DNA from: Methanobacteriota archaeon
GTDB lineage: Archaea; Thermoplasmatota; Poseidoniia; Poseidoniales; Poseidoniaceae
Assembly: GCA_002706065.1 (NCBI GenBank)
Contig: PAJM01000007.1
Location: 18,061-63,772 of the forward strand
Length of the DNA stretch: 45,712 bases
Direction of reading: 5' to 3'
Part shown: piece by piece, positions 1 to 45,712 of the stretch
Layout: each line of letters starts with the position of its first letter
Numbering within the stretch: position 1 is the stretch's first letter
Made by a program: the position numbers and the translations under genes
Notes under the pieces: model-generated
What the model was told of the DNA's origin: nothing
The model's input: the letters and a program-made list of their open reading frames with translations, nothing else
Databases searched by the model: none

Positions 1-530
1 CGAGGAGGCAACGTCGATACCTTTGGTTCAACGAATCGAATCACAAGTGCAAGATTAAACCAAGCATGTGCGATCAGCAACGCTATGATATGTCCTGTGT
101 TCTCAATTCCAAGTGTTGCGGAGAATTCTCCAACAATTCCAGAATCGTTACGCAGATCGATGCCAATTGAATCCAGAACACCACCGTCTTTGATCAGTGC
201 CAGAAATCCCATTGCTGCAACAACGGTTGGAGTTACAAACGGTAGGGTCAATGCTGCTCGAATCACTCCGATTCTTTTCCACTTGTATCGTCCAAGCCAC
301 CATGCGATTGGGAGACCAATCGCAAGAGTAAGTATTGCAGACAAACTTGCTTGAATGAATGTAAATGCAATCGCTTCGGAACCGAGTGGATGGTCTCCAA
401 TCTGCAACATCGCCTGCAACGGATTTGTTCCAGTGACGAAGATTAACCGATCTAAGGCCAGGAACAACGGGAGCAGTATCATTGAGAGAAAAATCACAAC
501 TGGAGCGAACCTTCCAAGGTTTGAACGCAT
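1..530 (-). CDS. thiP: ABC transporter permease, ThiP-like (3' end cut by window edge)
   Basis: This is the N-terminal 176 codons of a binding-protein-dependent ABC permease; the gene continues past base 1. Translating the minus strand from the ATG at 530 gives a first hydrophobic segment (about residues 8-27), a second (about 53-78) ending in GLPIAWWLGRYKW, then TLPFVTPTVVAAMGFLAL and HAWFNLALVIRFVEP. The last two stretches are characteristic of thiamine/iron-type permeases of the ThiP family. The start lies 9 bases after the stop of the ThiB-like lipoprotein gene, so the two form one transcript with the ThiR regulator. The expected role is the membrane channel of a thiamine uptake ABC transporter; the ATPase (ThiQ) would be expected further left. 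The thiamine assignment rests mainly on the neighbouring ThiR. From sequence alone an iron(III) or putrescine permease cannot be excluded. Confidence 0.85.
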   Translation of the reverse strand, partial: MRSNLGRFAPVVIFLSMILLPLFLALDRLIFVTGTNPLQAMLQIGDHPLGSEAIAFTFIQASLSAILTLAIGLPIAWWLGRYKWKRIGVIRAALTLPFVTPTVVAAMGFLALIKDGGVLDSIGIDLRNDSGIVGEFSATLGIENTGHIIALLIAHAWFNLALVIRFVEPKVSTLPP

Positions 531-539
531 GCTGACAAC

Positions 540-1646
540 TCAAATGGATTGTGTTGCTTCTCGCCAATCCATGAGCCAACCTTCCATCTCAGAATCAATG
601 CGCTCTGGCGTGATTTCTGAAGGATTGGAAGGGATTGGACTATGGTGTCGATATCCATCTGTTACAGGCATGTCTTCTCCTTCGAGGACAGAATACATCA
701 GATTGTTTTCTGGCATGTTCTTGTTGACCTCATCGCTAAGAAGGAACTGGATGAACGCATCAACAGCAGGTGCAGATCCGCCTCCGTTGACCTTTGCAGC
801 GTATTCAATTTGGTGGAACGAAGCGTAATCGATGTTCACGGCTTTGGAGATGGTGTAATTCCCTCCATAATATGCCTCAACACCTGGTGAATGGCAGTAT
901 GAAACGGTCAACCATGCATCTCCAATATGGCCTTCACCCCAAACGCCGTAACCACCACTGTAGTGAGTTTCGTAGGCTTCAGTCCAACCTGATGTGAAAA
1001 TGGCATCGTTGTCCGCCATGGCTTTCCACCATTCCATAGCATCCATGGTTGACTGTCGCTCAAAGTAATCGATTGTTGCAGTCATGAACGCTCTGCCTGG
1101 AGATGAAGTTGTCGGACTTGGGAATGCAGTTCTTCCTTTCCATTGTTCTCCTGTTAGCTCTTCAAGGGTCTGTGGGAAGGTGAGGTTGTTGGCCTCAAGA
1201 GCCTCAGTGTCTGCGTTGAGGCAGACATAGCCTTGGTCAAATGGTACTGCCAAATCTCCTTGATACGCCGTTAACGAGAGCGGATCCAATTCTGGTATCG
1301 TTGCAGAATGCGGAGCGAGGAGACAGTTGTCGAGTGCGGTGTGCAGATATGTGTTGTCAAGCCCAAGAGCAATGTCTGCTTGAGGAGCCTCTTTGGTAAG
1401 CAGGAGTGTTTCAAGAATACCTCCTGCATCATCCGTTCGAATCATGTTGATCTCATAACCGGTCTCATTGGTAAATTCTGTAAGCATCTCATCGCTTAGA
1501 GCAAGGATGTCATAGGTGATAATGGTCAAGGTTCCGTCGTCTTCACCGGTCACAACTACACAATCCTCTGCAGCACTTTGCTGGCTCAAACAGCCGCTCA
1601 GTGGTGCGAGGAGAACGAGGGACAAGACTAGACTGGGGCGAATCAT
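540..1646 (-). CDS. thiB: ABC transporter substrate-binding lipoprotein, ThiB-like (probable thiamine binding)
   Basis: This 368-residue extracellular solute-binding protein starts MIRPSLVLSLVLLAPLSGC. The hydrophobic signal ends in a lipobox (LSGC, Cys19), so it should be lipid-anchored on the outer face of the membrane. The mature part has the periplasmic-binding-protein pattern of ThiB and relatives: LTIITYDILALSDEMLTEF near the N-terminus, IALGLDNTYL, AVPFDQGYVCLN, and a FPSPTTSSPGRAF loop. I chose the ATG at 1646 over the longer reading frame (1736) because it gives the clean lipoprotein signal. It also overlaps the stop of the upstream thiR gene as ATGA, and a GGGGGT tract lies just upstream. 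Downstream, 9 bases separate it from the permease. Ligand identity is inferred from the thiR-thiB-thiP order; other small cationic ligands are possible. Confidence 0.85.
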   Translation of the reverse strand: MIRPSLVLSLVLLAPLSGCLSQQSAAEDCVVVTGEDDGTLTIITYDILALSDEMLTEFTNETGYEINMIRTDDAGGILETLLLTKEAPQADIALGLDNTYLHTALDNCLLAPHSATIPELDPLSLTAYQGDLAVPFDQGYVCLNADTEALEANNLTFPQTLEELTGEQWKGRTAFPSPTTSSPGRAFMTATIDYFERQSTMDAMEWWKAMADNDAIFTSGWTEAYETHYSGGYGVWGEGHIGDAWLTVSYCHSPGVEAYYGGNYTISKAVNIDYASFHQIEYAAKVNGGGSAPAVDAFIQFLLSDEVNKNMPENNLMYSVLEGEDMPVTDGYRHHSPIPSNPSEITPERIDSEMEGWLMDWREATQSI

Positions 1647-2506
1647 GCCAATACCCCCAAGGTCTTGATGAGTGTGTGACATCGATCGACAACATCGAGA
1701 GGACTCGCTCCGAGTATGTAGAGCGAAGGCTCCCATCCAAAATCTCCGATATCAAGGATGACATCGATTTGAGCGTTCGATTCTTCCAAGCCACTGCGAT
1801 CGGCATCAGCGAGTTCCCACGAGAGCTGGTTGCACGCTTCCTGAACGGAATCAATGTCTGTTCCTTCGTAATCGCCTGGTGGTCGTATATTGATGATCGC
1901 AGTTTTGGATGCATCGCTTTTACGAGCTTCAAGCAGCATCTCAGCGAGGTGCTTGGAGGAACCGAACTGTGGTTTTCCGTGGGTTCGTAATTCACCATCA
2001 ACCGCTGTGATTTTCCCTGGTACTGCCGCAACATCCTCCAACGAGTTTGCTGCGTTCAGGCATGCTGCGATGTTCATTCCTACATTGGGTAGAACTGGCA
2101 TGACGAGTCTTGAATCGAGACGGCCAATGGCCCATTCAAGTCTTCGAATCAGGGCATGTTCGTTCTGGTCGGCCTCCAAATCCAATCCTGTCAGCGTCTT
2201 GTCAAAACGGAGGACTTGATTCCCAGTGAATTGGAATTCAACAATGAATCGCTGTTGCAACAATTCTTCATTTTGCCCGACGGACAGTAGCCCCCCTGCG
2301 ATTTCTTTGGCCCAACCATCGACGGTGAGTTCGTCAGCCGATCCAGGTAATCCGCTTATTTGCTTTTGATATTGTCTTGAAATGGTGCTTTGAGTCGTAC
2401 CAAGCATCGATGCAATGTTCATTTGTGACCATCCTTGGCCGAGTAATTCTCTTGCAAGTTGCATGTGCAGGCGAGAGAGCCATGCACTACCGTTTTGTCC
2501 TAGCAT
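1643..2506 (-). CDS. thiR: Thiamine-responsive transcriptional regulator ThiR (HTH + ThiN-like domain)
   Basis: The 287 residues carry an N-terminal helix-turn-helix (about 15-45, with LLGQGWSQMNIASMLGTTQS, then TISRQY). A C-terminal domain (about 105-285) resembles ThiN, the archaeal thiamine-phosphate synthase domain. Diagnostic ThiN-like pieces are MPVLPNVGMNIAACLNAANS, DVAAVPGKITAVDGEL, FGSSKHLAEMLLEARK and TAIINIRPPGD. An HTH fused to a ThiN-like domain is the layout of the archaeal ThiR regulators, in which the ThiN part senses thiamine phosphates instead of making them. It is first in a minus-strand operon with thiB and thiP and overlaps thiB by four bases (ATGA), which suggests translational coupling. 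It probably controls its own operon; a 13-base palindrome sits 45 bases upstream. A fusion of HTH to an active ThiN synthase is the alternative, but no ThiD or other thiamine biosynthesis gene is adjacent. Confidence 0.85.
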   Translation of the reverse strand: MLGQNGSAWLSRLHMQLARELLGQGWSQMNIASMLGTTQSTISRQYQKQISGLPGSADELTVDGWAKEIAGGLLSVGQNEELLQQRFIVEFQFTGNQVLRFDKTLTGLDLEADQNEHALIRRLEWAIGRLDSRLVMPVLPNVGMNIAACLNAANSLEDVAAVPGKITAVDGELRTHGKPQFGSSKHLAEMLLEARKSDASKTAIINIRPPGDYEGTDIDSVQEACNQLSWELADADRSGLEESNAQIDVILDIGDFGWEPSLYILGASPLDVVDRCHTLIKTLGVLA

Positions 2507-2550
2507 GGCCTTTGCATTGCGTGCCAGTTATTCAATGTATGTAATCAAAA

Positions 2551-2563
2551 ATGCATTCTGCAT
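2551..2563. promoter_or_regulatory. Inverted repeat ATGCA-TTC-TGCAT, candidate ThiR operator
   Basis: The 117-base divergent intergenic region between thiR (start 2506) and the decarboxylase gene (start 2624) holds one perfect 5+3+5 inverted repeat. On the thiR side an AT-rich stretch reading GAATAA on the minus strand (about 2528-2533) lies about 25 bases before the thiR start and could be its TATA box, which places the palindrome just upstream of it. Autoregulation by ThiR is an inference from position. I do not know the ThiR consensus for this lineage. Confidence 0.35.
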
Positions 2564-2623
2564 AGGATGAAAGCACTTGCAACGATGACCACGTTCAAAG
2601 ACCGCTTCCTCTAGAGTCGCATT

Positions 2624-4039
2624 ATGGAGGTGGAAAGGTTCCTTGACGAAGTCCTTTCTCGAGTGACTGCCTTCCTCGAATCGAGCCAACTCGAATCAAA
2701 AATTCGGACAGGTCAGTCGCATGATTCCCTGAGTCGAACGTCAGATCTCAAACTCCCAATGGAAGGGCGAGGGCTTGAAGCTGCATTGGATGATATTGAA
2801 TCGGTGTTACGAGACTCGGTCCGCACGACTGCACCTGGTTTCATGAATCCCCTGTGGGGCGGTCTTTCCATCTCTTCGATTGCTGGAGAAGTGGTGGCTG
2901 CTGCTACAAACACTGCGATGTACACCTATGAAATCGCCCCAATTGCTACATTGATCGAATCAACGATTCTTTCCCGCATGGCCGAACTCGCTGATTTTGG
3001 AACCAGCCAAGGAACGCTCACAACTGGGGGGTCCAATGGCAACATGTTGGGTATGCTTTGTGCGCGTCAAGCCAAACTTCCGCTGTCGAGCCAAACCGGG
3101 TTTGATGGCAGTAAAATGGTGGCGTTCGTCTCGGAGGAGTCGCATTATTCGTTTAACATAGCATCGAATGTAATTGGAATAGGTCAGTCAAATCTCATTA
3201 AAGTGCGCTGCAATGAACACGGCCAAATGCGTCCTGATTCACTGGAGGATGAAATTCAACGAGCAGTGCGCAACGGTTTCACGCCTTTTGCCGTTCTCGC
3301 AACAAGTGGAACAACTGTGAAGGGAAGTTTCGATCCGCTGCGAGAACTCGCATCGATCGCCCACAAGCACGATTTGTGGATGCATGTCGATGCTGCTTGG
3401 GGAGGTTCGTGCTTGTTTTCATCACGATATCGTTCACTCATGGATGGAATAGAACTCGCTGACAGCTTCTGCTGGGATGCACACAAAATGATGGGTATAC
3501 CACTGATTTGTTCAGCGTTTATTGTCAAAGATGCAGAAGTGTTGCGAACCGTTTGCTCGAATGGAAATACAGCGCATTACCTCTATCTCGAAACAGGTGA
3601 AGATGTGGATTTAGGTCGTTATTCACTCCAATGTGGACGTCGAAATGATGCGCTCAAACTCTGGTTGGCGTGGAGGGAAATTGGAGATGCTGGGTGGGCG
3701 TCAATGCTTGAGCGCTTCATGGAGTTGGCTGATTATTTGGAAAAGCAGGTGGATGAACACGATGCTTTGGAAATGGTGAGTGACCGAATGTGGACCAATG
3801 TTTGCTTCAGATATACTGGATCATCCGAACAGGGGGAACTCAATCGCATCAACACTGAGTTGCGCCAACGCTTGATACAAGATGGACGATTCATGGTAAG
3901 TCGAAGTCACGTTGACGAGAAAATCATCCTGCGCTCAGTCATTGCAAACCGAAACATTACAGAAGAATCGCTTGATTCCTTCATCGATTGCGTGGTAGCG
4001 CTTGGAAAGGATATTGAACGAGGTTTGCCTCAAGAATAA
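2624..4039 (+). CDS. Group II PLP-dependent amino-acid decarboxylase (glutamate / cysteine-sulfinate / aspartate decarboxylase-like)
   Basis: This is a cytoplasmic PLP enzyme of 471 residues. HVDAAWGGSCLFSSRYRS is followed by FCWDAHKMMGIPLICSAFIV, in which Lys288 is the Schiff-base lysine. The sequence after the lysine, and the later LQCGRRNDALKLWLAW, resemble animal GAD65/67 and cysteine-sulfinate decarboxylases more than the TDC/AADC branch. An N-terminal FMNPLWGGLSISSIAGE and GTLTTGGSNGNMLGMLCARQ complete the fold. Length is usual for the family. The start at 2624 is the first ATG after the divergent promoter region. Only 15 bases separate its stop from gcvT, so it is probably co-transcribed with the glycine cleavage genes. 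The substrate cannot be read from the sequence: Glu, Asp or cysteine sulfinate are candidates, yielding GABA, beta-alanine (for CoA) or hypotaurine. Confidence 0.87.
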   Translation: MEVERFLDEVLSRVTAFLESSQLESKIRTGQSHDSLSRTSDLKLPMEGRGLEAALDDIESVLRDSVRTTAPGFMNPLWGGLSISSIAGEVVAAATNTAMYTYEIAPIATLIESTILSRMAELADFGTSQGTLTTGGSNGNMLGMLCARQAKLPLSSQTGFDGSKMVAFVSEESHYSFNIASNVIGIGQSNLIKVRCNEHGQMRPDSLEDEIQRAVRNGFTPFAVLATSGTTVKGSFDPLRELASIAHKHDLWMHVDAAWGGSCLFSSRYRSLMDGIELADSFCWDAHKMMGIPLICSAFIVKDAEVLRTVCSNGNTAHYLYLETGEDVDLGRYSLQCGRRNDALKLWLAWREIGDAGWASMLERFMELADYLEKQVDEHDALEMVSDRMWTNVCFRYTGSSEQGELNRINTELRQRLIQDGRFMVSRSHVDEKIILRSVIANRNITEESLDSFIDCVVALGKDIERGLPQE

Positions 4040-4054
4040 TACGGACGTGAACTT

Positions 4055-5170
4055 ATGAGTGAAGGGACATTGGTAAGAACTGCATTGTACGACGAACACG
4101 TTGCCCTTGATGGAAACATTGTTGATTTCCACGGCTTTGAATTGCCCATTTGGTATTCCAACATCAAAGCGGAACATCTCGCCACTCGAGAATCTTCAGG
4201 TCTTTTCGATGTCTCTCACATGGGTACGTTTCGTTTTACTGGATCAAACGTTCGTGAATGGCTTGAAGGCGTTGCAACTCAGAAAGTCACATCGATTCCC
4301 GTTGGACGATGTGCTTACACTCACTTCCTTGACAATGATGGATTCATCATCGACGACATGATTTTTGCAGTTGTCTCCGAAGATGAAATTCTTGGAGTAC
4401 CGAACGCGTCGATGATCGATGTCATGTGGAACTGGTTCCACGAATGTTCGCCAGCAGATTCCGGAGTCACCATCGAGAATCTATCGCCTGCATATTCCAT
4501 CGTGGCCCTTCAAGGTCCAGAAAGCAAACAGTATCTCGATGCTGCATTCGGCGAAGGTCAACACGTCGGCCGCTTCAAATGGGCATCTTTTACAGACAAC
4601 AACCTCGGTGTTGAAGGATGGATCCAAGGAACTGGATACACTGGCGAAGCAGGATACGAAATTTTTGTGCCAAACGATTCAGTTGCAACCGTTTGGCGTG
4701 CTCTCATTGATGCTGGGGCAACACCTGTTGGCCTCGGTGCACGTGATACTCTTCGGCTGGAGAAAGGATATCTCCTCTCTGGTGTTGATTTCTTGTGGCC
4801 TGGTATTGATGATGGCTCCCATGCGTTCCTCGCTCGAGATTCTTGGGAAACCAACGTACCCTTCGGACTCGACACAGGCCATGCGTTCACAGGTCGTGAT
4901 CGAGTCGTTTCGCACGACGACTCAAACGAGCGTTGGTGGGGCATCAAGTACCTTGAGCGTGGTCCGTTGCCTCGACCTGGGAAAGATGTTCTCTCGCTTG
5001 ATGGAACGAAAATAGGTCAATTGACTTCAGGAGCGCCTTCCCCCTCACTTGGTAATACGGGCATAGGCATCGGTTACATTTCAGGCGTCAACGAAGGTGA
5101 TGAAGTGCTGATTGCTGCGAGCCCACGTTCCTCGGTTCGGGCTGTTATTATTCGACCGCCTTTTGTATAG
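4055..5170 (+). CDS. gcvT: Glycine cleavage system T protein (aminomethyltransferase)
   Basis: These 371 residues match GcvT, which transfers the methylene group from aminomethyl-lipoyl H protein to tetrahydrofolate and releases ammonia. Visible family features are the N-terminal VDFHGFELPIWYSNIKAEHL, the SSGLFDVSHMGTF segment, the folate-site region FLDNDGFIIDDMIF, GYTGEAGYEIFVPND and GLGARDTLRLEKGYLLSGVD, and a C-terminal beta-barrel (IGQLTSGAPSPSLGNTGIG). The gene lies 15 bases after the PLP decarboxylase and 83 bases before gcvPA. The pathway works in the cytoplasm with GcvP, lipoylated GcvH and dihydrolipoamide dehydrogenase; the last two are not in this window. Assignment is firm. A DMSP demethylase (DmdA) relative was considered, but the neighbouring gcvP genes favour GcvT. 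Confidence 0.95.
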   Translation: MSEGTLVRTALYDEHVALDGNIVDFHGFELPIWYSNIKAEHLATRESSGLFDVSHMGTFRFTGSNVREWLEGVATQKVTSIPVGRCAYTHFLDNDGFIIDDMIFAVVSEDEILGVPNASMIDVMWNWFHECSPADSGVTIENLSPAYSIVALQGPESKQYLDAAFGEGQHVGRFKWASFTDNNLGVEGWIQGTGYTGEAGYEIFVPNDSVATVWRALIDAGATPVGLGARDTLRLEKGYLLSGVDFLWPGIDDGSHAFLARDSWETNVPFGLDTGHAFTGRDRVVSHDDSNERWWGIKYLERGPLPRPGKDVLSLDGTKIGQLTSGAPSPSLGNTGIGIGYISGVNEGDEVLIAASPRSSVRAVIIRPPFV

Positions 5171-5240
5171 ACGGCCATCGTTTCTTGATGGTTCAATGAC
5201 GAACATTATGAGCGCTACGCGATTGGTTCACTTTGTCTGC

Positions 5241-5245
5241 GGAGG
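5241..5245 (+). promoter_or_regulatory. Shine-Dalgarno site fixing the gcvPA start
   Basis: GGAGG at this position lies 8 bases before the ATG at 5254. This favours that ATG over an in-frame TTG at 5233, which has no such element. The rest of the 83-base gap between gcvT and gcvPA shows only a weak CCATC/GATGG inverted repeat (5175-5191). Confidence 0.65.
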
Positions 5246-5253
5246 CGAGTCCT

Positions 5254-6624
5254 ATGGTCGACCAACTACCAAACCTTGGAAGAGAAGAAGAAATGCTGAA
5301 GGAGATGGGGGTCGAATCCATCGATGCACTGTTCGCTGATGTACCTGAATCCGTACGAATGATCGGCGATTTGCCATTACCAGATGCGCAGAGTGAGGAA
5401 GAGTTATTGGCAGATGCAAAGCGATTGCTGGGAGCAAATCTTGCTCTCGGCGACCAGCCGTCATTTCTTGGTGCAGGCCTGTATCGGAACTTTGTCCCAT
5501 CAAGTGTTTTCCAACTTGTAACACGAGGTGAGTTCCTCACATCATATACGCCTTACCAACCCGAGGTCTCTCAAGGAATGCTGCAAGCGATGTGGGAGTT
5601 TCAGTCGCTGATTTCTGAACTCATCGCAATGCCAATTACCAACCTTTCGTTGTACGATGGTTCAACAGCGGCTGCTGAGGCACTTACATGCGCAGTACGT
5701 GTCCACAATCGAAAAGCAGAACAAAAGGATACCATCTACATCTCAGAATTGACTCCACCCGATCGAGTCTCTGTCATTCACAATTACTGTCAAGGAGCCG
5801 GTATTGAAATCAAAACGCTTCATCATGATGAAAACGGTTGCATCAATCTCGAAGATGTCCAACGTGCTCGTGGTTCGTGTGCTGTGTATGTTGAACAACC
5901 GAACCCCATCGGAATCGTCGATGATGGGTATCCTTCCCTAAAGGAAATCATTGGCGACAACACCGCACTCATCGTCGGAGTACAACCCGTTTCATTGGGT
6001 TTACTCGAAGCACCAGGAAACTACGGAGCTGACATCGTCGTCGGTGAGGGACAACCTCTTGGAAGCCCTATCACTGGAGGAGGCCCCATTTACGGTATCT
6101 TTGGGTGTACCAAACCGTATCTCCGATTGATGCCAGGCCGAATTGTTGGTCGAAGCATCGATGTTGATGGCAAAGAGGCCTATTGCCTCACCCTCTCAAC
6201 ACGTGAACAACACATCCGACGACACCGAGCAACATCCAACATCTGTACCAACGAGACGCTCATCGCACTCATGGGTGCTATGCACATGTCCTTGTTGGGT
6301 CCAGAAGGACTCGAACATCTCGCAGTTCGGAACATGGCTGCTTGTGTGGACCTCAAGCGACATCTTGCAACATTGGATTCAATACGTCTTCCATACGAAC
6401 AACAGTCGAATTTCAATGAATTTGTTGTCGAAGTTCCCGGAACAACATCTGCCTGTTTGTCCTATCTTGAAAATCAAGGTGTTGTCGGTGGATTCGATCT
6501 TTCGGATTGGTATCCTGAGAAAACCAATCAGATGTTGTTAACGGTGACCGACCAGACAAGTGAACGAGACATCAAGAAGTTGATACAATCGCTCTCAAAT
6601 TGGACTCAGGAGGTGAACTCATGA
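5254..6624 (+). CDS. gcvPA: Glycine dehydrogenase (decarboxylating) subunit 1
   Basis: This is the N-terminal-half subunit (456 residues) of the two-subunit P protein found in many archaea and Gram-positive bacteria. Recognisable pieces are PSFLGAGLYRNFVPSSVFQL, the stretch from FLTSYTPYQPEVSQG into MLQAMWEFQS, MPITNLSLYDGSTAAAEA, and the C-terminal STREQHIRRHRATSNICTNE. The partner subunit carries the PLP lysine. Together they decarboxylate glycine and load the aminomethyl group on the H protein. The start at 5254 was chosen from the GGAGG eight bases upstream. Its TGA overlaps the gcvPB ATG (ATGA at 6621-6624), fitting 1:1 synthesis of the two subunits. Confidence 0.95.
   Translation: MVDQLPNLGREEEMLKEMGVESIDALFADVPESVRMIGDLPLPDAQSEEELLADAKRLLGANLALGDQPSFLGAGLYRNFVPSSVFQLVTRGEFLTSYTPYQPEVSQGMLQAMWEFQSLISELIAMPITNLSLYDGSTAAAEALTCAVRVHNRKAEQKDTIYISELTPPDRVSVIHNYCQGAGIEIKTLHHDENGCINLEDVQRARGSCAVYVEQPNPIGIVDDGYPSLKEIIGDNTALIVGVQPVSLGLLEAPGNYGADIVVGEGQPLGSPITGGGPIYGIFGCTKPYLRLMPGRIVGRSIDVDGKEAYCLTLSTREQHIRRHRATSNICTNETLIALMGAMHMSLLGPEGLEHLAVRNMAACVDLKRHLATLDSIRLPYEQQSNFNEFVVEVPGTTSACLSYLENQGVVGGFDLSDWYPEKTNQMLLTVTDQTSERDIKKLIQSLSNWTQEVNS
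6608..6616 (+). promoter_or_regulatory. Strong Shine-Dalgarno site (AGGAGGTGA) for gcvPB inside gcvPA
   Basis: This nine-base match to the complement of the 16S rRNA 3' end lies within the last codons of gcvPA, four bases before the ATG at 6621. It fixes that start over an in-frame TTG at 6600 and shows that this archaeon uses leadered, Shine-Dalgarno-driven initiation inside operons. Confidence 0.85.
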
Positions 6625-8120
6625 GCCGTTTGTTTGATCATTTTGGTGCAGAAGGCAAAGGTTACTCTCAACCTGCCCCACTTCTCCCCGCATCAGAACT
6701 CGACATTCCTTCCACAATGGTTCGGAAACAACTTCCACGCTGGCCCCGTCTTTCTGAACCGGAAATGGTACGTCACTACACGTGGTTATCCAAGAGAAAT
6801 TTTGGAATCGATACGGGGTTCTATCCTCTTGGTTCCTGTACGATGAAACACAACCCGCGCGTAAATGAAGTCGTAGCACAACTCCCTGGTATCGCAGATA
6901 TCCATCCACATCAGCCTGAACACCAACTGCAAGGCTTGCTCTCCATCTATTACGAGATGCAAGAGATGTTGGCCATCTGTGCTGGAATGGATGCCGTAAC
7001 ATTGCAACCCGTGGCTGGTGCTCAAGGAGAATTTACTGCAGTCCGTTGTTTCCAAGAATACTTCCGTCATCGAGGTGAACTGCATCGCACCAAGGTCATC
7101 GTACCTGATTCAGCGCACGGAACGAATCCTGCAAGTGCGGCAATGGCCGGATTTGAAATCATTGAAATTCCAAGTCAAGATGATGGTCGAATCGATTTGT
7201 CAGCACTTCGAGCTGTCGTTGGTGATGACACAGCCGCTATGATGATCACCAACCCAAACACACTCGGATTGTTTGAACAAGATATTGCCGAGGCGTCTGA
7301 AATTGTCCACAACGTTGGAGGCTTGATGTATTACGATGGTGCGAATTTCAACGCCATTCTCGGTCGCACCAGTCCAGGATTGATGGGCTTTGATGCAGTT
7401 CACTACAACCTTCACAAAACCTTCAGCCAACCGCATGGAGGCGGGGGTCCAGGCTCTGGACCAATTGGTGTCAAGGAACATCTTGCTCCGTTTTTGCCAT
7501 CTCCGATTGTCGCGCGACGTAATCCTACAAGCGATGAAGAACGCCAAGCTGTTGATGATTACTGGTACACATGGCATGCACCAGAACACACCATCGGTAA
7601 AGTCCAACAATGGCATGGTAACGCTGGTGCAGTTCTGCGGTGCTGGGCATACTATCGCCGATACGGCAAGGAACTTCGAACCATGTCTGAGCATGCAGTT
7701 TTGAATGCAAATTATTTGCGCCACGCGATTCATCGTGAAGCAAAAGCAGCAGGCGTAGACCACCTCTTTGTCGATGGCGCAGACACGATTGTTGCCAAGC
7801 ACGAATTCACGCTTTCGCTCGGACCTGCCAAAGAATCTCTTGGCATATCAGCAATGGATGTTGCAAAGGGTCTTCTCGACATGGGTTACATGGCACCGAC
7901 TGTTTACTTCCCATTGGTGGTCCCTGAGTGCATGATGATCGAACCAACAGAAACTGAATCAAAGGAGACACTCGATACCTTTGCAAGGGACTTCTGTAAG
8001 GTACTGCAACTCGATGCAGAAACACTTCACAACGCTCCAACAACAACCCCTGTTCGAAGAGTCGATGAGGTCTATGCGGCACGAAATCTCTGCCTTCGTC
8101 ATCCGTTCGATGGCGAGTGA
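6621..8120 (+). CDS. gcvPB: Glycine dehydrogenase (decarboxylating) subunit 2
   Basis: The 499 residues form the PLP-carrying subunit of split glycine decarboxylase. The cofactor site is HYNLHKTFSQPHGGGGPGSG with Lys266 as the Schiff-base lysine. Other family landmarks are FYPLGSCTMKHNPRVNE, LQPVAGAQGEFTAV, DSAHGTNPASAAMAGF, MITNPNTLGLFE and, near the C-terminus, MGYMAPTVYFPLVVPECMMI with PTETESKETLD. It overlaps gcvPA by four bases. Its last 22 bases overlap the 3' end of a convergent membrane-protein gene. The cluster has no gcvH or lpd, so the complete system needs genes elsewhere. Confidence 0.96.
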   Translation: MSRLFDHFGAEGKGYSQPAPLLPASELDIPSTMVRKQLPRWPRLSEPEMVRHYTWLSKRNFGIDTGFYPLGSCTMKHNPRVNEVVAQLPGIADIHPHQPEHQLQGLLSIYYEMQEMLAICAGMDAVTLQPVAGAQGEFTAVRCFQEYFRHRGELHRTKVIVPDSAHGTNPASAAMAGFEIIEIPSQDDGRIDLSALRAVVGDDTAAMMITNPNTLGLFEQDIAEASEIVHNVGGLMYYDGANFNAILGRTSPGLMGFDAVHYNLHKTFSQPHGGGGPGSGPIGVKEHLAPFLPSPIVARRNPTSDEERQAVDDYWYTWHAPEHTIGKVQQWHGNAGAVLRCWAYYRRYGKELRTMSEHAVLNANYLRHAIHREAKAAGVDHLFVDGADTIVAKHEFTLSLGPAKESLGISAMDVAKGLLDMGYMAPTVYFPLVVPECMMIEPTETESKETLDTFARDFCKVLQLDAETLHNAPTTTPVRRVDEVYAARNLCLRHPFDGE

Positions 8121-8473
8121 GATCGCAGCGTAATGGGTTCTTGCGTAAACTGAAGCAATTCCCATGTAAGTTGAGATGAATAGACAATGAGCGCCATGCT
8201 AAGAAGAACCAATTCAATAATCAGCCACCACCATACTGCTACAAATGCAGTAGCGACCAACATAGAGGATAGCATGAGCAACCCAATCACAGTAATGCTT
8301 GGTCGAAATCGAACCAGCAACTCATCTCCAATCTCATTGTATGAGATGATCACAAATTGAAACAGCCCACGATAGACTTGAACCTCATCGCCTCGTTGAA
8401 CGATGTGTAAATCGTGGTGTTCACTCAATCGTGCCAAGAATGAATCTGAATCACACTTGTACACTTGCTCCAT
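8099..8473 (-). CDS. Small two-helix membrane protein, function unknown
   Basis: I do not recognise this 124-residue protein. It has a polar N-terminal half (about residues 1-57, beginning MEQVYKCDSDSFLARL) with a VQRGDEVQVYRGLFQFVI strand pattern. Two closely spaced hydrophobic segments follow (about 59-80 and 82-99), then a short polar tail. I preferred the ATG at 8473 over the frame opening at 8530 because an AT-rich core at 8495-8504 lies about 26 bases upstream. That is the distance expected for a TATA box of a leaderless archaeal transcript. Its 3' end overlaps gcvPB convergently by 22 bases. Function cannot be inferred; the divergent partner at 8555 is also a membrane protein. Confidence 0.55.
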   Translation of the reverse strand: MEQVYKCDSDSFLARLSEHHDLHIVQRGDEVQVYRGLFQFVIISYNEIGDELLVRFRPSITVIGLLMLSSMLVATAFVAVWWWLIIELVLLSMALIVYSSQLTWELLQFTQEPITLRSHSPSNG

Positions 8474-8494
8474 TGTTGCTACAAATCGAGTTGT

Positions 8495-8504
8495 AATTAT
8501 AATT
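8495..8504. promoter_or_regulatory. Palindromic AT core AATTATAATT, possible shared TATA box
   Basis: This perfect 10-base palindrome lies in the 81-base gap between two divergent membrane-protein genes. It is centred about 26 bases before the minus-strand start at 8473 and about 55 bases before the plus-strand start at 8555. A symmetric TATA element could direct transcription both ways, leaderless to the left and with a leader of roughly 30 bases to the right. Confidence 0.45.
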
Positions 8505-8554
8505 CCATCGCCGATACCCAACAGAAACAAAAACTCGATTGCCTTCCAAACAAC

Positions 8555-9169
8555 ATGGTAGGGTTGTTTGTGGACGGATGGTACCCTTCGGAAGAGAAGG
8601 CGGTGATGAATACGCCACTGTTCACGATGGCAGCCTCACTGCTGACAATGGCCTTTCCAGTTCTCATGCTTATTTCGGGCAAATACACGTCCTTTGTTCC
8701 TTGGCTCATTCTCATCTCCAATCTTCTTATTGGATTGGCATTGTTGACGACTTTTTCCCAACGACGAGTGTTGATTCTGCACAGAGGGGTTCATCTGAGT
8801 GTCCTTCTCTTTCTTGGTTCGATTGGGTTTTTGTTTTTCGATCACATCTTCCATTGGCTCTCACTCGCCATCTGTGCAGGTCTGTTTGGAATAACATTTG
8901 CAATCGCAAACAAAACATCTGCGGGATATGGAGTTCAATTTCGTAGAGAATGGGATGCATCAAGGTACTTGCGTCTCGATCAACATCGATTGGGTCACTG
9001 GAAGATTTTGAATGCAAAACCAACAAATGGTCTGATGGCTCTTTCAAGAACAAAACACCAGCTTGCAGTACTGTTTTGCACATTCGATGAGGACGGTTGT
9101 TGGTTGCACCTCGATGTCTTCTCTGAAGATATTTTCAATCTCGAGCAGTTTTTGTTTGAAGAAGAGTGA
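8555..9169 (+). CDS. Four-helix membrane protein with C-terminal cytoplasmic domain, function unknown
   Basis: I do not recognise this 204-residue protein. After a short N-terminus (MVGLFVDGWYPSEEKAV) it has four hydrophobic segments in two hairpins: FTMAASLLTMAFPVLMLISG with WLILISNLLIGLALLTTF, and LSVLLFLGSIGFLFFDHIF with LAICAGLFGITFAIA. A soluble tail of about 80 residues follows (FRREWDASRYLRLDQHRLGH, then an LAVLFCTFDEDGCWLHLDVF strand region) and the protein ends in an acidic FLFEEE. The ATG at 8555 is preferred because the upstream part of the open frame (from 8465) is cysteine-rich, unlike a signal, and overlaps the divergent gene. It diverges from the membrane protein at 8473, with which it may be functionally linked. 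Confidence 0.6.
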   Translation: MVGLFVDGWYPSEEKAVMNTPLFTMAASLLTMAFPVLMLISGKYTSFVPWLILISNLLIGLALLTTFSQRRVLILHRGVHLSVLLFLGSIGFLFFDHIFHWLSLAICAGLFGITFAIANKTSAGYGVQFRREWDASRYLRLDQHRLGHWKILNAKPTNGLMALSRTKHQLAVLFCTFDEDGCWLHLDVFSEDIFNLEQFLFEEE

Positions 9170-9177
9170 GGGGTCAT

Positions 9178-9184
9178 CTAAAAG
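9178..9184 (+). promoter_or_regulatory. Candidate TATA box (CTAAAAG) of purE-guaAb
   Basis: This element is centred about 28 bases before the purE ATG at 9209, in a 39-base gap. The spacing predicts a leaderless or nearly leaderless purE transcript. No Shine-Dalgarno sequence is seen before that ATG, which agrees. Confidence 0.45.
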
Positions 9185-9208
9185 AACTACCCGCGATGCG
9201 GTTTAGAC

Positions 9209-9688
9209 ATGGATGTATCTATTTTACTTGGCTCGAAGTCTGACATGCCGATTGCTGAAAAGTGCACGAAGGTGCTTGACAAATTTGGCGTAAACTATCA
9301 ATTGCGTGTTGCGTCTGCACATCGCTCACCCAAATTCGTTGAAGATATCATTCACAAGGCAGAGGAAGATGGCTGCAAAGTATTCATTGCAATGGCGGGT
9401 CTTGCCGCTGCATTGCCTGGAGCAGTCGCCGCTCTTACCACCAAGCCAGTGATTGGTGTTCCATGTGGTGGAAGAGTTCCATTCGATTCGCTTCTTTCAA
9501 TCGTTCAATTACCACCAGGCGTTCCAGCAGCAACTGTTGGTGTTGACCGTGGTGATAATGCTGGACACCTCGCTGTCCAAATGCTTGCCCTTGTGAATGA
9601 TGACATGGCACAACGCCTCGTTCAAGACAAACTCGACCAAGTTGAGCGCGTACTCCAGATGGACCGAGAAGTGAACGGCAGGGCTTGA
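9209..9688 (+). CDS. purE: PurE family carboxyaminoimidazole ribonucleotide mutase / AIR carboxylase
   Basis: This 159-residue protein of de novo purine synthesis makes 4-carboxy-5-aminoimidazole ribonucleotide. Family features are VSILLGSKSDMPIAEKCTKV at the N-terminus, LRVASAHRSPKFVEDI, FIAMAGLAAALPGAVAA, VIGVPCGGRVPFDSLLSIV and PPGVPAATVGVDRGDNAGHL. The histidine of the bacterial class I HLPG motif is alanine here (AALPG), so the choice between N5-CAIR mutase (class I, with PurK) and direct AIR carboxylase (class II) is open. No purK is adjacent. The guaAb start follows one base after the stop, so the two purine genes are co-transcribed. Confidence 0.92.
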   Translation: MDVSILLGSKSDMPIAEKCTKVLDKFGVNYQLRVASAHRSPKFVEDIIHKAEEDGCKVFIAMAGLAAALPGAVAALTTKPVIGVPCGGRVPFDSLLSIVQLPPGVPAATVGVDRGDNAGHLAVQMLALVNDDMAQRLVQDKLDQVERVLQMDREVNGRA

Positions 9689-9689
9689 G

Positions 9690-10637
9690 ATGTTCGATGC
9701 GCCTGAATTCATCGAAGAATCGATTCAGCAATTGAAGGCAACCATCGACGATGTTGCAATCATTGCTTGTTCAGGCGGAGTTGACTCAACTGTTGCAGCA
9801 GTTATTGCAAGCAAAGCAGTTGGCAATTTGTTGCACTGCGTCTATGTTGATACAGGATTCATGCGAAAGAACGAAACCGAAGAAATCGAAGCAATGCTCT
9901 CGGAACAGGGAATCAATCTCATCACTGTGAAAGCAGCTGATCGATACTTTGAGGCGTTGAAGGGTGTTACCGAACCGGAGCAAAAGCGAAAAGTCATCGG
10001 TGAACTGTTCATCAGAATCTTTGAAGATGAACAAAAGAAATGCGGCGCAAAGTACCTCGTTCAGGGTACCATCGCACCGGATTGGATTGAATCAGGTGGA
10101 GGTGTTCGTGATACCATCAAATCGCATCACAACGTTGGGGGTTTGCCAGAAGACATGACACTTGAAGTCGTCGAGCCACTTCGTGAATTGTACAAAGACG
10201 AGGTTCGAGAACTCGCACGAGAACTCGACATTATCGTTGCTGAGCGGCAACCGTTCCCAGGTCCTGGTTTAGCGGTCCGAACACTTGGAGAGTTGACTCC
10301 CGAACGTGTGGAGGTTGTACGAGAGGCATGTGCCATCGTTGAGGAAGAATTCGAAGCAGGAGCCGCAGCAGGTGAAATGGAATTGCCATGGCAGTACTTC
10401 GCAGCATTGCTTCCAGTCCGCTCCGTAGGAGTACACGGTGATGTACGAGCATACGGTGAAACCATCGTTGTCAGAGCAGTGCGAAGTATGGATGGTATGT
10501 CGGCTCGATATTCGGAAATTCCTCACAGTATTCTACAAAAGATCAGTACGCGAATCACCAACACGGTCAAGGGTGCGGTCAACCGCGTCGTCTATGACAT
10601 TACCCACAAACCACCGGGCACAATTGAATGGGAATGA
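9690..10637 (+). CDS. guaAb: GMP synthase (glutamine-hydrolysing), ATP-pyrophosphatase subunit B
   Basis: The 315-residue ATP-PPase plus dimerisation part of GMP synthase is encoded without the glutaminase domain, as is usual in archaea. It converts XMP to GMP with ammonia supplied by a separate GuaAa subunit. Evidence: the PP-loop SGGVDS at residues 28-33, YVDTGFMRKNE, YLVQGTIAPDWIESGGG, IKSHHNVGGLPEDM, RQPFPGPGLAVRTLGELTPE, and the C-terminal signature from ITNTVKGAVNRVVYDIT to HKPPGTIEWE. It starts one base after purE. The glutaminase subunit is not in the window. Confidence 0.96.
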   Translation: MFDAPEFIEESIQQLKATIDDVAIIACSGGVDSTVAAVIASKAVGNLLHCVYVDTGFMRKNETEEIEAMLSEQGINLITVKAADRYFEALKGVTEPEQKRKVIGELFIRIFEDEQKKCGAKYLVQGTIAPDWIESGGGVRDTIKSHHNVGGLPEDMTLEVVEPLRELYKDEVRELARELDIIVAERQPFPGPGLAVRTLGELTPERVEVVREACAIVEEEFEAGAAAGEMELPWQYFAALLPVRSVGVHGDVRAYGETIVVRAVRSMDGMSARYSEIPHSILQKISTRITNTVKGAVNRVVYDITHKPPGTIEWE

Positions 10638-10647
10638 AGCGTTGCTT

Positions 10648-10659
10648 TACCACGTGGTA
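10648..10659. repeat. Perfect 12-base palindrome TACCACGTGGTA
   Basis: This loopless perfect inverted repeat lies in the 38-base space between the guaAb stop and the 3' end of the convergent tRNA-Asn gene. Its place between two converging transcripts would fit a protein-binding or bidirectional termination role. There is no following T-run of note on the plus strand. Confidence 0.4.
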
Positions 10660-10675
10660 TTGTTAAGGAAATTTA

Positions 10676-10748
10676 CGCCGATTGTGGGGCTCGAACCCAC
10701 GACCTTGGGATTAACAGTCCCACGCTCCACCAGCTAAGCTAAATCGGC
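10676..10748 (-). tRNA. tRNA-Asn (GTT)
   Basis: On the minus strand the acceptor arms GCCGATT and AATCGGC pair fully. The anticodon loop is CTGTTAA (GTT) between GGGA and TCCC. The T arm is GTGGG-TTCGAGC-CCCAC, and the discriminator base is G (10676), as expected for asparagine. The 73-base gene has no intron and no encoded CCA. A CATAAAG element at 10770-10776, about 25 bases upstream, is its likely TATA box. Confidence 0.95.
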
Positions 10749-10769
10749 GAGTTTGTCCAGAAACCTCTC

Positions 10770-10776
10770 CTTTATG
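10770..10776 (-). promoter_or_regulatory. Candidate TATA box (CATAAAG) of tRNA-Asn
   Basis: This lies in the 43-base gap between the thymidine phosphorylase stop and the tRNA 5' end, centred 25 bases upstream of the mature tRNA. That spacing fits archaeal promoters and suggests the tRNA has its own transcription start despite the long co-directional operon upstream. Confidence 0.5.
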
Positions 10777-10791
10777 ACGGCTTCCATCAAT

Positions 10792-12063
10792 TCAAGTCGT
10801 GGGACAATCAGATATTGTCACTGTTTCCAGTATTCTTGAATTGATACCGACTTGATAATCGGAGATTGTAATGGAATTTTTTAGGCGTTGAACCAGTTGC
10901 ATGTCAATTCCAAAAGGTCCATCCAGCGTAAGAACGATATCACCATCTTGGACTTCGCTTCCAATGTGTTTGTGAATCTCAATCCCAACACCATGATCGA
11001 TGTCTTGACCTTGGACGGACCTTCCTGCACCCGCTTCACAAAGCACTTGGCCAATGGCTAGAGCGTCCAAATCAGCAATATAGCCTGACTTTTCTGCCTG
11101 CAGCGTGTATTGCTGTGGTGCTCGTTGGAGAACACTCCATGGATTTTCAACAAGTTCTTGGGCAACGATTGAATCTACCCCTTGTCGTACGAGCATCGCC
11201 TTGAACTCATTGAGGGCAGAACCATTTGAGATGACTTCTGCAATATCAAATCCTAACGCATTGGCTTGCGCATGAACCAATTCCATTGTGTCTTGTGGAC
11301 CTATGCCTTTCAGACAATCAATGGACTCAGCAATCTCATGACTGTTCCCCAACAATCTGCCGATAGGGTGATCCATTTGTGTAATTTGAGCTTTCACTTC
11401 GATTCCGAGTTCTGTCCCAACGCGAACCATGGATTGAGCAAGTTTCCGAGCTTCCTCGGAGTGTTGCATGAATGCAGCACGGCCGAACTTCACGTCAAGA
11501 ACCAGTGATTGAATGCCTTCAGCCGCTTTTTTTGATAGAATTGACGCAGTGATCAACCCAATACACGGAACAGTCGCTGTTACATCACGAATGGCGTACA
11601 AAATGGAATCGGTTGGGGCAATCTCTGCAGTTTGTCTTGAAATGAAGCACGGATTGTCGTTCATTTCTTCTATGGTTAGTCCTGTGTTAAATCCTGGAAT
11701 CGATTCAAGTTTATCGATCGTCCCTCCCGTGTGTGCTAATCCTCTGCCAGCAAGCATGGGTACTACAGCACCACAAGCACGCAAGGCAGGCGCAAGAATG
11801 AGACTCATTTTATCACCCACACCACCAGTTGAATGTTTGTCGATTGCAGTTGTTTGTTGCGGAAGGCGATCACCCTGTTCCAGCATAGCCCTGGTTAGAT
11901 CTGTTGTTTCCTTTGCATTCAATCCATTGATTTGACAAGCCATCAGAAAGGCTCCAATCTGTTCGTTTGGAATCTGGTTTAGATTTTGAATGAACCATTC
12001 GATTTCAGCTTGTTCTAGGGCATGTCCATCCCGCTTTTTAGCAAGCAGGCTTGGTATGTGCAT
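10792..12063 (-). CDS. deoA: Thymidine / pyrimidine-nucleoside phosphorylase (bacterial type)
   Basis: This 423-residue member of the thymidine phosphorylase family phosphorolyses (deoxy)thymidine to base and (deoxy)ribose-1-phosphate. Signatures: phosphate-site KHSTGGVGDK (about residues 76-85), AGRGLAHTGGTIDKLESIPG, YAIRDVTATVPCIGLITASI, LSKKAAEG and LVLDVKFGRAAFM. It lacks the roughly 80-residue N-terminal domain that marks archaeal AMP phosphorylases (about 500 residues). It therefore looks like the bacterial/eukaryal enzyme and was perhaps acquired by transfer. ATG at 12063 is preferred over the TTG at 12072; it follows the stop of the oxygenase gene by 5 bases. The tight packing suggests co-translation with that oxygenase. 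Thymidine versus uridine preference cannot be read with certainty. Confidence 0.9.
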   Translation of the reverse strand: MHIPSLLAKKRDGHALEQAEIEWFIQNLNQIPNEQIGAFLMACQINGLNAKETTDLTRAMLEQGDRLPQQTTAIDKHSTGGVGDKMSLILAPALRACGAVVPMLAGRGLAHTGGTIDKLESIPGFNTGLTIEEMNDNPCFISRQTAEIAPTDSILYAIRDVTATVPCIGLITASILSKKAAEGIQSLVLDVKFGRAAFMQHSEEARKLAQSMVRVGTELGIEVKAQITQMDHPIGRLLGNSHEIAESIDCLKGIGPQDTMELVHAQANALGFDIAEVISNGSALNEFKAMLVRQGVDSIVAQELVENPWSVLQRAPQQYTLQAEKSGYIADLDALAIGQVLCEAGAGRSVQGQDIDHGVGIEIHKHIGSEVQDGDIVLTLDGPFGIDMQLVQRLKNSITISDYQVGINSRILETVTISDCPTT

Positions 12064-12068
12064 TGCAA

Positions 12069-13031
12069 TCAACTCTCGTCAGCAGATGCCAACCCGATTT
12101 CAGCAAGACGTTGGTGAAGATATTCACCGGCTGTGATTGAGGGATAGTCCGCCGAACCCGAGGTTTGCTCAATGTATTCTGAACGAGGTGTCAAATCGAT
12201 TTCATTTCGAGGATGAACAAACATCGGCATGGAGAATCGTCGCTGGGTCGGGTCACCAGGATTCACGACTCGATGCGTAGTCGACTTGAACAAACCGTTC
12301 GTCAGGTTTTGAATCATATCCCCTGAATCGACAATAATTTGCTCGTGATTTCCTTCAACATCAATCCATGTTCCATCGTGGTCCATGACCTGCAATCCTG
12401 CGGCCGTTGCAGTCATCAACAATGTGATGAAATTGATGTCTTCATGGGCTGCGGACCGCACCGCACCTTCAGGCGTCGAGGAATCCAGTGGAGGGTAGTG
12501 TATGATACGCATGATCGTGTTTCCTTTATCAGCCATTGACGGTAGCCAGTTGGAATCCTGTTCAAGGTAAATACTGCATGCAGTGAGGAGTTGATTGGAT
12601 ATCGATTCCATCTGATTGTACAGAGAATCCACCTTTTCCTCAAATTTTGGAATGTGTTCGTTCGGCCAGATGTTCATTGGATATTTGTTGTCGGTTTCAC
12701 TGCCTTGTTGCCCGCGTCCGGTTTGCCAGAATTCCTTGAGGTCTGGAGCAGGGTTATCCTTGGCATGCTCCACTCCAAATGCGGTGTAGCCTCGTTGGTG
12801 AGAAATCTCGGGTTTTGCATAGAGTTTTTTGGTTGCTTCTTCGAGCAAAAAGAACGATTCCGCTTCCTGATAGGTCTCTTCGATAAGAGATAAGTCGATT
12901 CCGTGATTTGTCAGTGCAAAGAAGCCAATGTCTGCAAGAGAATCTCCGACGGTTTTGATGAATGCTTGAACCCGTTGTTCGTCACCTGAAATGAAATCAC
13001 TGAGGTCAGCGATTGGTAGAGGTCGTGTCAA
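12069..13031 (-). CDS. 2-oxoglutarate/Fe(II) oxygenase, isopenicillin-N-synthase-like family (possible thymine hydroxylase)
   Basis: This is a 320-residue non-haem iron oxygenase. The N-terminal DIOX_N-type part contains DSLADIGFFALTNHGI. The double-stranded beta-helix core carries HED (His196, Asp198), the distal His253 in STTHRVVNP, and Arg265/Ser267 (RFS), which should hold 2-oxoglutarate. The C-terminus (ITAGEYLHQRLAEIG) resembles thymine-7-hydroxylase-type members. No ATG occurs near the N-terminus. The start is a TTG at 13031 preceded by AGGTGA, which overlaps the Bax-inhibitor gene stop. The thymidine phosphorylase follows 5 bases after the stop. That pairing suggests a pyrimidine base or nucleoside as substrate, but this is inference; amino-acid or secondary-metabolite substrates are equally known in the family. 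Confidence 0.85.
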   Translation of the reverse strand: MTRPLPIADLSDFISGDEQRVQAFIKTVGDSLADIGFFALTNHGIDLSLIEETYQEAESFFLLEEATKKLYAKPEISHQRGYTAFGVEHAKDNPAPDLKEFWQTGRGQQGSETDNKYPMNIWPNEHIPKFEEKVDSLYNQMESISNQLLTACSIYLEQDSNWLPSMADKGNTIMRIIHYPPLDSSTPEGAVRSAAHEDINFITLLMTATAAGLQVMDHDGTWIDVEGNHEQIIVDSGDMIQNLTNGLFKSTTHRVVNPGDPTQRRFSMPMFVHPRNEIDLTPRSEYIEQTSGSADYPSITAGEYLHQRLAEIGLASADES

Positions 13032-13035
13032 TCAA

Positions 13036-13041
13036 TCACCT
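13036..13041 (-). promoter_or_regulatory. Shine-Dalgarno AGGTGA supporting a TTG start
   Basis: AGGTGA covers the last codons and stop of the Bax-inhibitor gene and ends four bases before the TTG at 13031. Because the oxygenase frame has no ATG before its conserved N-terminal region, this site decides the unusual start. Confidence 0.55.
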
Positions 13042-13776
13042 GGAATCGCGTAGTTTCGCAATCAATCGAAGCATTTCAAAGTAGAGCCAAATGACAGTTA
13101 CCATGATGCCGAAGGCTCCCCACCACTCTTGTTGTTTGGGTGCCCCCATGCGAACTCCTGCATCGATCATTCCAAAATTGGAAATCAGCATCATCGCTGC
13201 AACACATATGATGAACACACTGATTCCGATTCCAATCGGCCCAGATGAGTGAAGGAATGGGATTGTCCATGGTGTGAGGAAGACGAGTATAATGTTGATG
13301 AAGTACACGAGGAAAATCGATCCTGCCAAAGTGAATACAATTTTGTTGAAAGTCGGAGTTGGTCGAAGAATCCCCACGGAGTAAATGGTCAACATACTCA
13401 CCACAACAGCGAATGTGGCCAATCCAGCCTGTATCGCAATGCCTGGGTACATTATTTCGAACACCAGCGTCAATGGGCCGATGAACAGACCCTCGAGTGC
13501 TGCGTAAACAAGGACGAATGTCGCTGGTTCAGAGGGCCGTGAAAACCAGAGGTAGAAGCCCATACCCATTGTAGCAAACATTCCAAGCAACATCATTGGA
13601 TAAAGCAGAGCAGGCATGATGAAACCAAGCGCAACCGAGCCGACTGCACTCGTGGTTGCGACTCCAAAGACAAGTCCTGTTTTCTTCAGTGTTCCTTCGA
13701 GCGTCATTCGGTCATTGCCCTGAATTGTATTCCAAAATTTCGGCTGAAAAACAGGGTTCGATGAGTTGTATGCCAT
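13036..13776 (-). CDS. Bax inhibitor-1 / YccA family membrane protein
   Basis: The 246-residue integral membrane protein starts MAYNSSNPVFQPKFWNTI and contains MTLEGTLKKTGLVFGV before the first helix. It then has about seven hydrophobic segments, including FIMPALLYPMMLLGMFATMG, FVLVYAALEGLFIGPLTLVF and IGIGISVFIICVAAMMLISN. It ends WLYFEMLRLIAKLRDSR. This is the layout of the prokaryotic YccA/Bax inhibitor-1 group, whose better-known members are pH-sensitive calcium leak channels or protease modulators. The ATG at 13776 gives the family N-terminus; the longer frame would add residues overlapping the upstream surface protein. It lies 40 bases after that gene and 4 bases before the oxygenase. 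A specific role is not deducible. Confidence 0.85.
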   Translation of the reverse strand: MAYNSSNPVFQPKFWNTIQGNDRMTLEGTLKKTGLVFGVATTSAVGSVALGFIMPALLYPMMLLGMFATMGMGFYLWFSRPSEPATFVLVYAALEGLFIGPLTLVFEIMYPGIAIQAGLATFAVVVSMLTIYSVGILRPTPTFNKIVFTLAGSIFLVYFINIILVFLTPWTIPFLHSSGPIGIGISVFIICVAAMMLISNFGMIDAGVRMGAPKQQEWWGAFGIMVTVIWLYFEMLRLIAKLRDSR

Positions 13777-13816
13777 GAAAGACCTTGGCGGCGGTCCTTT
13801 GTCAAGGTTACGCGTC

Positions 13817-16800
13817 TTATCCTTGTTGAGCGACCTGTTCTTGGTAGTATTCTTCCAATTGGTCAAGGGTCCATCCAAGATCAAGATATTGTTGAACCAT
13901 GGCCTCATCCCATCCAGGGAACCGCTCAAGTTCATCAGCAAGTGCTGAGGTCGACTCTTCATTTCGACCATCCAATACCGGTTGCTCCCACTGGGCCTCA
14001 ACTCCAATCACATCGTCGATGTGTTGTTCCGTAACCCAATCCTTCGTTGCCTCCTTCTCTTTTCTCGATTGCACGATACCATAGACTGCACCAATGAGCA
14101 GGAGGAGTCCACCAAGCATCAACAAGAGCATGAAACTCTCACCAAATCCTTCTTCGGCTTCTCCACTTGCATCTCCTGCTTGCTGATTCCGTTGATCAGA
14201 CGAGCAGCCATCAACATCGGTTGGTGCACCAGATGGCGTATCTGGACACTCATCATTGGTATTCAGCACCCCGTCCTGATCATCATCAACACTTGTCTGG
14301 TTATTGTTATCATCACCAGAATCAACCGGGTCGATTCCTCCAAGATCGCAACCCAAAGCACTTGCCTCGTCAATTCCATCTCCATCAGCATCGGCCAAAT
14401 TGATTGCATCTTGAGGTGAGACATCAACAGTGGTTTGGTCGAGAGCAGTCGATTGCGCCCAGCTAACCTCAATGGCATCAAGGATGCAATCACCATCGGT
14501 ATCCGGATTGAGAGGGTTTCCTCCGAGGACGTATTCATCAAGATTGGATAATCCATCGCCATCATTGTCCATATCCGCCTCTAACGCCCCTTCGTGCATT
14601 GATACGGTACGATTCAATCCATTGTTGACTTCAAAAATATCGGGCATACCATCGTTGTCGGTATCGGTGACATTGTCAAGACGATTCCAGTCAGCATACC
14701 ATGATTCGATGAATGGTGCTGCAACTTCAGGAGATGTTACAATAAGCCCCATTTCCCGATTTCGTACCATTGCAGAATCACCCCAATTGATGCTCGAAAT
14801 GAGAACGGACTCGCCGTCAACAATGGCTCCCTTGTTGTGAAGTTTCATGACATCATCATCTTCGCTCATGATGACTGCAGATGCATCCCATCCGTTGCTG
14901 ATGTTCCAGTCGTTGTTGATGCGATCGACAACATCCTGAATGTCTTCGTCAAGGTAGGCTCCATTGATAATCAAACGAATCGAAACACCATCCGAGGCAG
15001 CCTGTTGGAGTGCAGAAATTAGCGGATTTTCACCCCATCCCCACTTCCAATCCAAGTCCAAGTATTGCAAGGAGAGTAGGATTTCTTGGTCAGCGGATTC
15101 AATCATTTCCGTTAATCCATCTACGCAATCATCAGGGCATGTGAGAAGCTGACCGCTGAATGTTCCCGTTAGTGGTTGAGCCGTGTCTTGATCAATGTCC
15201 TGTGCGTTTGGAATGACGTACGAATTTGTTGGTGGAGTCGACGATACAGGTTGCACATACATCGAGGTTTCATCAAACACCATGTTGGACCGAACATTGC
15301 TCGCAAGTTGCACACTGTCGACAAGAATGCCCCAGTCGCGATTGCCTCGATCACCATCATAGGGCAGGGATGATGGTTTCCAATTACCGGAACCAATCCA
15401 GACCGAAGCATCATCGCGTACGGCCACTTTTGAGTGGAGATAGAGGTATGGATCATCACCGGAACCTCCGAACCAGTGAACGTCAATCCCTGCTGATTTG
15501 AGTGAATATGCATAGGCTTCCTGTGCCTGTTTGTCGTTTGAATTCCACCAGTCCTCAGGCTCGTTCAGAACTACAACAACAGTCACCCCTCGATTGTGGG
15601 CGTCAATCAATGATTGGGCCAGCTCACTCGATTGAAGGATGTAGATGTGTACATAGAGTGAGGATTGAGATTCATCAACCCAGTCGAGGAGGTCCATCAA
15701 TCCGTGCTCTGGTGCGATAAGCGGTGTAATCATCGTTGCATCATCAAAGGTTGAATCCTGACAGAAATCACTTGCACCTAATCTGCCCCACCGTTGATGC
15801 CAATCAACGGACTGGTTGGTATCGGTCATTAGCCCACAGCCGTCACCGCGGTACAGGATGAGGTTGTCAATGCCGCTAACGGGCTCGGAAAGTGACACTC
15901 CGTTCCAGCCTTCGCTATCGACGGGGCCATTCTTGTAGACGATGGTGTCTGCAACAATACCGGTTGGATGGATGAGTTGCAGAGCCATTCCGCTGTCGAG
16001 CAAGTAAATAGGATTCTCCATTGCAAGTCCCATATCGAGGATATTGCCATCTTCAAACAGTTCCAACGCCGATACATCATTCGACAACTTCACCGACGAG
16101 GAGGCCTCAATCTGGAGATTGGTAATTTCAGACTGGAAAGAGGTCCCATCCGAGGCTATCCGACGAATGGACCATCCATTCAGCATAGCCGACTCGCTCC
16201 CAATGTTGGTCAGTTCGAAGAACTCCATGTCGGAGGATATTGAAGAAACACCATCCCACATGATCGAACTAAACTTGACATCATCAATCGACGCCATCAT
16301 CGCTGCATCCGGCTCAGGAGTGCCAGGTGTTGGCCAAGGGAAATCGATCCATTCGTCGTTGGTATTGTTGTAACCGTAGGTGGCACATGCAGTGCTCAGT
16401 TGGGATGCTGGTGGTGCAATGGTGAGGACAAGTTCTCCATCAGGGTTGAGGAGATTCATCGTGCTGACCTCGTCCAAACCTGCCCCAAAGATATCGTGCT
16501 CGAGTTCGACGACGACTCGGTCCATTGGTGGCAAAATCATGTCGTCGGAGTCCGATTCCCATATCACGCTTGGTGAGATAAATTGACGGCCCATGAGGGG
16601 GTTTTCTGTATAATCTGCTTCGAGAATCCAACGGCTGAGGTTGATGTCTGAGGAACCATCGTTGTACAATTCAACCCAGTCGGGTAACGGCTGGAACGCA
16701 GGGTTGTCGCACGATGTCGCAAGTTCAGTCACCAAAATACTCTCGCTGGCTACATACTCTGGCCAGACTGGATTTTCTTCACCAGGTGTTGACCAAGCAC

Positions 16801-18718
16801 TGTTCAACCAATCATCAAGACCCCACGTTGTCGAGGAGGACGGAGCGTTGGTACCTGCAGGCCCAGCGCCAGCATGCGTTTCGGTGTTGTTGATCAAGGA
16901 AACACCCTCGAGCGTGTGTGTCCATTGCGCACTGTGGACGGCAACACCATTGCCATCGTAGAGGAAAATTTGGTCAGGCGTGGTATGTTTTAGATAGAAT
17001 TGTGAAGTTCCGTTGAGGGCGACAAGAACTGTCTCGCCAGCTTCCAGAACCGTGTCGGATTTTGAAGGCATGTTGTACTGGTGAAGAATAAGCGTCCTTC
17101 CAGCAGCCGAAAATCTCCATCCAGCAACATCGACTTCTTCGGTTCCCATGTTTTGGAGTTCAACCCATTCACCGTTGGGGTAGGAAGAGGAATCGCTTCC
17201 TACTGCATCGGGAAGAACCTCAGTGATTCGCACATCACCCGTTGTTGGCGTAGGGGTTGGCTCTGGTTGACCTGGAGAAGGTGTGATGGATGGTGTCCAT
17301 GGGTCGTGGTAAGTTTGACCACGAATCAAGGAGACATTCGCTCCGTAATTTGTAGTATAATATCCCATGTCAACCACAGTTCCAGCCGAATCGCGAACCA
17401 CGATGTGATTGTGATTGTCCCAGAGTCGGGTCTCACCTGTGAATTCAACAAGTCGTCGTTCACCAGCGTTGATCATGGTACTTCCCTGGGAACTGTTCAC
17501 GACAATTGAGCCAGGGTCAAGGAACGTGACGTTCCCCATTCCATCAACAAGTGACCAACCATTGAGATCAACATCGTTGATTCCTGAGTTGTGAAATTCG
17601 ACCCACTCTCCGTCTGGGGCGGAGTTACCGTCCATTGTACTAACTGGAAGAATTTCGCTCAACGAAACATCCCCGCTCAGCACAATTTCATTTAGGCGTG
17701 GAGCGTTAGTGGCGTTCGGCGTTGGATAGGTTGAGTATTGCCACACTCCACCAGTCGCCGAGGCTTCGAGAGAGAAACCAGGCTGATTTGAATTCCATAG
17801 GATCTCATGACCGATGCTTCCGTTTGCGAGATACAGTCGTAGTGTTTCTTGTCCATTGTTCAATACGCCACTGTTTGTTGAAGCGTTAACCGATACGACT
17901 CTTGTTTGCTGAGGAAAAATCATGCGTGACGCAGCATCTGTCGATGCGCCAACGAGATGGTTCTCATCAATGAGAATCATGTTTCCGGCGAGGTCTTGCA
18001 ACCAATACCCAGTAAGATCGATGCTCGAGGTACCGTTGTTGTAGAGTTCTACCCATTCCCCTCCAGGCCACGAACTGTTGTCGTAACTTGGCCAAGGATC
18101 AGCCATGACTTCGTTGATGATGACATCACTTTGAACGTACGTCGGTCCACCTGTGCCCCCTCCGCCTGTGTTCGCAGAACCTGGCGATGGATTGGATGTA
18201 GGAATCCAGTCATTGTATGGGTCAGAGGGGTCTTCTTCAAGACTGACTCCACTGGAACTTGAATTCCACGTGGCCTCATCCACCCATCCACTTGATGAGT
18301 CGTACAAAGTCATAAAATCGTTCGAGTTTGCAACGTAAAAAGTGGTCGAAGCGTTTCGGGCAACGATCATGTAGTCGCCGGGAGCAATCGTGTAGGTCGA
18401 AGCATTGTTTGCATCGAAGCCAACGATGGAAGCTGCATTGAGTGTGAGGGTTTTTGATGCTTTATTTGAGAAATACCAGTTGCGAACATCGACGGATGAA
18501 GTACCAGAATTGTGCAGTTCCAACCATTCACCGTTTGGCCATGCAGCGTCATCGTATCCGTTTGGATTTGGCATGACTTCATTGATGCAGATTGCACCTC
18601 CACATGGCTGACTGCGTGCTGATGCTGCTTCTGCTGGTTCGACAAGAGGTGTCAGTGGAACCAAGAGCATGAGGCAGAGAAGGAAAATTGATTCAAATCG
18701 CATAAGGCATCGACGCAT
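13817..18718 (-). CDS. Giant secreted protein: six lamin-tail domains, two HKD phospholipase-D halves, calcium-binding repeats, C-terminal anchor
   Basis: This is a 1633-residue surface protein. A signal peptide (IFLLCLMLLVPLTPLVEPAEA) precedes six lamin-tail-like domains starting near residues 44, 196, 349, 496, 656 and 809. Four begin with the clear pattern INEVMP/SEILP then GEWVELHN; the fifth and sixth are more diverged. Next is a phospholipase-D-fold enzyme with two HKD motifs: LHSKVAVRDD with GSGNW (His1095, Lys1097) and LHNKGAIVDG with SSINW (His1294, Lys1296). Both halves look catalytically intact. Thrombospondin-3/EF-like repeats (DTDNDGMPD, DMDNDGDGLSN, DADGDGIDE, DDDQDGVLN; about 1349-1500), a transmembrane helix (about 1528-1548) and a tail with PGWDEAMVQQYLDLGW follow. 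PLD-fold enzymes cleave phosphodiesters of lipids or nucleic acids. Outside the cell, extracellular DNA or membrane lipid is plausible. The start at 18718 was chosen for the signal peptide. Confidence 0.85.
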   Translation of the reverse strand: MRRCLMRFESIFLLCLMLLVPLTPLVEPAEAASARSQPCGGAICINEVMPNPNGYDDAAWPNGEWLELHNSGTSSVDVRNWYFSNKASKTLTLNAASIVGFDANNASTYTIAPGDYMIVARNASTTFYVANSNDFMTLYDSSSGWVDEATWNSSSSGVSLEEDPSDPYNDWIPTSNPSPGSANTGGGGTGGPTYVQSDVIINEVMADPWPSYDNSSWPGGEWVELYNNGTSSIDLTGYWLQDLAGNMILIDENHLVGASTDAASRMIFPQQTRVVSVNASTNSGVLNNGQETLRLYLANGSIGHEILWNSNQPGFSLEASATGGVWQYSTYPTPNATNAPRLNEIVLSGDVSLSEILPVSTMDGNSAPDGEWVEFHNSGINDVDLNGWSLVDGMGNVTFLDPGSIVVNSSQGSTMINAGERRLVEFTGETRLWDNHNHIVVRDSAGTVVDMGYYTTNYGANVSLIRGQTYHDPWTPSITPSPGQPEPTPTPTTGDVRITEVLPDAVGSDSSSYPNGEWVELQNMGTEEVDVAGWRFSAAGRTLILHQYNMPSKSDTVLEAGETVLVALNGTSQFYLKHTTPDQIFLYDGNGVAVHSAQWTHTLEGVSLINNTETHAGAGPAGTNAPSSSTTWGLDDWLNSAWSTPGEENPVWPEYVASESILVTELATSCDNPAFQPLPDWVELYNDGSSDINLSRWILEADYTENPLMGRQFISPSVIWESDSDDMILPPMDRVVVELEHDIFGAGLDEVSTMNLLNPDGELVLTIAPPASQLSTACATYGYNNTNDEWIDFPWPTPGTPEPDAAMMASIDDVKFSSIMWDGVSSISSDMEFFELTNIGSESAMLNGWSIRRIASDGTSFQSEITNLQIEASSSVKLSNDVSALELFEDGNILDMGLAMENPIYLLDSGMALQLIHPTGIVADTIVYKNGPVDSEGWNGVSLSEPVSGIDNLILYRGDGCGLMTDTNQSVDWHQRWGRLGASDFCQDSTFDDATMITPLIAPEHGLMDLLDWVDESQSSLYVHIYILQSSELAQSLIDAHNRGVTVVVVLNEPEDWWNSNDKQAQEAYAYSLKSAGIDVHWFGGSGDDPYLYLHSKVAVRDDASVWIGSGNWKPSSLPYDGDRGNRDWGILVDSVQLASNVRSNMVFDETSMYVQPVSSTPPTNSYVIPNAQDIDQDTAQPLTGTFSGQLLTCPDDCVDGLTEMIESADQEILLSLQYLDLDWKWGWGENPLISALQQAASDGVSIRLIINGAYLDEDIQDVVDRINNDWNISNGWDASAVIMSEDDDVMKLHNKGAIVDGESVLISSINWGDSAMVRNREMGLIVTSPEVAAPFIESWYADWNRLDNVTDTDNDGMPDIFEVNNGLNRTVSMHEGALEADMDNDGDGLSNLDEYVLGGNPLNPDTDGDCILDAIEVSWAQSTALDQTTVDVSPQDAINLADADGDGIDEASALGCDLGGIDPVDSGDDNNNQTSVDDDQDGVLNTNDECPDTPSGAPTDVDGCSSDQRNQQAGDASGEAEEGFGESFMLLLMLGGLLLLIGAVYGIVQSRKEKEATKDWVTEQHIDDVIGVEAQWEQPVLDGRNEESTSALADELERFPGWDEAMVQQYLDLGWTLDQLEEYYQEQVAQQG

Positions 18719-18770
18719 TGAGCCAGCGCCTTCCCCCTCATATCTTTTGGTACGAAGAATCCTCTCAATT

Positions 18771-20273
18771 TCAGATGAAACCGAAGTTGTCTGCCATCTG
18801 TGCAAAGGTGTATATCATGATTGGAACGAGGATGATTCCCATTCCGTGACTTCGTCGAATACCAATGCGAGGCGGCATCAATCCGAGGATGGTGCCGACG
18901 ATTAGGACGCCAATGCCAACGAACCCAGTGGAGAGCCACACCAACGCAGTAACGAAAATGATGACTCCCATGACCATTGATTGCAATGGAATTGCAGCAT
19001 GAAGCCGTAGCATGCCTTTGCCAACGATTTTCATGATTGGCATCGCCATAATTCCGGCTGCGAGTGTGACAGCAAGCAAACGGACGAAGTCAGCTGTTGG
19101 CTGATTGGAATTCCATGTTTCGATTGGATACATCATTTTCAACGCCAGTGTCGCACCCGAACGGGACCGTCCAATGATGTAGAGGAACCCAAGAACCATG
19201 ACCGTAACAGCAGTGTTGACGGCCGATAGGATTGCAATGACTTCCAAATCCTGTTTGGTTTGCGGACCTTCGTATCCATCTTCTGCTTCTGCAACTGCGA
19301 TTTCAAGGAGCTCTTCATCGCTAAGTTCGGTCAGGCGACGAGTTTCCCAATCCATCCCGTAGCCTTCCTTTCCTTGGACTTTGGCAGCCACGTTTCGACC
19401 ACCCATGACCAGAACGGTTGCTTGCGAGGCGGTCATTCCTGGAAGCACCCCCATGCTCGCCCCAGCAACGGCCGACCAGAAACATGGTGCGATGAGTGGC
19501 TTTGCAGGAGGAAGATCCCAGTTCTCTTTTTGTGGAGGGAGGTGGCTTGTTGTAGCATATATGTCCAACAGGTTTGCAATTCCGAACAATCCCGCTAGGC
19601 TCGGAAGCAAGAGCGAAGGTGAGGGCATCCCAACCGGACTGTCAACAGGTAACTCAAAGACAGCCCAACCGTACAAACCTGCCAGTAGGAAGAACACGGT
19701 TGCAGCAACAAATCCCGCAAAACGACTGTCGTTGCCAAGTCGCTTACCCGTCAGTTTTTGTACCCATTTTGGCCAATCGAGACGGGTGGTTTCGGTTGCC
19801 AGCAAGAGCAATGAAATGACGAGCAAGATTACTGGAAGCCAGTCGCGTAAGCCATTGTACCAATCCAATTCCGGTCCAAAGGCGATTCGAGCGACCACGA
19901 TGAGTGGAAGCGACAAAAAGAGACCCAATTGCGAGCCACGTGCAGACCAGGCAACACCACGTGCAGCGTTCCCAGCGAGCAGCATACGATGCCCGGGCAG
20001 TAAGGAGAGGGCTGTATCCCCGTCGGGAGCTCCGATCAATGCTGAGGGAATGTAATTCAGGAATGTGTGGACTGTTCCTGTTGAAACGATAATCGCTGCT
20101 ACTGCAGAGAGCGGAATTCCCAATTCGAGCAAACCTGGCGAAAGTGCGAGCAGAATAAGTGCAACGTTGTTGACGTGGAAACCAGGAATCAAGCCGGTTA
20201 GTGAACCAAGCATTACTCCAAAGAACAAGGCGCCAAGGAGCCACCAAAGTTCGTGAAAGTATGCTTCAATCAT
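18771..20273 (-). CDS. TctA / DUF112 family multi-spanning permease
   Basis: This 500-residue integral membrane protein has about ten to twelve hydrophobic helices. The N-terminal GVMLGSLTGLIPGFHVNNVA and the internal ASMGVLPGMTASQATVLVMG are the two G-x-x-PG repeats typical of tripartite tricarboxylate transporter large subunits (TctA) and the related archaeal DUF112 group. TctA normally works with a small membrane subunit (TctB) and a binding protein (TctC), and neither is adjacent. An archaeal DUF112 protein with a different or stand-alone transport role is therefore more likely. The start follows the OB-fold gene by 8 bases with GGTGAG just upstream. The next gene, the lamin-tail protein, begins 52 bases after the stop. 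Confidence 0.8.
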   Translation of the reverse strand: MIEAYFHELWWLLGALFFGVMLGSLTGLIPGFHVNNVALILLALSPGLLELGIPLSAVAAIIVSTGTVHTFLNYIPSALIGAPDGDTALSLLPGHRMLLAGNAARGVAWSARGSQLGLFLSLPLIVVARIAFGPELDWYNGLRDWLPVILLVISLLLLATETTRLDWPKWVQKLTGKRLGNDSRFAGFVAATVFFLLAGLYGWAVFELPVDSPVGMPSPSLLLPSLAGLFGIANLLDIYATTSHLPPQKENWDLPPAKPLIAPCFWSAVAGASMGVLPGMTASQATVLVMGGRNVAAKVQGKEGYGMDWETRRLTELSDEELLEIAVAEAEDGYEGPQTKQDLEVIAILSAVNTAVTVMVLGFLYIIGRSRSGATLALKMMYPIETWNSNQPTADFVRLLAVTLAAGIMAMPIMKIVGKGMLRLHAAIPLQSMVMGVIIFVTALVWLSTGFVGIGVLIVGTILGLMPPRIGIRRSHGMGIILVPIMIYTFAQMADNFGFI

Positions 20274-20281
20274 GGTCTCAC

Positions 20282-22024
20282 CTACGACTGGTCGATGTAT
20301 TCTTGACGGTCGCTTATTCCATCGCCATCGCTGTCCTGACTGTTTGAACTCGTGCCGAACGACGATTCGAGTGCATCACTCAAATCATCGTTATCGTTGT
20401 CATCAACATCAGCATTGTTGAGGCTGTAGACCATGCTCACACTTTGCGCATCTTCGGTTTGGAGAAGCCGCCCTTCCCACGTCATTGCCGTTCCTAAGTG
20501 GAGCTCATCAAGACCGATGCAATTGTTGACGGCGCTCAAGAGAATCTTCTTGTCGCTTCCTGGTTCGCTCAGGTACCATGTTCCGTTTTCTTCAACAGCA
20601 AGACCATTGATTCGAACAATCTTGTTTTTGTCGTAACCCCAGTCGATAGCCCCATCGCCCCAAAGGAGATTCATTGGATTCGCTTTCTCTCCTTCCGTAA
20701 GTTCGTGGACCAATAATTCTGCTCTCATGTTTTCATCATCCCATGCAACCGTCACATTGGCGACAATTGCTTGTCCTGCTTCGAGCCATGTTGATCGTGG
20801 CCCGGGGATTGTGACTGCAATGCTTGTCCATCCCGGAGTGTAGCCAGAAGAATCGACAAGGTAAGCGGATTCATCTTCTACACTTGGTTCCAAGGCGTAT
20901 TTCATGTACGCAGAGATGATGTAGTGTTGGTTAGGAGAATCAAGAACTGCGGTTGGATTTGCATTGAGCATGAGCAACAAATCGTCGATTGAGGTGGTTG
21001 CGACCAAGGAAGGGTTGGATTCATCGCCCTTGTCAAGACACCAAGAAGAGATCGCTGTACTCCATACCAATCGACCTCGCATTTGTATGGATTTTCCGTT
21101 CAGCGAATCCACCATACTCACGTCGTCATCGCTGGGGAGAACGCACAATGGCGAGCCGGACGAGCCAGAGAGTTCCCAGGTGTCGTTCTCAACGCTCAGA
21201 ACACCTGCGACATCCACGGTTCTACCCGATGAGTACATCCAAGTTGATTGGGAAGACCAATCGAGAAGAGGCATTTCTATCGGGTGATTCCGATCGATTT
21301 TGATGTCAGGGCCTTGGACACCAAGATTCCATCGCAGCTCGCGTTGTTGATACGAAAGAACGCCTTGTACAGTAACCTTCGACCCCGCTTCAATCCATTC
21401 ACCAGTTGCGGAATGAATGGTCATTCCAATTTGGTGCTCTGAGTTTCCATAGTTGGGATGGTCGCCAAGTTTTGCATTACCAAAAGCAATATCTGGTGCG
21501 ATGGACTTGGAAAGGAATCCAGTGAGTTGAATGACTTCACCGTCATATGATTGCGGGTCTAGAGCAACGTCAGAAATTGACAACTGCGGAGCGTCAGGGA
21601 TATCGCTGGATTCCCAATTCATTGCCCCAGCCCCGAGAGCTTGTATCCACATGCGCCCTTCGTAGTTGATAACATCTCCAATGATGGTGACGTTGGTTCC
21701 GATCGGTGGTATCTCGCCGGGCCGATACCAGCGGAGTTCGACAACACCGGTTCCATCGTCGATGATTGCATCCAAGCGATCATCTCCAGAATTGTATGGG
21801 TCTTCAACCCACGAAATGAGCATCCCTTCGACCTTAACAACCTCGTTGATGTATTCGGTGAGATCATCGACATCGACCACAGAGGGTTCCCGCACCATTG
21901 CATACCAGTTGAGCGTAGCCACTAAGAACAAGGAAATCGCAAACATGACCCACAATCGTGGGCCGTTTGTTTCGGGGTCATCTGTTGATAATCGAGCAAG
22001 GAAGCCTTTCAGACCATCTGCCAT
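20282..22024 (-). CDS. Membrane-anchored OB-fold repeat protein with C-terminal EF-hand-like repeat
   Basis: These 580 residues begin with a cytoplasmic segment of about 24 residues and one membrane helix (LWVMFAISLFLVATLNWYAM), so most of the chain is probably outside. The first ectodomain is an OB-fold of the nucleic-acid-binding type: VVKVEGMLISWVED, then LDAIIDDGTGVVELRWY and VTIIGDVINYEGRMWI. Further OB-like units follow (VIQLTGFLSKSI with VTVQGVLSYQQRELRW; VDVAGVLSVENDTWEL; IQMRGRLVWST; IVRINGLAVEENGTWYL). The C-terminus has calcium-binding-type DVDDNDNDDLSDALESSF and DSDGDGISDRQEYIDQS. The ATG at 22024 is used because the longer frame has no signal and enters the divergent promoter region. 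Extracellular OB repeats could bind nucleic acid or sugar; the function is unknown. Confidence 0.75.
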   Translation of the reverse strand: MADGLKGFLARLSTDDPETNGPRLWVMFAISLFLVATLNWYAMVREPSVVDVDDLTEYINEVVKVEGMLISWVEDPYNSGDDRLDAIIDDGTGVVELRWYRPGEIPPIGTNVTIIGDVINYEGRMWIQALGAGAMNWESSDIPDAPQLSISDVALDPQSYDGEVIQLTGFLSKSIAPDIAFGNAKLGDHPNYGNSEHQIGMTIHSATGEWIEAGSKVTVQGVLSYQQRELRWNLGVQGPDIKIDRNHPIEMPLLDWSSQSTWMYSSGRTVDVAGVLSVENDTWELSGSSGSPLCVLPSDDDVSMVDSLNGKSIQMRGRLVWSTAISSWCLDKGDESNPSLVATTSIDDLLLMLNANPTAVLDSPNQHYIISAYMKYALEPSVEDESAYLVDSSGYTPGWTSIAVTIPGPRSTWLEAGQAIVANVTVAWDDENMRAELLVHELTEGEKANPMNLLWGDGAIDWGYDKNKIVRINGLAVEENGTWYLSEPGSDKKILLSAVNNCIGLDELHLGTAMTWEGRLLQTEDAQSVSMVYSLNNADVDDNDNDDLSDALESSFGTSSNSQDSDGDGISDRQEYIDQS

Positions 22025-22116
22025 GCTTCGCCCTGCTGGCTCACAATGCATATGACTTCCCATTGACCCATTTGCAAAGAGATGCTTTGAAATGGAAGGC
22101 AATAACAGGATTTACC

Positions 22117-23424
22117 ATGCGAGACCGTGTCATTCGTGATGAAATCCATCGCGACGTGTTGGTTCCGGCCCATCATGCACGCATCATCGATACGCACGAA
22201 TTCCAACGACTCAGGAACATTCAACAACTGTCCACATGTGAATTTGTGTTCCCATCAGCCACCCATACTCGTTTTGCACATTCTCTCGGTGCGTATTTTT
22301 TGGCTGGAGAGTTGACATCATCACTTCAAGAAGTTCAACCAGGATTGCTTTCAGATTCTGATGCGGAACTCGTACAGATTGGTGCACTCCTTCATGATAT
22401 CGGCCACCCTCCGTACTCTCACCTTTTGGAAACACCAGATGTATTTGCAACGTATCATTCACACGAACACTGGGGTCGCATTCTCCTTGAAAGCAACGAA
22501 TCCGAAATTGGGAAAGTGCTTACGGATGTATTGGGCGACGAAGGGAAGCAACGACTTTTTGCACTTTTGGACGGTCGTAATGAGTGCAATGGAGTTCCGA
22601 TTCCACCATTTATGAAAGAGATTATTGGCAGTCAACTCGATGTCGATCGAATGGATTACATGATTCGTGATCAAGCAAATACGGGCGCTCAAATTGGAGG
22701 TTTCGATAGTGCGAGAGTCATTCGTGCACTTCGAGTAAACGACGAGGGGCGACTCTACGTCAAATCCTGGGGATTACCGGCCATCGAAGCGTACCTCGTG
22801 ACACGTTATCACATGTACAATCAAGTGTACTTTCACAAGGTCAACATGCTAACACAATCCTACCTTGTGCGCATGTTGAGGCGGGCTCGAGAGCTTGCAG
22901 AGGAAGGAAAACTCAAATTGGATGGAGAAATCGAGCAGATGCTTCTCAACAAAACACTGACGCCAGAACAATACGCATCACTACACGATTCCCACATCAA
23001 AGTCGCCATGGGCCGTTTTGCAATGCAGGACGATGAAATCTTGTCAGGATACGCATCGCGTCTCCTGGCGCGTCGAGATTACCACAAGTCGCTACGCATC
23101 CCCTCGCTGACGACGGAAATGTTTGAAACGGTGGAAGAAGATGTTGCATTGTTGTTGGAAAAAGAAGGATTCGATCCGTTCTACGATCTTATCACAGCAA
23201 CCATCGGAAAACGCGGGTACATGCCGTACGATCAAGGCATCATTCTTGAAGACGGTAGAGATGCAGCAGAACATTCCCCTCTCATACGCTCGCTCACGCA
23301 ATCCGAGGAACATGTGCTTGTTTTTGTTCCAGAGCAAGTGAGGGATGCTTGCGAATCAATGGTGCGTGCAAAAACGAAACCATCTCAGTCTTCCTTGGCA
23401 ATGTTTGATTCGGCAAACTCATGA
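22117..23424 (+). CDS. HD-domain phosphohydrolase (dGTPase/SAMHD1-like, COG1078 type)
   Basis: This is a 435-residue cytoplasmic HD-superfamily enzyme. The metal-site set is visible: HTRFAHSLG (His55), LLHDIGHPPYSH (His93-Asp94), YHSHEHWG and SQLDVDRMDYMIRDQ. The N-terminal IRDEIHRDVLVPAHHARIID and THEFQRLRNIQQLS are typical of the group that includes bacterial dNTP triphosphohydrolases and SAMHD1. The ATG at 22117 matches the family N-terminus; the longer frame from 21958 overlaps the divergent OB-fold gene. It likely hydrolyses dNTPs or related nucleotides, but members of this group vary and the substrate is not certain. Confidence 0.85.
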   Translation: MRDRVIRDEIHRDVLVPAHHARIIDTHEFQRLRNIQQLSTCEFVFPSATHTRFAHSLGAYFLAGELTSSLQEVQPGLLSDSDAELVQIGALLHDIGHPPYSHLLETPDVFATYHSHEHWGRILLESNESEIGKVLTDVLGDEGKQRLFALLDGRNECNGVPIPPFMKEIIGSQLDVDRMDYMIRDQANTGAQIGGFDSARVIRALRVNDEGRLYVKSWGLPAIEAYLVTRYHMYNQVYFHKVNMLTQSYLVRMLRRARELAEEGKLKLDGEIEQMLLNKTLTPEQYASLHDSHIKVAMGRFAMQDDEILSGYASRLLARRDYHKSLRIPSLTTEMFETVEEDVALLLEKEGFDPFYDLITATIGKRGYMPYDQGIILEDGRDAAEHSPLIRSLTQSEEHVLVFVPEQVRDACESMVRAKTKPSQSSLAMFDSANS

Positions 23425-23448
23425 AGGACATCTTCACAGGAGTGCTAA

Positions 23449-23522
23449 GGGCCTGTAGCTTAGTTGGTTAGAGCACCCGGCTCATAACCGGGCGGTCAAG
23501 GGTTCAAATCCCTTCAGGCCCA
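23449..23522 (+). tRNA. tRNA with CAT anticodon (elongator Met, or Ile2)
   Basis: Acceptor arms GGGCCTG and CAGGCCC pair fully; discriminator A is at 23522. The anticodon loop is CTCATAA between CCCGG and CCGGG, and the T arm is AAGGG-TTCAAAT-CCCTT. It is 74 bases, without intron or encoded CCA. It is not an initiator, since the stem lacks the three consecutive G:C pairs and the first pair is G:C. Elongator tRNA-Met and the isoleucine tRNA whose CAU is modified to read AUA cannot be told apart by eye. I see no good TATA box in the 24 bases after the HD gene. Confidence 0.93.
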
Positions 23523-23601
23523 CTATTTTCAACCGTCTAAGGGACACTTTACTGCACAATGGTTATGAGGGTCGATAGGGTGGGTGAAGATAGTGAGCAC
23601 G

Positions 23602-24531
23602 ATGTCAACCCGAAAGAGTACCTTCACCGTTCTAGTGATTTATCTCGCATCCTTATTGCTTGTAGCCGTTCCTGCACAAGCACAAGTACCGACAGCAGCA
23701 GTTTCAATTACATGCCAACCTGCAGAAATTAAGGTTGATGTCAAACCTGGTTCGACCTTGGTAGGATTCACCACGTGTACGGCTTCGAACCCAACGCAAT
23801 ACATCGAGAAAATCGCCCTCTCGGTTACATCAGACGGTTTAGCAGCAGCGGCGCCCGGTGATATTTACGTCGGGCCAAACAGCGAAGAAGACTTCCAAGT
23901 TGTTGTTCGCGCACAACCATTCATGACCATGCAAGCTCGCAGTCTTGTTGTCCAAGGAAGCGTCCAAGAGATCAGTGGAGTTCCACCTCTTAACGTTGCA
24001 ACCTCTGGTGCTTCGATGATTGTATCCATTACGCAATTCGCACTCTTGCAAGTAGAAGCCGTGGAACCGTTCGTGCAACTCATGCCAAAGACTGACAAGG
24101 ATTTCGAATTCAAGGTCTACAACCTCGGTAACCAATTCGATTTCATGAAGGTTGGAATCTCTGAAAACTCCCGTGAAACCCTCGAAGACGCAGGCTTCAA
24201 CATCAACATTCCAATCAGCAAGGTCAACGTCGAGCCGATGGTGGCACCAGCAAAGGTCCGCATCCAAATCCGTACACCGAAGACACAAGGATGGACAGAT
24301 GCATACCACACACTCGACTTCTACGCAGAGTCTGATTTCTCCTGCAAGAACGGCGGCTGTGACCGTGAGTCCCAGATGATCACAATCTACGTCCGAGGTA
24401 TCTATCTCCCAGGTTTCGAAATCATCCCTGCGCTCTCCATGGTCGCACTAGCGGCCGCAGTAGCAGGTCGGCGATTCATCAATGCGGATGACGAAGAAGA
24501 AGAGTGGCGAGAAGCCGCACCTGGTCTGTAA
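23602..24531 (+). CDS. Secreted/surface protein with PGF-CTERM-like sorting region and acidic tail
   Basis: The 309 residues begin with a signal peptide (MSTRKSTFTVLVIYLASLLL, then VAVPAQAQ). A beta-rich ectodomain of NEW3/CARDB-like character follows: AEIKVDVKPGSTLVGFTTCT, EDFQVVVRAQPFMTM and KDFEFKVYNLGNQFDFMKVG. The C-terminus reads LPGFEIIPALSMVALAAAVA, then GRRF. That is the PGF, hydrophobic stretch and basic end of an archaeosortase (ArtA) PGF-CTERM signal. Unusually, it is followed by 18 more residues, strongly acidic (INADDEEEEWREAAPGL). GTG at 23584 and 23593 are alternative starts; ATG at 23602 gives the best signal peptide. The gene lies 79 bases after the CAU tRNA. Function unknown; it is probably an envelope structural protein. 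Confidence 0.75.
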   Translation: MSTRKSTFTVLVIYLASLLLVAVPAQAQVPTAAVSITCQPAEIKVDVKPGSTLVGFTTCTASNPTQYIEKIALSVTSDGLAAAAPGDIYVGPNSEEDFQVVVRAQPFMTMQARSLVVQGSVQEISGVPPLNVATSGASMIVSITQFALLQVEAVEPFVQLMPKTDKDFEFKVYNLGNQFDFMKVGISENSRETLEDAGFNINIPISKVNVEPMVAPAKVRIQIRTPKTQGWTDAYHTLDFYAESDFSCKNGGCDRESQMITIYVRGIYLPGFEIIPALSMVALAAAVAGRRFINADDEEEEWREAAPGL

Positions 24532-24611
24532 CCGCTAAACTCAACTGAATTACGGCCCTGTTGGGGTTGGGTTCATAACCTATCCATGCGAGGCTCCAAT
24601 GAGTTGAGAAC

Positions 24612-25850
24612 ATGAGTGGACTCTTGAGTAAGGCTACTGCAGCAGAAGATACAACCGAAACAAATCCTGTGGAAGAGGAACCGAAAGAAGCTGCAGGTTT
24701 ACTTGCAGCCATTGAAGAATCCAATGATAAGCCCGAGATGTCAACCATCCTTACCTCCGTAGGTTGGGCGGTTATCATCGTCGGTGGTCTCCTCTCATTG
24801 CAAGGCGGTTCTTGGGGCCTCATCGTTGTTCTCTGTGTACTCGTTATCGGTATTGGTGCGCTGTATGCGGGACAGAACATGTCAGAGGATGGCATCGATC
24901 CTGTCCGCATGGGGGGAGCAGCAGTCTTGGCGGTTTTACTTGCTGCCGGCCCGTATGGAGTATCGATGTTCATGCCTGACAGCGGATCGTTTGGGATTAG
25001 TGATCTTGAATTAAAAGAAGATTCAGACGAAATTTCGTTCCGTGTGATAGGTTCTGCAAATTCGGTTGACGCAGTGATTACCGCAGATGGTGTAGAAAAA
25101 TGGTCACAAACAAAAGAACTGTCCTCTGAATCGGCTCGATTCACAGTGCCAATTTCTGAAATCTTCGTTGGAAACGCTTGGCAATGCACTGCGAGTTCGT
25201 GTCCAACTATACCTGCAATTGAATACCTCATCTCTGTATCCAGCGGAGATACAACACAAACCATCGACATCAATCCCGAGTTCATGACTCGAGAGGTCTT
25301 AGATTCGGGCGTTAAAATCACACCTGTGACAAAAACCGAAACCACTGGTCAGGACACAACCACTGAAATCGATGGAATTCGGGTTGAGATGATGGCTGGC
25401 CTCCTGCCAACGTCCCATACCCACCAAGATGGCGGAGGACATACCGATGCTAACGGAATATGGATCGAAGGTGATTACACTCTTGAGATGGTCATCAAAC
25501 GTGGCAATACCGTTGTGTACGGTGAGTCGAGTTCCCAAGGGTGCGCAAGTGAATCAAGCGGATTCCCTTACATCGAAGTGTCGGGAACAGTAGCGACGTC
25601 ATGCCGTGGTGATTCAACCGTGAGTGTCAATGGGTGGTTCGCTATGCCAGGTCCTGCAACAGATGATGTTGGCTCAAAGTATCTCAACCTGGATAGTTTC
25701 TTTGATGAAGATGATTGTTACGCATTCCAAGTTACAATTACCAACACATTATCGTCTGGAGATGAACTTGTTCTAGTTCAAGATGATGTTGCGTGGGATC
25801 TCGATTTCGAATCAAACAAAGAAGGCCCATGGGCTATGAACACGTGTTGA
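24612..25850 (+). CDS. Membrane protein with cytoplasmic acidic N-terminus, membrane helices and large ectodomain; unknown function
   Basis: I do not recognise this 412-residue protein. Residues 1-45 are acidic and soluble (SKATAAEDTTETNPVEEEPK). Three hydrophobic segments follow (STILTSVGWAVIIVGGLLSL, WGLIVVLCVLVIGIGALYAG, MGGAAVLAVLLAAGPYGVSM). The remaining 285 or so residues look extracytoplasmic and beta-rich, with cysteine pairs (NAWQCTASSCPT; SSQGCASES and VATSCRGD; DEDDCYAF and a final Cys). One strand region (FGISDLELKEDSDEISFRVI) resembles a secreted beta-sandwich. It begins 80 bases after the PGF-CTERM-like gene on the same strand and may be co-transcribed. It ends five bases before the stop of the convergent beta-helix gene. 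Confidence 0.7.
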   Translation: MSGLLSKATAAEDTTETNPVEEEPKEAAGLLAAIEESNDKPEMSTILTSVGWAVIIVGGLLSLQGGSWGLIVVLCVLVIGIGALYAGQNMSEDGIDPVRMGGAAVLAVLLAAGPYGVSMFMPDSGSFGISDLELKEDSDEISFRVIGSANSVDAVITADGVEKWSQTKELSSESARFTVPISEIFVGNAWQCTASSCPTIPAIEYLISVSSGDTTQTIDINPEFMTREVLDSGVKITPVTKTETTGQDTTTEIDGIRVEMMAGLLPTSHTHQDGGGHTDANGIWIEGDYTLEMVIKRGNTVVYGESSSQGCASESSGFPYIEVSGTVATSCRGDSTVSVNGWFAMPGPATDDVGSKYLNLDSFFDEDDCYAFQVTITNTLSSGDELVLVQDDVAWDLDFESNKEGPWAMNTC

Positions 25851-25855
25851 GCCAA

Positions 25856-27565
25856 TCATTCTGTTGTGATGACAGGGTTGCCCTCTGAGTCAACCCACTC
25901 TTCGTTCTCTTCTGGAGCAGACAAGGTTTCGACAACATCTTGTTTAGCGATCTCTTTACGAGCACCAATTGCAGTTGCTGCAGCTAAGATGGCAACCACA
26001 AGAACAATCGCTACGTAAAGGATAATCGGGAATCCTTCTACCTCATCAGTCGTCCAAGAGACTTCACTGGATGTCGTCCCGGATTCAGTAGCGATGAGTT
26101 GCTTAACAGGTTCGAGTACGTCTGGATAGAGGAAATCACACGTCAACTGTACGGCTTCATCCGAGTAGTGATACCAAGTAATCGGGACATCCTTTGTTTG
26201 CCCTGGTTCAACAGCCCAATTTGCAGTATTGGCCGTCGTATCTGCTTCGGTTTCTCCAACATAGCAGCGAACGTTTGGATTAACAGCCACAGGTCCTGTG
26301 TTTGAGATTGTGACCATCATTCCAAGACTGCGGCCAGTTTCAGCCGTGACAGCTTCAGGCTCGATGTTATCGATGCGAAGTTGCGGGTAGACCACATCGA
26401 TGGTTGCGGTCGAGGTCTGAGGTGCAGTTGCATCCGCCTCAAATTCGCCCCAGTTGGTAGCGACAGTCACTTTGATCGTTCCTGATTCTTGACCGTAGGT
26501 TCCGCTTCCATCAAGCCATTCCACAATGCGCTTGTGCTCGCTTGTTCCGATGTCGACTTTCCATGTGCTCGCATCGGACGGGTCGCCATTGATGATGGTG
26601 TTGATCGTGTTTGAACCGTATCCTATTCCTGTTGCTACAACGGTGGCTGTTGGTGCGTTGACAACGAGTTCTCGCATCGAGAGGAGGCGGATCCATGCGT
26701 CGACAAATCCTCCTGTTCCCGTTGAATTGGTATAATCGATGGTTGCTTGGTCGTGAAGTATGATATCCTCATCGGTGCGAGTTCCGAGCAGAACCGATTC
26801 AAGCACGTCGAGGTGTGAACCATCCATGACATGGATTGGCCCACTTCCGTAGAGTGTTGAATCCTCGATGGTGCAATCTCCCTCACAGGTAATGTTTGCA
26901 CCGGTAATTGTTGAATCTTCAATAATCAGCGTACCGTGATTTTCAATGTTGAAGGATGCCTGATTCCAGATAACGTTACCACCCTGCTGTGTCAATTCGT
27001 TCGCAGACAGTGTCAAAAGTTCTGAATTGGAATGGAACAATTCAATATGAGTTATGCCAAGTTGGAATGGATAGTAATGGTCAACAACAATGTTGACCGT
27101 TTGTGACAAATCGACCGTGAAAGATTCACTCTCTCCTGTAATCTCGAATGAGGTCACATCGTCGATTGTGAGATTAAGATAAGCGGATTCTGGGACATTG
27201 GTGTTGAAGTAGATCGTCATTGTTGCCGCAGAGTCTTGAATCTCTTCGCTGACATCGATTTCTGTTCCGTCATAAATCAGCAGTGTCGATGCGGTATTTT
27301 CTCCTTGGAAATGAACGGAATCGAGGTGGAGAACTCCTCCATCTTCCACCACGATGTTTGAATCTTCTTTGACGTCTACAGTCCCTGTCCAGTGCAATTC
27401 TCCCCCGCTTTGAATCAGGATTTCTCCGTCGAATGTTCCATCATTCCACATCGCAGAATTACTGATGGTTTCTGTTTCCCCTTGGGTCGGTGGGGATGCT
27501 ACAACGGGTGAACTTAGTAAGACTGAGGTTATCATGATGACGGCCAAGAATGATGCTGTTCGCAT
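25856..27565 (-). CDS. Secreted beta-helix/CARDB surface protein with C-terminal membrane anchor
   Basis: These 569 residues begin with a signal peptide (MRTASFLAVIMITSVLLSSP, VVA). Right-handed parallel beta-helix-like repeats follow, with the periodic pattern GEILIQSGGELHWTG, SNIVVEDGGVLHLDSVHF and GTLIIEDSTITGANITCEGD. A CARDB-type domain comes next (LRIDNIEPEAVTAETGRSLG, MMVTISNTGPVAVNP). Near the C-terminus a transmembrane helix (IILYVAIVLVVAILAAATAI) is followed by a short tail ending NEEWVDSEGNPVITTE. It is a surface-exposed, membrane-anchored protein of unknown ligand. It lies 40 bases after carS on the same strand, so it may share carS's transcript. Confidence 0.8.
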   Translation of the reverse strand: MRTASFLAVIMITSVLLSSPVVASPPTQGETETISNSAMWNDGTFDGEILIQSGGELHWTGTVDVKEDSNIVVEDGGVLHLDSVHFQGENTASTLLIYDGTEIDVSEEIQDSAATMTIYFNTNVPESAYLNLTIDDVTSFEITGESESFTVDLSQTVNIVVDHYYPFQLGITHIELFHSNSELLTLSANELTQQGGNVIWNQASFNIENHGTLIIEDSTITGANITCEGDCTIEDSTLYGSGPIHVMDGSHLDVLESVLLGTRTDEDIILHDQATIDYTNSTGTGGFVDAWIRLLSMRELVVNAPTATVVATGIGYGSNTINTIINGDPSDASTWKVDIGTSEHKRIVEWLDGSGTYGQESGTIKVTVATNWGEFEADATAPQTSTATIDVVYPQLRIDNIEPEAVTAETGRSLGMMVTISNTGPVAVNPNVRCYVGETEADTTANTANWAVEPGQTKDVPITWYHYSDEAVQLTCDFLYPDVLEPVKQLIATESGTTSSEVSWTTDEVEGFPIILYVAIVLVVAILAAATAIGARKEIAKQDVVETLSAPEENEEWVDSEGNPVITTE

Positions 27566-27605
27566 GATTTACCCAAGGCAAGGTGAACCATCAACTCTTC
27601 TCTCG

Positions 27606-28310
27606 TTAGTACGGCACATCTTTCCAACCAATCGCATACCCGATCAGATTGAATGAACGGTGCAGTATGGGTGTAATGATGATGATGATTGCCATTGGAA
27701 GAAGTAAATCAGTCGACGAAAGAAGCGATGTGCTGAGGAAGAGCTGACCCCACAAAAAGACCATGATTGCAAATGGTAAGGTGTCAAGAAGAGGTGCCTT
27801 TGAGGAAACGTCGCCTTCTCGTTTCAGTCCACGTCGTCGCTTGAAGAATGAACCGGTCATGTCGCCTAGCAAACAGGCAAATCCAAGGAATGAACCGAGA
27901 ACGTAGGCTGTTAGATACGGTCCGCCGATTGAAAACCATGTGTCTCCCGAACCCGTCAACGGAGAGACAAAAACGGTTGCTTCGTCAAAGGACGACCCAA
28001 CAATGGCCACTTGGAGCATGCACAACAGCCCTGCGGTCAGAGAACCTCCAATCAATCCATTCCATGTCTTCCCATCACCGAGCATTCGATTTCCGTCGTT
28101 CATCACCTTTCCGCCATCGATTGGCCACGGGCCATACCCTGTTTTCGGGAGCCATTTACCCCACATCATCGCAAATGTGTTCGCAATAAAGCCAGGAAGA
28201 TAAAGCCACAACGTCATGAGGACGAGAAAGAAAATACCCATGTCAGTTGCATCAGCCACTTCGCTCATGACAGCATGTGGTACCATCAAGCACATGAAGA
28301 CTGTTGTCAT
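27606..28310 (-). CDS. carS: CDP-archaeol synthase (CTP:2,3-di-O-geranylgeranylglycerol-phosphate cytidylyltransferase)
   Basis: This 234-residue integral membrane enzyme of the CarS/DUF46 family activates unsaturated archaetidic acid with CTP before polar headgroup attachment in ether-lipid synthesis. Diagnostic stretches: LPGFIANTFAMMWGKW, GPWPIDGGKVMNDGNRMLGD, GKTWNGLIGGSLTAG, LGDMTGSFFKRRRGLKR and KAPLLDTLPFAIMVF, with about five hydrophobic helices. Its presence is strong evidence for an archaeal host. The start is uncertain: ATG at 28310 or the later one at 28268 (MSEVADATDMGIFF), which would fit better if transcription starts from the AT-rich core near 28332. It is divergent from purD and followed by the beta-helix surface protein. 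Confidence 0.93.
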   Translation of the reverse strand: MTTVFMCLMVPHAVMSEVADATDMGIFFLVLMTLWLYLPGFIANTFAMMWGKWLPKTGYGPWPIDGGKVMNDGNRMLGDGKTWNGLIGGSLTAGLLCMLQVAIVGSSFDEATVFVSPLTGSGDTWFSIGGPYLTAYVLGSFLGFACLLGDMTGSFFKRRRGLKREGDVSSKAPLLDTLPFAIMVFLWGQLFLSTSLLSSTDLLLPMAIIIIITPILHRSFNLIGYAIGWKDVPY

Positions 28311-28359
28311 CTGAAGGCCGAAGCGGTTGAATTATCAGCCCAACACAACAGGGGATGAT

Positions 28360-29622
28360 ATGGGTCGATGTGTGCTTGTGGTCGGCGGCGGCGGACGAGA
28401 ACATGCTTTGTGCCTCGCCCTTTCCGAATCCCCATCAATCAGGGAAATTCATACGACGCCCGGCAATGCTGGTACGGAGCATTTTGGTTCAAACCATGAC
28501 ATCCCAGCATCTGACATCAGTGGATTGTTGGAGCTTTCGCAGCGACTTAAAGTCGATTTCGTGGTGGTTGGTCCGGAAGCACCACTCTGTGATGGTCTTG
28601 CGGATCGTCTCATCAACATCGGTATTCCGTGCTTTGGTCCTCAACGTTTGCATGCTGAACTTGAAGGGTCGAAACTGTTTGCAAAGCAGGCAATGGAGGC
28701 AGCGGGGGTGCCGACAGCCGAATACGATCTTCTCGATGCCTCTTCCGACATCAATACCTACCTTGATGCACGCTCTCATGAGCCATGGGTCATCAAGCGA
28801 GATGTCCTTGCGGGTGGAAAAGGTGTTGTTGTGACATCAGACCGGAAAGAAGCAATCGAATTTATCCAACAATCGGTGCAATCCGATGGACATGTCCTTC
28901 TCGAGCGATTTTTACCGGGCGAAGAAGCGAGCATGTTGGTTGTCATGGACAAGTCAGGCTTTGTTTGTTTGCCGCCAAGTCAAGACCACAAACGAGCCTA
29001 CGATGGAGATGAAGGTCCAAACACGGGGGGTATGGGGGCGTACTGTCCTGCTCCTGTGGTCACCGATGCAATTCATGAGAAGGTTCTCGAGCGGATCGTA
29101 GGCCCTATGTTCACTTATCTTTCGTCGATGGAGATACCATATCGAGGTGTCCTCTATGTTGGGCTTATGATCGATCAATACGGTGATCCGTACGTTGTAG
29201 AATTCAATGTACGATTTGGCGATCCTGAATGTCAGGTCACGCTACCACTCATCGATACAGATGTTGGTGAGCTGTTGTTTGCATCATCAACCGATGCCTT
29301 GTCCAAGACTGATGTGGTGTTCAAACGGGCCCACGCACTTACAATTGTTCTTGCCTCAGAAGGCTATCCGAAAACTGCGATCAAAGGTCGTCCAATTGTT
29401 GGCCTTGACCGTTCTTTGGACTCAGCAACAACATGGGTGAGTCATGCGGGCACATCCCGTAACGAAACCGGTGATTTCATTTCATCAGGCGGCCGTGTTC
29501 TCTCGGTGACTTCAGTTGCGGATTCTCTTCAGAAAGCACGCGATTCTTCATATCAACGCCTTGCCCAAATTATACTCGACGGTTCCCATCACCGCTCGGA
29601 CATCGGGCATCGTGCTTTGTAA
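28360..29622 (+). CDS. purD: Phosphoribosylamine-glycine ligase (GAR synthetase)
   Basis: This 420-residue ATP-grasp enzyme catalyses the second step of de novo purine synthesis. Seen: N-terminal VLVVGGGGREHALCLALSES, IHTTPGNAGTEH, VDFVVVGPEAPLCDGLADRL, CFGPQRLHAELEGSKLFAKQ, then the ATP-grasp core KRDVLAGGKGVVV, LPPSQDHKRAYDGDEGPNTG, GMGAYCPAP, YRGVLYVGLMI and VEFNVRFGDPECQ. The ATG at 28360 is chosen over an upstream in-frame TTG (28327). An AATTAT core about 28 bases upstream can serve as TATA box and may be shared with divergent carS. Downstream, 123 bases separate it from aglB. Confidence 0.95.
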   Translation: MGRCVLVVGGGGREHALCLALSESPSIREIHTTPGNAGTEHFGSNHDIPASDISGLLELSQRLKVDFVVVGPEAPLCDGLADRLINIGIPCFGPQRLHAELEGSKLFAKQAMEAAGVPTAEYDLLDASSDINTYLDARSHEPWVIKRDVLAGGKGVVVTSDRKEAIEFIQQSVQSDGHVLLERFLPGEEASMLVVMDKSGFVCLPPSQDHKRAYDGDEGPNTGGMGAYCPAPVVTDAIHEKVLERIVGPMFTYLSSMEIPYRGVLYVGLMIDQYGDPYVVEFNVRFGDPECQVTLPLIDTDVGELLFASSTDALSKTDVVFKRAHALTIVLASEGYPKTAIKGRPIVGLDRSLDSATTWVSHAGTSRNETGDFISSGGRVLSVTSVADSLQKARDSSYQRLAQIILDGSHHRSDIGHRAL

Positions 29623-29673
29623 TCAAAAATTCCGATGACGTACCTCGATTCACCCTCCTCTCTCATCGTCATT

Positions 29674-29680
29674 GTTAAAA
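29674..29680 (+). promoter_or_regulatory. Possible TATA-like element (GTTAAAA) before aglB
   Basis: In the 123-base gap between purD and aglB the only AT-rich promoter-like stretch is GTTAAAA, about 70 bases before the aglB ATG. That would give a leader of roughly 40 bases, consistent with the GAGGGA Shine-Dalgarno-like sequence at 29735-29740. Nothing else was recognised in the gap. Confidence 0.3.
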
Positions 29681-29745
29681 GAGGGTCGAAAGTGGGCAAA
29701 ATGCTCCAGCCCTGCTGCTGTCGAGCAATCCTCTGAGGGAAAACA

Positions 29746-32700
29746 ATGGAAAAGGTATCAAAGACCTCGCAGCGCCCTGTTTTTAGTTGGCTTATCGCCC
29801 CTTTAGCAGTGCTGATTGCAATACTAGCAAACCGCATCGATGGACTCATGTCGATCGATGTTCAACTGAACAGCGATACGATGACGCCGATCATCGCTAC
29901 TGGTGTAGCCGGACTTCTGGCTGTAACACCTCGCATTCTCCGTCAACTAGGTTCCATCCCTGAGTCGATTTCTCAAACACAAATCTCCCTCGCTATGTTT
30001 GTCCTCGCTCTGGTTGGTTCCGGAATTACCGAAACCCAGACAGACGGCTTTGTGGGGCTGACGTTCTTCATCGTCCTCTTTGGCGGTTATCTGCTCGATT
30101 CACGCGAACGTTACGAATGGATGACCATGCTCGTCTTCGCGGGTGTGGGTGTGCACTCCGCGTTTGACATCGCAACAGCAGTTGCTCTGGATGGATTTGT
30201 CGCTGGTGCAACTCCGGCGGAAGACTACTATCTCGCAGACGCATATCTCCCTGCAAGTTACGCTTTCGACGGTGGGCAAAGTTACAACGTTTCAACATTC
30301 CAAGAAACAGCACTTGGATTTGTGTTCTTTACATGGTTTACCGTGTTCCCAATTCTTGGCTTGCTGATTGGAGTCGCTGGACGCGGGGTTCTCAATCCTT
30401 CAGGCGACAAAGGATGGTTCTCGTACAACACTGTTGAGAACGGCTGGAATCGTCAAGCACTGCCACTCCAAATCGCTTTGTTCGTATGGGCTGCTGCCCA
30501 TCTTGCAACGATCTGGCATTTCGATCAAGGAGAAGTCGCAGACCGACTTCGACTCGGTGGCCTTGGTGGTATCGAAGCGAACGGATTCGTTGGCTATTAC
30601 TCCGCACTGTTGACTGGAATCGTAGCGATTATCGTGTCAGGAATGGTTGCTGAACGCTGGCTTACTCGAGCAATGACTCTAACCTCCCTTTGGGCCTTGT
30701 ACCTCGTCGGCTCATGGTACGAGGAAGGATTTTGGACCAACGAGACGTTTGCAGAATCATGGGCTCCATTGATTTGGCTTGCCATCACGTTCTTCGTTGG
30801 TGTTGCCATTTCTATTATCGGAAATCACGAGAAATACGGTGGTTGGTCAAATCGTGAAAATCACCGTCCAAGTGGCGCTCGACAATTCTGGAATGCACAC
30901 TGGGCAGGTCTCCTTACTGCAGTGGCCTTCCTCGTCGGATTGGTCATCAGAATTCAGTGGTATGCCGTTCCATCCATGCACGCCATGGGAACTGAAGGCT
31001 TCGACATGACTGGGGGTTCTGACCCTTGGTACATGAAGCGAGTTGTCGACTACATCTTGGCACAAAACGCCCACTTGATTGTTGACGCTGACCGATTTTA
31101 TCCAATTGGTGGCATCAACCCTCGACCTCCGTTGTTCTCGTGGAGCCTCGCTATCGGTGCTATGATTCTAGAACCGTTCCTCGGTGAAGACGCTGTGTGG
31201 TGGAGCATGCTCGCTCTCCCTGCTATCTACGGCGCATTGACCATCGTACCGGTAGCAGCAATCGCACGAGATCACTTCGGAAAGGCAGCCGGTGTCATCG
31301 CTGCTTGGCTGATTGCCTTCATGCCTGCACACGTCACTCACTCGACTTGGGGCCTTGCAGATCACGACTCGTTCGTGATGCTGTTTATCGTTCTCGGATT
31401 CATGTTCTATCTCCGTGCTGTAAAGTATGCGGGCTCTGAACGCTTGGTTCGAACAACGTCGATTCATCCTCTTGACATGCTACGCGCCATGGGTGCCGTT
31501 GCGCAAGAGCGCAAGTATGCAATGTCGAACGCAGTCCTTGCTGGTGTCGCCTTTGGTGCGGCAAGCCTCGGATGGAAAGGGTTCGTTGCAGGGCCAGCAA
31601 TTTTGTTCCTTGCGTACGCTGCTCAGGTTGCTCTCAACATGTTCCGACGTCGAGATTCGACCATCTTGAGCACCTTGTTCCTGACCATGTTGCTGACCAA
31701 TCTTCTCATTGCAATCCCATTCTACGCACATCCACAAATGAACCTCATGCTGGACGGAACCGGATTACAACCGTTCTTGTTCATCTTGCTGTTCACTGTC
31801 GTTATCATGTACATTACAACAGGATTCCGTGACAAGCCATGGTTGCTTGTCCTTGGAACATTGGCGGTTGGAGCAACTGCGTTCCTCGCAGCGCTCTACG
31901 TGCTGAAGGTCACGAATCTCAGCAACGCCTGGGATGTCTTGTTTACGGGTAGTGGTTACTTCACCAAGACCAAGATCTTTGGAACTGTTGCTGAAGCAAA
32001 CGCTCCTGATCGAGGATACATGTTTGCAAGCTTCGGACCAATCGTCTTTGTCTTCGCACTCGTCGTCGGTCTCACATCATTATGGAGAACATTCAGTAAG
32101 CGCAGTCAAATTTCATTGGTCTTTGCAGTCTGGATTTTTACCGCTTCGTACATGTCATGGACCGCTGCACGTTTCCTATTCAACGCAACACCTGTTGTTG
32201 CAGTGATGGGAGCAGCAGGTATTGTTGGATTCTGGAAGTGGGCCGACTGGGATGCTCTGGTTCGAAATTGGCGCCGTGCGGGTATTCGCACACCGTCAGA
32301 ACGAATCGGCGGAGCTCGACGTGCAGTATGGCGCACACCATCCTTCTCGGCCGTTGTCCTTGTTCTCATTATGCTCTCAGGACAACAACTCACATACGGA
32401 CTCGACTCTGCAATCCCAAGCAACTCTCCTGCTGAAGCAGATTTGGATGAATCGATCTACTACACCGTGCCTGACATCATGCGATGGGATGGACTCGGTG
32501 TCTCTGTACTCGATAATCGCGACTACGAAGCATTTGGTGGTCGCGCTTACATGGGTTCCTTTGGAAGTGGTTTCAACGGCCAATACTGGAACTTTGCGCA
32601 TGAGTGGTTAGCAGAACAAGACAAATATCACGAAGGTGTGACTGACAAGTCTGGTTGTGATGAAGAAAACGGTATTTGGATCAGTGACTCCGGCCTTTGT

Positions 32701-35700
32701 GAAATGAAATTTGGTGACAAACCTGCTTTCGTTTCATGGTGGGACTACGGTTTCCAAGCACTCAACACGGGCGAACACCCGTCCGTTTCCGATAACTTCC
32801 AGAGTGGTATTCCTGCTTCAGGAAACATGTTGCTTGCACGAAGTCAAACGGACTTGGTTGCAATGTTCATTCAACACCTTGCAATCGGAGATATCACCTA
32901 CAACATGGTGACCAACGACGAGAGGTCGTTCACGCCAGCGTTTGAATCTGCGCTCAAGAGTGAACTGAAGAACACTGAACAATTTGAGGAGCTTGAACTC
33001 ATCATGATTCAAGAAGGAATGGATCTTGATGATATGGCTGATGTTGTTGTTGGTCACTCATATGAGGTCTTCAAGAACAAAGGTGATGCATACATGAGCC
33101 GAGGATATCCGCTTGATTCCAACGGTATTCCGGATGAATCTCTTGGACTCCATTACCGAGTTTGGGCAGACGGTGAACTGATTCCTTGTGACAATCCAAG
33201 TGAAGAAATTTGTTCTCATGGAGACTATGTTTCTGAGCAAGCTGCAAACAGCACGTTCCGAAACAACGCTGAAGTGAGTTCAAGCGAGGTGGCTGACGTT
33301 ACGCATTACACATTCGGAGACTACTGGTACACTGCTGATTTGGTCGAGGAGTACCCGTCCGTTTCAACAAGCATCCACCGCTCCAACGCACACATTGCCC
33401 TTGTTGTCCAATTGTTGACCAACGGTTTGACCGATGATGAAATCATTGACCTGTACCACACAATCATTGAATTGGAAGACATTTACGAAGTGCAAGATTA
33501 CAACGGTGCGCCAGGTCAAACACTTGAGCGAGACCACGAAATCAGATACTTTGCAATCGACGATAAGCTGTACCCACGTGCAGGACGTTACAATTCAGAG
33601 GCTGGCTACAATGGCGGTCGACCTCTGGGTATTTTCGGTGCACCGACAATTCTGTCGGGTCAGGATTTCAACACCTTCACTAACGAAGTCTACGAAACAC
33701 AACGTGGCGATCAACCCGTCCGTGAGATGGATCGTGAGGCTGTCGATGAAGCAATGTTGAAGGACGTGCTGGACCAGCAATCAGGTGCAGAGATTGATCC
33801 GCTCACTGTACAAGACATTCGTGTCGATCATCTTCCTGAATTCTTCGATACAATGTTGGCACGTTCCTACGTTGGATACGGTGCATCAACACTCGGTGCT
33901 GATGCAGGCTCTACCAACCCACAACCACGTCAACAACTTACTGAGAATTCACGAGGAACTTCGTTCTTGCAACAAGCATATCCATTACCAGGTGCAATGA
34001 TGAATCACTTTGTCATCGCCAACTGGTACGACCCTGACACACCTGCAATCCTTGCGAATGCAAATGTTAAGATCATGAAGTACTACTCGGGCGCCGAAAT
34101 TTCGGGCACAGTCATGACTGAAGATGACGGTATGGGCTTGCCTAACGCACGAATCCTCATCGAGCGAGATGCGTTCTCGGGAGAAGATTCTGAGGACCTT
34201 GACAATGACACCTACTGGATTCCTATCGGTGTAACAGACGCAGATGAAAACGGAGATTGGAGCTTCTTGGCTCCTGCGGGTAAGATTCGTGTCTCCGCCT
34301 TCGCTGGTATTTACGATGATACGTTTGCCATTCAAGACATCCAAAGCGGAGAATTCGCGAACGGATTCGGTGACGTCTTGACGGAGAGCAACGATGACCG
34401 CCAGGTCTATGCTATTACAGCAGTACTCGGCGAAGTGGCCAATATGACTTGGCTTGGTGAAACCATGATCAACATCACGGGCGCACAGGCCGACCGTGAT
34501 GCTGATGCTCCTGCTCCTGAAGCCATGGACATCGAGGTACAGAGTACTGGTGTATCCGGTACCGTTGCGTGGTCTGGATATGGTGAGTTTGACGGTGAAC
34601 CACTGGTTGAGACCGATTTCATTCTACGAAACATATGGGCGATGACCGAAAACTACACGCTCACAACAACCAATGGATCCTTTGACACTGATGAAACCCG
34701 TGTGCTCCAAGGAACTGGTGAAGTTACGTTCTCGGATGTTGGTACCTTTACAAGCGAAGGCGTTGCTCTTGCGTACGACTTTACTGGTAACTTTACTCGA
34801 GAGATTTCGGACGCTCGCGTCTTTTCCGGTAACGGAACCTGGATAGGAAAGGGTACCATTGAAGCTACTTGGATTGAACACGACAATGCTTCACTTGATT
34901 GCGGTGAGAACTCAACCATGCCTGAGAATGCAACACTCTGTTTGATTTCAACAGGAACGGATTTCTCGACGTATCTCCTCGCTGGTGAAGCAAAAGCCAA
35001 CGGTCGCTTGACTTCGGATGGTATCAGCTCGCTGACCAAGGAACTCGATGGTGAGACCTTCGAGGGTACTGGTATCTTTGAGGGTGTAGGTACGCTCAAC
35101 GGAACAGGATTGTTCATCGGTCCTGGTACGTTCAGTGGAGACATCGTGAACCCAGGCTCGTTCTACCAAACAGGACTGGTTCCAGGTGTTTACAACATGA
35201 TTGCGGTGATGCCCAACGGTCGAGAAATACTGTTGCCTGAACCAGTTGATGTTGGAATTGAGGCAAGTTTCGATCTTTCAATGACCGTTCCTGCCTCGCT
35301 CTTTGACGACAAACTCACCACAATGTCTGGCGATGCCATACCAAATCAAGCGGTTGAACTGATTGATGTTGTTCTCGGCGAAGAGGAAATGATTGTTCTC
35401 ACGTCCGATGAGGAAGGAAACGTCACGTACGGCCCAATCACTGCAGGTGAATACCTTGTACGGGTTGATCTTGACGACGATGGGTTCTACGAACTCAACC
35501 AAACCATGCAGGTTTACGACGAGCCAATGAACTTCACCTTTGACATCGGTATTCCTGAAATGTTTGACCTGACCATTACGCTCAATGGTCCTGAAGGATT
35601 CGACGTTGCTGGACGTGAAGTTAACTTCACAGATCCTCTCGGCCTGATGCCAATCGAGGTTGTTTCAGACGAGAACGGTGTTGTCTACGTCGAACTTCCT

Positions 35701-38700
35701 GTTGGAGAATGGTCTGTCAGCGATAGCAGTGACGAAGACTACATTCTCATCGAAGAAGTCAAGGTAGAGGATTCAGACATGGCTCTGGACTTCACTTACT
35801 CAACATCGGTTTGGGTCAATGGTTCCATTCAGGCACCGAACATTGCAGGATTTGTCTATGAAGAATGGCTAGAACTGCCAGAAGAGGCGAAACTCTACGA
35901 GAATGCAAGCTCAGTACCTGTTCTTTTCCACGGCAACGGATTGGAGTTCACATCTGTCACAAACCAGTTCGGTGAATTTAGCCAACGCCTACCTGCCGGC
36001 ATGACATTCAATTTGAATGCTCAAAGTTCAGTATCGAATTTCGCAGTTGGATCCTCTGTCACCATTACAGAAGGAATGGCAGAGTTGGGTGTATTGTATC
36101 TCCAACCAACGGTTCAAGTTGAAGGATCTGTGTATCTCTTCGACAACGAAACCAATTGGAATCAAGACATTCCAAACTACGAACCTGTTGAAATCCATGC
36201 AACTGGAGATGACGGCGTTGTTTGGACCGTTTCCACAAACGAAGCGGGACTGTTCAGCATCGATCTCCTTGATGGATCGTGGTCATTCACCATCCCTGCA
36301 TCAGAGTACAATGCCAATTCGGTTACCGACTACAACGTGAGTACAGCAGACGGAATTAATCCAGAGCCTGTTAATTTAATCACAAACCCTAGCAACAGCA
36401 CAGTGACACTCAATGTGTTCACTGATCTCGGTGATGGTGTCTTTGAGAACGGTACAGCCATTCGCCCTGATATCCAACTGATTCCAGTATCTCAGGTCGG
36501 TCAACAGGTCAACATCACCTCGGATGATTACTCAGAAGATGGTGTTGTTGAGGTTGTTCTCAGTCCTGGTATCTATGCAATTTCGACCAACGATCTTCCT
36601 GCATCGGATGAAAATGCAAGCGATGCTAGTTTGGAAATTAATGGTGTTCTCGACATCATTCCTGTTGGCTTGACTGGTCCAGAAGACGCTGTCCTCGTTC
36701 CAATCGTCGATGCATGGCGAATGAACGGTTCAATCTCCTGGGCAAACGGTTCAGCCATGGTCGAGAGTTTCTTGTTGTCCACTCCTGATGGTTCGGATTA
36801 CGTCCCGATCACCGTTGACGAGAACGGATCGTTTGCAACGTATGTCCAAAGTGGAGACTACATTGTAGTCGTTCCAACGATGCTCAACGGTGATGGAATT
36901 ACGGAGTCGTTGCGGATGCCGATAACAATCGACGCAGATTCAAGTGCAAGAACGGACTTGTCCCTCTCACTGGTTGAAGCCATCGAGGTTTCGCTAACGC
37001 TCAAGGAAACTGGAACCGAATCCGATCTTGTCGGAAAGAATGTTGTTCTGGTAAGTCACGATGGATTTGGTAACATTACCATGAATCCAACTGATGCTGA
37101 CGGTAATGCGACACAATTGTTGATGCCAGGAACGTGGAGCTTGTACATGAATGAATCCGCTGCACAGCGGTATTGGACCATCGATACATCCGATTCACCG
37201 GTCGTGATGAATGTCAACACATCACTTGGTGACGTCTATGCAGACCTAGTGGTTGAAATTGGTGGAAAGGCCTATTGGGATACCGACGAGGACGACATTG
37301 CTGATGCCAACGAAGGCGTTGAAGGAGCAGACGTTACCATTCAAGGAGGAACCATTGACACAGTCATAGCCACCGATGAAAATGGTGTCTGGCGAATGTA
37401 CGTTCCAATCCTTGAGAATTACACCGTTACCATCTCGAAGGATGGTTTCGGCGTTGTCTCCTATGATGATAACAACACTGGAACTTATGTTGTTGACAAC
37501 GAACCTGTTTCACAAGACATTGAGATGTCTGCAGCAGAGGTCACCGTGACGGGTACCATCACAGACGTTCTTGACGCAACTCGCCTTGACGGTGCTTCAA
37601 TTACCCTGTACGGCACGTCTGAGAACCAGCAAGAATCGATTGATGTCGTTGGTTCACTCGCAGCAGAAACATTGTCGTTCAGCGCTGTCGTTGAACCTGG
37701 TCAATGGGTTGTTGTAGTCTACGAGGACGATGCACCGTTCAATGGTGGAGGCGTCGCTGTAGGTCTGCTTGATGCTGAAGTACAAAACGGCGGAACCATT
37801 GAACTTGTAATGAGCAAAGGCGGATGGGTCGATCTTTCGACTGAATTCACATCCTTTGGATTGCAGACATTCAATGCTGGAACGGAAGACACATCGTCTC
37901 CAGTCAGTGATGTTGTGGATGTCGAAGTTGATCTTGGCGAGGGTCTTGTTTGGGCTCTACCGCTTGAATCAGATGGAACGCTCGAAGTTCTTCTTCCTGC
38001 AGAATCAGCAACCTTCAACTCCGAATTTACGACCGTTCAGCGAGATCTTGTCATGAACTACACAGCCGGAATTTCCATCGAGAATGGCGATGAAGGACGA
38101 ACTGCAGTCATGCTCTCCTACAACAGAAAGACCAACAGCGACCTCGTGTTGTCTGTTACCAGTGTCACTGGAGCAACGGTTCTCGGTGACGAAAACCGTG
38201 ACTTGCTTGCGATTGTTGACTCCCAAGATACGGACAACTATACTTCGATTGAATTCGATGTTCTTGCACAATACCAAGGAACTGAGATTTCCGATCCGTT
38301 CGATATTACCGGAACTGTGACCGTTTCACCGGACCAAGATGAATGGAGCGTTGAATTCTACAACGGAACGGACTGGATTGATGCTTCAAGCGTCCAACTC
38401 GGAATCGGTGACGTTGCAGAGAATGCTACACTCGAAGCGACGATTCAAGCACGGATTGTTCTTCCATCTGTAGAAGCTGCGTGGTGGCTTGAGAACGGTC
38501 ATGATATCAACATTCGATTCTCCGCTGATAGCGGAGACATGAGTGAGGTCTCCATCAATGTCGTTGTTCCACAATACTATGGATTCAACACAACTGATGT
38601 CACCTCAACCGTTGGTGTTGCTCCTGGTGGTAGTACGACTGCTTCAATGACGATCAACAACAACGGAAACGGTGATGATTCCTTTACGTACGAAGTACTC

Positions 38701-39345
38701 GACAACCTACCCGATGGTTGGATTGTGAGCCCGATGAACGGTGTTACGACCATTGCAAAGGACAACATGCGTGACCTTGCATTTGCAATTACATCCGATG
38801 CGAGCTTCGTGGACAAAGACATCAAAATTACAGTTCGCATCACGAGCGAAGATGGTGAGACCTTCATAGAAGAAGACATTGTAGTCGAACCTGCACGAAT
38901 TGCGTTGAACTGGGATGAAGACCTTTCAACCTCCCGAAGTAACGGTTTCGCAGATGTGGATCCAAACACTGTTGTCATCGTTATTGAGAACACTGGTTTG
39001 CGTGCTGCACAAGAAGTGACAGTTTACCTCGATAGTAGTGGAATGTCAGAGATGAACATGACTCTAAGCGTCCCTGCTCAAGGTTCAACTAACTTCGAGT
39101 TTGTTCTGCCAATGGCGAGCCAAGGTATCACACGATACGATGTTCGTGCTGTCGTTCTTGGTGACGATGCCAATTACACGACAAGTACTGTTGAAGGTGA
39201 CTTCGGAATCGAGTATTTGGTTGAAGGATCAGAAGATTCGTCCAATCCAATCGTTGTGATTGCAATTATTGCATTGACCTTCATCATTCTGTACTTTGGA
39301 TTCAAGGCGTCTTCCCGAGCTCGTGGCTCAGGTAGTCGATTCTGA
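29746..39345 (+). CDS. aglB: Giant AglB/STT3 oligosaccharyltransferase with about 1,700-residue extracellular repeat region
   Basis: This 3199-residue protein should transfer lipid-linked glycan to Asn of surface proteins. Residues 1 to about 390 are extra membrane helices. The STT3 core then has SDPWYMKR (Asp426), the loop ADHDS (Asp539-Asp541) and WWDYG (residues 998-1002). Later come RYFAIDDKLYP (about 1267-1277), and the usual archaeal AglB end YPLPGAMMNHFVIAN with KYYSGAEISG (about 1445). Most AglB proteins stop soon after this point. Here beta-sandwich modules follow: carboxypeptidase-regulatory/SdrD-B-like (AYWDTDEDDIADANEGVEGA), a GxG repeat patch (about 1770-1800), NEW3-like (VAPGGSTTASMTINNNGNGD) and CARDB-like units. 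A final helix (about 3168-3186) and a basic RARGSGSRF tail close it. The tail contains many N-x-S/T sequons. The frame is open for 9.6 kb without interruption. Confidence 0.92.
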   Translation: MEKVSKTSQRPVFSWLIAPLAVLIAILANRIDGLMSIDVQLNSDTMTPIIATGVAGLLAVTPRILRQLGSIPESISQTQISLAMFVLALVGSGITETQTDGFVGLTFFIVLFGGYLLDSRERYEWMTMLVFAGVGVHSAFDIATAVALDGFVAGATPAEDYYLADAYLPASYAFDGGQSYNVSTFQETALGFVFFTWFTVFPILGLLIGVAGRGVLNPSGDKGWFSYNTVENGWNRQALPLQIALFVWAAAHLATIWHFDQGEVADRLRLGGLGGIEANGFVGYYSALLTGIVAIIVSGMVAERWLTRAMTLTSLWALYLVGSWYEEGFWTNETFAESWAPLIWLAITFFVGVAISIIGNHEKYGGWSNRENHRPSGARQFWNAHWAGLLTAVAFLVGLVIRIQWYAVPSMHAMGTEGFDMTGGSDPWYMKRVVDYILAQNAHLIVDADRFYPIGGINPRPPLFSWSLAIGAMILEPFLGEDAVWWSMLALPAIYGALTIVPVAAIARDHFGKAAGVIAAWLIAFMPAHVTHSTWGLADHDSFVMLFIVLGFMFYLRAVKYAGSERLVRTTSIHPLDMLRAMGAVAQERKYAMSNAVLAGVAFGAASLGWKGFVAGPAILFLAYAAQVALNMFRRRDSTILSTLFLTMLLTNLLIAIPFYAHPQMNLMLDGTGLQPFLFILLFTVVIMYITTGFRDKPWLLVLGTLAVGATAFLAALYVLKVTNLSNAWDVLFTGSGYFTKTKIFGTVAEANAPDRGYMFASFGPIVFVFALVVGLTSLWRTFSKRSQISLVFAVWIFTASYMSWTAARFLFNATPVVAVMGAAGIVGFWKWADWDALVRNWRRAGIRTPSERIGGARRAVWRTPSFSAVVLVLIMLSGQQLTYGLDSAIPSNSPAEADLDESIYYTVPDIMRWDGLGVSVLDNRDYEAFGGRAYMGSFGSGFNGQYWNFAHEWLAEQDKYHEGVTDKSGCDEENGIWISDSGLCEMKFGDKPAFVSWWDYGFQALNTGEHPSVSDNFQSGIPASGNMLLARSQTDLVAMFIQHLAIGDITYNMVTNDERSFTPAFESALKSELKNTEQFEELELIMIQEGMDLDDMADVVVGHSYEVFKNKGDAYMSRGYPLDSNGIPDESLGLHYRVWADGELIPCDNPSEEICSHGDYVSEQAANSTFRNNAEVSSSEVADVTHYTFGDYWYTADLVEEYPSVSTSIHRSNAHIALVVQLLTNGLTDDEIIDLYHTIIELEDIYEVQDYNGAPGQTLERDHEIRYFAIDDKLYPRAGRYNSEAGYNGGRPLGIFGAPTILSGQDFNTFTNEVYETQRGDQPVREMDREAVDEAMLKDVLDQQSGAEIDPLTVQDIRVDHLPEFFDTMLARSYVGYGASTLGADAGSTNPQPRQQLTENSRGTSFLQQAYPLPGAMMNHFVIANWYDPDTPAILANANVKIMKYYSGAEISGTVMTEDDGMGLPNARILIERDAFSGEDSEDLDNDTYWIPIGVTDADENGDWSFLAPAGKIRVSAFAGIYDDTFAIQDIQSGEFANGFGDVLTESNDDRQVYAITAVLGEVANMTWLGETMINITGAQADRDADAPAPEAMDIEVQSTGVSGTVAWSGYGEFDGEPLVETDFILRNIWAMTENYTLTTTNGSFDTDETRVLQGTGEVTFSDVGTFTSEGVALAYDFTGNFTREISDARVFSGNGTWIGKGTIEATWIEHDNASLDCGENSTMPENATLCLISTGTDFSTYLLAGEAKANGRLTSDGISSLTKELDGETFEGTGIFEGVGTLNGTGLFIGPGTFSGDIVNPGSFYQTGLVPGVYNMIAVMPNGREILLPEPVDVGIEASFDLSMTVPASLFDDKLTTMSGDAIPNQAVELIDVVLGEEEMIVLTSDEEGNVTYGPITAGEYLVRVDLDDDGFYELNQTMQVYDEPMNFTFDIGIPEMFDLTITLNGPEGFDVAGREVNFTDPLGLMPIEVVSDENGVVYVELPVGEWSVSDSSDEDYILIEEVKVEDSDMALDFTYSTSVWVNGSIQAPNIAGFVYEEWLELPEEAKLYENASSVPVLFHGNGLEFTSVTNQFGEFSQRLPAGMTFNLNAQSSVSNFAVGSSVTITEGMAELGVLYLQPTVQVEGSVYLFDNETNWNQDIPNYEPVEIHATGDDGVVWTVSTNEAGLFSIDLLDGSWSFTIPASEYNANSVTDYNVSTADGINPEPVNLITNPSNSTVTLNVFTDLGDGVFENGTAIRPDIQLIPVSQVGQQVNITSDDYSEDGVVEVVLSPGIYAISTNDLPASDENASDASLEINGVLDIIPVGLTGPEDAVLVPIVDAWRMNGSISWANGSAMVESFLLSTPDGSDYVPITVDENGSFATYVQSGDYIVVVPTMLNGDGITESLRMPITIDADSSARTDLSLSLVEAIEVSLTLKETGTESDLVGKNVVLVSHDGFGNITMNPTDADGNATQLLMPGTWSLYMNESAAQRYWTIDTSDSPVVMNVNTSLGDVYADLVVEIGGKAYWDTDEDDIADANEGVEGADVTIQGGTIDTVIATDENGVWRMYVPILENYTVTISKDGFGVVSYDDNNTGTYVVDNEPVSQDIEMSAAEVTVTGTITDVLDATRLDGASITLYGTSENQQESIDVVGSLAAETLSFSAVVEPGQWVVVVYEDDAPFNGGGVAVGLLDAEVQNGGTIELVMSKGGWVDLSTEFTSFGLQTFNAGTEDTSSPVSDVVDVEVDLGEGLVWALPLESDGTLEVLLPAESATFNSEFTTVQRDLVMNYTAGISIENGDEGRTAVMLSYNRKTNSDLVLSVTSVTGATVLGDENRDLLAIVDSQDTDNYTSIEFDVLAQYQGTEISDPFDITGTVTVSPDQDEWSVEFYNGTDWIDASSVQLGIGDVAENATLEATIQARIVLPSVEAAWWLENGHDINIRFSADSGDMSEVSINVVVPQYYGFNTTDVTSTVGVAPGGSTTASMTINNNGNGDDSFTYEVLDNLPDGWIVSPMNGVTTIAKDNMRDLAFAITSDASFVDKDIKITVRITSEDGETFIEEDIVVEPARIALNWDEDLSTSRSNGFADVDPNTVVIVIENTGLRAAQEVTVYLDSSGMSEMNMTLSVPAQGSTNFEFVLPMASQGITRYDVRAVVLGDDANYTTSTVEGDFGIEYLVEGSEDSSNPIVVIAIIALTFIILYFGFKASSRARGSGSRF
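35055..35142 (+). repeat. Glycine hexapeptide-like repeat patch within AglB
   Basis: The encoded stretch (about residues 1770-1800) reads TFEGTGIFEGVGTLNGTGLF followed by IGPGTFSGD. A G-x-G step recurs every six residues with aromatic or aliphatic residues between. A looser copy lies just upstream (VLQGTGEVTFSDVGTFTSEG, about 1655-1675, and FSGNGTWIGKGTIEATW). The pattern suggests a short beta-roll or solenoid spacer in the ectodomain. Confidence 0.6.
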
Positions 39346-39400
39346 TTTGTCAGAAGACAAGACTTGATACACCAGAACCGCCCATTTCATCGGGAGGGCC

Positions 39401-40606
39401 ATGGAAGAACTGCGTCGAGTTGACCTACTTCCAGAGCCTGGTGAACCGAAGATTCTCTCCGCAATTGACCCCTCAACGTCCGGTCACGATCACCATTGGC
39501 GAGCTGAAGTAACGGGTTGGGCACCAATGGTTCCCGATTCGATTCCCTATCGTCCACGACGAATGTTTTCGTTGGCATCAGCAGCCATCATGGCCTTGTT
39601 TCTGGGAACAATCGTGATTCTGTGGCAAAGCAACCTCCTGTTGTTGCAGTTACCTCCCCCAAAATCTGAATGGGCTTTTGAATCTACTGAAATTCGAGAG
39701 TTGCAAGATGATGGACTTACTGGTAAGGGTGTCCGAGTATGCATGGTCGATACCGGTCTTTCGTTGACACACTCATCTCTTCAGCAAGCTGATGTTGTGT
39801 TTGAGGATTTTGTTGGGAATTCTCTGGAACCAAGGGATTACGGTTCAATAGCCCATGGCACCCTGATGGCTGGAATCCTGTTATCGACGGATTTTCAGAC
39901 CGGAATCGCACCGAACGTAACACTTGGAATGGCGGCTGCATTGAGCGCAAACGGCGAGAACAACTCTGGGTCTGAGACACGGGTCGCTGATGCGATTCGA
40001 TGGTGCATCTTTGAGTTTGAGGCAGACATTATCTCCCTTTCACTCGGGGGGGAACAAGATCAATCCGCTTCACGAGAAGGTCCTGCTGTATCCGCTACGC
40101 GTCAGGCAATTGATGCTGGAATTTTCGTCGTTGCTGCTGCAGGAAACGATGGTGGTACGAGTGATGATGGATACGTTAGTGCGCCAGGGAACGTCAATTT
40201 AGCCATTACAGTCGGTGCATCGGACCGTGGGGGAGATGCGTGGAAACGCTCATCCCAAGGAGAATCGACCGACGCCGATGGCAACCTCCGACAATATCCC
40301 CATCAAAAACCAGAACTCATCGCACCTGGTGTTGGGATTCTTTCTACGGGAATGGATGATCAATGGTATACTTCGAGTGGTACCTCGGACGCAACTGTCT
40401 TCGTAACTGGAGCGCTGTCGTTAATCCTAGAAGCCCACCCTGAGCTCAAACCACATGAGAGTTCAACAACTGCTTGTATCGAACTCGTCAAGGCCGCACT
40501 GGCTGATTCAATTAGTTTAGACTCTGAGCACGACTCCGTTCGGGGATATGGTCTTTTGAAAGCAAATGCTTGGCTAAGTCAACTTTCAGATGACACAACG
40601 TGCTGA
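39401..40606 (+). CDS. Membrane-anchored subtilisin-family (S8) serine protease
   Basis: The 401-residue protein has the complete S8 catalytic triad: Asp117 in VCMVDTGLSLTHSSL, His152 in IAHGTLMAG and Ser329 in SSGTSDATVFVTGALSLIL, plus the oxyanion-hole region AAAGNDGGTSDDGYVSAPGN. Residues 1-54 are cytoplasmic-looking, followed by one membrane helix (MFSLASAAIMALFLGTIVIL). The protease domain is therefore tethered outside, type II fashion, without a visible I9 propeptide. GGGAGGGCC before the ATG at 39401 is a good ribosome-binding site. It sits 55 bases after aglB and upstream of a giant surface protein, so processing of envelope proteins is plausible; nutrient proteolysis is the alternative. 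Confidence 0.92.
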   Translation: MEELRRVDLLPEPGEPKILSAIDPSTSGHDHHWRAEVTGWAPMVPDSIPYRPRRMFSLASAAIMALFLGTIVILWQSNLLLLQLPPPKSEWAFESTEIRELQDDGLTGKGVRVCMVDTGLSLTHSSLQQADVVFEDFVGNSLEPRDYGSIAHGTLMAGILLSTDFQTGIAPNVTLGMAAALSANGENNSGSETRVADAIRWCIFEFEADIISLSLGGEQDQSASREGPAVSATRQAIDAGIFVVAAAGNDGGTSDDGYVSAPGNVNLAITVGASDRGGDAWKRSSQGESTDADGNLRQYPHQKPELIAPGVGILSTGMDDQWYTSSGTSDATVFVTGALSLILEAHPELKPHESSTTACIELVKAALADSISLDSEHDSVRGYGLLKANAWLSQLSDDTTC

Positions 40607-40623
40607 TATTCCCCTCTCAAATC

Positions 40624-40692
40624 TTGATACTATTGTAGAGAATTGATATTAATTTGCTTGAGTATTTGATATTATTAAACTGATTTGATATT
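40624..40692 (+). repeat. Array of TTGATATT-like elements, candidate operator array
   Basis: Four copies start at 40624 (TTGATACT), 40643, 40666 and 40685 (each TTGATATT). Steps are 19, 23 and 19 bases, about two helical turns, so the copies face the same side of the DNA. A fifth partial copy, TGATATT, begins at 40604 and includes the protease stop codon. The array occupies the AT-rich 154-base gap between the subtilisin and the beta-helix protein and ends about 26 bases before a TATA box. It is probably a multimeric regulator site or intrinsically bent upstream activating DNA. Confidence 0.55.
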
Positions 40693-40717
40693 TCTATGAG
40701 TGTCTTCTGGGGCGCAG

Positions 40718-40726
40718 TATTATATT
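40718..40726 (+). promoter_or_regulatory. TATA box (TATTATATT) of the beta-helix surface protein
   Basis: This is the clearest TATA-like element in the window, 35 to 43 bases before the start at 40761. It predicts a transcription start near 40748 and a short leader that still includes the GAGG at 40750-40753. Confidence 0.6.
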
Positions 40727-40749
40727 CGTTCAGTCGTTGCGGTAAGATA

Positions 40750-40753
40750 GAGG
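40750..40753 (+). promoter_or_regulatory. Shine-Dalgarno GAGG deciding between two ATGs
   Basis: GAGG ends one base before the first ATG (40755) but seven bases before the second in-frame ATG (40761). The second spacing is workable, so translation likely starts at 40761. Confidence 0.5.
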
Positions 40754-40760
40754 AATGAAT

Positions 40761-43700
40761 ATGCAAATTGCAAATGTTGGCAAAAGTATTGGATTAGTGG
40801 GATTACTTCTCACATCGCTCATGATTGGTCTGGTTACCGTACCGACTGCGAGTGCTGTGAACGAAACAGCTTCTGGAACGATTGTAACAACGGAGACGTG
40901 GAGTGGTACACATACACTCACTGGGGACGTTACCGTAGCAGAGGGCGCTAAACTCGTCATCAACGCCGGAACGACAATCAACATCCCAGCGGGTGTCTTT
41001 ATCGATGTTGAAGGAGCCATTTGTGCAGGTTCTGCAGCGTGTGGTGCCTCTCAAGGAAGCGCTTCCTCACAGGTTCGCTTTGAATGGGCGACTCCTTCCG
41101 ATACCACCGTAGCTGGACGTTGCTATCAACAAGGAAACCAGTTGTTGACCAACTCAGATGCCGCATGTGGTTCAGCAATTATCATCCGTAGTACGATCAA
41201 CCAAGCATCGACTGGAATGTCCTATGTCTCATTCAACAACGCGTACGGGTTCCCAATCTACGTCCAATCGTTGCAAGCGGTTCAGTATGGTGCCTTGGTG
41301 TTTGACGGTTCGTCTGCAACATTCGATAACCTCGCCTTTGCAAACATCAACACATCGAACGTGATTGCGATTGATTTCGCAGCGCCAACAATCTCTGACT
41401 CGACCTTCACATTAGGTGACGATGGCCGTGGATACGATGCAGCAGCGGTACGAGCATACGATGCAGGTGCAGGTATTCTTTCCGCACTGACCATCACTGG
41501 TTCGACCTTCACAGGAAACACACAAGCTCAATGTGGTAACCAAGGCGGTGGACGTGCGCTGATTTATGCTGAATCCTCGTACATCGCAATGGATAACCTC
41601 GACATCAAAGAAAACGCATTCGGTGTTTTCTTCAAAGGTTCGTCTGGTTCATTGGGCAACAGTACCTTCGATGTATTGTGCAACGCCGTTGACACCAACT
41701 CCTACAAGACAACGGGAGACTTTTCTCACACATTGTATCTCAACAACAACCAGATTACGACTGGCGAGGGTGCAGGGATTACTGCGTTTGACGGCGCAAT
41801 CGTATCCGCAACCTCGAACACAATCTCTGGAGCGTCAAGCGGTTCAGGATTCGGTATCCGTGACTCAATCGTCATGGCACATGGCAATACAATTGGACCA
41901 ATCACGGGTTACAACGGATTCTGGGTCTTTGGCCAATCGGATGTTGAAATAGAAAACAACACCATTCAAGACACAGCGAAAGAACCAATCCAAATTGGTG
42001 AATACCACTACCGTGATCAAGGAAGCAATTATCCAGGCCCATCACCAAATCGTGCTTACATTGCGAACAACATCATTTCCAACAACTCAGGAACGTGCAA
42101 TTCACTGTGGATGTATGGTGGAGATTTCAACTGCCCTGCCATCCACGTCTTTTCATCGTCAGCAACCATCGTTGACAATACAGTTACCAACAACGCAGGT
42201 GATGGATTGCGGATTAAAGGTTCAATCGTTAACGTTCAACGCAATTCCATCGAAGCCGGTCAATTTGCTGTAAACATCTCCCACTTTGACAATCAATACG
42301 GACAGAAGTACGGTTCAATTGGTTACTTCTCCCAAAACGCGTGGTCAAATGCAACTCAAGTGTACAACATCTCTGAATCACGCGTTACCGTTCAATCGGA
42401 ATACATTCCAGATGCAAGTGGCGAGTATTCCTATCCGGTGATGCTCCAGTGGCTCGGCGCAGAGTGTCCGTTTGTGCAGTCGGAATGTTTGTTGTTGCCA
42501 GATACCGCCGCTGTCCCACCAAGGGGCATGCCATTGGCAATTGAATTGGTCAACAATTCGACGGTCTTCTCATTCGCTGATTTACAGAACTTTGATGCTT
42601 CTAAGGTTCACGTACAGAATCAAAACTCTGCTTGGGGTTCTCAAGTTCGCCAAGGTGAGTTGGTACGCTATCAGGTCAAGGCAAAGAACAGCAATGTTGC
42701 TGGTGCTACGGTCATCATCAAGGACGCTACAGGATTGCCTCTTTACGAACTAACAACCGATAGCTTTGGATTCACTCAGCAGGTTTCGCTTCCATCGGAT
42801 TTCCTCCTTGATCGAAACTGGAATCACCTCGTCGGTGAGACTGGTGTAACGGTTCCAGGAACCGACCCGAGCAATCCTGTTGTTCTTGATGAGGATACGT
42901 GCTCCGATGGGTATGACAACGACGGAGACACCTTTGTCGATGAGGATGACCCAGATTGTGCAAATGGCAGAGAATTGCCGTTCTACATCGTTGAAGCCTA
43001 CAAATTTGGAAAGGGGAAGAAGGACTTTGATTTCGTTCTAAGCGGTTCAATTGATGATGTGATCAGTCTTGATAATCAGCGACCAAGCGTGACGGTTGAA
43101 CAATACGATGGTGACTCGTTTGCCATCAATGCTGTCATCACAGGTACTGCATGGGACGGCCAATCCGGTCCATATCCACTCGACGTCATTGCATACGATC
43201 GCCAGTTTGGTATGGTTGAACGTGTTGAGATTCAACCGCCTGGCAGTACCGATTGGTACTATGCAGTTGACACCTCTGGTGCCAATGGTGAATTAACCAA
43301 GGAGAATCATCCGTTCAAGACATGGTCCTTTGATTGGGATCTTTCTGCTCACCCTGACGGTGAAAGTGACGTTACGTTCAGAATTCGCTCGTACGATGGA
43401 CTCGATTACTCGCCAATAGAAGTACGTAAGTTCAAGTTGAACTTGGTACCTCCAACGCTTTCCCTCAACGAGCCATTGGACGGTTCGACACATTCGAACG
43501 GAAAGATTCTCTTTACTGGTACCGCATCTGACCCGTACTCAGGTACATGGGGATCGGACATCCAGGACATTTGGTTTGATGTGACTGGCCCGAACGGATA
43601 TGCTTCCCACTTTGCCATCGATGGTTCTGTTGCATGGGCATACGAATGGAATTTCGAAGAACTCGGTTCGGGAGAATACATCTTCGAGGTCTGGGCAAGT

Positions 43701-45092
43701 GATTCCGACTTCTGTGATGATGAGCAAGGAACCTGTGTCATTTCGACACGGACTGTGACGGTTCTGAATGACAACATCATTCCAGTCGTTGATCTTCTCG
43801 AACCAGACGGCACACAAGCTGTGCGTGCTGAATCGGAGACGGTTCTGGTCGGATTCGCCAGTGATGGAGCAGATGGTACAATCACTCGGGTTGAAATTGA
43901 GATTCTTGATCTTGCAAGTGGATTGATGCTTAACGACGGACCGGGTCCAGTCACCAGTTTCACACAATCCGGGCCAGGATATTCATGGTCAGCAGTTTGG
44001 GATACGAGTAAATTGATTCATGAGCGTCAGTATGAAATTCGTGTCAAAGCATACGATGGAGAAGATTACTCGGTCGAAGATGTTGTACGAATTACGATTT
44101 CGAAGCCGACAGACGCAAACAACATCCCACCTCAGTTTAATTCGACCAGATGGCCGAATCAACTAACAATCTTCTGTGTGGTCGATTCTACATCAGAGAA
44201 TCAATGCGGCGGCGGGGCAGTCCTCGATTTGAAACAATACTTTGTTGATCCTGATTCTTCGTTTGATCAACTCAGCATCGATTTCCTCGACGACCAAACC
44301 GACCCATCGGATGACAATCATCCATACTTCATTACAATCGACAGCGATGGATTCGCACGGTATGATCCTGCTACTTCCCAAAGCAATGAGGACATCACTT
44401 CATGGACCATTGAGAACGTTCGATTTGTCGTTCGAGATGTCTTCGACGAATCCGCTGTATCTCGTGATGTGACCTTCTTCGTTCAAGCGATTGAGTTCGG
44501 CGTTAGTCGTGATAATCCAACTGAATCTGTTACGGCAACGGAGCCAGCATTCTTCAGCGGAACTGGTTTGCCTGGCGCTAGAATCGAAGCACGTTCGATT
44601 GCCTCTGAGACGTTGATAAAAACCGTCATTGTTGGTGAAACCGGAACATGGGAAATGAACCTCAGTCTTCAAGACATGAACGATGCCTCAAACAATTTGA
44701 AGTTCCTTATGGATGGGCAAACCTTCGGTGGAAGTGCAGAGCCAGAATCGTTCAAGGTAGAAGTTGGGGATTCGGGTGACGAATCAAACCTCTTCCTAAT
44801 CGTTGGAATCCTGATCGGCGCACTCATCTTGCTCGGTGGTGTTGCATACTTCTTCGTTGAATTCGAAGACGTTGAAGAGGAAGGATTTGCAGCATCCGAA
44901 GAACTTGAAGAAAAAGTCGATCCATATGCTTGGGGACGAAAGGAAGTGAATGTGACACCTCAGCAGCAAGTGGCTGCGGTCGAACCGCAACCTGCAGCTC
45001 CGCAAGCATCAGCACAACACCCTGGCTGGATGTGGGATCAGGAAAGCAACCAATGGGTTCCTGATCCAAACTACCAAGCCCCCGGCCAGTGA
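40761..45092 (+). CDS. Giant beta-helix / Ig-like surface protein with C-terminal anchor
   Basis: This 1443-residue secreted protein has a signal peptide ending TVPTASA. A long right-handed parallel beta-helix region (about residues 30-560) is marked by recurring N-x-I/T-x-x-N steps such as DVEIENNTIQDTAKEP, AYIANNIISNNSG and ATIVDNTVTNNAGDGLRIKG. A MopE-like calcium motif follows (CSDGYDNDGD and DEDDPDC, about 714-733). Several Ig-like/cadherin-like domains come next (IEVRKFKLNLVPPTLSLNEP, LDGSTHSNGKILFTGTASDP). Near the C-terminus a membrane helix (FLIVGILIGALILLGGVAYF) leads into an acidic then Gln/Pro-rich cytoplasmic tail ending in HPGWMWDQESNQWVPDP. It has its own promoter with an unusual repeat array. 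It may be a glycan-binding or degrading protein or an S-layer-like adhesin; no catalytic residues can be assigned. Confidence 0.85.
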   Translation: MQIANVGKSIGLVGLLLTSLMIGLVTVPTASAVNETASGTIVTTETWSGTHTLTGDVTVAEGAKLVINAGTTINIPAGVFIDVEGAICAGSAACGASQGSASSQVRFEWATPSDTTVAGRCYQQGNQLLTNSDAACGSAIIIRSTINQASTGMSYVSFNNAYGFPIYVQSLQAVQYGALVFDGSSATFDNLAFANINTSNVIAIDFAAPTISDSTFTLGDDGRGYDAAAVRAYDAGAGILSALTITGSTFTGNTQAQCGNQGGGRALIYAESSYIAMDNLDIKENAFGVFFKGSSGSLGNSTFDVLCNAVDTNSYKTTGDFSHTLYLNNNQITTGEGAGITAFDGAIVSATSNTISGASSGSGFGIRDSIVMAHGNTIGPITGYNGFWVFGQSDVEIENNTIQDTAKEPIQIGEYHYRDQGSNYPGPSPNRAYIANNIISNNSGTCNSLWMYGGDFNCPAIHVFSSSATIVDNTVTNNAGDGLRIKGSIVNVQRNSIEAGQFAVNISHFDNQYGQKYGSIGYFSQNAWSNATQVYNISESRVTVQSEYIPDASGEYSYPVMLQWLGAECPFVQSECLLLPDTAAVPPRGMPLAIELVNNSTVFSFADLQNFDASKVHVQNQNSAWGSQVRQGELVRYQVKAKNSNVAGATVIIKDATGLPLYELTTDSFGFTQQVSLPSDFLLDRNWNHLVGETGVTVPGTDPSNPVVLDEDTCSDGYDNDGDTFVDEDDPDCANGRELPFYIVEAYKFGKGKKDFDFVLSGSIDDVISLDNQRPSVTVEQYDGDSFAINAVITGTAWDGQSGPYPLDVIAYDRQFGMVERVEIQPPGSTDWYYAVDTSGANGELTKENHPFKTWSFDWDLSAHPDGESDVTFRIRSYDGLDYSPIEVRKFKLNLVPPTLSLNEPLDGSTHSNGKILFTGTASDPYSGTWGSDIQDIWFDVTGPNGYASHFAIDGSVAWAYEWNFEELGSGEYIFEVWASDSDFCDDEQGTCVISTRTVTVLNDNIIPVVDLLEPDGTQAVRAESETVLVGFASDGADGTITRVEIEILDLASGLMLNDGPGPVTSFTQSGPGYSWSAVWDTSKLIHERQYEIRVKAYDGEDYSVEDVVRITISKPTDANNIPPQFNSTRWPNQLTIFCVVDSTSENQCGGGAVLDLKQYFVDPDSSFDQLSIDFLDDQTDPSDDNHPYFITIDSDGFARYDPATSQSNEDITSWTIENVRFVVRDVFDESAVSRDVTFFVQAIEFGVSRDNPTESVTATEPAFFSGTGLPGARIEARSIASETLIKTVIVGETGTWEMNLSLQDMNDASNNLKFLMDGQTFGGSAEPESFKVEVGDSGDESNLFLIVGILIGALILLGGVAYFFVEFEDVEEEGFAASEELEEKVDPYAWGRKEVNVTPQQQVAAVEPQPAAPQASAQHPGWMWDQESNQWVPDPNYQAPGQ

Positions 45093-45107
45093 AACGGGTG
45101 TGATTGG

Positions 45108-45712
45108 ATGATTGCCAAACCTGGCGTCCAAGAGAAGGTGTTACTCCATCTTTTGGACTATGCTGATTTCAAGGAAAAGGTCGAGGTTCCGTTTGCTCTT
45201 TCGCAAATGGGGATTGCCAATGCTGTAGCCATTGCCCGGTCAAATGTTCCTCGTGCGATATCTGGGTTGAGGGATCAAGGTCTGCTTGTGGAACGTCAGG
45301 CTCACGTCCAAGGTGTTAGCCGTAAGCGTAAGGCATATTTCCTCACGGATTCAGGTATAATCGCCGCTGAGGACACGTGGGCTCGGCTACGTGAATTCCA
45401 ATTCCGTTGCATCAATATTGATGGTGAGACCGTCTCGACATCACTTGGCGGCGCACATGAAGTGCTACCGTTTACGATGCGACCGGTTGATATTATTCGG
45501 TACTTGGACGACAACCTCATTCTTGACGCTCGCGCCTTATCTGAAGATCTAATCGAACGTGATCTCTCCAAACAAGTCGAGAAACAACTTGTTACCTCAC
45601 TCGGTGATTTACCGAGATTGCGTCATTTCTATGGTCGCGAGAAAGAACTCGACAATATGGTTAACCTCCTTGACGCTCGTGCAACGACGTTGATGATCCC
45701 AGGTATTGCTGG
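45108..45712 (+). CDS. Winged-helix regulator with NTPase (STAND/AAA-like) domain, 3' end cut by window edge
   Basis: The first 201 codons of a plus-strand gene begin 15 bases after the beta-helix gene. Residues 5-90 look like a winged-helix domain: EKVLLHLLDYADFKEKVEVP, IARSNVPRAISGLRDQGLLV, ERQAHVQGVSRKRKAYFLTD. A linker (about 95-170) is followed by FYGREKELDNMVNLLDARAT and TLMIPGIAG at the edge. The GRE-x-EL box before a beta strand and a G-x-x-G start are what precedes a Walker A loop in STAND or ORC/AAA-type ATPases, so the glycine-lysine of the P-loop should lie just outside the window. It probably is a signal-dependent transcription factor; its closeness to the surface protein makes local regulation possible. 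Confidence 0.75.
   Translation, partial: MIAKPGVQEKVLLHLLDYADFKEKVEVPFALSQMGIANAVAIARSNVPRAISGLRDQGLLVERQAHVQGVSRKRKAYFLTDSGIIAAEDTWARLREFQFRCINIDGETVSTSLGGAHEVLPFTMRPVDIIRYLDDNLILDARALSEDLIERDLSKQVEKQLVTSLGDLPRLRHFYGREKELDNMVNLLDARATTLMIPGIA

Follow-up and report, generated by a model that had tools for sequence, protein, structure and literature searches.

The locus analysed here raises the question of what a 2-oxoglutarate/Fe(II) oxygenase does immediately before a thymidine phosphorylase gene in a marine archaeon. The analysed stretch of DNA (45,712 nucleotides; hereafter, the window) comes from Ca. Poseidoniaceae (Marine Group IIa); Marine Group II archaea are abundant in the ocean. The original prediction for these two genes was a possible thymidine/thymine salvage module that could feed uracil salvage. 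We found the pair within a conserved block, and this operon is a larger finding than the pair itself. We put at roughly 50% the probability that the two enzymes form the cytoplasmic end of a DNA-scavenging operon of six genes in Poseidoniales, with the oxygenase working in it. The following short names are used: OX, the oxygenase; TP, the phosphorylase; u606, an OB-barrel protein; LTD/PLD, a lamin-tail/phospholipase-D protein; and BaxI, a Bax-inhibitor-like protein.

The Poseidoniaceae (family f1) were represented by 171 genomes, and Thalassarchaeaceae (f2) served as the sister family. Pathway genes were sought by family searches on selected genomes, with the decarboxylase and uracil phosphoribosyltransferase sought in ten genomes that included the window's own. 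The latter was 83% complete, and the genomes used for absence calls were 74–96% complete; gene absence was therefore judged across the set, never by a single genome.

The OX-TP pair

Both open reading frames were confirmed on the sequence where they had been predicted. OX (12069..13031, minus strand) encodes 320 residues and was assigned as an IPNS-type 2-oxoglutarate/Fe(II) oxygenase of the HxDIN clade from Pfam, alignments, an AlphaFold2 model, and Foldseek. Its stop codon (12069–12071) is separated from the TP start codon ATG (12061–12063) by five bases, also as predicted. TP (10792..12063, minus strand) is followed directly by tRNA-Asn (10675..10749, minus strand; ARAGORN) at the 3′ end of the block.

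The call of TP as a bacterial-type thymidine/pyrimidine-nucleoside phosphorylase was borne out. TP scored 406.8 bits against the NCBIfam thymidine phosphorylase model NF004490 (cut-off 269), matched all three domains (PF02885, PF00591, and PF07831), and kept the active-site motifs DKHSTGG, YAIRD, and SKK. Human and bacterial thymidine phosphorylase structures were PDB matches. The family-level assignment, by which TP would split thymidine into thymine and deoxyribose-1-phosphate, is thus well supported. Whereas the score, domains, and motifs are those of the bacterial-type enzyme, the window TP is encoded in an operon of an archaeon, together with an oxygenase, and the Poseidoniales enzymes comprise divergent types that were exchanged in situ among genera.

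The pairing was conserved in relatives. OX was matched in 143 and TP in 138 of the 171 Poseidoniaceae genomes, and 133 had both. In 131 of these 133 genomes, which span ten genera, OX was the neighbour immediately before TP, with both genes on one contig and strand and mostly within 150 bases of each other; the other two carried fragments at contig ends. This adjacency is far above chance. In the sister family, genus g15 was the only one found with OX, which directly preceded TP in all 13 genomes (13/13). TP occurred without OX in genus g8 of f1 and genera g13 and g16 of f2, and OX occurred without TP in genome G127, with its active-site residues intact, and, likewise intact, in the class-level relative G426. 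The pair is tightly linked, but as TP-only and OX-only lineages exist, the partners are not obligate.

Active site and relatives of OX

OX matched DIOX_N (2.6e-25) and 2OG-FeII_Oxy (5.9e-20) and contains the HxD...H iron triad and the RxS 2-oxoglutarate motif of IPNS-type oxygenases. The predicted residues His196, Asp198, His253, and Arg265 were invariant in 20 relatives and in a set of 46 sequences that included bacteria. The AlphaFold2 model had a pLDDT of 90. The best PDB matches by sequence were 3oox (188 bits) and 3on7, both uncharacterised oxygenases, with thymine-7-hydroxylase (T7H) third. In Foldseek, 3oox and T7H shared first place, with anthocyanidin synthase and the ethylene-forming enzyme far behind.

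Homologues with 41–55% identity were found in Bdellovibrionota, Myxococcota, Cyanobacteriota, Bacteroidota, and other bacteria, and they share the OX active-site signature (HEDIN, R265/S267/F271/H273, and K99/E100). Judged by sequence, OX is a member of an uncharacterised, mostly bacterial HxDIN clade. The same clade holds Caulobacter CC_0200 (3oox) and Shewanella SO_2589 (3on7), uncharacterised 2-oxoglutarate oxygenases that differ from OX in having Ala or Asp/His at position 79 and His at position 103, where OX has Gln79 and Gln103. The bacterial homologues with this signature were stand-alone and not beside TP; their neighbours were uninformative, and we discarded them as a clue to the substrate. 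Plasmid homologues with ~30% identity were also set aside as guides, as they belong to other subfamilies. One of them, a distant IPNS-type oxygenase on a Rhizobium plasmid (L187, 5926–6921), has an ABC transporter and a cytosine deaminase as neighbours and may be a separate pyrimidine-linked oxygenase.

Comparison with thymine-7-hydroxylase

In fungal-type thymidine salvage, TP would release thymine, OX would act as T7H to yield iso-orotate, and a decarboxylase would form uracil, which is then salvaged. Besides the conserved pair with its operon-like layout, the structure comparison speaks for this route, as T7H was the closest characterised fold (Foldseek E 8e-30; anthocyanidin synthase next, 2e-25). 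Compared with the Neurospora crassa enzyme (5c3p-5c3s; PMC4787775), OX has the same IPNS-type fold (TM about 0.84) and Fe and 2-oxoglutarate ligands, at about 28–29% identity in the structural alignment. Arg175, Phe271, and Ile199 of OX aligned with Arg190, Phe292, and Tyr217 of T7H, confirming that the first two are kept and that the second aromatic stacking residue (Tyr in T7H, for which Phe or Trp would also qualify) is replaced by Ile. The changed contacts are N87 to Q79, E122 to Q103, Y217 to I199, and N294 to H273, and OX has HEDIN in place of HTDYG. The T7H mutants showed that N87, E122, Y217, and N294 are tolerated positions for thymine (PMC4787775). As the essential T7H residues (the Fe and 2-oxoglutarate ligands, R190, and F292) are kept and the lost ones are tolerated, OX may oxidise thymine.

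Nevertheless, the sequence comparison did not single out T7H. With T7H as the query, the ethylene-forming enzyme and 3oox were as near as OX, which leaves no special sequence kinship between OX and T7H. Moreover, Arg175 and Phe271 were also kept in 28–31% identical homologues from other subfamilies; these residues are shared superfamily-wide, hence they are not diagnostic, and we rejected them as proof that OX is a T7H. No iso-orotate decarboxylase (Amidohydro_2) scored above the cut-off in the ten genomes, the window's own (83% complete) among them. The same ten genomes gave no convincing uracil phosphoribosyltransferase, with weak partial matches only; the match in the window's own genome (27.7 bits, cut-off 27) fell in a 193-residue ORF resembling a purine phosphoribosyltransferase. 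With neither gene clearly present and the kept residues not specific to one subfamily, the thymine-to-uracil pathway is not supported. We rejected the complete fungal pathway for these genomes, and the proposed route in these archaea is weak; the conserved, operon-like pair and the structural likeness of OX to T7H are what stands of the salvage module. A fungal-type role of the pair appears improbable.

The operon around OX and TP

The block reads, on one strand, u606, TctA, LTD/PLD, BaxI, OX, and TP, followed by the tRNA. The first gene, u606 (20282..22102, minus strand), encodes a membrane-anchored, putative surface DNA-binding protein. It had no Pfam match above the cut-off. Its AlphaFold2 model (pLDDT 79) consists of a membrane helix and about five tandem OB-like barrels, and the top Foldseek matches were mostly OB-fold DNA-binding proteins (HIN domains, RADX, RPA, CST, and LEF-3), with low TM-scores because the domain arrangement differs from that of the matched proteins. 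An HD gene lies divergently upstream of u606. The second gene (18771..20273, minus strand) encodes a 500-residue TctA-family transporter, a candidate importer by PF01970 (8.3e-45) and synteny.

The third gene, LTD/PLD (13817..18805, minus strand), encodes a secreted protein of 1662 residues that we assigned, from PF00932, PF13091, and PDB matches, as a putative surface nuclease/phosphodiesterase. It is composed of six lamin-tail domains and two phospholipase-D (HKD) motifs, followed by calcium-binding-type repeats. The nearest solved relatives of its PLD part are the nucleases NucT and Nuc and also cardiolipin hydrolase; both HKD motifs were present in 19 of the 20 loci examined, the window among them. 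BaxI (13036..13776, minus strand; start inferred from the ORF sequence) encodes a Bax-inhibitor-1-like membrane protein (PF12811 4.8e-61, synteny). It is present in most Poseidoniaceae and missing from the block in genera g2 and g10 and in the sister family.

The order u606-TctA-LTD/PLD-(BaxI)-OX-TP recurred in both families, with different flanks. In the OX-less genera g13 and g16, LTD/PLD directly preceded TP and, in the g13 genome, was itself preceded by u606 and TctA; in g8, TP lay beside BaxI. As LTD/PLD or BaxI abuts TP in these loci, TP is a member of the block and OX an inserted one. A scan for promoters and terminators at the locus, made with bacterial models on an archaeal host, gave nothing above chance. 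Elsewhere in the window (29746–39345), an ORF of 3199 residues combines an STT3-like oligosaccharyltransferase part with a carboxypeptidase-regulatory domain.

Origin of OX and replacement of TP

The Poseidoniales OX sequences formed a single clade nested among the bacterial ones (100/99.6), consistent with one acquisition from bacteria. The g15 OX nested within the Poseidoniaceae OX tree (AU p 0.036), whereas the g15 LTD/PLD and TP grouped with their own (sister) family, indicating that OX entered the block at the same slot. TP, in contrast, was replaced in place. In genomes G143 and G145, TP grouped with genus g1 (100/99) amid g9-like flanking genes (contigs L073 for G143, L018 and L050 for G145), which points to local recombination at the locus. 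We do not claim that OX and TP were transferred together in these two genomes; the TP donor was clearly g1-like, but the placement of OX was weak (81/95).

Proposed DNA scavenging and alternative roles of OX

At the domain and fold level, a single operon holds a secreted nuclease-type protein, a nucleic-acid-binding part, a transporter, and a nucleoside-cleaving enzyme, and DNA scavenging is the best reading of the block. The surface OB-fold protein u606 would bind DNA, the secreted LTD/PLD protein would cut it, and the TctA-type carrier would import the products, of which thymidine would be split by TP into thymine and deoxyribose-1-phosphate. OX, a probable bacterial acquisition slotted immediately before TP, would most likely oxidise a DNA-derived pyrimidine (thymine or thymidine). 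On the other hand, PLD domains can act on lipids as well, carboxylates are the known cargo of TctA carriers, and lamin-tail repeats do not prove DNA binding. The conserved block may also be mere synteny, as homologous recombination through the flanks could bring OX to that slot with no selection involved.

Comparable systems have been described in bacteria. In the DNA-degradation loci of Ca. Izemoplasmatales, transporters accompany a lamin-tail/nuclease protein (PMC8289736); the extracellular nuclease ExeM has lamin-tail and OB-fold parts (PMC6085458). Common to these and the Poseidoniales block are a lamin-tail protein that carries nuclease or OB-fold parts, transporters, and nucleoside breakdown. 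In contrast, the Poseidoniales block is archaeal, its nuclease candidate is of the PLD type and not one of the nucleases described there, and the operon includes a TctA carrier, TP, and a 2-oxoglutarate oxygenase. Our literature search returned no paper that ties these archaea to thymidine phosphorylase, and nothing specific on the use of extracellular DNA or of nucleosides by Marine Group II. If the reading is right, an operon that serves to capture, cut, and take up DNA and to break down thymidine would name a food source that can be tested gene by gene. For the OX clade, which is widespread in bacteria and has two solved structures, the operon limits the choice of candidate substrates to pyrimidines and sugars that come from DNA.

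The main competing explanation is that OX serves general metabolism, independently of TP, and stays in the block through inherited gene order alone. The stand-alone homologues in bacteria that share its active-site signature and the intact OX without TP in G127 and G426 favour it and were counted against the DNA-scavenging operon; TP kept without OX in g8, g13, and g16 also favours it. However, the tight OX-TP layout survived the in situ replacement of TP by a distant type, and the sister family acquired OX into the same slot before TP. We consider inherited order alone a serious but not the favoured explanation. As a rough split for the substrate itself, something unrelated to TP comes slightly short of even odds, thymine is a tentative candidate, and thymidine or another deoxyribose-bearing compound is a little less likely than thymine.

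A further explanation concerns the sugar. OX could handle the deoxyribose part, so that deoxyribose-phosphate aldolase (DERA) is not needed, either as a deoxyribonucleoside 2′-hydroxylase, after which TP would yield ribose-1-phosphate, or by oxidising deoxyribose-1-phosphate. Deoxyribonucleoside 2′-hydroxylation is known chemistry, although no sequence match for it was made and the family assignment makes TP an enzyme of deoxynucleosides. Within Poseidoniaceae, OX and deoC were mutually exclusive. Only two of the 171 genomes, G132 and G167, carried deoC, in both cases a canonical DERA with an aldehyde dehydrogenase beside it; G132 belongs to g8, which has TP beside BaxI and no OX, and the OX of G167 is an in-frame stub without about residues 66–275, its catalytic core lost. 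The naive hypergeometric p among genomes with the slot visible, which ignores relatedness, was 3.4e-4. Sampled OX-less sister-family genomes also carried deoC. Against this, there are two independent cases only, G131 (80% complete) lacked both OX and deoC, and deoC co-occurred with OX in g15, where it is divergent, and in 34 of 37 bacterial OX genomes. With so few cases and this co-occurrence, we keep the bypass as a minority hypothesis; it is unlikely, although somewhat less so than the fungal-type route, and a general replacement of DERA by OX is contradicted in bacteria. The narrower proposal that OX replaces DERA in Marine Group IIa by oxidising the deoxyribose of DNA-derived nucleosides, e.g. 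by 2′-hydroxylation of thymidine, is slightly less probable than the bypass at large. If true, it would be a new oxygen-dependent route for extracellular DNA consumption in the surface ocean.

Among minor observations, the G167 stub (L247:2648-3022) occupies precisely the slot that precedes TP. The two DeoC-family matches scanned in Poseidoniaceae were rejected as DERA; that in the window's own genome is an FBA-like aldolase, and that in G035 reads as a 2-amino-3,7-dideoxyheptulosonate synthase-like protein. Many sister-family genomes encode short, divergent DeoC-like proteins that keep the Schiff-base lysine motif (L234, L238, L240, and L244), beside a SerC-like aminotransferase (L234 and L244) or another aminotransferase-like ORF (L238 and L240).
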